From contig JAFGXH010000018.1 of the NCBI GenBank assembly GCA_016936735.1, positions 1 to 40,662 on the forward strand: DNA of 40,662 bases. Direction: 5' to 3'. A program made the translations under genes and the position numbers. The notes beneath the pieces are model-generated. The model ran no database searches and was not told the DNA's origin. It saw only the letters and a program-made list of their open reading frames with translations. Shown piece after piece: positions 1 through 40,662 of the stretch (positions are counted from its first letter, which is position 1; each line of letters starts with the position of its first letter). This stretch comes from a bacterium. GTDB lineage: Bacteria; UBP6; JAFGXH01.

Positions 1-7
1 TAATATC

Positions 8-52
8 TTCAAGTCCCTCTCCAAGTATTGGGGAGGGATTTAGGGTGGGGGT
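8..52. repeat. GC-rich intergenic repeat, copy 1 (ttcaagtccctctccaagtattggggagggatttagggtggggg)
   Basis: Read directly; near-identical to 161-205; ccctctcc/ggggaggg inverted arms and four G-runs. Confidence 0.85.
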
Positions 53-160
53 TCTTTTCAAATTTAAAAAAATAACTAAAACCGGTTTTTGCTAAATAGT
101 TACAAAAATTATTTTTTTTGTCCTCTTTTTAGTAAATAAATTTAAGACTTTATTTACTTA

Positions 161-205
161 TTCAAGTCCCTCTCCAAGTATTGGGGAGGGACTTAGGGTG
201 GGGGG
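161..205. repeat. GC-rich intergenic repeat, copy 2
   Basis: Read directly; near-identical to 8-52. Confidence 0.85.
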
Positions 206-240
206 ATTCTTTAAAAAAAATAAATCATTTAGAGAGATAT

Positions 241-927
241 TTACCTGATTACAGTATATCTCTTTTTCTCTTGTTGAAGAAGTTTATGATATTTATCAAC
301 ATCATCATTTAAACCAACAACAAAAAAGATATCATCATCATTTATAATTCGATTTGCATCAAGTTGGAAAATAAGTTTTCCATCCCTTTTTATTGCAATA
401 ATTGACATTTTAAATTTTGCTCTAAAATCAAGCTCTTTTAGAGTCTTTCCACCCATTTTTGAGAGTGGTGGAACCTCAATAAGACTATATTCATCTGAAA
501 TAGGGAGATAATCAAGAAGATTAACATGACTAATCTGTTTTGAAAATCTCTCTGCAACATCTTTTTCAGGAAATAGAATATTCTGAATTCCAAGCATTTT
601 CAGAATTCTAAAATGTTGGTCATTTATTGCTTTAACAAAAAGAGAGCTAGTTCGATTCTCTTTAAAATAGAGAGCAGCCATAATACTTGACTCTATAGTT
701 CCAAGTGCAATAATAACATGGTCTACATCTTTAGGAATTGCAGAGGATAATACCTGCTCATTTCTTGCATCCCCAATTATTGCTTGAGAAACATAAATTT
801 TAATTCGGTTGATTTTAACTTCATCATTATCAAGAGCAATAACATCAATTTTTTGTTCAGATAGTGAGACAGCTAAATGATAACCAAACTCACCAAGACC
901 TATAACAGCACAAATCTTTTTTTTCAT
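241..927 (-). CDS. ktrA: TrkA/KtrA-family potassium uptake regulatory protein (RCK_N + RCK_C)
   Basis: GLGEFGYHLAVSLSEQKIDVIALDND Rossmann motif and C-terminal TrkA_C-like region; adjacent to the KtrB/TrkH gene. Confidence 0.9.
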   Translation of the reverse strand: MKKKICAVIGLGEFGYHLAVSLSEQKIDVIALDNDEVKINRIKIYVSQAIIGDARNEQVLSSAIPKDVDHVIIALGTIESSIMAALYFKENRTSSLFVKAINDQHFRILKMLGIQNILFPEKDVAERFSKQISHVNLLDYLPISDEYSLIEVPPLSKMGGKTLKELDFRAKFKMSIIAIKRDGKLIFQLDANRIINDDDIFFVVGLNDDVDKYHKLLQQEKKRYTVIR

Positions 928-930
928 ACT

Positions 931-2340
931 TTACCCAATTAATATTTTCTCCTCTGCATACTCAAATTGAGTATTTTTACTTTTAATAAATGTATAAAAT
1001 AGTGTTACAACACCCAATCTTCCAAGAAACATAAGAAAAATAACAACAACTTTAGAGCTAAAAATCAGTTTTGTTGTAAGTCCAACACTTAAACCAACTG
1101 TTCCTAATGCAGAAACTGTTTCAAACATTATTGATATTAATGGTTCATTTTCATGAATTGCAGAGAGTGTTAGCATACCTATAAAAGAGGCAAAAATATA
1201 TAACATAAAAATAACTAAAGATTGATAAACAATCCCTTTAGGTATTTTTCTTTTAAATATAGATATTCCCTCAAACTCATTTTTAATCATGAATATTATC
1301 AAAAAAAGAACTGTAAATGTTGTTGTTTTTATTCCTCCAGCAGTTGAACCAGGAGAACCACCAATAAACATTAATAACATCATTACCATTAGTGATTCAT
1401 GTGAAAATGTTGATAAATCAACAGTATTAAATCCAGCAGTTCTTGTTGTTATTGATTGAAATATAGCCTCTAAAAAAGAGATATCCTCTTTTTCATAAAG
1501 AGAGAATGTTCCAATAATAATTAGTAAAAATGATGAAATTAAAACAATTTTAACATGAATAGAGAAAAGTGAGTAGTATCTTTTTTTCTTTCTAAAAATA
1601 GTAGTTTTAATAGAATCAAATATCTCAAAAACAACAAAAAAACCTATTCCACCCATAATAATTAAAAATGATGTTATTATATTTACTGAAATAGAATCAG
1701 AATATCTTATTAAACTATCTGGATATAGTGAAAAACCTGCATTACAAAAGGCAGATATTGAGTGGAACATTGCTGAAAATATTTTGTGAAAAGATATTTT
1801 CTCCTCAAAATATATTAAAAAACCAATAAAACCAACTCCTTCAATAACAAAGGTGAATTTTATTATAAATGCTAAAAAATCTCTAAGAGAGAAGTCTGGA
1901 GTTCTTTGTAAAAAGGAGTATTCAATTGTGCTTCTGCTTGATAGTGATAAATTTTGTTTAACACTCCATAATAAAACACCAACAAATGTCATTAATCCAA
2001 GTCCACCAAATTGAATAAGAATCATTAATATAGTTTGACCAAATATTGTGAATGTTGAACCAACATCAATAGTACTTAATCCTGTTACACATACTGCAGA
2101 TGTTGATGTAAATAGGGCATCAATCCAACTAATTCCATTTTTTGTAGAGAAGGGGAGTTTAAATAGAAACATTCCTCCAAAAATAAGTGCAAGAAAAGAG
2201 AATGTTAATATTTGAGACTCTTCAAGTTTTTTAATTCTAAAATTTTTGATTTTTAGTAAAAATTTAGAATTACTAATCAGATTAAGGAGGTTTCTGTTTT
2301 TTATAAACTCCTGTTTTGATTTATATTTGAATATTTTCAT
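931..2340 (-). CDS. ktrB: TrkH/KtrB-family potassium transporter membrane subunit
   Basis: Multi-TM protein with selectivity-loop motifs TSTSAVCVTGLSTID, SISAFCNAGFSL, SITTRTAGFNTVD and ETVSALGTVGLSVGLT. Confidence 0.93.
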   Translation of the reverse strand: MKIFKYKSKQEFIKNRNLLNLISNSKFLLKIKNFRIKKLEESQILTFSFLALIFGGMFLFKLPFSTKNGISWIDALFTSTSAVCVTGLSTIDVGSTFTIFGQTILMILIQFGGLGLMTFVGVLLWSVKQNLSLSSRSTIEYSFLQRTPDFSLRDFLAFIIKFTFVIEGVGFIGFLIYFEEKISFHKIFSAMFHSISAFCNAGFSLYPDSLIRYSDSISVNIITSFLIIMGGIGFFVVFEIFDSIKTTIFRKKKRYYSLFSIHVKIVLISSFLLIIIGTFSLYEKEDISFLEAIFQSITTRTAGFNTVDLSTFSHESLMVMMLLMFIGGSPGSTAGGIKTTTFTVLFLIIFMIKNEFEGISIFKRKIPKGIVYQSLVIFMLYIFASFIGMLTLSAIHENEPLISIMFETVSALGTVGLSVGLTTKLIFSSKVVVIFLMFLGRLGVVTLFYTFIKSKNTQFEYAEEKILIG

Positions 2341-2350
2341 AAAATAGAGG

Positions 2351-4429
2351 CTATTTTAATCTTTTTTTAGCTTTTTCAGCTGTTGGATCAGAGGCAGGAA
2401 TCATTGAAACAACCACTTTATATATTTTTTTTGCTGCATCAGGATCTCTTGCTTCTCTCATATAGGCATCTAAAAACATATCTTTTGCTTTTTTGCTTAA
2501 TAATCCAAGAACTTTTTTATTTAAATCATTTGATGGATTAAGAGTTGCTCCTTTTGATGCAAATTTATATGCTTCGGGATAATTTTTCTCTCCAAAAAGG
2601 GTCTGAGCACGAATTCCATAAAGAACAGAAAGATCTTTTCCAATCTCTCCTGAAAGTTGGCCACCTATTTTTCCATCAATAGATAATGCTTTATTCAGTG
2701 TTGGAATCCCTTTAGATGTATCTTTTAGTTTTATCAGCTTACTTCCTTGATCTAACAACTGTTTTACATCTCTTATATTTTTTGCATACTCTAAAGCCTC
2801 TGCAGATGATATTTTTTGAAAAAATGCAACAGCTTCATCAAAACGTTTACTTCCATAAAGTTTTAATCCCTCTGTATATTTATTTTTTCCAGAAGATTTA
2901 TTTGTAGTGGTTTTTTTGTATTTATTTGGGTCAAATTTGTTTGTATCTGTCTGTTTTGTTGTTTTTTTTGAGTCTTTTTCTGCATTAATAAGTTTTTCAT
3001 CTATTTGAGTCTGTAATGCAATTGCATCCTCAAAATCTGGATTTGCCTCTAATAGTTCAGATACCATAGTTTTTGCTGTATCATAATTCTCTTCATCAAA
3101 ATTTTTCTGAATTATTCCAAGCTGATATGCTCTAAATTTTTTATTAGCAATTTTAATATTATCTTGTGCTTGAGCATAATATACACTTGTTTCTGGCACT
3201 TTTTGAAGTTTTAATAAAGCTGATTTAAAATCCTCATTAATTAAATCTTTTTCTGCACCTTGAACATAATCGTAATTTTCTCCCTCACCTTTTGCAGCCT
3301 TTTTATAGTTTTCTGCCTCTTTAAATTCAGGTTTTAATTTCAAAGCATTATCAAAATTATCAATTGCAGAGTTCCACTCTTTATTTTTGTAAGCAGCTAA
3401 ACCTTTATTAAAAAAGACCTGAATCTGTTTCTCTTTTTTTAAAAACTCCATTTTTTTCTGTTCTGCAAGTTTTCTTTGGTATTCAGCTTTATTTTTATTC
3501 ATAATAAAAACAACAATACCAACAAGTAGTAAAATACCTGCAACAGCAGAGATAAGAATTATTTTTTTTGTTTTAGGGTCTGTTCCAGAATATTTTCCAC
3601 CTCTTACAACAACAGAGTCTGATGTATCAGAATCATAATGTTCAACAGACATATCAATAAACTGAATTTTTAAACCACCAACACTAATAATGTCACCAGA
3701 TTTTAAAAGTTTAGCAGGAACTTTTTTCCCATTTACTTTAATTCCATTCCCACTATTTAAATCAACAACTTTAAATCCATTTGGTGTTTTATCAAAGCGA
3801 CAATGATTTCTGGAGATTGTATTGTTAGGAATTACAATATCATTATTTTCTGTTCTTCCAAGTGTTGAAGAGTCCTGTTTGATTGAGAACTCCTCTAAAT
3901 TACCCCCCTCTACAATTTTAAGGCGAGCTAATTCAACAACAATATTTGAAGTTCCAGCAATATCACCTGAATTTATCTGATCAAGAGATAATATTTGGGT
4001 TTTATCAGAACTTGGTTCTTCATCTTCATCCTCTTCATAAGATGTTTGAGAAACCTGATCAAGAGAGGCAATCATAGTTTTCTCTGGAGAGGGTGAACTA
4101 TCTTTCTTTCGTCTTCTACCTCCAGAAGCATCCTCTTCTGATGTATTGGTTTTTGCTTTAGAGTCTTTTGTCACTTTTGATAATTTCTGTTTAATAGATG
4201 AGTCCTCTTCAAATAGATCATCATCATCAATACTATTTAATCCATCAAAATCATCAAAATCATCATCTTTAGCAGAATCTAAAGAGTCAAAATCATCAAA
4301 ATCATCATCAAGCTCATCTTCAACAGGTTTAGTTGCATTTTTTTTATTCTGTTTCTCTTTCTCTTCCATCTCTCGATTAAATGCCTCTAAATCAAAATCG
4401 GCTATTGTTTTATCTGAGTCATAGGGCAT
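2351..4429 (-). CDS. FHA-domain protein with acidic N-terminus, one TM helix and TPR repeats
   Basis: FHA motif STLGRTENNDIVIPNNTISRNHCRF...NSGNGIKVNG; TM ILISAVAGILLLVGIVVFIM; TPR-like AYKNKEWNSAIDNFDNALKLKPEFKEA. Confidence 0.85.
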   Translation of the reverse strand: MPYDSDKTIADFDLEAFNREMEEKEKQNKKNATKPVEDELDDDFDDFDSLDSAKDDDFDDFDGLNSIDDDDLFEEDSSIKQKLSKVTKDSKAKTNTSEEDASGGRRRKKDSSPSPEKTMIASLDQVSQTSYEEDEDEEPSSDKTQILSLDQINSGDIAGTSNIVVELARLKIVEGGNLEEFSIKQDSSTLGRTENNDIVIPNNTISRNHCRFDKTPNGFKVVDLNSGNGIKVNGKKVPAKLLKSGDIISVGGLKIQFIDMSVEHYDSDTSDSVVVRGGKYSGTDPKTKKIILISAVAGILLLVGIVVFIMNKNKAEYQRKLAEQKKMEFLKKEKQIQVFFNKGLAAYKNKEWNSAIDNFDNALKLKPEFKEAENYKKAAKGEGENYDYVQGAEKDLINEDFKSALLKLQKVPETSVYYAQAQDNIKIANKKFRAYQLGIIQKNFDEENYDTAKTMVSELLEANPDFEDAIALQTQIDEKLINAEKDSKKTTKQTDTNKFDPNKYKKTTTNKSSGKNKYTEGLKLYGSKRFDEAVAFFQKISSAEALEYAKNIRDVKQLLDQGSKLIKLKDTSKGIPTLNKALSIDGKIGGQLSGEIGKDLSVLYGIRAQTLFGEKNYPEAYKFASKGATLNPSNDLNKKVLGLLSKKAKDMFLDAYMREARDPDAAKKIYKVVVSMIPASDPTAEKAKKRLK

Positions 4430-4481
4430 ATTAAATCCTCCTTATCTCTTTTATAACTCTCTTTTTGAGAAATTTTATAAT

Positions 4482-5879
4482 CTATTTGCGTTTAACTTTA
4501 CCCGAAAGAAAGTTTAAAAACTTTGAAGCATGAATATATCTACTATCTGCATCATCAGGAATCTCTTCTAAAATTCTAAAAACATGCTCTTCTGCTTTTG
4601 CATAGTTTCCAAAATCAATCTCTCTTTTTGCCATATATATAGCATCTTTATAAATTGCCCATAACTCTTGTTGAATCATTTTCATTTTCTCATGTGCATC
4701 ATTAAAAAAATCTGGTTTATTTTGCATTAGCTCCATAAAATATATTGATTTCTCATAGTAGGTTATTGCTTTAAAAAGATTTCCCCTATAGATTTTTTTC
4801 TGATTAAAGAATTTTTCAGCTAACTGATAGTTCTCTTTTGCCTGTTGAAGATCTGGTTTTGGTAGAATTCTAACATCCAATTTTGTTAACATTATACCCC
4901 AACGCTCATTTTTCTTATCAGAACCAAGATTTCTTGTGTTTATAAACTCAAGTAGATTATCATTTGCTTTAAGAGTTTCAATTGGAATTGATAGTTTTTG
5001 AGATGCCTTATTTGTTTCATTTGTTGTAAGTGGAACTTTACCAATCTCAACATCATTCACTTTAATAATAACCTCATCAAGATATTCAATACTAACAACT
5101 GTATAGTAGAGCTCTATTTTTGTTCCCTCTTCATAATTAAAGGAGAATCGTGCTTTTATTGGATGGCTAAAATCTTTTGCTCCTTTTGAAGATTTAAAGT
5201 TCCCATAAAGTTTTTTCATTGATTTCTCTAATGGGTATACTTTTTCAGAATCATCTGATGGACCAAATAATCCACCTCCATCATCATTGTTGTTTGATTT
5301 AGAAAAAACAACAAATAACATAATAATCAACACTAGTGGTATAATAGTAAAAGTAAGTTTCTTCCCTATTGGAAGCTCCATATATTTATCTTTTGCATCA
5401 AGATAAAAGTCTGGGTCAGTAAGCTTTGAAACGAAAGAGGTTTTTCTTTTCACCTTTCTAACATTTGTATCATCCTCCATATCATCTAAATCATCTAATG
5501 ATTGATGAATATTTGTTGATTCCTCCATAGGAACTACTGGAGCTGATTTAACCTGTTGTTTTGGTTGTGGTTTTGACGCACCAAAGCTAATTGTCACAAC
5601 AATTCTAGATGCTCCAAGAAAAATTGTATCACCTGTTTTTAGCTCTATATCTGGTTTTACTTTAGTTGTATTAACAAAAGTTCCATTTGTACTATCAAAA
5701 TCTTCTAAAACATATGTGTTATCTTCAAGATAGATACCACAATGTTCTCCAGATATACCAGGATCTTTAATGGTTATTTCACAATCATCCTGTCTACCAA
5801 TAATAATCTCTTTTTCTCTTTCAAAAGCTAATTTTTTCCCTTTCAAAGGACCTGTTACAAATTGTAAAGAAATTGCCAT
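4482..5879 (-). CDS. FHA-domain membrane-anchored protein with C-terminal TPR-like region
   Basis: FHA motif IIIGRQDDCEITIKDPGISGEHCGIY...DSTNGTFVN; TM LTFTIIPLVLIIMLFVVFS; helical C-terminus. Confidence 0.85.
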   Translation of the reverse strand: MAISLQFVTGPLKGKKLAFEREKEIIIGRQDDCEITIKDPGISGEHCGIYLEDNTYVLEDFDSTNGTFVNTTKVKPDIELKTGDTIFLGASRIVVTISFGASKPQPKQQVKSAPVVPMEESTNIHQSLDDLDDMEDDTNVRKVKRKTSFVSKLTDPDFYLDAKDKYMELPIGKKLTFTIIPLVLIIMLFVVFSKSNNNDDGGGLFGPSDDSEKVYPLEKSMKKLYGNFKSSKGAKDFSHPIKARFSFNYEEGTKIELYYTVVSIEYLDEVIIKVNDVEIGKVPLTTNETNKASQKLSIPIETLKANDNLLEFINTRNLGSDKKNERWGIMLTKLDVRILPKPDLQQAKENYQLAEKFFNQKKIYRGNLFKAITYYEKSIYFMELMQNKPDFFNDAHEKMKMIQQELWAIYKDAIYMAKREIDFGNYAKAEEHVFRILEEIPDDADSRYIHASKFLNFLSGKVKRK

Positions 5880-5901
5880 AGGTAATATCCTCTAAAACTG
5901 T

Positions 5902-6762
5902 TTAAGATATAAATTTATAAATAATTGGACCAAATAACACCATGAAAATTGTTGGGAAAATACAGGCAACTAGAGGGAAAAGCATTTTTACAGGAGCCTC
6001 ATTTGCCAGTTTTTCTGCTTTTTGAGTTCTCTCAATTCTCATTTGACTTGATTGAATCCTAAGTATTTTTCCTAAACTCGTTCCCATTCTATCTGCTTGG
6101 ACCAAAGAGCGTATAAAATTGCTGAGAGGAGCTAAATTAACTCTCTCCATCATATTTTTGAGAGCAATCTCTCTTGTCTTTCCCATCTTCATTTCACTCA
6201 TTAGAATAGAAAACTCTTCTCTTAGTGGTCCAGGACGTCCTTTTTCTACAACCATTCCAACTGCAGCTGAGAAATCTAATCCAGCCTCAACACTAAGTGT
6301 TAAAAGGTCTATTGCATATGGAAGCTCTCTAGTTATAAAATGATGTCTTTTTTTTACTTGGTCATTAAGCCACATTTTAGGCATGAAGAATGTTAGGGCA
6401 CCCAATATTGCAAGAAAAGGACTTTTCTTTAGCATTAATAGGACTAAAAGTAGGAAAACTATACCAACTCCAGCACTTAATACCATCATTGCAAGAATAT
6501 CTTCAGGTTTTAATCCCTCTGGTTCACCAGCCATAACAAGTTTTTGACGAACAGAGAGTTCAAACTTTTCAGACATATACTTTCTGATTCTTACACCAAT
6601 TTTTTTTATTAAAAGCTCTCTAAAAACTCCCATTAAAGACTCATCTTTTCCTTTCATAGATTGAGCCTCTTCAAGAAATTTAGATGGAAATAGCCCTGCA
6701 AATATAAAATAGCCTGCTAAACCAGCTGTTAATGTTGCTATAATTGGAAAAAATTGTTCCAT
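5902..6762 (-). CDS. tadC: Tad/Flp pilus assembly membrane protein TadC (T2SSF domain)
   Basis: T2SSF-like LPYAIDLLTLSVEAGLDFSAAVGMVVEKGRPGPLREEF...ADRMGTSLGKILRIQSSQMRIERTQKAEKLANEAPVKMLFPLVACIFPTIF. Confidence 0.9.
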   Translation of the reverse strand: MEQFFPIIATLTAGLAGYFIFAGLFPSKFLEEAQSMKGKDESLMGVFRELLIKKIGVRIRKYMSEKFELSVRQKLVMAGEPEGLKPEDILAMMVLSAGVGIVFLLLVLLMLKKSPFLAILGALTFFMPKMWLNDQVKKRHHFITRELPYAIDLLTLSVEAGLDFSAAVGMVVEKGRPGPLREEFSILMSEMKMGKTREIALKNMMERVNLAPLSNFIRSLVQADRMGTSLGKILRIQSSQMRIERTQKAEKLANEAPVKMLFPLVACIFPTIFMVLFGPIIYKFIS

Positions 6763-6774
6763 AATTCAATCCTA

Positions 6775-7620
6775 TTAAACATCAATTGTAATAATTTTTT
6801 TAATAACAAATCCCCCTAAAACCTCCATTATCATGATAGCAACAATTAGTATTGTTCCAAACCAACTATCAAGAAAAGGTTCCATAAGGTCAGGCCTCAT
6901 TTGTGCTAAAACAATACCAAGACCAAGTGGAAGGAGAGCAACAATAATACCCTGTAACTTACCTTGAGATGTTAGAGATCTGATTTTACCCTCTAGTCTA
7001 AATCTTTCTCTGATTGTTGTTGAGATTGTATCATACATCTCAGACATATTACCACCCATTTGACGAGCAATATTTGTTGAAATAACAGTAAGATCAAGGT
7101 CTTCACTTTGAACTCTTTTTGCCATTGAAATTAGAGCCTCCTCTACAGGAACACCAAGTTTCATCTCTTTTAAAGCAAGTTCAAACTCTAATGCCAATGG
7201 TGCCTCAGACTCTTGTGCAATATTCTCCATTGCTTGTGGAAAACTTAATCCTGCTTTAAAAGCATTTGCCATTTGAACAAGTGAATCCACAAGTTGTCGA
7301 TTAAATTTTTCAAGTCTTTTAGCTTTAAATTTTTTCATAAGAAAAGATGGAAACCAAAATCCTACAGCAGAGAATATGATTCTAAATGTCCAACCTTCAA
7401 AAATCATAAAGGATAAGACAAATATAAAACCTGTAAGAGCAATATTTAAAAAGAATAGTTGACTTGGCGTTATATAGATAAACATTGTTTCAAAATCATT
7501 GGAGGCTTTTGAAAGGTATTTTTTTTGATACTCCTCTGCACTTTTATTTAAAATTTCAAACATTGAAACTGTTAAAAGCACAACAGAGAAAAATATTGTG
7601 ATAATTAAAATTATTCCCAT
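6775..7620 (-). CDS. tadB: Tad/Flp pilus assembly membrane protein TadB (T2SSF domain)
   Basis: T2SSF-like LVDSLVQMANAFKAGLSFPQAMENIAQESEAPLALEFELALKEMKLGVPVEEAL...STNIARQMGGNMSEMYDTISTTIRERFRLEGKIRSLTSQGKLQG. Confidence 0.9.
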   Translation of the reverse strand: MGIILIITIFFSVVLLTVSMFEILNKSAEEYQKKYLSKASNDFETMFIYITPSQLFFLNIALTGFIFVLSFMIFEGWTFRIIFSAVGFWFPSFLMKKFKAKRLEKFNRQLVDSLVQMANAFKAGLSFPQAMENIAQESEAPLALEFELALKEMKLGVPVEEALISMAKRVQSEDLDLTVISTNIARQMGGNMSEMYDTISTTIRERFRLEGKIRSLTSQGKLQGIIVALLPLGLGIVLAQMRPDLMEPFLDSWFGTILIVAIMIMEVLGGFVIKKIITIDV

Positions 7621-7638
7621 TTTATACCTTTAAATTTA

Positions 7639-8454
7639 TTATTTATTTTCACCACGAATAATTGTAATTTGTTTTATCATTTTTTGACGAATTACTGCCA
7701 TCTCCATCGCACGTTCACCAGTGAAAATTGTGTCCAATGTAACTTTTCCTTTTTCATCAAGCATACTTAAATCATCCTCATTTCTAAGTGTAAAATAGAG
7801 ACTTCCCATCTCTTGAGCTAAGATAAGAATCTCTGCCTCTTGAGGGAGAACATAAAGTGTGATAGTGGAGTAACTAATTTTTGTAGTTTTACCTTTTGTT
7901 GCTGTTTTAAAGTTTTCACCAGTATATTCACCTGTTGCAATAACAATAACATTTTCAAGAAGAGTCATTGCAATCTGTTGACGAGTATTTGGGTCTCTAA
8001 ACATACCAATAATATCAATATGATCATTTGGACGAATCCAATAGCCAACAGCAGATGTTTCTGATGCTCTAATTGATACTGCACGTCCCCCTTTCTGGAT
8101 AATTTTTGAAAGTCCCTCTGTTACATTAACCTTTTCTATATCATAATAGAATAAAGGGTCCCCTCTTTGAATATCTGTTATTACAGGTTGACCAACAATA
8201 AAACCTCTATCATTTGGTTTTATCATTCCATTTGTTATAAATTTCTTTGGCATTGGACGAATAGTTAGCATATCATTAGTTAATTTTTCACCAGCTTTAA
8301 CATCCTTAGAGACAACTAATACTTGTCCAAGCTCCCAACCCTTTTGATACTTTTCTTTCTCTTTTTTGATACTGAAATATGCAACAAGTGCAGCTATAAG
8401 TCCTAATACAATTCCAATTATAAGGGGAATTTTACCTTTCATAAAGAACCTCAA
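7639..8454 (-). CDS. cpaB: Flp pilus assembly protein CpaB (SAF domain)
   Basis: VVSKDVKAGEKLTNDMLTIRPMPKKFI SAF-like region and AVSIRASETSAVGYWIRPNDHIDIIGMF CpaB motif. Confidence 0.88.
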   Translation of the reverse strand: MRFFMKGKIPLIIGIVLGLIAALVAYFSIKKEKEKYQKGWELGQVLVVSKDVKAGEKLTNDMLTIRPMPKKFITNGMIKPNDRGFIVGQPVITDIQRGDPLFYYDIEKVNVTEGLSKIIQKGGRAVSIRASETSAVGYWIRPNDHIDIIGMFRDPNTRQQIAMTLLENVIVIATGEYTGENFKTATKGKTTKISYSTITLYVLPQEAEILILAQEMGSLYFTLRNEDDLSMLDEKGKVTLDTIFTGERAMEMAVIRQKMIKQITIIRGENK

Positions 8455-8641
8455 ACAAATAATCCTTTCTAATGATAGATAAAGTTTTTAAATAAGTCAA
8501 TCTTTTATTAATTTTTGTGTCATTTTTGTCACTTTTATATCTCTATATTCAAATAACTATTCCATTTTAAAATTTTAATTTTTAATATTGTAATTTATTA
8601 AAAATAGTATAAAATGTCTTATTGTTTTTTGGATTAGTAGT

Positions 8642-9490
8642 ATGGAGTTTAAATCATCAAAAAAAATATTATCAGAGGAGTCTTTAACACCAAAAAAAAG
8701 ATTTGGTCAACATTTTTTAACAGATAAAAATATTTTACAAAAAATATCAAACTCTATTGAGATTAATAAAGATGATATTGTAATAGAGTTTGGACCTGGA
8801 GCAGGTGCGTTAACTCAATATCTTATTGATAAAACAGATAATTTTTATGCTGTTGATTTTGATAAAGATATGGTAACTCTTTTTGAAAAAGAGTTTGTTC
8901 CAAGAGGTGGAACTATTTTTTGGGGAGATGCCTCAAAATTCTCTTTTAATGAGATTTATGAAAAACATAGAAAAGAGATTATTTTAGTTGGTAATCTTCC
9001 ATATAATGTGTCATCTCAAATTATTTTCAATGTTATGGAGCAGATAAATCAGGTGAAATCAGCTCTTTTTATGGTTCAAAAAGAGGTTGCACTTCGTTTA
9101 ACAGAGAAAAAAGATTCTAAAAACTATTCAATATTAACAGTTTTAACAGATTTACATTTTAAGAAAAAAATTCTTTTTGATGTTAAAAGAAACTGTTTTT
9201 TTCCACCACCAAATGTTGATTCATCCATTGTATATATGCAAAAAATAGATGAATTTAGTAAAATATTATGTGATGAAAAACTATTAAAATCTGTTGTTAA
9301 GGCTGCATTCTCACAAAGAAGAAAAAAAGTTAGAAATACTTTAAAAGAGTATTTAAAATATTTTTCTGAGAATGAGACTCCATTCTCTTCAGATTTAAGA
9401 GCTGAAGATATTGGTATTGATGAATATATTGAGTTTACTAACACTCTTTATCAAAAATTAAAAGATAGTAATAATGAAATTCCCTTATAA
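8642..9490 (+). CDS. rsmA: 16S rRNA (adenine(1518)-N6/adenine(1519)-N6)-dimethyltransferase
   Basis: KKRFGQHFLTDKNILQKI, VIEFGPGAGALTQYL, LVGNLPYNVSSQI and PPPNVDSSIV motifs. Confidence 0.96.
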   Translation: MEFKSSKKILSEESLTPKKRFGQHFLTDKNILQKISNSIEINKDDIVIEFGPGAGALTQYLIDKTDNFYAVDFDKDMVTLFEKEFVPRGGTIFWGDASKFSFNEIYEKHRKEIILVGNLPYNVSSQIIFNVMEQINQVKSALFMVQKEVALRLTEKKDSKNYSILTVLTDLHFKKKILFDVKRNCFFPPPNVDSSIVYMQKIDEFSKILCDEKLLKSVVKAAFSQRRKKVRNTLKEYLKYFSENETPFSSDLRAEDIGIDEYIEFTNTLYQKLKDSNNEIPL

Positions 9491-9634
9491 CTAAATTTTT
9501 TCAATAAATCCATTATATGTAAAAACAATATTTAGATTATATAAAACTTTTTTGATAAAAAATAAAATTATTTTCTTTAGTTATAAAATTATTTTTCCTA
9601 AGTTATGTAAGAATTATTATTTTTAGAGGAGGAG

Positions 9635-9706
9635 AGCGGCTGACGGGGCTTGAACCCGCGACCCCCAGCTTGGGAAGCTAGTGCTCTACCACTGAGCTAC
9701 AGCCGC
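9635..9706 (-). tRNA. tRNA-Gly (anticodon CCC, complement of 9672-9674)
   Basis: Reverse complement GCGGCTGTAGCTCAGTGGTAGAGCACTAGCTTCCCAAGCTGGGGGTCGCGGGTTCAAGCCCCGTCAGCCGCT folds into a cloverleaf; U73 discriminator; GGTTCAAGCCC T-arm. Confidence 0.95.
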
Positions 9707-9809
9707 ATAATGGAGTTATAACATAGTTCTAATTCTGAAATCAAGTCAATTATCTTTTAAAAAACAAAAAACTTGACACATTAATCATATTTATTTTAAT
9801 AATATCATA

Positions 9810-12551
9810 ATGTGTAAATGGGTGAGAATGAAAAAGATATTCCGTTTTTTTAATCCTTTAAAGTCGTATTTTGCAGTTGTTCTATATACAATGATTGTAT
9901 TTGTTGTGTTACATTTTCAGTATGTTGGTTCTCCCAATAAATATTCAAATTTTATTGGTTATATAGAGCGATCTTTAGAACAACTAAAGTATCAAATAAG
10001 GGGAGTAAGACCTGTTTCTGATAAAGTTGTTATTGTTGATATGGATGAGGCAACTCTTGAGCAGTATGGTTGGCCTATTAACAGAAAATATTTTGCTGAT
10101 ATGGTTTTAAAACTTAAAAAACTTGGTGCAAAAGTTGTTGCATTTGATATTATTTTTGCTGATGCAAGTAATAATGATGCAATAGTTTCAGCAAAAGAGT
10201 TTTATGAAAGGTTTCAACGAATATCTCTTACATCAAAGGGGGAATTGGTTGATGAATTAACAAGTGTTATTAATGCTCAAGAGAAAAATCTTTTAAAATA
10301 TGAGGATACTGCAAAAAAAATTGATAAATATATTGAAGATTTAAAAGAGTCAAGCAAAGTAATTAAATCTGAAAATGAGAAACTCTCTATTAGAAGAAAT
10401 ATATTCAAAATGGAAAAAGAGAGAAAGAGAATGACTCCTGTTATTAAAAAATCTAAAGAGGATATAATAAAATATAGGCAGATTTTTCAACAATTAAAAA
10501 CACTTAATTCTCAATACTCAGAGTTTCTTGAGAAAAAATCTCTTGAAACATTTCCTGATAAAATTTTTGCAAGAGCAATTCACTCTGCAAAAAATGTTGT
10601 ATTAGGATATGTTGGTTTTACAAGTCAAGAGGAGAGTAAATTAATATCTGAAAAAAGGAGTGAAATAAACTATAAACAGGTTGTTTCAAGATCCGAAATA
10701 AAGCTTAATAAAATCTCTCAAAAAGATATGACAGAATATATGAACATATCAAGATTTTCTGCTATTAATGCACCTCATCCAGAACTGGTTTATGTAGATC
10801 CTCCTCTTCCAAAAGAGCTTGTTGAAAAAATAAATAAAGAGATTGAGGAGGCTACAGATGGAATTCCTGAGGATTTAATAGATATGCTAGATAGAGCTGA
10901 TGGTGTTCTTGCAACAGAAAATTATGGCTCTTTTAATCTAATTCCTGATATTGATGGTATTGCAAGAAACTACTATCCTGTTTTTGCAATAGAGGATGAT
11001 AAAAAAGAGCTACATATTTTATTCTCTTTAGGTTTGGCTGCATTAAAAGTCTATTATCATGATATCAATAATAAATATGATGATTTTTATCTTAAATACC
11101 AAGTAGAGAATAATATTGTTGGTGGAATTCAATTTGATTTTGGTGGAAAAAAATCTTTAAATATGGATTTTGATCAAAGTCATGTTGTTTTAAATTATTA
11201 TGGTCCTGCAGGAACATTTAACTACTATAGCATGAAAGATATTTTGGATGACAAATTTACAGAGAAGGAGTTTAAAGACAAAATTGTTTTAATTGGTACA
11301 ACTGCAACAGGTCTTTTAGATTTTCGTTCATCTCCATTTGATACATCACAAAGATATGCAGGAGTTGAGGTTCATGCAACATTTATTGAAAATGTATTGA
11401 ATGATAGCTATTTCCAAAGATATAGTATGACATATATTATAGAGCTTTTAGTTCTTATTATAATGGGATTTCTTTTTGGATTTATTTTAGCAAAAATTCA
11501 TCTATATTTTGGGTTTATATTCTCTGTATTATCCTCCATAATTGTTTTTTATATTGATTTACTATTTTTCTTTAAGAATAGTATACAGGTGTTTTCACTT
11601 TTTCATATAACATTACCAATTATACTTTTTGTTGTTATAACAATATTCCGTTATTTTAGTGAAGAGAGGGAGAAAACAAGAATAAAAGGTGCTTTTAAAT
11701 ACTATTTAAGTAAATCTGTTGTTGATGAGGTGCTAAAAGATCCATCAAAACTCTCTCTTGGTGGTGTTAAAAAGAATCTATCAGTACTTTTTAGTGATAT
11801 TAGGGGATTTACAACAATATCAGAGGTATTAACTCCAGAGCAATTATCTGCAGTATTAAATGATTATCTTACTCCAATGACAAATATTGTTTTTAAATAT
11901 GGTGGAACTCTTGATAAATATATGGGTGATGCAATTATGGCATTTTTTGGTGCACCAATAGATCAACCAGATCATGCAGAGAGAGCATGTTTGACTGCAT
12001 TAGAGATGATGGAGAGACTTCAAGTGTTTAGAGAGGGATTAAAAACAAGACAACTTCCTGATATTGATATTGGTATTGGTATAAATACTGGAGAGATGTC
12101 TGTTGGAAATATGGGGTCTCAACAGAGATTTGATTATACTGTAATGGGAGATAATGTTAATTTAGGCTCAAGATTAGAGGGAATAAATAAGCAATATCAC
12201 TCAAATATTATTGTTAGTGAGTTCACTTTTAAAGAGATTGAGGGAAAACTTCTTTGTAGAAAACTTGACTCTGTAAGAGTAAAGGGTAAAAAACTTCCTG
12301 TTGTTATTTATGAACTTGTAAGTAAAAATATACAAGATCCAATATGGAATGAGATTTCCAAATTATGTGATGTTGGGATAACATTATATATGGAAAAAAA
12401 ATGGGATGAATCAATTGTTGTTTTTGAAAAAGTTCTAAAACTTAGAGATAACGATTATCCCGCACAAATGTATATTGAACGCTGTAGTTTTTATAAACAA
12501 AATCCACCAGAAGATGGATGGGATGGTGTTTTTACAATGACAACTAAATAG
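9810..12551 (+). CDS. CHASE2-domain class III adenylate/guanylate cyclase with C-terminal TPR-like tail (start may be 9828)
   Basis: CHASE2 DKVVIVDMDEATLEQYGWPINRKYFADMV; three TM helices; cyclase core SVLFSDIRGFTTISE...GGTLDKYMGDAIMAFFGAP...IGINTGEMSVGNMGSQQRFDYTVMGDNVNLGSRLEG. Confidence 0.93.
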   Translation: MCKWVRMKKIFRFFNPLKSYFAVVLYTMIVFVVLHFQYVGSPNKYSNFIGYIERSLEQLKYQIRGVRPVSDKVVIVDMDEATLEQYGWPINRKYFADMVLKLKKLGAKVVAFDIIFADASNNDAIVSAKEFYERFQRISLTSKGELVDELTSVINAQEKNLLKYEDTAKKIDKYIEDLKESSKVIKSENEKLSIRRNIFKMEKERKRMTPVIKKSKEDIIKYRQIFQQLKTLNSQYSEFLEKKSLETFPDKIFARAIHSAKNVVLGYVGFTSQEESKLISEKRSEINYKQVVSRSEIKLNKISQKDMTEYMNISRFSAINAPHPELVYVDPPLPKELVEKINKEIEEATDGIPEDLIDMLDRADGVLATENYGSFNLIPDIDGIARNYYPVFAIEDDKKELHILFSLGLAALKVYYHDINNKYDDFYLKYQVENNIVGGIQFDFGGKKSLNMDFDQSHVVLNYYGPAGTFNYYSMKDILDDKFTEKEFKDKIVLIGTTATGLLDFRSSPFDTSQRYAGVEVHATFIENVLNDSYFQRYSMTYIIELLVLIIMGFLFGFILAKIHLYFGFIFSVLSSIIVFYIDLLFFFKNSIQVFSLFHITLPIILFVVITIFRYFSEEREKTRIKGAFKYYLSKSVVDEVLKDPSKLSLGGVKKNLSVLFSDIRGFTTISEVLTPEQLSAVLNDYLTPMTNIVFKYGGTLDKYMGDAIMAFFGAPIDQPDHAERACLTALEMMERLQVFREGLKTRQLPDIDIGIGINTGEMSVGNMGSQQRFDYTVMGDNVNLGSRLEGINKQYHSNIIVSEFTFKEIEGKLLCRKLDSVRVKGKKLPVVIYELVSKNIQDPIWNEISKLCDVGITLYMEKKWDESIVVFEKVLKLRDNDYPAQMYIERCSFYKQNPPEDGWDGVFTMTTK

Positions 12552-12649
12552 TTTTAGCTATTTTTTTATAAAAAAATAGAATTTTCTTGTGTAAACTATT
12601 TTTTTTAAATACAATGAAATATTGTCTGAAAAACAGACAGGGGGGAATT

Positions 12650-13309
12650 ATGAGTTTAGATGATCAGCTCTTTAATAAGTTCGGAAAACTTTTTAAGAAG
12701 GGTACATATCTTTTCCATGAAAAAGATCGTGGTGATGAGATGTATGTTATTCAAGAGGGAAAAATAGCAATAATAAAAGAGTCTGGAGGACAGGAGACAA
12801 CATTAGCTGTTCTTGATAAGGGAGAGTTTTTAGGAGAGATGAGTATTCTTACAAAAAAACCAAGAACTGCAACAGCTAAAGTTTTAGAGGATGCTAAATT
12901 ATTAGTTATAAATCCATCAACTTTTGAAGCAATGATTAGAGGGGATGCCAATATTGCAATAAGAATGCTTCAACGTCTTGCTGATAGACTTGCAAAAACA
13001 GATAATCAGATAGAGAATCTTCTTTTAAAAGATCCAAGTGCTAAAGTTGTTCATTATTTGAAATCTGAAGCAGAACGTAAAACTTCAGACAATGCTACTC
13101 AAGAGGTTGAATTAACATTATCTCTTGTGGAGATATCAAGAACTATTCTTTTAGATCCAGAGGATGTAAAAAAAGTTTTAGCCAAATTATTAAAAAATGA
13201 GCTTATTATACAATTAAATGGAGCTCAATTTAAAATTCCAAATTTAAAAGTTTTCCAAGATTTTTATGATTATCTTGCAAAAAGAGAGAAATTTAAAGAG
13301 TTTAGTTAG
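12650..13309 (+). CDS. Cyclic-nucleotide-binding (Crp/Fnr-like) protein
   Basis: cNMP-binding fold GTYLFHEKDRGDEMYVIQEGKIAIIKE...VLDKGEFLGEMSILTKKPRTATAKVLED and C-terminal winged-helix-like LVEISRTILLDPEDVKKVLAKLLKNELI. The ORF track starts at 12587; ATG 12650 has a purine-rich gggggg upstream. Confidence 0.85.
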   Translation: MSLDDQLFNKFGKLFKKGTYLFHEKDRGDEMYVIQEGKIAIIKESGGQETTLAVLDKGEFLGEMSILTKKPRTATAKVLEDAKLLVINPSTFEAMIRGDANIAIRMLQRLADRLAKTDNQIENLLLKDPSAKVVHYLKSEAERKTSDNATQEVELTLSLVEISRTILLDPEDVKKVLAKLLKNELIIQLNGAQFKIPNLKVFQDFYDYLAKREKFKEFS

Positions 13310-13317
13310 GAGTATTT

Positions 13318-14079
13318 ATGAAAATATCATTGCTTGGAATAGATGGTGGAGAGTTAGGGAAAGAGAATCATGCAATCTCTTTTTTGGTAGATGATGTGTT
13401 AGCCATTGATGCTGGTGGACTACTTCATGCTATGAAATTAAAAAACTTACTAAAAATAGATTCAGTTCTTATTAGTCATACCCATATAGATCATGTAAAA
13501 GATCTTCTTTTATGGGGAGATTTGATATTTGCTCAAAGACCTTCAATAGAGACTCATGGTGCAGAGGATGTTTTGGAAGCAGTAAGAAAACATCTTTTTA
13601 ATTGGACTATTTGGCCAGATTTCTCTTCAATACCAACAAAAGATAATCCTGTTTTTAAATTTATTCCTCATCAGAGAGGAGATATATTTGAGACTATTGG
13701 TTATAATGTTCAAAGTATTGAGGTAAATCACTCTGTACCATCAAGTGCATTTATCGTAGCTGATAAAAAGGATGCTATTTTATATTCATCAGATACAACA
13801 ACAACTGATGATGTTTGGCAAGTTGCAAATATCAGAGATGATTTAAGAGTAATATTTATGGAAGTATCTTTTCCAAATAGAATGCAATCTGTTGCTGATG
13901 CTTCAAAACATTACTCTCCAAAAACTTTGTCAGAGGATTTGAAAAAAATAAAAAAAGATGTTCCAATATATTTATATCATATAAAACCAAGTGTATATGA
14001 TGAGGTTGTTGCAGAGATAAAAGAGATTCAGGATGATAGAATTCAAATAGCAGAGGGTAAATCAACTATAAAAATATAA
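13318..14079 (+). CDS. MBL-fold 3',5'-cyclic-nucleotide phosphodiesterase (class II PDE-like)
   Basis: NHAISFLVDDVLAIDAGGL...SHTHIDHVKDLLLWGDLIFAQR; HxHxDH metal-binding motif; late SSDTTTTDDVW and FMEVSFPN. Confidence 0.8.
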   Translation: MKISLLGIDGGELGKENHAISFLVDDVLAIDAGGLLHAMKLKNLLKIDSVLISHTHIDHVKDLLLWGDLIFAQRPSIETHGAEDVLEAVRKHLFNWTIWPDFSSIPTKDNPVFKFIPHQRGDIFETIGYNVQSIEVNHSVPSSAFIVADKKDAILYSSDTTTTDDVWQVANIRDDLRVIFMEVSFPNRMQSVADASKHYSPKTLSEDLKKIKKDVPIYLYHIKPSVYDEVVAEIKEIQDDRIQIAEGKSTIKI

Positions 14080-14300
14080 AGTTCTAATTTTTATTATTTA
14101 AAATATTTAAGCTATTATTTTTATTTAGTCAAAATAAAAATCCTGTTTATATAAAATTTTTATTAAAAAATTATAACATATCAATAAAACTTACTTTAAT
14201 AAAATCTCCAAATAAAAACAGTGTTTTTTTATAAAATTATTAGACTAAATTGAAATAGAGATAAAAAACTGTTAGTATTTGATTTTTGGAGTTAATTTTA

Positions 14301-15380
14301 ATGAAAAAATATCGTTTTTTAATTGCTGGTGGTGGAACAGGAGGACATCTATTTCCTGGTTTAGCTTTTGCAAAATATATAAAGAAAGAGTATCCTAAAA
14401 GTGAAATACTTTTTATTGGAACAGAAAAAGGTATTGAATACACAGAGGTTCCTAAAAATGGATTTAATTTAAAATGTATTGATATAAGTGGAATAAAAGG
14501 GAAGGGGATAAAAGATAAATTGTCCTCGCTATTTAAAATACCATCTTCTGTAAATCATTCATTGAAAATATTACATGATTTTCAACCTGATGCTGTTATT
14601 GGACTTGGAGGATATGCCTCTGGCCCACTTTTATTAGCCTCTTGGTTAGGAAATTATCCAGCATTTATTATGGAACAAAACTCTGTTCCTGGTATTACTA
14701 ATCGATTATTATCAAGAGTTGTATATAAAATTTTTACAACTTTTAACTATTCTCATAACTATTTTCCATCAGGAAAATCTATAAAAACAGGGAATCCTGT
14801 TAGAGAGGAGATATTATCTGTTAAAAGGAAAATTCATCAAAATGATAAATTTTCGGTTCTTGTTTTCGGAGGTAGTTTAGGAGCAAAAAAAATAAATGAG
14901 GTGATGATTGATGTTGTTAAAAAATTGCCAAATATATATTTCACACATCAAACAGGTAAATTAACTTATGATATAGCTAAAGAGAGTTATAAAACAAAAA
15001 AAATAGATAATGTTAATTTATTAACATTTATTGATAATATGGCAGAGGCATATCAAAATGCAGATTTGGTTATATGTAGAGCAGGAGCAACATCTATTTC
15101 AGAACTACAAGTTGCTAAAAAAGCATCTATATTAATTCCATTTCCATTTGCAACAGACAATCATCAAGTTCTTAATGGAAAAGAGATGGAGGAATCTGGA
15201 GCATCTATAATGATAGAGGAGAAAAATTTAACATCTGATCTATTAATTGAAAAAATACTCTATCTTCAAAATAATATTTATAAATTGGAAGAGATGGAGG
15301 AGAAGGCCTCATCTTTGGGAATTGAAAATAGTGCTCAGAGAATTTTAGAAGAGATAAGTAGATATTTATCTGATAAATAG
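14301..15380 (+). CDS. murG: UDP-N-acetylglucosamine--N-acetylmuramyl-(pentapeptide) pyrophosphoryl-undecaprenol GlcNAc transferase MurG
   Basis: FLIAGGGTGGHLFPGLAFA, GLGGYASGPLLLASW, EQNSVPGITNRLL, GGSLGAKKIN, CRAGATSISEL. ATG 14301 (SD ggag) preferred over the upstream TTG at 14286. Confidence 0.96.
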   Translation: MKKYRFLIAGGGTGGHLFPGLAFAKYIKKEYPKSEILFIGTEKGIEYTEVPKNGFNLKCIDISGIKGKGIKDKLSSLFKIPSSVNHSLKILHDFQPDAVIGLGGYASGPLLLASWLGNYPAFIMEQNSVPGITNRLLSRVVYKIFTTFNYSHNYFPSGKSIKTGNPVREEILSVKRKIHQNDKFSVLVFGGSLGAKKINEVMIDVVKKLPNIYFTHQTGKLTYDIAKESYKTKKIDNVNLLTFIDNMAEAYQNADLVICRAGATSISELQVAKKASILIPFPFATDNHQVLNGKEMEESGASIMIEEKNLTSDLLIEKILYLQNNIYKLEEMEEKASSLGIENSAQRILEEISRYLSDK

Positions 15381-15384
15381 ATAT

Positions 15385-15741
15385 TTAATCTATTTGAAGA
15401 TAATCAGCATAATATACCATTTCACTATTTACAGATTTTTTAATAATATCATAATAGAGTTGTTTGGAAGATATTGATATCTCATTATTAGGCATTATAT
15501 TATTAATTGTAATCTGTTTTTTCCCTTTTTTCCCATAAAAAGTAATTAATACTCCATTTTCAGGAGAGATTTTTACTGTCTGGTTACTTTCTAATAGTGT
15601 AACAGTGATAATATGTTTCTCTTGATCAAGAGAAACAACTTTTGCTCTATAATGAGGAATCTCCTCTATTATTTGATTAATTTCTGGTGCAGCAGATAAT
15701 ACAAATGAGAATATTATTGCAATAAAAAAATATTTTGCCAT
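15385..15741 (-). CDS. Small secreted protein, paralogue A (118 aa, signal peptide, beta-rich)
   Basis: N-terminal signal peptide; strongly similar to 19919..20275 (EEIPHYRAKVVSLDQEKHIITVTLLES..TVKISPE.GV...FYGKKGKK); follows a PilY1-like gene. Confidence 0.75.
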   Translation of the reverse strand: MAKYFFIAIIFSFVLSAAPEINQIIEEIPHYRAKVVSLDQEKHIITVTLLESNQTVKISPENGVLITFYGKKGKKQITINNIMPNNEISISSKQLYYDIIKKSVNSEMVYYADYLQID

Positions 15742-15766
15742 TGCTCTCTCCTTTTCAACTTATTAA

Positions 15767-15798
15767 AAAGAGAGATAACAAAATAGTTATCTCTCTTT
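15767..15798 (-). terminator. 13-bp stem, 6-nt loop intercistronic hairpin followed by a T-run on the minus strand
   Basis: aaagagagataac-aaaata-gttatctctcttt; on the minus strand followed by ttttt, then aaaggag and ATG of 15741. Confidence 0.6.
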
Positions 15799-15860
15799 AA
15801 ATTATTAAAAGATATTTAAAAATAGTTTTTCGTGTTTTAACTAAAAACTATTGAATTTTA

Positions 15861-18800
15861 TTAGAAAATCTCTTTAAAATATGTAAATGGAACATCACTT
15901 GTTTCTGTTGTAGATGCAGATTTTCTTTCCCAACGAATAAGATTATCTTTTCTCTCCATATCATCAAATCTACCAGAGTCATTTTCAGAATCTGTTTCTC
16001 CTGAAATACCAAAATACATTACATCACCCTTCATTACAGGTGATGTTGCAACCCCTTTACCTAAAAGTCCTTTTGGTCCAGGATTTGCACTTGCAAGTTT
16101 AAAGTCAGGATTAAAACATCCCGAAAATAGTTCAAATGAGTAGATGTATGATAATCCTAAATGACCAGAACACTCTCCACCACTATCTTCACCATGTTCA
16201 TAAACAGTAAAATATGAATATCCCTCAATTATAGTTGGATCTCCAACTAATTTCTCTTTACCTGCTAAATTATATCTCCACCCATTGGTTTGAGGATCAC
16301 AAGTAGAGCCTGAATTGTAAGTTGATGAAATTAGTGTTAAATTACTTGGTGTTTTTGTTGATGTTGGATCAAAAGTATCCCAAGTTGAGTCTTTTATTGC
16401 ATAAAGGGTATTTGTTCCAGCATTTTCAGTTAAATCATAAATATCTGAATTTCCTGTTCCATAATAAACCCATACACTTGTATCTGCAGAGTTTGGATTT
16501 CCATCATATGCAAGAGCAATGGAGTAATAAACATAATCTTTTTTTGTATTATCTGCATTACTATTAAAAAGCATTATACAGCCATTTGCAGAATCTGTTG
16601 ATGATGAAGAGCAAGTGTGTGTTTGAGTTGTTGCTGTATCACCTTTTTTTGGATTGATTCTCCATACATGGCCCGCTAAATCAGCTACATAAATAAGTTT
16701 TGCTTCCCTGTTTTCCTCCAATTGTGGTTCAGGTAAAACAGCAACTGTTGCTGGAACTCTAGCTGAAACATTGCTATTACTATTAGTGATATTAAATGTT
16801 TTTATGAGAGATCCATTTAATACATTAAACATATAAATTGAACTTCCATATTCTGGAGTTCCAGATGCTGGTTTTGCTTCTTGTAATCCACCACCACCCA
16901 TTATTCCTACAAATGTTCCAGGAGTATCTGATGAGGAGTTTATTTGAGCAATAATTGGTTCAGACCAAGTGTAATAGAGATTTGAGTAATCAAACTGATG
17001 ATTATTACTCATCTCTGTTCCAGCCAATTTATCAAGAAGATCTGTATCTATTCCTGTTGGAGCATTATCACGAATATTTTTGGAATAAACTGTTACTCCA
17101 CCATCAGAACCCCAATATAATACACGTTTTAGTGTGTTTCTATTATTCCAATTATCAAATAAAGGAGAGTCTAATATCCAAGGGGATTCATTATATATAG
17201 CCCATAAAAATGTTGGTCCATCTGTTAAACTTACATTTGTAATATCAAGAGCCATTAATCCAGCACCACCCTCTCCAAATCCAATTAAAAGAACTGATTT
17301 CCAGGTTGAGGATGCATGATCAAAAATATCCATAATTTTTGGGGAACGATCAACAAAGAATTGACTTTTTGTTTCGCTTGGAGATACAATAATGTTTTTT
17401 AAATATGATAGTAGATTTGGTGGAACAAATGCCCAAGCCTCTTTACCATCAGATATTTTAAATGCATGAATCATACCATCATTACTACCAACAATTAATA
17501 CCTCATTCCCAGATCTTGTATTATTATTTATAAAATCTCTATAAGTGGAGTAGGTAAATGTTTGATTTGGTTTTCCAAAATATTTTGCACGACTATTATA
17601 GATATCAGCTATACGAAAACTTCTTTCAGGACAATCACTTCCAGCTGTTTTTCCTGTACAAGCATCATCATTAGAATAATCATTATCATCTTTATAGCTA
17701 TCTTTTCCTCTAAAGAAATGAATTAATTTTCTTGCCTCTTTTAAGGCATCTGTTGTATGGCCAGTTCCTGGACCACCTGGTTCCCAATGACAAACTGTTA
17801 CTGGTGCTTTTTTAAGACGATATTGCATTAATTTAAATGCAATATCATTATGAGAAGCATTTGAATAGAAGTATATTTTAGCTTGACCTCTTGGAATTGT
17901 TACTACTCCATTTGTCATAGTTGTTACCAATGTACAGGTTGATAATCTTTTTGAATTTCCGCTATCTTGTGCACCTCCAGTTCCACAATCAAAAATTTTT
18001 CCACCATCAACAATATAATAGTAGTATGTTGCTAAACCTGTTGTTATTCCTTGAATCTCAATATAATCAAGAAATGTTCTATTGGTATTACTATTTCCAT
18101 TTGTTGAAAGAAGTAAATCTCTTAAATCAAGTTCAATTGTATCATAATCTGTTGAAGGGTTTCCAACTGTTTTTGAAACTCTGTTAAGATTATTTCTATA
18201 GTTTGCACTTGGATTTTCTAACCACATTGTTGAATCATAATCAGCTGTTCCAGGACCATATATTTGACCACCTGTACAATATCCATTAATACATAAAGCA
18301 TTAGGTTGACTAGGATGACTTGAACGACAAGTGCTATCTGCTGAACATGTTCTTGTTGCACCACTATTTTTAGTCCAGTCTGAGTAACAATCGCAAGTAT
18401 GGTTATATTGACATAGATATCTTTCAATTAATCTTGCATCTGTTGTTGCATTACCATTACAATTTCCACCTGAATAGGTACTAAATTGGTACATTGAACA
18501 GAAATGTTTATAAGAGTCATATGATGAGAATATCTGATTGTAAAAATTATTTCTACAACTATATGTTGATGGTTCTCTTTCTGGTTGCCAATAATCAGAA
18601 ACCCATTCTTCCCAATCGTAAGTTGTTGTATTACAAACTTCAATAGGTGTAGCAGCTCCACCACCACCCTCCATCATTAAACAGTCAGCAAGAATCTCTC
18701 CCTCTGGATCACTTGCAACAAATTTTGTTGCAACTTGACCAGATGTACCACCTTTACAGCGTGTGAAAATGTTTCTATTATTTGCAAGAGCAATAACATC

Positions 18801-19718
18801 AGAGCGACCAGAATCCCAAGTAGCTGTTGTAACCCAACCATCATCATTAAGAACATATTTATAAAAATGGCCCTCCCACTGTTTTCCCTCTCTTGGAAGA
18901 AATTGAGACTGGTAAATTACATCATTATCTGGTCCAGCAAATGATGGAATTAGAGTTGGAACAGCACTTGTTATATTTTTTGCACCAATATCAGCAATAA
19001 TAGATCTAAAAACATCTAATAACTGTTGAGTATTGCTTGCATTATAACTTGTTCCTGTACCACCGGCTGTTGCAATATATTGTACATTAGTACCACCAAA
19101 TCCAATTGCATATGTTAGGATATTTTTATAATATACCTCTCTTCCATCAACTTGAAATCCAGAGAGATAATTAGTTCTAAGAGATTGAACTGTTGTTGAC
19201 ACTGGTCCAGGACCGCTGTTTGCAACCCCATCAGTAAATAAAACAAGATAGTTTTTTTGACACCAATGCTCTATTGGAGATGAGCAATCAATTGAACCAT
19301 AACAAACATTATTTGTTGCTCCAAGATTTTTATAATACCAACCTCCACTTTCAGATGCCTCTTTTAAAGGTGTTCCACCTGAAGCATAAAGAGCATTAAC
19401 TCCACTTTGTAGGTCAGATAAATGTGTTTCACTATTATCCCTTACAGGAACTGTTATTTGTTTTCTTGTTGAACGTGGAAATTCAGATAACCCCATACGA
19501 ATTGATTGAGTAATATTTGAATCTGAAAGAAGTGCTGTTAAAGCATTTTTTGTTTGTGTCATTGCACTTGGATTTCCCCAACCACCCATAGAACCAGATG
19601 TATCAATAATAAATAGAACATTTGGACGAACACTAACCCCTGACCCTGGAGGGAGAGGTTTTACTGCTGCAAATAGTGATATTGTAGCAAAAAAAGCCAA
19701 AATAGTTATCGGTTTCAT
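15861..19718 (-). CDS. VWA-domain PilY1-like type IV pilus adhesin/biogenesis protein, paralogue A
   Basis: Signal peptide; MIDAS FIIDTSGSMGG; PilY1 C-terminal motif EVLIVGSNDGMIHAFKISDGKEAWAFVPPNLLSYLKNI, YVADLAGHVWRINP. ATG 19718 (SD gggggaa) preferred over ORF start 19766. Confidence 0.85.
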   Translation of the reverse strand: MKPITILAFFATISLFAAVKPLPPGSGVSVRPNVLFIIDTSGSMGGWGNPSAMTQTKNALTALLSDSNITQSIRMGLSEFPRSTRKQITVPVRDNSETHLSDLQSGVNALYASGGTPLKEASESGGWYYKNLGATNNVCYGSIDCSSPIEHWCQKNYLVLFTDGVANSGPGPVSTTVQSLRTNYLSGFQVDGREVYYKNILTYAIGFGGTNVQYIATAGGTGTSYNASNTQQLLDVFRSIIADIGAKNITSAVPTLIPSFAGPDNDVIYQSQFLPREGKQWEGHFYKYVLNDDGWVTTATWDSGRSDVIALANNRNIFTRCKGGTSGQVATKFVASDPEGEILADCLMMEGGGGAATPIEVCNTTTYDWEEWVSDYWQPEREPSTYSCRNNFYNQIFSSYDSYKHFCSMYQFSTYSGGNCNGNATTDARLIERYLCQYNHTCDCYSDWTKNSGATRTCSADSTCRSSHPSQPNALCINGYCTGGQIYGPGTADYDSTMWLENPSANYRNNLNRVSKTVGNPSTDYDTIELDLRDLLLSTNGNSNTNRTFLDYIEIQGITTGLATYYYYIVDGGKIFDCGTGGAQDSGNSKRLSTCTLVTTMTNGVVTIPRGQAKIYFYSNASHNDIAFKLMQYRLKKAPVTVCHWEPGGPGTGHTTDALKEARKLIHFFRGKDSYKDDNDYSNDDACTGKTAGSDCPERSFRIADIYNSRAKYFGKPNQTFTYSTYRDFINNNTRSGNEVLIVGSNDGMIHAFKISDGKEAWAFVPPNLLSYLKNIIVSPSETKSQFFVDRSPKIMDIFDHASSTWKSVLLIGFGEGGAGLMALDITNVSLTDGPTFLWAIYNESPWILDSPLFDNWNNRNTLKRVLYWGSDGGVTVYSKNIRDNAPTGIDTDLLDKLAGTEMSNNHQFDYSNLYYTWSEPIIAQINSSSDTPGTFVGIMGGGGLQEAKPASGTPEYGSSIYMFNVLNGSLIKTFNITNSNSNVSARVPATVAVLPEPQLEENREAKLIYVADLAGHVWRINPKKGDTATTQTHTCSSSSTDSANGCIMLFNSNADNTKKDYVYYSIALAYDGNPNSADTSVWVYYGTGNSDIYDLTENAGTNTLYAIKDSTWDTFDPTSTKTPSNLTLISSTYNSGSTCDPQTNGWRYNLAGKEKLVGDPTIIEGYSYFTVYEHGEDSGGECSGHLGLSYIYSFELFSGCFNPDFKLASANPGPKGLLGKGVATSPVMKGDVMYFGISGETDSENDSGRFDDMERKDNLIRWERKSASTTETSDVPFTYFKEIF

Positions 19719-19809
19719 ATTTCCCCCAATATAAATCAGCTTTATTACAAGCAAGAAAAATTCCAAATAACATATATTTTTGATTTAAAAAGGGTAAAAA
19801 TAGTTATAT

Positions 19810-19837
19810 TTATGAAATGATTTACATAAAATATCAC
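19810..19837 (-). promoter_or_regulatory. Conserved upstream element of PilY1-like paralogue A
   Basis: ttatgaaatgatttacataaaatatcac; 26/28 identical to 24406-24433, both about 91-92 nt upstream of the start codon. Confidence 0.45.
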
Positions 19838-19918
19838 CTAAATTTAATTTTTTATTTTTAATAAACATATTTTTAACTCTATTTTAAGAGTGAAAATTTT
19901 ACACTTAAATTATAAAAT

Positions 19919-20275
19919 TCAATCCATTTGAATGTAGTTTACTTTATATATTTTATCAATATCAACCGATTTTTTGAGAAGATCCTTATGAAGTTCTATT
20001 GAAATAATTGCAATCTCATTTTTTAAGATTATATTTGTTGTTGATATCATTTTTTTCCCTTTTTTTCCATAAAACATCACACTAACACCCTCTTCTGGAG
20101 AGATTTTTACTGTTTTTCCACCATTTAATAAAGTTAGTGTTATAATATTTTTTTGATTATCAATTGATACAACTTTTCCTCTATACATTGGAATCTCTTC
20201 TGATTGAAACTCTAGTTCAGGTGCTGAAAATAGTAAAAATGAAAATAAAAACATCATAAAAAAATATTTTACCAT
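19919..20275 (-). CDS. Small secreted protein, paralogue B (118 aa)
   Basis: Signal peptide; paralogue of 15385..15741; same relative position after a PilY1-like gene. Confidence 0.75.
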   Translation of the reverse strand: MVKYFFMMFLFSFLLFSAPELEFQSEEIPMYRGKVVSIDNQKNIITLTLLNGGKTVKISPEEGVSVMFYGKKGKKMISTTNIILKNEIAIISIELHKDLLKKSVDIDKIYKVNYIQMD

Positions 20276-20293
20276 AATAATCTCCTTTTAGTT

Positions 20294-20333
20294 TATCTAT
20301 AGAGAGGTAATAAAAATTACCTCTCTATAGATA
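20294..20333. repeat. Perfect 17-bp stem hairpin between PilY1-like paralogue B and the small secreted protein B
   Basis: tatctatagagaggtaa-taaaaa-ttacctctctatagata, read directly. Confidence 0.85.
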
Positions 20334-20334
20334 A

Positions 20335-23300
20335 TTAAAAAATCTCTTTGAAATATGTAAATGGAACATCACTTGTTCCAGTTGTAGATGCTGATTTTCT
20401 CTCCCAACGAATAAGATTATCTTTTCTATCCATTCCATCAAACCTATCACCATTATTTTCACTATCTGTTTTTCCAGAGATACCAAAATACATATATTCC
20501 CCTTTCATTACTGGAGCTGTTGCAACCCCTTTACCAAGGAATCCTTTTGGAGTTGGATCTGAACTATTCTTTATAAAATCGGGATTAAAACAGCCTGAAA
20601 ATAGTTCAAAAGAGTACACATAAGATTTTCCTAAACTAGCATCACACACTCCACCACTTCCAACATCATGTTTATATACTGTAAAATATGAATATCCCTC
20701 TATAATTGCGGGAATATCTACCAATTTTTCACCATCCTCTAACTTATATATCCACCCTTTATTTTTTTTACTACAACTAGAGGAGTAAATTTTAGATATT
20801 GTATCTAATTCTGATTCCAAAATTCTCAAATCTGAATTTTGAGTATCCCAAGTTGAATCTTTAATTGCATATAAAGTGTTTTTTCCCTCATCTTTTGCTA
20901 AATCATGAATATTTGAGTCACCTGTTCCAAGATAAATCCATAATGCTGTTTCAGGTGTTGATGGATTTCCATCATAAGCAAGAGCAATAGAGTTATAAAC
21001 ATAATTCTTTCTAGTTTTATCTGCATTTACATTAAAAAGCATTAAACAACCATCTGAATTTGTTGATGAGTTTGAACAAACATGTTTTTCAGTTACTGAT
21101 AAATCCCCTTTTTTAGGATTTATTCTCCATAAATGACCTGCTAAATCAGCAACATAAATCAATTTAATCTCTCTGTTATCTGCTAAATCTGGTTCAGGTA
21201 AAATTGCAACTGTTGCGGGAACTCTTGCTGAAACATTTGGATTACTATTTTCAATATCAAATGTTTTTATTAATGAACCACTTAATACATCAAACATATA
21301 TATTGAACTTCCATAAATATTTATTTTCTCTTCGGATAATCCACCTCCACCCATAACCCCAACAAATCTTCCTGGAGTATTTTTATCAGAACCAATTTGA
21401 GCAATAATTGGTTCTGACCAAGTGTAGTAAAGATTTGAGTAATCAAAAGCTGGATTAGTACTCAAATCATCTCCAGCAATTTTATTTAATAACTCTGAAT
21501 CTATACCTGATGGAGCATTCTCTCTAATTTTCTTTGAAAACACTTTTATTTTCCCTTCAGAGTTCCAATATAAAACCCTTCTTAACTCACTTTTATTAGA
21601 CCAACCACTAAAAATTTCAGAGTTCTCAATCCAAGGGGATTCATTATATATTGCCCATAAAAATGTAGGTCCATCTGCAGTAACAGTTGTTATATCAAGA
21701 GCCATTAGACCTGCACCACCCTCTCCAAAAGTAATGAGTAAAATAGATCTCCAATTATCTCCATCAAAAACATCCATTATTTTTGGGGATCGATCTACAA
21801 AAAACTGACTTTCTGTTTTCCCACTTTCACTACTTACAATATTTTTTAAATATGGAAGTAGGTTAGGTGGAACAAAAGCCCAACTCTCCTTTCCTGTATT
21901 AGCATTAAAAGCATGAATCATTCCTCCATTACTTCCAACAATCAGCATTGGAACTCTTTCAGAGTAATCTTCAATAAATTCTTTATAGCTTTCAAATGTA
22001 AAAAATTGATTTGGTTTTCCAAAATATTTTGCTCTACTATTATAAATATCTGAAAGAGGATATTTTCTCTCTGGACAATCATCTCCTGCTATTTTTCCAG
22101 AACATACATCAAGATTTGTATATTTAGTATCCTCCATATAACTATCTTTTCCTCTAAAAAAGTGGATAAGTTTTCGAGCATTTTTATACATCTCTTCAGT
22201 ATGATCTGAACCTGGTCCAGCAGGTTCCCAACGACAACTAACAGTTGGAGCTTTTTTAACTCTATATTTCACCAATTTCAATGCAATATCATTTCCTTGT
22301 GGATTAGAGTGGAATTTTAAATTTGCACCACCTCTTGGAATAGATATTACTCCATCCATCATATCACCTTTATATTGGCAGGTGATTGGTATTTTTAAAG
22401 GATTTTTTGTTGCTTTTGTTGTTCCACAATCAAACATTTTTCCATTATCAACAACATAATAGTAGTATTTAAGAGAGTCTGTTGTCTCTCCCTCAATCTC
22501 TAAATAGTCCTGAAAGACTCTATTTATATTATCATTATCATTTGAAGAGAATTTTAAATCTTCAAAATAAAGCTCAATTGAGTTATATTCATCACTTGTA
22601 TTTCCTACAACTTTTAACTCATCAATATTATCTTTATAATTTGTATTAAAATGTTCTTCCCAACTATTTGGATAACGTTCTCCTGTCTCTTCATCAAAAA
22701 CTATTCCACCAGTGCAATAGTTTTTATTAGATATCGAGTCATAAATACATTGTGCATTAGGTTCAGATACTTCAATACAATCTGTATCTAAAAAACAGAT
22801 TTTAGCTTTTTGTGATTCTGGCTTCCAAGCTTTATAACAATCACAAGCATTATTTGCTTGACAGAGATATCGTTCAATTAATTTTGCATCTGTGATTGGA
22901 TTACCAGTACAATCACCACCTGAATGGTAAGCAAAATCCTCCATTGTTATACATAAAAATTTATAGGAATCAAAAGAGTTTAAAATTTCATTGTAAGTAT
23001 TATTTCTACAATTAAAATTAGATCCATCTCTTTGTGGTTGCCAATTTGAGTTAACCCACTCTTCCCAATCATAAGTAGTTGTATAACAAACATTTATAGG
23101 AGTTCCAGCTCCACTTTGTCCCTCCATCATTAAACAATCTGCAAGAATATTATCTTTCTCTGCCTCAAATTTTGTAACAAGCTCTCCATCATCTTTTCCA
23201 CCAAAACAACGAGTAAATATATTTCTCTCATTTGCTTTTCCAATTATACTTGAATCACCAGAGTCCCATTTTTTATCATCTGCCCAACCATCTTTAAACT

Positions 23301-24315
23301 CATATTTATAAAAGTGTCCCTCCCACTGTTTTCCCTGTCTTGGAACAAATAGTGATTGATAAATAACATCTTCATTTGGACCATCAAAAGATACAACCAT
23401 AGTTGGCATTGTTGATGTTATATTATTTTGAGCAATCTCTGTAACAACCTCATTAAATACTGCAATTAAATCATCACTATTTTTTGCATTTCTTCCATGT
23501 CCTGTTCCCCCTGGATCAGCAATATAATCAACATTTGTTGCTGTAGAACCAAAACCAACTGCATAAGTTCTAATTTTGGTATCAAAAAGTGCTTCTCCAT
23601 CAACCTTAAATGAGGAGAGATAGTTATTAAAAAGTTGTTCTGCTTTATTTGCTGCTTGATCTCTTCCTGTTGTTCCACCATCAGGCTCTCCATCTGTAAA
23701 TAAAACTATATAATTTTTTTGACATTTATGGATAATAGGTGTTTTTTTACTTGAATCATAGGTGTTTTGAAAAATATTTTGAGTTGTTTGTGTATTATTT
23801 ATTCCTGCTCCATAATAATAGTGACCTCCCCCTCGTAATGAGTTAGATATTGGAGTTCCACCATTTGCATTAATATTATTAATTTCAGTTTTTAATTTAT
23901 TTATATGTTCTGTTGTTGAGTAATCAATATTTTGAAGCAACTGTTTATCATTTCCACCATTTGGAAATTGAGATAATCCAATTCTAATCGATTTTGTGAT
24001 ATTTGTGTCTGATAGTAAAGCATTAATAGCCTGTTTAGTCTGTTTAATTCTATCATAATGAGTTCCTGAACCATCTTTACATTGACATGATGTGTGAGGA
24101 TTATCAGTATAATGATTCCACCCATTCCACCCATCATAACAAACTCTCCAAATATTGGGAGCAGTTTCAATATCACACCACTCCATAGAACCAGAGTTAT
24201 CTATTATAAAAAGGACATTAGGCTCAATTGTTACACCAGAACCTGGTGGAAGTGTTTTTACTGTTGCAAAAATTGACAAATTTGTAAATAATATTAACAA
24301 AATCATGGATTTCAT
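20335..24315 (-). CDS. VWA-domain PilY1-like type IV pilus adhesin/biogenesis protein, paralogue B
   Basis: Signal peptide; MIDAS FIIDNSGSME; PilY1 motif MLIVGSNGGMIHAFNANTGKESWAFVPPNLLPYLKNIV; C-terminus almost identical to paralogue A (SASTTGTSDVPFTYFKEIF). Confidence 0.85.
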   Translation of the reverse strand: MKSMILLILFTNLSIFATVKTLPPGSGVTIEPNVLFIIDNSGSMEWCDIETAPNIWRVCYDGWNGWNHYTDNPHTSCQCKDGSGTHYDRIKQTKQAINALLSDTNITKSIRIGLSQFPNGGNDKQLLQNIDYSTTEHINKLKTEINNINANGGTPISNSLRGGGHYYYGAGINNTQTTQNIFQNTYDSSKKTPIIHKCQKNYIVLFTDGEPDGGTTGRDQAANKAEQLFNNYLSSFKVDGEALFDTKIRTYAVGFGSTATNVDYIADPGGTGHGRNAKNSDDLIAVFNEVVTEIAQNNITSTMPTMVVSFDGPNEDVIYQSLFVPRQGKQWEGHFYKYEFKDGWADDKKWDSGDSSIIGKANERNIFTRCFGGKDDGELVTKFEAEKDNILADCLMMEGQSGAGTPINVCYTTTYDWEEWVNSNWQPQRDGSNFNCRNNTYNEILNSFDSYKFLCITMEDFAYHSGGDCTGNPITDAKLIERYLCQANNACDCYKAWKPESQKAKICFLDTDCIEVSEPNAQCIYDSISNKNYCTGGIVFDEETGERYPNSWEEHFNTNYKDNIDELKVVGNTSDEYNSIELYFEDLKFSSNDNDNINRVFQDYLEIEGETTDSLKYYYYVVDNGKMFDCGTTKATKNPLKIPITCQYKGDMMDGVISIPRGGANLKFHSNPQGNDIALKLVKYRVKKAPTVSCRWEPAGPGSDHTEEMYKNARKLIHFFRGKDSYMEDTKYTNLDVCSGKIAGDDCPERKYPLSDIYNSRAKYFGKPNQFFTFESYKEFIEDYSERVPMLIVGSNGGMIHAFNANTGKESWAFVPPNLLPYLKNIVSSESGKTESQFFVDRSPKIMDVFDGDNWRSILLITFGEGGAGLMALDITTVTADGPTFLWAIYNESPWIENSEIFSGWSNKSELRRVLYWNSEGKIKVFSKKIRENAPSGIDSELLNKIAGDDLSTNPAFDYSNLYYTWSEPIIAQIGSDKNTPGRFVGVMGGGGLSEEKINIYGSSIYMFDVLSGSLIKTFDIENSNPNVSARVPATVAILPEPDLADNREIKLIYVADLAGHLWRINPKKGDLSVTEKHVCSNSSTNSDGCLMLFNVNADKTRKNYVYNSIALAYDGNPSTPETALWIYLGTGDSNIHDLAKDEGKNTLYAIKDSTWDTQNSDLRILESELDTISKIYSSSCSKKNKGWIYKLEDGEKLVDIPAIIEGYSYFTVYKHDVGSGGVCDASLGKSYVYSFELFSGCFNPDFIKNSSDPTPKGFLGKGVATAPVMKGEYMYFGISGKTDSENNGDRFDGMDRKDNLIRWERKSASTTGTSDVPFTYFKEIF

Positions 24316-24405
24316 GTTACCACCAAAATAAATTTGCTGGCTTTTAGCAAAATAGTTTCCAAGTATTTGATTTATTTTTTTTTAAAATGTTATAAATAAT
24401 AGGCA

Positions 24406-24433
24406 TTATGAAATCATTTACATAAAATATTAC
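24406..24433 (-). promoter_or_regulatory. Conserved upstream element of PilY1-like paralogue B
   Basis: ttatgaaatcatttacataaaatattac; matches 19810-19837 at the same distance from the start codon. Confidence 0.45.
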
Positions 24434-24582
24434 ATCTATACTATTTTTTACAACTATTTTATATTTTTTTGATAATTTTACAGATTTATTGAGTAAATAT
24501 AAAAATAGATGTTTTAATTTTATTATACTAAAAAAAACAGTTTATAATATTAATAATTGATTTACTATTTGAATATTAACTA

Positions 24583-25566
24583 TTAGTCTAAGATATAGAG
24601 TCTAGGATTTACAGGAATTCCATATTTTCTAATTTCATAATGAAGATGAGGACCACTACTTCTTCCAGAGTTTCCAAGATAAGCAATAATATCCCCTTTT
24701 TTGATTTTGTCCCCTTTTTTTATTAATATTCGTTGAAGATGTGCATATCTAGTTTCTAAATCATATCCATGAGATATAATGATAACATTTCCATAACCAC
24801 CCTGTTCTCCAGCAAAAGTAACGACTCCATTTCCACTTGCTTTTATTGGTAAACCCTCATTATTAGCAATATCTAAACCTTCATGAAATTTTGTGTCACC
24901 AGTAAATGGATCTGTTCTTGGACCAAATTCAGAAGACAACCATCCTCTTACTGGCCATATAGATGGTGTTGAAAGAAGCATATCTGCTTTTTCAAAAATT
25001 GTTCCATAGCTGGTTATAATTGATTTGGAGAATCTCTCTATCTCTTCATTTAATACTATTTCAAAAGAGCTTAAAAGCTCTATAGTTCCATCAAGATTAT
25101 ATTTAACATTTTCATCAATTATATAATCACCTTTTTTATCAGAGAAAAGGGTTTCAAAATCTATTTTTGTGCCTGTTTTTGTACTATTTGATATTCCTCC
25201 TGTTGGAAATTCTGAGGATGTGTCAAAAAGATTTTTTATTCTAGAATAGTATGTTTTTGTTTGTAGAAAATTGAATTGTAAGAGATTGAATTTATTTTCG
25301 AGTTGTTCAAGTTTTTGATTGAGAAGGTTTTGTTCTTCCAATTTTGTTAATATAACACTATCTTTTTGAGTATCAACCTTTTGTATTCTTAGAAACTGAT
25401 ATCCAAAAAAAAATGCTGCCCCACCAAAAGATAGAAGCAGCAAAATATTAATAACTATAATTTTTTTCAACAAAGAGGAGGAGAATCGATATTTTTTTAC
25501 ACTTCCACCACTCTGGTGAGGTATAATTACAACATCAAAAAGATTCTTTCGTTTTTTTTCAGCCAA
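24583..25566 (-). CDS. M23-family (LytM) peptidoglycan peptidase, membrane anchored
   Basis: FGPRTDPFTGDTKFHEGLDIANNEGLPIKASGNGVVTFAGEQGGYGNVIIISHGYDLETRYAHLQRILIKKGDKIKKGDIIAYLGNSGRSSGPHLHYEI. Confidence 0.93.
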   Translation of the reverse strand: MAEKKRKNLFDVVIIPHQSGGSVKKYRFSSSLLKKIIVINILLLLSFGGAAFFFGYQFLRIQKVDTQKDSVILTKLEEQNLLNQKLEQLENKFNLLQFNFLQTKTYYSRIKNLFDTSSEFPTGGISNSTKTGTKIDFETLFSDKKGDYIIDENVKYNLDGTIELLSSFEIVLNEEIERFSKSIITSYGTIFEKADMLLSTPSIWPVRGWLSSEFGPRTDPFTGDTKFHEGLDIANNEGLPIKASGNGVVTFAGEQGGYGNVIIISHGYDLETRYAHLQRILIKKGDKIKKGDIIAYLGNSGRSSGPHLHYEIRKYGIPVNPRLYILD

Positions 25567-25568
25567 CT

Positions 25569-25778
25569 CTATAACACCGTTTTAGTTGTTGCAGCCTTTT
25601 CAATTCTTCCTGATTTTAAACAACGTGTACAAACCATAATTGAAAAAGTTTGACCAAAAATTTTAGCATCAACTCTTTGTAAGTTTGGAAATACTCTTTT
25701 TTTTGATTTATTATTTGCATGACTTACATTGTTTTTTGTTTGAGTTCCTTTCCCACAAACTACACATACTCTTGCCAT
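25569..25778 (-). CDS. rpmB: 50S ribosomal protein L28
   Basis: [36 protein letters not shown]; CxxC...CxxC zinc-ribbon form; start at 25778 preferred. Confidence 0.93.
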
Positions 25779-25879
25779 CTCAATCCTCACGAAAAAACAT
25801 TCAGAACAACTTTATATAATAAAATAGAGAAAAAATCAAGGATTAATAGTTTTTTCTTGATAAATAAGCCTTTTTAAAT

Positions 25880-26647
25880 TTAATACCCAGTTGTAAAAAG
25901 TTTTTTAGCACCTTTTAGACCACATTTTTGATATTTATGATAACTCTCTGCAGCTCTATTAAGAATTTTTTCAGATGACTCCTTTTTTATCCAACCCTCA
26001 AGAGCTGCCTCAAGAGGGTAGGCCTCAGCAGACATAAGACCTGTTGACCATAAAAGAGGGTATACTCCTGTTTGCTTGAGGTATTTAGAGAAATATCTTT
26101 TACCAAAACAGCTTAATATTATAGCATCTTTATGTTTTTTATTACTATTTTTGAATGATTCATCAATATCAAAATCCATTAATCCATCATGACCAATAAA
26201 AGATACTAAGTCAGAGCCTCCTCCAAACTCTAATTCGCTACTTTTTTTCCCATCTTTGATTACTATTTTCTCAATATTGCCTCCAGATGATGCTTTAATG
26301 AAGTTAACTATTGCATCTTTTATATACTCTCCATCATATCCATCTGCAACTATATAGGTGTCACTATTTTTATGTTTTAATATTAGCCTCTCAAGTATAT
26401 GCTCTTTAGGTTTTTTTATTAGCTCTACTAGATTCCAATTTCCACTTTTTTTTATAAAATAGTTTCTCATACCATAGGCAGAGCCCCAATATAGATTTGT
26501 TGTAGGGTTTTTTCCATCTCCAAGAGATTTAGATACAGGAACAATACCCTGATGCTCATTGTCACATAGGGCAACAAAGACATGAACTGTTTTAACATCC
26601 ATATCTATTTGCGAAAATAGGGTAAAAAGTAGGAGAATTAGAGTCAT
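25880..26647 (-). CDS. Secreted protein of uncharacterised family with a possible caspase-like His/Cys dyad
   Basis: N-terminal signal-like segment; LVSFIGHDGLMDF (candidate His) and AIILSCFGKRYF (candidate Cys), each after a hydrophobic strand. Confidence 0.55.
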   Translation of the reverse strand: MTLILLLFTLFSQIDMDVKTVHVFVALCDNEHQGIVPVSKSLGDGKNPTTNLYWGSAYGMRNYFIKKSGNWNLVELIKKPKEHILERLILKHKNSDTYIVADGYDGEYIKDAIVNFIKASSGGNIEKIVIKDGKKSSELEFGGGSDLVSFIGHDGLMDFDIDESFKNSNKKHKDAIILSCFGKRYFSKYLKQTGVYPLLWSTGLMSAEAYPLEAALEGWIKKESSEKILNRAAESYHKYQKCGLKGAKKLFTTGY

Positions 26648-26715
26648 ATTACTCCTTTATATAATAAAAAAACTTAGTGCATGCATATTATTAACCTCTG
26701 CGTCTAATAAAAAAA

Positions 26716-27240
26716 CTAGTGCATACAGCTATATCCAGTATACTCTTTAATTATTACCTCACCAGACCCTGTTAAATCAAGATTTCCCTCATAAAGAGTC
26801 TCTTTGCCACTCTCCTCAATATCAACAGTTAGCCTGATATCTGTTGATTGTGGTGCTATTTTTACATCACTTTCAAAGTCAAAATTACAACTACAGGAGC
26901 ATCTCATTCCATTATCAGATTCATCAATAACTCTTAACTCATAGTTTGAATCATTTTTATATACTCGAAACTCTGTTTCACCACAACAGTTTAGAGTGAC
27001 TCTTTGTACTCTGAATCTAACTACCTCATCATCTAACCTTGTCCATACAATTTTTTGATGGCATACCATATTCTCAATATCCTCTTCACTTGTTAAATTA
27101 GAGACTACCTTTGATGATGTATCAGAAAACCCTCCACAACCACTATAGTTTGTGTTAAATCCTATACCAGTCTCCTCTGAACAGCCAATAAATGATAATA
27201 AAAGTAGAGCTAAAATAGATTTTTTGATAGCTTTAAACAT
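26716..27240 (-). CDS. Putative lipoprotein, Cys-rich, unknown function
   Basis: Lipobox LLLLSFIGCSEE; multiple Cys (LNCCGETEF, CSCSCNF). Confidence 0.7.
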   Translation of the reverse strand: MFKAIKKSILALLLLSFIGCSEETGIGFNTNYSGCGGFSDTSSKVVSNLTSEEDIENMVCHQKIVWTRLDDEVVRFRVQRVTLNCCGETEFRVYKNDSNYELRVIDESDNGMRCSCSCNFDFESDVKIAPQSTDIRLTVDIEESGKETLYEGNLDLTGSGEVIIKEYTGYSCMH

Positions 27241-27356
27241 AATACCTCCTAATTAATATAAATAGATATCCTCTAGCCTATAAAATTTATGCTAGTTATA
27301 CAAATGTATATAGAAACTTTAATCGATTTTAAGAAAAAGTCAAATTTTTTTTCCCA

Positions 27357-27382
27357 GCAGTGCACAAAAATACACTGTTCAT
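27357..27382 (+). repeat. Hairpin repeat type A (degenerate): gcagtgcacaaaaatacactgttcat
   Basis: Similar to 27483-27509. Confidence 0.75.
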
Positions 27383-27430
27383 CTAATTATTTTTTATTTG
27401 TATTAAATACAATTATTATTATGTTCATAA

Positions 27431-27455
27431 ATGAACAGTGGGTTTTAACCAACTG
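27431..27455 (-). repeat. Hairpin repeat type B: atgaacagtgggttttaaccaactg
   Basis: 24/25 to the reverse complement of 29720-29744. Confidence 0.85.
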
Positions 27456-27482
27456 AGTGTGAAAATATATATTTTTTCTTCT

Positions 27483-27509
27483 TGCAGTGCACTAAAGTAC
27501 ACTGTTCAT
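27483..27509 (+). repeat. Hairpin repeat type A: tgcagtgcactaaagtacactgttcat
   Basis: Exact 27-nt reverse complement of 29760-29786. Confidence 0.92.
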
Positions 27510-27668
27510 CTCTATTTGATTGGGAGACAGGCTATAATGTTATAGGATTTATATAAAAATATAAGAGCATTCTCTCTTTTAAATAGAACTATTACTAAAG
27601 TTTCACTAAATTGTTACAAACTATTAGCTTAAATTATGTTACAATATTGAAAATTTTAAAGGAGCGAT

Positions 27669-29669
27669 ATGGATGACCTATTAATTCAAGAGAAAGAGCT
27701 TACACATTTAAGGGAGTTGGCTTTAAGACATCTTCAAACTTTGTCAATTCATTATCCCTCAATTAAAGCGGCATCTACAGAGATTATTAACTTAGAGGCA
27801 ATATTGAATCTTCCTAAAGGGACAGAGCATTTTTTATCAGATGTTCATGGTGAGTTTGAACCATTCCTACATGTATTAAAAAATGCCTCTGGGGTTATTA
27901 GAAGAAAGATTAATGATGTTTTTGGTAACACAATATTTGAAAAAGAGAAGAGAGCCCTTGCAACACTTATATACTACCCTAGACAAAAACTTAAAATGTT
28001 GCTAGATGATGTGGATGAGAAGGATAATTGGTTTAGAATCACACTTTATAGATTGATTGAGGTGTGTAGATTAACTGCATCAAAATATACAAGAACTAGA
28101 GTGCGTGAGATGCTTCCAAAAGAGTTCGCCCCAATTATTGAGGAGCTTCTTCATGAACAAAATCATAATCCAGATAAACAGGACTACTATCAGGGTATTA
28201 TTAACACAATTATCTCACTTGAACAGGCAGAGGAGTTTATTATTGCTATATCTAAAGTTATTCAAAAGCTGGCAATTGAGAGACTTCATATAATTGGTGA
28301 TATTTATGATAGAGGGCCTGGAGCAGATATTATAATGGATAAGCTGATGAAACAGCGAGAGGTTGATATTCAATGGGGAAACCATGATATTGTTTGGATG
28401 GGTGCTGCTGGTGGTTCAGATGCATGTATTGCAAATGTTATGAGAGTCTCTTTAAGATATGCAAATCTGGATACTCTTGAGGAGGGGTATGGTATTAATA
28501 CAATGCCACTTGCAACTTTTGCAATGAAACATTATGGTGATGACCCCTGTGAACTGTTTATTCCAAAAGAGAAACAGCAATATAATGAGTATGAGCTTCA
28601 GCTTTTTGCAAGAATGCACAAGGCAATTATGATTATTCAGCTAAAACTAGAGGGGCAGATTATTAAAAGGCGACCTCAATTTGATATGCTTGATAGACTA
28701 CTGCTTGATAAAATAGATATAGATAAAAAAATTGTTACAATAGATGGTGTTGAGTATCCATTAAAAGATACACATTTTCCAACAATTGATAAAAACAATC
28801 CCTATGAGCTTTCTGAAGATGAGAAGACTCTAATGTCAAAACTAAAGGCCTCTTTTATGCACAATGAGAAGCTACAAAAGCATGTCCGATTTCTCTTTTC
28901 TAAGGGGGGGATATATCTTGTTCACAATGGAAACTTGCTTTATCATGGATGTATACCAATGGATGAAAATGGGGAGTTTTCTAAAGTTGATGTATCTGGT
29001 AAGATATACTCTGGTAGAAGTTTTATGGAGAGATTAGAGAGATTGGCAAGAAAGGGATATTTTGGTGATAAATCATCAGATGATACCCTTTATGGATTAG
29101 ATATAATGTGGTATTTATGGTGTGGTAAACTATCTCCTCTTTTTGGTAAAAAGAGGATGGCAACATTTGAAAGATATTTTATAGAGGATAAATCTCTACA
29201 TAAAGAGGAGAAAAACCCATATTATCTATATAGAGATAGTGAAGAGAGTTGCACTAAAATACTTAATGAGTTTGGATTAGACCCTAAAAGCTCACATATA
29301 GTGAATGGTCATGTTCCTGTGAAGGAGAAGAGGGGAGAGAGTCCCATAAAGGCTAATAGAAAACTTATTGTTATTGATGGAGGTTTCTCAAAGGCATATC
29401 AACCAGAGACAGGAATCGCAGGATATACCCTTATTTATAACTCATTTGGGCTTCTATTGGCATCTCATGAGCCATTTGAATCAACACAAAAGGCTATTGA
29501 AGAGGAGAAGGATATACACTCAACTATAATATTGCTTGAAAAAGTTGAGCATCGCACTAAAGTTCGAGATACTGATGAGGGAAAAGAGATATTAACCACA
29601 ATTCATGACCTAAAAATGCTTATCAAATTCTATCGTAATGGTATTCTCAAAGAGCGTGAGAGTGTTTGA
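27669..29669 (+). CDS. fbp: Fructose-1,6-bisphosphatase class III
   Basis: FLSDVHGEFEPFLHVLKNASGVIRRKI, IIGDIYDRGPGADIIMDKL, IQWGNHDIVWMGAAGG, VNGHVPVKEKRGESPIKANRKLIVIDGGFSKAYQPETGIAGYTLIYNS. Confidence 0.95.
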   Translation: MDDLLIQEKELTHLRELALRHLQTLSIHYPSIKAASTEIINLEAILNLPKGTEHFLSDVHGEFEPFLHVLKNASGVIRRKINDVFGNTIFEKEKRALATLIYYPRQKLKMLLDDVDEKDNWFRITLYRLIEVCRLTASKYTRTRVREMLPKEFAPIIEELLHEQNHNPDKQDYYQGIINTIISLEQAEEFIIAISKVIQKLAIERLHIIGDIYDRGPGADIIMDKLMKQREVDIQWGNHDIVWMGAAGGSDACIANVMRVSLRYANLDTLEEGYGINTMPLATFAMKHYGDDPCELFIPKEKQQYNEYELQLFARMHKAIMIIQLKLEGQIIKRRPQFDMLDRLLLDKIDIDKKIVTIDGVEYPLKDTHFPTIDKNNPYELSEDEKTLMSKLKASFMHNEKLQKHVRFLFSKGGIYLVHNGNLLYHGCIPMDENGEFSKVDVSGKIYSGRSFMERLERLARKGYFGDKSSDDTLYGLDIMWYLWCGKLSPLFGKKRMATFERYFIEDKSLHKEEKNPYYLYRDSEESCTKILNEFGLDPKSSHIVNGHVPVKEKRGESPIKANRKLIVIDGGFSKAYQPETGIAGYTLIYNSFGLLLASHEPFESTQKAIEEEKDIHSTIILLEKVEHRTKVRDTDEGKEILTTIHDLKMLIKFYRNGILKERESV

Positions 29670-29674
29670 TAAGT

Positions 29675-29708
29675 ACTGCAAGATAAAAATGTAGTATGAG
29701 ATAAAAAA
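29675..29708. repeat. Direct repeat actgcaagataaaaatgtagtatgagataaaaaa
   Basis: Near-identical to 29781-29814. Confidence 0.85.
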
Positions 29709-29719
29709 ACTATCACCTT

Positions 29720-29744
29720 CAGTGGGTTAAAACCCACTGTTCAT
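29720..29744 (+). repeat. Hairpin repeat type B (opposite orientation to the upstream copy): cagtgggttaaaacccactgttcat
   Basis: Self-complementary cagtgggt/acccactg; reverse complement matches 27431-27455 at 24/25. Confidence 0.9.
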
Positions 29745-29759
29745 ATATATGATATAGAC

Positions 29760-29786
29760 ATGAACAGTGTACTTTAGTGCACTGCA
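29760..29786 (-). repeat. Hairpin repeat type A (opposite orientation to the upstream copy): atgaacagtgtactttagtgcactgca
   Basis: Exact reverse complement of 27483-27509. Confidence 0.92.
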
Positions 29787-29814
29787 GGATAAAAATGTAG
29801 TATGAGATAAAAAA
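29781..29814. repeat. Direct repeat actgcaggataaaaatgtagtatgagataaaaaa
   Basis: Near-identical to 29675-29708. Confidence 0.85.
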
Positions 29815-29881
29815 CACTTGAAATTTATTTATACTGAGTTATATTATTAATACTATTCATTTAACAACGTTGGAGGAAAAT

Positions 29882-30370
29882 ATGGAAGATGCTATTAAAT
29901 TTCAGTTAAAAAAGGAGCAATTACCTGCAATTCTTGAGAAAATTAAAGAGATTAAAGAGTCTCTTGATGGATTAAAGGAGTTAACAAAAGATGATAAAAA
30001 GTCTTTAAACAAAGTTGGGGATTCTGCTATTGCATTTGTCTCAAAAGCTGCTGAAATCGTGACTCATGATGATAGCTTTTTACCTAGATCATTTGATGTT
30101 GACTCTTTTAAAGTTAATATTGAAACATTTACAACTCTTGGTGAGATTCTAAAACAGTATGAGATTTTGCAACAAAAAATAGTTGATACTCATCTTATTT
30201 TAGCAGATATCTGTTATAGAAAAGCTTTAGATATATATAAATATGCAAAAATCGATGGCTCAAATGGAAAACATAAAGTTATTATTGCATCTATGTCTAA
30301 ACACTTTAATAAACCTGTTAAAAAAAAGAGTGAAGAGAAAGAGGTTGTAAAAGAGATTGTAGAGAAATAA
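29882..30370 (+). CDS. Conserved hypothetical, mainly alpha-helical protein
   Basis: Intact ORF with ggagg Shine-Dalgarno before ATG 29882; no family recognised. Confidence 0.65.
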   Translation: MEDAIKFQLKKEQLPAILEKIKEIKESLDGLKELTKDDKKSLNKVGDSAIAFVSKAAEIVTHDDSFLPRSFDVDSFKVNIETFTTLGEILKQYEILQQKIVDTHLILADICYRKALDIYKYAKIDGSNGKHKVIIASMSKHFNKPVKKKSEEKEVVKEIVEK

Positions 30371-30375
30371 AAGCT

Positions 30376-30463
30376 GTTCCCCCTCGCCTTGTAGAAGCGG
30401 GTTCCTTAAAAATGCTAAAGCATTTTTAGGGTGCGAGGGAGAGGGGGCTATGGGGTGAGGGAG
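30376..30463. repeat. GC-rich nested hairpin element with five G-runs (ccccctcgcc...taaaaatgct-aa-agcattttta...gcgagggagagggggctatggggtgaggg)
   Basis: Read directly; 10-bp inner stem at about 30407-30428; outer C-rich/G-rich arms. Confidence 0.75.
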
Positions 30464-30524
30464 ATTAGAGATTTTATTAAGTTAAATTAAAGAAAAGTGT
30501 AGTAAATAGGCTAGGGGGTGAGGG
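30462..30524 (+). repeat. 63-bp repeat, copy 1 (agattagagattttattaagttaaattaaagaaaagtgtagtaaataggctagggggtgaggg)
   Basis: 58/63 identical to 30972-31034; directly abuts partial copy 2 at 30525-30548. Confidence 0.88.
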
Positions 30525-30548
30525 AGATTGTAGATATTTATTAAGTTA
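30525..30548 (+). repeat. 63-bp repeat, partial copy 2 (agattgtagatatttattaagtta)
   Basis: Matches the start of the copy 3 unit with one inserted T. Confidence 0.8.
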
Positions 30549-30567
30549 TTTTATAAAAGGAGAATAA

Positions 30568-30990
30568 ATGGCTTTAGTTACATGGAATGATTCATTTGAA
30601 ACTGGAGATACTAATGTAGATAAACAGCATAAAGAGCTATTTAAAATGGTTAATGATCTACATGAATCAATACTTGCTGGTAAAGGGAAAGAGATTCTTG
30701 TTAAAACATTAGATATGTTGGCTCAATATGTTGTAATACATTTTAAAACAGAAGAGGAGATGATGTTACATTATAAATATCCAAGATATGTTGAACATAA
30801 AGCTATTCATGATAAATTAACAAAAGAGGCAGTTGATATAATAGAGAACTATAAATCTGGAAAACTTGTTCTATCAATAACTCTATCACGTTTCCTCTCT
30901 GATTGGATTCAAAATCATATAAAAGGGAATGATATGGATATGATTTGGTTTATACAGAGAGCAAAAGAGGCAGATTGTAGATATTATTAA
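30568..30990 (+). CDS. Bacteriohemerythrin
   Basis: WNDSFETGDTNVDKQHKELFKMVNDLH, HFKTEEEMMLHYKYPRYVEHKAIHDKL, WIQNHIKGNDMDM O2-binding di-iron signature. Confidence 0.95.
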   Translation: MALVTWNDSFETGDTNVDKQHKELFKMVNDLHESILAGKGKEILVKTLDMLAQYVVIHFKTEEEMMLHYKYPRYVEHKAIHDKLTKEAVDIIENYKSGKLVLSITLSRFLSDWIQNHIKGNDMDMIWFIQRAKEADCRYY

Positions 30991-31034
30991 GTTAAACTAA
31001 AGAAAAATGTAGTAAATAGGCTAGGGGGTGAGGG
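30972..31034 (+). repeat. 63-bp repeat, copy 3; its first 19 bases are the 3' end and stop codon of the hemerythrin gene
   Basis: agattgtagatattattaagttaaactaaagaaaaatgtagtaaataggctagggggtgaggg. Confidence 0.88.
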
Positions 31035-31044
31035 CTATTGAATA

Positions 31045-31908
31045 CTACTCAGAGACTGTTAACACTCTCCAATCCATACCACCACGATCATCTTGTGCAA
31101 TGATATAGATTTTATAGGAACCTCCATCTTTTGGAGGGCTAAAACTGTTCTCATCAAACTCTTCAAGGGTTTCATCTCTTTTTTGATTGGTATAAAAGTA
31201 GTCTATTGAGCCTTTTGTGGATACCCAAGAGAATGTTATTCTTTCATCAACCTCTTGGTCATCATAGTTTAACTGTTTTTCAAAAGAGTCTTGTGTAACA
31301 GCAGCTTTGAAATCTACATCCTCTGTTAATGCTTGAAGAGTATCACTCTCAAGTTTAGTGTCATTCATGTAGATATCACTCAATACAGGATTGCTATTTT
31401 TCTCTGCATCAGCCTGAACAACTTTAACTCTTTTAAAAGAGATTAAGAAGCTTGAAGGATCTACTCCTCCTGAACCCATCGCTAGGTTAGTGCAGTTCTC
31501 CATTGTATCTTCACAAAGAATCAGCACAACATATAAAAGCTTCTCCTCTTGACCAAAAGCGGTTAATGAGTCCTCTGGAATTCTGAATGTATGAGTATCA
31601 CTCTCGAATCCAGGCTGACCAATTATACCTCCACCCTCAAAATTCATACAGGATAGGAAACTTCCATTGCTTCCATCAACAGCCTCAGGGTCACACACTA
31701 ACCAAACATTGTGGTATTCACCTGTATAATCCTCTGGTGCTGTTATTAAAGTTGTCAAAGTAACCTCTTCACCAGGGGATGCCCAAGGTTTATCTGCCTT
31801 TATTCCTAAAACTCTTAGCTTATTAACCTCAACAGGAGAGGTCATCTCTGGACCACAACCATAAAAAAGTGTAGCCATTAATAAAATAGATAGTATATAT
31901 TTCTTCAT
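31045..31908 (-). CDS. Lipoprotein of unknown function, translationally coupled to the upstream TonB-dependent receptor
   Basis: Lipobox MATLFYGCGPE; start ATG 31908 overlaps the receptor stop (TAATG). Confidence 0.75.
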   Translation of the reverse strand: MKKYILSILLMATLFYGCGPEMTSPVEVNKLRVLGIKADKPWASPGEEVTLTTLITAPEDYTGEYHNVWLVCDPEAVDGSNGSFLSCMNFEGGGIIGQPGFESDTHTFRIPEDSLTAFGQEEKLLYVVLILCEDTMENCTNLAMGSGGVDPSSFLISFKRVKVVQADAEKNSNPVLSDIYMNDTKLESDTLQALTEDVDFKAAVTQDSFEKQLNYDDQEVDERITFSWVSTKGSIDYFYTNQKRDETLEEFDENSFSPPKDGGSYKIYIIAQDDRGGMDWRVLTVSE

Positions 31909-34900
31909 TACCACTCTCCTTTTATACCAAATGATGGAAAAATAGGCAATCCCTCAACTTTCTGACTCTCACTATAGTCATAGTTATAGTCAACACCCTC
32001 TTGATTTTTATAGTAGGTGACATTCTGAACATCGAGATATGCTGTAAGTGTCCAGAGTTTAAACTGCCAAGTTTTATCAATTCTAATATCAAGTTGAAAG
32101 AATGGCTCATTTCTTTTGGATAGTGCCTCTCCATATATAGGTGAATAGGTTGCATTATCGGAATCAAACACAGAGCCTGTTATAGGTGTCTCTGGTGAAC
32201 CTGTAACATATCTTAATCTTGCTCCAACCTCGAAGCCATAAGGTAGCTTATATGAACCCAAAATAGTCAATATATGTGTTTGGTCAAATCTAAATAGCTC
32301 CCAATCCTCCCAAGGATGCTCTTTTCTTTCAGCTCTCATAAGAGTGTATGATATCCATCCAAAGAATCTTTTTGAAAGATTGTGTCTAATAAATAGCTCC
32401 ATACCATAAGCACGACCCTTTCCATCATTATTAACCATCTCGCTTGTAACTTCACCATCAATAACAACCTTCTCATCACTAGATACGATAAGATCTCTTT
32501 GGTCATTATAGAAGAACTCAATAGATGTTGTGATATCATCATTGAACCTATACTCAGCACCAAGAGAGTATTGGATACTATATTGAGCCTCTGTATCTGG
32601 ATTACCAACAAAACTATCTGTCTGTTCAATAGATGCAGGCATATGAAAAACCCCTGCAGAGCCTTTTAATAACCAATCATCTGTTAATGTGTAGAAAACA
32701 CCTAATCTAGGATCTACAGTTATCTGTTCAGAGTTTTGGAAATAGTCAAATCTAACTCCAGGAACAGCTTTAAATTTACCAAATGTTCCTATTGCCTCAA
32801 TATATATTGCAGGATAGATTGTGCTTCCCTCCTCAATCTGTCTCTCTTTTTCATAAGAGCCAATTGGTTCAAACTCTGCTGAGTTCTGTTCTGCACTTGA
32901 AAATTTAGGTGCTAAGACATCTGCTTTATAGAATTGAGCTATAGAGTCAACACCAAAGTTAAAGGTTATATTGGAGTTAAGCTTATACTCCAGGTTCTCT
33001 CTTAATAGAATTGTCCAAGCAGATATATTAAAGTCAAGTAGACTTCCTAAAAATATATCATTAGAGGAGTATTGTAATCCAACAGAGAGGTCTGAAACTA
33101 GATTTTTTGAGAATTTATGTTCCCAAGAGCTTTTTATTGTAGAGAAGTATGTAGTAAAGCCAAAGGCTCCCTCTATATTAGGGTCTCCTGTAGGCTTACC
33201 AAGATATAGTTCAAAGTTATCATGGCTTCCATAAAGGGCAAATGTAAACTTATCTTTCTTTGTAAATTGGTTATTATACTGTAACTGCCAATCATAATAT
33301 ACAGGAAGAGCAACCACAATATCAGAAACACTATCTGGAAGAATAGCAGGAAGAACCGTATCAATATAGCTTCTTCTAAATGCAACTGCAACTCCTGAGT
33401 CATCATCAATAGGAATCTCAACCATAGCTGAAGTGTCAATAAGGTCAATATCTACAAAACCATGGATATTTTTATTATCTTTTTTGGTTATTACATCTTT
33501 TGTTTTAACATCTATAATACCACCAAGGGAGCGACCATATTTAACAGAGTAGCCTCCAGGAAAATATGAGACATCTTGAAGAAGTTCAGAGTTATATACT
33601 GATGTTAAACCACCAAAATGGTAAAGAAGAGGGACTCTAAAGCCATCAATAAATATCTCGCTCTCTCTATTTGAGCTACCACGGATAATAATTTGACCAG
33701 ATAACCCACCAGCTCTAGATACACCTGGAAGATTTTGAACAACTTTTATAGCATCACCACTTGTTCCAGGAACTTTTAAAAGCTCTTGAACCTGAATAGT
33801 CTGTTTAGTAACCTCTTTTCTAGCCTTTCTTGAAACAACAGTTAACTCATAAGGATTAATATCATCCTTAGGGATATAGACTGTCATAACAACAAGGCTA
33901 CCTTTTTTAACATCCTCTTTACTTTCAAAGCGAAGGAAGTTATCTTTTTCAGGAACTAATATAGTATATTCACCATCTTTTAGGTTTTTGAATAGGAATT
34001 TTCCATCTGAATCACTAATAGTTTCAAAGCTGTTTTTATCAGAGTCAATTGCATAAACAAGAGCGTTAGCGATTGGTTCTCTGCTACCATAAGCATAAAG
34101 GGAACCTTTAACAGAGTCATACTCTGCTGTCTCAACAATAAGGGTTTCATCCTTTTTAGCCTTCTCAATCTCCTCTTGAGTAGCCTTCTCTTCAGCTTTA
34201 ATAACAAAATTATATTGATAAGTTATTCTAACTGGAACAGGTTTATCCTGATATTCAGCTGGAGTAAACTCAAACTGTTTTACTGCCTCAATAGCTGGCT
34301 CATTAAACTGCTCATTTGTTGTTTGAATAACCCCTGTATTTATGATTTTTCCAGCCTCATCTAAGTCAATAAATAGAAGAACGGCACCTTCGACTTTCTG
34401 TTTTTTTAATTCGATAGGGTAGTTAGCCTCAACGAACTTTTTTAATTCAGGAAATTTTGATAATGTTGGAGCCTCTTCAGCCTTAGTTTCATCTGTATTG
34501 GTATTTGTTGCCTCTGTTGTGTTGGCTGTTGTAGTTTCAACTGCCTTATCATTATTGTTGAGGGTAGATTGTTGGCTAGTTTGTGTCCTATTGGTGGAGT
34601 CTGTTGAAGCAGTGTTGCCTGTTGTTGACTCTGTTTTGGCCTGAGTGTTACCGTTAGACCCCTCTTGGGTAGCCTCAGTTGCCTCCTGCTTAGCCTCAGT
34701 TGCCTCTTGCTTAGCCTCAGTTGCCTCTTGCTTAACCTCTGTTGCTTCTTGCTTAACCTCAGTTGCCTCCTGCTTAACCTCAGTTGCCTCCTGCTTAACC
34801 TCAGTTGCCTCCTGCTTAGCCTCAGTTGCCTCTTGCTTAGCCTCTGTTGCCTCCTGCTTAGCCTCTTCTCCATTTTTCACAACAACAATAGTCTCTCTAT

Positions 34901-35324
34901 CATTTAGTGTTATCACTTCCGCTTTAGGTGAAGGCTTTTTATCAATCTCCTCTTTCTCTTTTTTATAGGCAGAGTTCTCTTTTAATGAATCTATTTTGAT
35001 AGGTTGACTCTCTCCAAAGCTATATGTAAAATAGATTTTTATTGAAATAGCATGATCTTTGTATTTTGCTGGAGAGAATTTCAGTTTTCTAAACCCTTTA
35101 TTTAATGCTTTTTCCCAATCTGGGCCAGAGCTTTTAAGAAAACCATATTTCTCTATCTTACCATCTTTAGAAAGTTCAACAAAGGCCTTAACAAAACCTT
35201 TATCAGACTCTTTTCCTTTTGGAAAATCGATATTAGTGGCTTCAAAAGTTGGTTCTTGAGATAGTTCAATCCCAAAAATAGATAAAGCAACTAAAAATAG
35301 TAGTACAAAAAGGGATACTTTCAA
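31908..35324 (-). CDS. TonB-dependent receptor with two N-terminal TonB_C-like domains, heptapeptide repeat linker, carboxypeptidase-regulatory-like domain, plug and barrel
   Basis: TonB_C-like VKAFVELSKDGKIEKYGFLKSSGPDWEKALNKGFRKLKFSPAKYKDHAISIKI and VEGAVLLFIDLDEAGKIINTGVIQTTNEQFNEPAIEAVKQFEFTPAEYQDKPVPVRITYQYNF; plug GDAIKVVQNLPGVSRAGGLSGQIIIRGSSNRESEIFIDGFRVPLLYHFGG. Confidence 0.9.
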   Translation of the reverse strand: MKVSLFVLLFLVALSIFGIELSQEPTFEATNIDFPKGKESDKGFVKAFVELSKDGKIEKYGFLKSSGPDWEKALNKGFRKLKFSPAKYKDHAISIKIYFTYSFGESQPIKIDSLKENSAYKKEKEEIDKKPSPKAEVITLNDRETIVVVKNGEEAKQEATEAKQEATEAKQEATEVKQEATEVKQEATEVKQEATEVKQEATEAKQEATEAKQEATEATQEGSNGNTQAKTESTTGNTASTDSTNRTQTSQQSTLNNNDKAVETTTANTTEATNTNTDETKAEEAPTLSKFPELKKFVEANYPIELKKQKVEGAVLLFIDLDEAGKIINTGVIQTTNEQFNEPAIEAVKQFEFTPAEYQDKPVPVRITYQYNFVIKAEEKATQEEIEKAKKDETLIVETAEYDSVKGSLYAYGSREPIANALVYAIDSDKNSFETISDSDGKFLFKNLKDGEYTILVPEKDNFLRFESKEDVKKGSLVVMTVYIPKDDINPYELTVVSRKARKEVTKQTIQVQELLKVPGTSGDAIKVVQNLPGVSRAGGLSGQIIIRGSSNRESEIFIDGFRVPLLYHFGGLTSVYNSELLQDVSYFPGGYSVKYGRSLGGIIDVKTKDVITKKDNKNIHGFVDIDLIDTSAMVEIPIDDDSGVAVAFRRSYIDTVLPAILPDSVSDIVVALPVYYDWQLQYNNQFTKKDKFTFALYGSHDNFELYLGKPTGDPNIEGAFGFTTYFSTIKSSWEHKFSKNLVSDLSVGLQYSSNDIFLGSLLDFNISAWTILLRENLEYKLNSNITFNFGVDSIAQFYKADVLAPKFSSAEQNSAEFEPIGSYEKERQIEEGSTIYPAIYIEAIGTFGKFKAVPGVRFDYFQNSEQITVDPRLGVFYTLTDDWLLKGSAGVFHMPASIEQTDSFVGNPDTEAQYSIQYSLGAEYRFNDDITTSIEFFYNDQRDLIVSSDEKVVIDGEVTSEMVNNDGKGRAYGMELFIRHNLSKRFFGWISYTLMRAERKEHPWEDWELFRFDQTHILTILGSYKLPYGFEVGARLRYVTGSPETPITGSVFDSDNATYSPIYGEALSKRNEPFFQLDIRIDKTWQFKLWTLTAYLDVQNVTYYKNQEGVDYNYDYSESQKVEGLPIFPSFGIKGEW
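34674..34862 (-). repeat. 9 x 21-bp in-frame tandem repeat encoding (A/V)KQEATE
   Basis: 189 bp = 9 x 21, read directly from DNA and protein. Confidence 0.95.
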
Positions 35325-35539
35325 TGAACACTCCTTAATTCCTAAACAAAATAAAGGTAAACATTTTAGATAATTTTGTCAATAGTTTTCAATATTTGAC
35401 AATAAAAAACATCCTTACAAACCTATTAAACACCATAAACTCAAAAAACTGTTATCAAAAAGATAATCTTTATTGATATCACACTAAAAATATAGCAAAT
35501 AAACCTAAGTAATATAGTAATAATCTAAAAAAAGTGATG

Positions 35540-36406
35540 TTATTTCTGTTTTTTGATGTTTTTAAGATTTCTTTTATAGCAACTCAAGGTGTTTAGCATT
35601 AAAGAGGCTATTGTCATAGGGCCAACTCCGCCAGGAACAGGAGTGATAAACTCTGCATTCTCTGAGGCCTCCTCAAAATCAACATCACCAACAAAACCAC
35701 CATCATACTCATTCATACCAACATCAATAACAGTAGCTCCCTCTTTTATCCAAGAGCCTTTAACAAAATTTGCCTTTCCAACTGCTGAAACAACAATATC
35801 TGCATTTTTTACAATTGATTTTAATCCCTCTGTTTTTGAGTGGCAAATTGTAACTGTTGCATCTTTTTGAAGTAGTAGGTGTGCTACAGGTTTTCCAACA
35901 ATATTGGAGCGACCAATAACAACAGCGTTTCTTCCTGAAATAGGTATATCATATGCTTCAAAAAGCATCATAATCCCTCTTGGAGTACAGGGTTGAATAG
36001 AGTCTCTTCCCAAGAATAGATTACCTGTATTAAGTGGATGAAAGCCATCAACATCCTTTTCTGGAGAGATCTCTCTGAGTATGTTTGCCTCTTTAATATG
36101 TTTTGGTAAAGGTAATTGAAGTAGAATTGCATCAATATCTGAATCATTATTAAGAAATTTTATCACATCTAATAGCTCTTTCTCTTTTGATTTTGCTGGA
36201 AGACGATACTCGTGGCTATCTATTTTTGCATTTTTACAGGCTCTTATTTTATTTCTTACATAAACTGCAGATGCAGGGTCTTCACCTACCATAACAACAG
36301 CTAAAGAGGGAGCTCTTAAGCCTTTCTCTAAATATGTTATTACATCTAGGGCAACCTCCTCTATCACTCTTTTACTTAGAGATTTCCCATCCAAAATAGT
36401 TGTCAT
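35540..36406 (-). CDS. folD: Bifunctional methylenetetrahydrofolate dehydrogenase/cyclohydrolase
   Basis: AVVMVGEDPASAVYVRNKIRAC, ILLQLPLPKHI, PCTPRGIMMLFEAYDIPISGRNAVVIGRSNIVGKPVAHLLL, TPVPGGVGPMTIASLM. Confidence 0.95.
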   Translation of the reverse strand: MTTILDGKSLSKRVIEEVALDVITYLEKGLRAPSLAVVMVGEDPASAVYVRNKIRACKNAKIDSHEYRLPAKSKEKELLDVIKFLNNDSDIDAILLQLPLPKHIKEANILREISPEKDVDGFHPLNTGNLFLGRDSIQPCTPRGIMMLFEAYDIPISGRNAVVIGRSNIVGKPVAHLLLQKDATVTICHSKTEGLKSIVKNADIVVSAVGKANFVKGSWIKEGATVIDVGMNEYDGGFVGDVDFEEASENAEFITPVPGGVGPMTIASLMLNTLSCYKRNLKNIKKQK

Positions 36407-36457
36407 TAATCCCTCCAAATTATTAAGGTAAATATTTAACACTTTTTGATTTAAGAT

Positions 36458-37666
36458 TCAATATCTTTTCTCAATCTCTTTTGCAACACAAAAGGCTGTT
36501 GTAAATGCTGCTTGAAGATTAAAGCCACCAGTATCACCATCTAAATCTAATATCTCTCCTGAAAAATAGAGATTATCAATAATTTTAGATGAAAATGTTA
36601 AATCATTAACCTCTTTTAGAGATACTCCACCAGCAGTAGACATCGCCACATAGAGATTTCCTATTTCATTAATAATCAATTCAAAAGATGTTGCAGTTTT
36701 TGCTATTTCATTGATATCTTTTTTCCCTATTTCAGCTATTTTTTTATCATAAAGGGGAAAAAATTTCTCAATAAAACTCTCAGGAAAATCAAATTTTTTT
36801 AAAAATGTTTTTAATAAAACTTTGCCATTAATTTTAGCACTCCCTTTAAAACTCTCAATAAAGCTATTTATATTACCATTTTTTGTGAAATTGATATTGA
36901 GTTTATCACCAATATCAAAATATCTTGATATATCAAGAATTCCAGGTCCAGATAATCCTTTATGAGTAAAACCAATATCACCAATAGTATCTAAAAATTT
37001 TTTTCCATTTTTAAATAGTGTAATTCCTATTTTTTCAAAAGATATACCTGTTAATTCTGCAAATGGATTTGGTGTGAAATAAAGAGGTGTTAATGCTGGT
37101 TTTATTGGAATAATTGTGTGTCCTAATTGTTTTGCAATACTGTAACCATCACCAGAGGAGCCAGTAAAAGGAAAAGAGGAGCCTCCTGTTGCTAAAACAA
37201 CATATTTTGATCTATACTCATTTTCTAAAGTTTTAACAATAAAAAGCTCACCAATTTTAGTAATTTCTAAAACTGTAGAGGATCTGTTTATTTTCACACC
37301 ATTCTCTATTGCCAATTTTACCAAAAGCTCTAAAACATCTTTTGAGCTTTCTGATTTAGGGAAAACTTTTCCATTTTTGTTTGTAAATATTGGTAATCCA
37401 TTTTTTACAAAAAAATTAATTAAATCTAAATTACCAAATTTATAGAGTCCTTTTTTTAAAAATTCCCCATTTTTACCATATTTTGTTAAAAATTCTTTGG
37501 AGTCACAACTATTTGTTATATTACATTTTCCAGAACCTGCAAGAAGCAGTTTTCTACCTAATTTATCGTTTTTCTCTAAAAGAAGTGTTTTTCCTTTTCT
37601 TAAATTAGCGGCACAAAAAAGGGCCCCAGCTCCACCACCAACAATTATTGTATCATAATAAATCAT
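36458..37666 (-). CDS. NAD(P)/FAD-dependent oxidoreductase, HI0933/YhiN family
   Basis: YYDTIIVGGGAGALFCAANL, LLAGSGKCNITNS, FTHKGLSGPGILDIS, TAGGVSLKEV, LDLDGDTGGFNLQAAFTTA. Confidence 0.93.
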   Translation of the reverse strand: MIYYDTIIVGGGAGALFCAANLRKGKTLLLEKNDKLGRKLLLAGSGKCNITNSCDSKEFLTKYGKNGEFLKKGLYKFGNLDLINFFVKNGLPIFTNKNGKVFPKSESSKDVLELLVKLAIENGVKINRSSTVLEITKIGELFIVKTLENEYRSKYVVLATGGSSFPFTGSSGDGYSIAKQLGHTIIPIKPALTPLYFTPNPFAELTGISFEKIGITLFKNGKKFLDTIGDIGFTHKGLSGPGILDISRYFDIGDKLNINFTKNGNINSFIESFKGSAKINGKVLLKTFLKKFDFPESFIEKFFPLYDKKIAEIGKKDINEIAKTATSFELIINEIGNLYVAMSTAGGVSLKEVNDLTFSSKIIDNLYFSGEILDLDGDTGGFNLQAAFTTAFCVAKEIEKRY

Positions 37667-37800
37667 TATAAACTCTCTTTATATAATAAGAAATAATTTT
37701 TACTCAAAAAAGTAAATTTTGATTATATCAATAAAAATAATCAAATCAACCATTAATTATTACTGTTTTTAAAAAAAATAAAGAGTTTTAAAATAGAGAT

Positions 37801-38277
37801 TTATTTGGGAAGTGATGCTAAAACAAAATAGGCTCCCTCACCTCTATTTGCAAAATTGCAGTTGTCATAGAATGTTTCTTCAATTTTTGAGCCAGTAACA
37901 ATTTTTGTTGCCTGCTCTTTAATTAAACTTCTAATGACAGTTGTTCTATCAATATTTTGAGCACCTTCACCCTCTTTTGTTCTTATAAACTCATCAACTG
38001 TTTGAGAATCAACTTTGATTTGAGTCTCTAAGGTTTTTGAGAGTTCAAGACGAGCTTTAGTTTGTGCTGCCTCAAGTGAACGCTCTGGATATGGATCTGG
38101 CATTGCAAAACCAACTGCATGAATCATGCCCTTTTTTTTGGGAAGTTTTGTTACCCATTTAGGCATTTTATTACATTTTGCTCCCCAGCGATCTACAAAA
38201 CTTCTTGAACTTGAACCACAACTAGTAAATAGTGGTATGAATGAGATTATTAAAATCATTAAAGCCAACTTTTTCAT
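37801..38277 (-). CDS. LPP20-family-like lipoprotein
   Basis: Lipobox IPLFTSCGSS; MPKWVTKLPKKKGMIHAVGFA...SLEAAQTKARLELSKTLETQIKV pattern. Confidence 0.7.
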   Translation of the reverse strand: MKKLALMILIISFIPLFTSCGSSSRSFVDRWGAKCNKMPKWVTKLPKKKGMIHAVGFAMPDPYPERSLEAAQTKARLELSKTLETQIKVDSQTVDEFIRTKEGEGAQNIDRTTVIRSLIKEQATKIVTGSKIEETFYDNCNFANRGEGAYFVLASLPK

Positions 38278-38465
38278 GAGACACTCCTTTTATTACAACC
38301 ATATTATACTCATTTTATATTCTGAGTCAAAAAGAATATTAAAATAGACAAGCTATTTAAGAAAAATATTCACAAAAATTTTAAAAAAATCTATTTTTTT
38401 TTTAACTACTTTATTTTTTAACAAAATATTTTATCTAAAAGTAGGATAAAACTATTTTATATCTC

Positions 38466-40662
38466 TTAAAAAGGTAAAATTACTTTTGGTTCTTTAATAA
38501 ATTTCTCATTTTCAGATCCAATTTGGTTTAAGTTATTTTTACCAAAGCATAATGTTCGTCCATTGTTTAAAAGAATACAGGCATGATTCTCTCCTGTTGA
38601 AATATCAATAACTCTTTTATTCTCTGTAACAAATATCAACTCTCTTTTTCTCTGAATTGATTCATTTAACAATACTGCTTTTCCAACAAGATATAGTTTT
38701 TTCTCTGAATTAAGTAAAAGAGTATATCCATAACCAGCTTTCACATTCTCTAATTTAGTGTTAAAATCTATTTTTTGAGGTATTGATTCATTAACAAGAG
38801 TGTTATTTGCTAATTGACCAAAATCGTTTTTCCCCCAACAATAGAGTATTTCAGAATCAATAAAACAGTTATGAAAATCCCCTATAGAGAGTTGATTTAT
38901 ATCTGTTTTATTCTGTATTTTTGTAGGTAATATACGTTTTGTAAGTGTTCCATCTCCTAATTGTCCAAATTGATTAAATCCCCAACTTTCAAATGTGTTA
39001 TTTTTTAATTTTACAATAGTGTGAAATCCACCTGCAAATATATCAACAACATCTTTAACATTCTCATTTTTATAAGGTATAAAAAGATTCTCTTTTGATT
39101 CATGACCAATTTGACCATCAAAATTACGTCCCCAACAAAAAACCTCTCCATCTTTATTAAGAGCACAAGAGTGTCTCCAACCTATTGCTATTTTAATTAT
39201 ATTATCTAAATTTGGAATCTCTTTTGGCTGTTTGATAATTTCTGGTTTTTCAAATCCTACTTGACCATAAATATTTTCACCCCAGCAGAAAACTTTTCCC
39301 TTTTTGTTAAGTGCACAAGAGTGTCGCCAACCACTATCTATTTGAATAATATCTGTCAATCCCACTTTTTTAGGAAATTTAGATGTTTTTTCATTGCTAT
39401 TATCTCCTATTTGACCAAATTGATTATCTCCCCAACAAGTAACTGTATGATCATATTTTAATGAACAATTGAAGTCTCCTCCAGATGTTAATGCAATATC
39501 AAAAGGAATACAAACTCCTTTATACTCATAATAGTTCTCATTACAATCCCACTTACAATATTCTGGGGAACTCCAACCCTTTCCTGTTGTAAACTCTATT
39601 GAAACATCCTCTTTTTTCTCTTTTGAGTTTTCTGGTGGATTTATTGCTGTACATGATACCTTTTTTTCATGAATACAATATTTTTTATCCTCTGTAAGTG
39701 TAAAGTTTTTATCGCACTCCCAAGTACATTTTTTTGGTTTTCCCCATCCCCACTTTGATGAGTAGTAAACTTGATAAAATTTATCAACCAAGTGACTATT
39801 TTCTGGATGTTCAATATCAAGACATTTATCACTTTTTGTTGTTATGCAGTTTTCTCCATCTTCAGATGTATAGTTTTTATCACAATTCCAAGGACAATTT
39901 GCTGGTTTACTCCATCCATCAGTAGATGTGTAAGTTATCTCTACTGGTTTCCCCCACTCTAAAGTGGAGTTTTTAGGAGCTCTTATGGGCTTACAAGAGA
40001 CCATTTTTGAATTTATACATTTTCCTCCTTCAAAAATATAATCATCTTTACACCTCCAAGAGCAAGCTTGAGGTTTTTCCCATCCCCATTGTGTAGAGTA
40101 TCTTATTGTAACATTTTTTCGAATTAATTCAGCATTAGACAATGTTTTTATCTCTTGGCAAGGAACCTCTTTTTTATTTATACAAACTGCTCCATCCTCG
40201 GAAACATAATTTGTTTTACATTTCCAATCGCAAATAGATGGTGATGTCCAACCATTTTTAGGTGTGTAGTATAATATTTCATCTTTGTTTATAGTAGTTG
40301 CTCCATCTGGAATATTTTCTGGAGATATACAGCTAACTTTTTTCTGATTGATACATTTACCATTCTCAAGAGTAAAACCCTTTTGACACTCCCAAGAGCA
40401 ACTCTCTGGTTTACTCCATCCTTTTTGAGAGTATGTTACCGTAACCTCCGATTTTACCATTTTAGCATTCAAAGGTGTTGTTATAGAGCCACATGTTACC
40501 TGTTTTTCATTAATACAACCCTTTTTATCATCAGATAGTGTGAAATCTTTATCACACTCCCATTTGCAAACTTTAGGCTCACTCCAACCATTTTTTTCTG
40601 AGTAATCTATTGAGACAAGAGAGTCAACAGAGTGACCATTTTGAGGAGCATCTGCTTGAGAA
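38466..40662 (-). CDS. Large repeat protein: about seven Cys-rich ~55-aa repeats followed by an RCC1-type beta-propeller (5' end beyond the window)
   Basis: RCC1 blades CWGDNQFGQIGD, GWRHSCALNKKGKVFCWGENIYGQVG, GWRHSCALNKDGEVFCWGRNFDGQIG; Cys units (GWSKPxxCxWxCxxxFT...CIxxKxVxC). Frame stays open from the TTG at 40472 to the right edge (SQADAPQNGHSVDSLVSIDYSEKNGWSEPKVCKWECDKDFTLSDDKKGCINEKQVTC). Confidence 0.88.
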   Translation of the reverse strand, partial: SQADAPQNGHSVDSLVSIDYSEKNGWSEPKVCKWECDKDFTLSDDKKGCINEKQVTCGSITTPLNAKMVKSEVTVTYSQKGWSKPESCSWECQKGFTLENGKCINQKKVSCISPENIPDGATTINKDEILYYTPKNGWTSPSICDWKCKTNYVSEDGAVCINKKEVPCQEIKTLSNAELIRKNVTIRYSTQWGWEKPQACSWRCKDDYIFEGGKCINSKMVSCKPIRAPKNSTLEWGKPVEITYTSTDGWSKPANCPWNCDKNYTSEDGENCITTKSDKCLDIEHPENSHLVDKFYQVYYSSKWGWGKPKKCTWECDKNFTLTEDKKYCIHEKKVSCTAINPPENSKEKKEDVSIEFTTGKGWSSPEYCKWDCNENYYEYKGVCIPFDIALTSGGDFNCSLKYDHTVTCWGDNQFGQIGDNSNEKTSKFPKKVGLTDIIQIDSGWRHSCALNKKGKVFCWGENIYGQVGFEKPEIIKQPKEIPNLDNIIKIAIGWRHSCALNKDGEVFCWGRNFDGQIGHESKENLFIPYKNENVKDVVDIFAGGFHTIVKLKNNTFESWGFNQFGQLGDGTLTKRILPTKIQNKTDINQLSIGDFHNCFIDSEILYCWGKNDFGQLANNTLVNESIPQKIDFNTKLENVKAGYGYTLLLNSEKKLYLVGKAVLLNESIQRKRELIFVTENKRVIDISTGENHACILLNNGRTLCFGKNNLNQIGSENEKFIKEPKVILPF

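Follow-up and report, generated by a model that had tools for sequence, protein, structure and literature searches.

Two tandem units of a PilY1-type tip protein gene and a gene for a small exported protein in a UBP6 bacterium

The window, a stretch of 40,662 nucleotides from a UBP6 genome (G000; 3.59 Mb in 380 contigs, 93% complete), carries two intact tandem units on the minus strand (positions 15385–24315), each made up of a gene for a giant PilY1-type protein and, directly downstream on the same strand, a gene for a 118-aa protein. Read along the minus strand, the gene order is giant B, small b, giant A, small a. Giant B (20335–24315, minus strand) is a PilY1-type tip protein of 1326 aa that matches PF05567 (E 5.7e-12) and PF00092 (E 2.1e-6) and is composed of a putative signal peptide, a VWA domain with a MIDAS (DNSGS at 39), a Cys-rich middle, a C-terminal PilY1 propeller and the terminal strand FTYFKEIF. 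Small b (19919–20275, minus strand) encodes 118 aa, exported as judged by eye, with a predicted OB-like beta-barrel (AF2 pLDDT 71). Giant A (15861–19718, minus strand), likewise a PilY1-type tip protein, matches the same two families (PF05567, E 2.5e-9; PF00092, E 5.6e-7) and has its MIDAS (DTSGS) at 39; the open reading frame was called at 15861–19766 from a TTG, and the putative signal peptide begins at the ATG at 19718, giving a product of 1285 aa. Small a (15385–15741, minus strand) is again 118 aa and exported as judged by eye, and its mature part is predicted with an OB-like strand order (AF2 pLDDT 76). The gap between giant and small gene is 119 nt in unit A and 59 nt in unit B. The module is flanked by murG, which ends convergently at 15380, and by an upstream M23 peptidase gene (24583–25566). 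An initial annotation had proposed a tandem duplication of a module composed of a PilY1-like VWA giant and an exported 118-aa protein; the two same-strand units, the PilY1 identity of the giants and the signal peptides read by eye in both small proteins all agree with it.

Several other genes of the window were annotated. A cAMP block (9810–14079), 1.3 kb from the PilY1 units, comprises a CHASE2-adenylate cyclase, a CRP-like regulator with a cNMP-binding domain and a weak HTH_Crp match, and a class-II cAMP phosphodiesterase; in the sister genus G002 the block is likewise conserved next to murG, with no PilY1 accompanying it. A Tad/Flp-pilus-like run at 2351–8454, a partial cluster, holds two T2SSF proteins (TadB/TadC-like), RcpC/CpaB and two FHA-domain proteins, one of them with TPRs. 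An 1138-aa chain (31908–35324) combines a TonB C-terminal domain (300–374), a carboxypeptidase regulatory-like domain and a TonB-dependent receptor plug (508–602), an energizer-receptor fusion that looks unusual, and a 668-aa protein with RCC1-type propeller repeats is encoded at 38466–40472.

Type IVa pili have PilY1 as their tip and primer, and the pilY1 gene usually belongs to a minor-pilin operon, with known exceptions. The giants score 45.7 and 37 bits against PF05567 (cut-off 28.1), in alignments limited to roughly the first third of the profile, their VWA matches likewise exceed the cut-off, and the closest solved structure is the C-terminal domain of Pseudomonas aeruginosa PilY1 (3HX6, E 1.4e-15). 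A motif scan showed that the MIDAS signature D.S.S at 39 and the subsequent T and D are kept in both proteins, which contain 26 (giant A) and 28 (giant B) cysteines and begin with a hydrophobic segment followed by a plausible cleavage site, read by eye. The canonical calcium loop is absent: DNNSDGVAD of 3HX6 aligns to DNRE and a three-residue gap, and the motif scan recovered no D-x-D-x-D-G in either giant. A propeller calcium loop is common, not universal, among PilY1/PilC proteins and is not required for membership. Terminal strands of other PilY1/PilC proteins resemble those of the giants (RLSWREVFF in Neisseria gonorrhoeae, RQSWRQLQ in Legionella, RVYWYDEI in Cupriavidus and VPFAYFNEIY in the sister genus), and by this comparison the common C-terminus of the giants is the general PilY1/PilC terminal strand, not a feature special to the pair. 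Beta-strand complementation between PilX and PilY1 has been predicted (PMC13190605), and the terminal strand of the giants may be the one that takes part in it.

The regions upstream of the two giants align as homologous and share a 22-nt box, TTTTATGTAAATGATTTCATAA in unit B (24406–24427, minus strand; a quasi-palindrome TTATG-N10-CATAA inside the 267-nt gap that precedes giant B) and TTTTATGTAAATCATTTCATAA in unit A (19810–19831, minus strand). At three or fewer mismatches the box has exactly two matches in the window, compared with 0.02 expected, and is a probable operator or promoter element. A near-match with two mismatches was found elsewhere in the genome, at the pilD stop codon and about 95 nt upstream of fimT (locus L051, 3655–3675); since the DNA there encodes the pilD C-terminus MKSIT-stop, it may be a coincidence, and it was not counted as evidence of a regulon common to the minor pilins.

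Each unit also has an intercistronic hairpin on the minus strand. The one in unit B (20293–20334) forms a 19-bp stem with a 4-nt loop (-27 kcal/mol, z -7.2), and the one in unit A (15767–15798) a perfect 13-bp stem with a 6-nt loop followed by a T-run (z -4.6), so that the latter looks like a terminator and the former does not. An 11-bp core (20301–20326 in unit B) is conserved between the copies and includes two compensatory pairs, which are suggestive only, coming from two sequences and being equalled in 107 of 500 shuffles of the 3' letters. No further copy that would mark the hairpin as a dispersed repeat was detected among 82 loci examined. Because the hairpin stands between giant and small gene and resembles a terminator in unit A, co-transcription is uncertain; the conserved structure may set the ratio of giant to small product.

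Divergence was compared between the two gene pairs. The giants are identical at 762 of 1266 positions (60%) and the small proteins at 65 of 118 (55%); Nei-Gojobori dN is 0.324 for the giants and 0.325 for the small proteins, and dS is 0.80 and 0.91, respectively. Such equal divergence is what one event predicts and indicates, as far as divergence shows, a single tandem duplication of the unit in the distant past. With dN/dS of about 0.40 (giants) and 0.36 (small proteins), both copies are old and show continued constraint rather than decay; on these ratios all four genes have been kept under purifying selection, and copy B is an intact, constrained gene pair instead of the decayed recent duplicate that the initial annotation had allowed for. 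That annotation had also described a divergent middle and near-identical C-termini. The VWA and Cys-rich parts are indeed the most diverged, with 35–62% identity per 100 columns in the N-terminal part against 51–74% over most of the C-terminal half, and dN falls from 0.31–0.50 in the N-terminal region to 0.10–0.34 in the C-terminal half, with its minimum of 0.10 at the C-terminal end; near-identity, however, is confined to about the last 30 residues. Co-duplication itself had been taken as an argument for partnership. Passive tandem duplication copies neighbors anyway, so co-duplication amounts to a single event and is weak evidence; the better argument is that purifying selection has kept the small genes alongside the giants.

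The 118-aa proteins have a signal peptide, read by eye, and zero cysteines, and the pair shares the invariant stretches EEIP, TVKISPE (followed by one substitution), FYGKKGKK and KKSV. Pfam gave no reliable match. The N-terminal PilZNR/YcgR domain (PF12945) was considered and rejected: small b alone reached 18 bits (cut-off 23, E 0.0032), small a gave nothing, and the export signal also opposes this assignment, YcgR being cytoplasmic. AlphaFold2, run on a two-sequence alignment, with the best of five models alone being reasonable in each run, predicted a beta-barrel of OB-like form that carries a helix close to the C-terminus (pLDDT 71 at full length, 76 for the mature part), and Foldseek retrieved OB folds (CusF, CspA and ribosomal S12-type) at E 0.003–0.03, none below 0.001. 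We therefore assign an OB-like barrel with moderate confidence, support that does not extend to a function. PilY2 (PF14481) did not match the 118-aa proteins in hmmscan at E up to 10, and genome-wide the profile gave zero matches in this genome, the sister genome and 33 other genomes (one of these searches being run without a positive control). No NCBIfam match to TapY2 (NF038109) was obtained for the 118-aa proteins at E up to 1, and homology to TapY2 was discarded after hhalign against the Aeromonas protein aligned 5 columns with a probability of 0.2%. The family of the small partner thus appears undescribed, set apart from PilY2 by HMM comparison.

Regarding the pilus machinery, the initial annotation was right that the window holds no minor pilins; they are present, however, elsewhere in the genome, on contig C263, where pilD-fimT-pilV-pilW-pilX form one gene run without PilY1. 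PilX was assigned there by position, with PilX_N (PF14341) reaching only a sub-threshold E of 0.14. Behind pilX lies a 112-aa exported ORF (L051, 565–903) that matched no family; its similarity to the 118-aa protein ends with the signal peptide, and it was dismissed as a third copy. Major-pilin-like genes are located on C197 and PilB/PilT on C155, while C358 carries a second PilT and C299 PilM. With minor pilins, PilT and PilM present on other contigs, the best reading of the giants is as alternative type IVa pilus tips, and since a single minor-pilin set and no third PilY1 were found in the genome, the two giants probably use this set in common or compete for it. Their genes lie outside the minor-pilin operon, on a different contig; Neisseria is likewise an exception to the conserved layout of pilY1 and minor-pilin genes (PMC13190605).

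The distribution of both genes among relatives is narrow. Of the 28 genomes examined within the phylum, one encodes the 118-aa protein, with no homologue found in the other 27, and the giant was found in two, plus one marginal match. The initial annotation had considered that small homologues might commonly occur without PilY1 neighbors; across 61 genomes searched, none was found away from PilY1, and the only two copies are those described here. A GTDB-wide scan with the giant returned zero matches, and one with the C-terminal alignment returned only a MAG of the sister genus (G002, contig JAMOQH010000092.1, of the 4559-240 assembly), which has a single PilY1 that seems to be split between two contig ends. 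The sample name 4559-240 occurs in a study of deep-sea hydrothermal vents (PMC9793634). No 118-aa gene follows PilY1 in this MAG; instead, about 35 nt away lies a gene in convergent orientation whose product by eye resembles a lytic transglycosylase, so a partner is not obligatory for this type of PilY1. It follows that the small gene either joined PilY1 in the G000 lineage before the duplication or was lost from the sister genus. In the congener G001 (82% complete) neither giant nor 118-aa gene was found, and its murG and M23 loci lie on separate contigs with other neighbors and without the module. Conservation of the module in relatives is thus not observed in the congener, and the absence of the small gene from the sister genus and of both genes from the congener implies that the partner is dispensable over a short evolutionary distance.

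Taking these observations together, we hypothesize that the giants are alternative type IVa tip adhesins, that the 118-aa protein is a lineage-specific periplasmic accessory and that the unit was duplicated once, a reading to which we assign a probability of about 0.6. Each giant would be exported, and its C-terminal propeller and terminal beta-strand would dock on the common FimT-PilV-PilW-PilX set, priming and capping the pilus, while the diverged VWA/Cys-rich N-terminal half would face outward and bind surfaces; we infer both the docking on minor pilins and the adhesion through the N-terminus. The 118-aa protein, made with each giant, could act as a periplasmic OB-like accessory that aids folding, stability or loading until the priming complex is reached. 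Its position and precedent make the part of a lineage-specific periplasmic PilY1 accessory the most likely one, so that, as a lineage-specific counterpart, it would correspond to PilY2 and TapY2 in position and probable role, though not in sequence. The unit of box, giant, hairpin and small gene would have been duplicated once in tandem, and subsequent divergence of the N-termini would have produced two tip specificities.

Other roles of the small protein have to be weighed against this one. It could be an exported protein with an envelope role of its own that happened to lie behind PilY1 at the duplication, as the passive carriage of neighbors by one event, the PilY1 without a small gene in the sister genus and the hairpin separating the genes, terminator-like in unit A, would allow; however, both small copies have been kept, with a dN equal to that of the giants and dN/dS of 0.36, they are the only two in the genome, with none away from PilY1 in the genomes searched, and the intercistronic hairpin is conserved, so we regard a chance neighbor as unlikely. 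A true but very diverged PilY2 family member would explain why position, direction and export are as in P. aeruginosa PilY2, but the zero PF14481 matches, even at the permissive hmmscan threshold or genome-wide, make this quite improbable. Least probable is a further tip or surface subunit that exits with the pilus and widens its binding in place of a periplasmic helper: being exported, duplicated and diverging alongside a probable outward-facing adhesin fits such a subunit, whereas the small predicted OB-like fold, in which no adhesin-like domain was found, and the action of studied PilY1 neighbors in biogenesis speak against it.

A bolder form of the accessory reading, in which the 118-aa protein founds a new OB-like periplasmic PilY1-accessory family, unrelated to PilY2, TapY2 or TfcP, with each member acting on its own giant, is put forward tentatively and is, on balance, doubtful. 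If true, type IVa pili would have recruited small helpers beside PilY1 repeatedly and convergently, and matched specificity would have co-evolved in the two G000 pairs. The small neighbors of PilY1 are hardly understood, and two matched pairs decoupled from minor pilins offer a natural specificity experiment on whether such proteins act on their own PilY1 or not.

The suggestion in the initial annotation that the pairing may be undescribed was wrong as to its kind, since PilY1-PilY2 of Pseudomonas and PilY1-TapY2 of Aeromonas have the same layout. PilY2 was reportedly found to be necessary for pili in 1996. In P. aeruginosa, pilY1 and pilY2 are co-transcribed and both products have been reported as necessary for pilus formation (PMC2680260, PMC10191384); no mechanism for PilY2 was found in the literature searched. 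The P. aeruginosa locus (fimU-pilVWXY1Y2E; PF05567 and PF14481) resembles the present one in the small same-strand non-pilin after PilY1 and in the homologous propeller, but here the small protein is unrelated by HMM, minor pilins are absent from the operon, the unit occurs in two tandem copies, and the giants have a VWA N-terminus and lack the calcium loop. In Aeromonas (record L061), the gene directly after PilY1 also encodes an exported protein of roughly 100 aa, a member of the TapY2 family (NF038109; E 1.3e-13); unlike the 118-aa protein, with which it has no sequence match, it is 94 aa long and its gene overlaps the PilY1 stop.

Myxococcus xanthus likewise has several PilY1 paralogues with a conserved C-terminus and different N-termini, and an accessory gene beside PilY1: TfcP, encoded next to PilY1.1, helps calcium binding and stabilizes PilY1.1 (PMC8833165). 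In contrast to the 118-aa protein, TfcP belongs to the cytochromes c, its gene lies upstream of pilY1.1 and its action promotes calcium binding; each M. xanthus PilY1, moreover, has its own minor pilins. TfcP-type calcium loading by the 118-aa protein is unlikely, the canonical loop being missing from the giants, which makes support of folding or stability the better guess. Neisseria, with PilC1 and PilC2, matches the present genome in having two paralogues and in departing from the usual gene layout, yet the N-terminal half of these proteins differs from that of the giants, and we know of no comparable small exported partner there. Overall, the arrangement of PilY1 followed by a small exported protein is known from other bacteria, while the partner family appears to be new and the tandem double pair, encoded apart from the minor pilins, is a new form of this arrangement.
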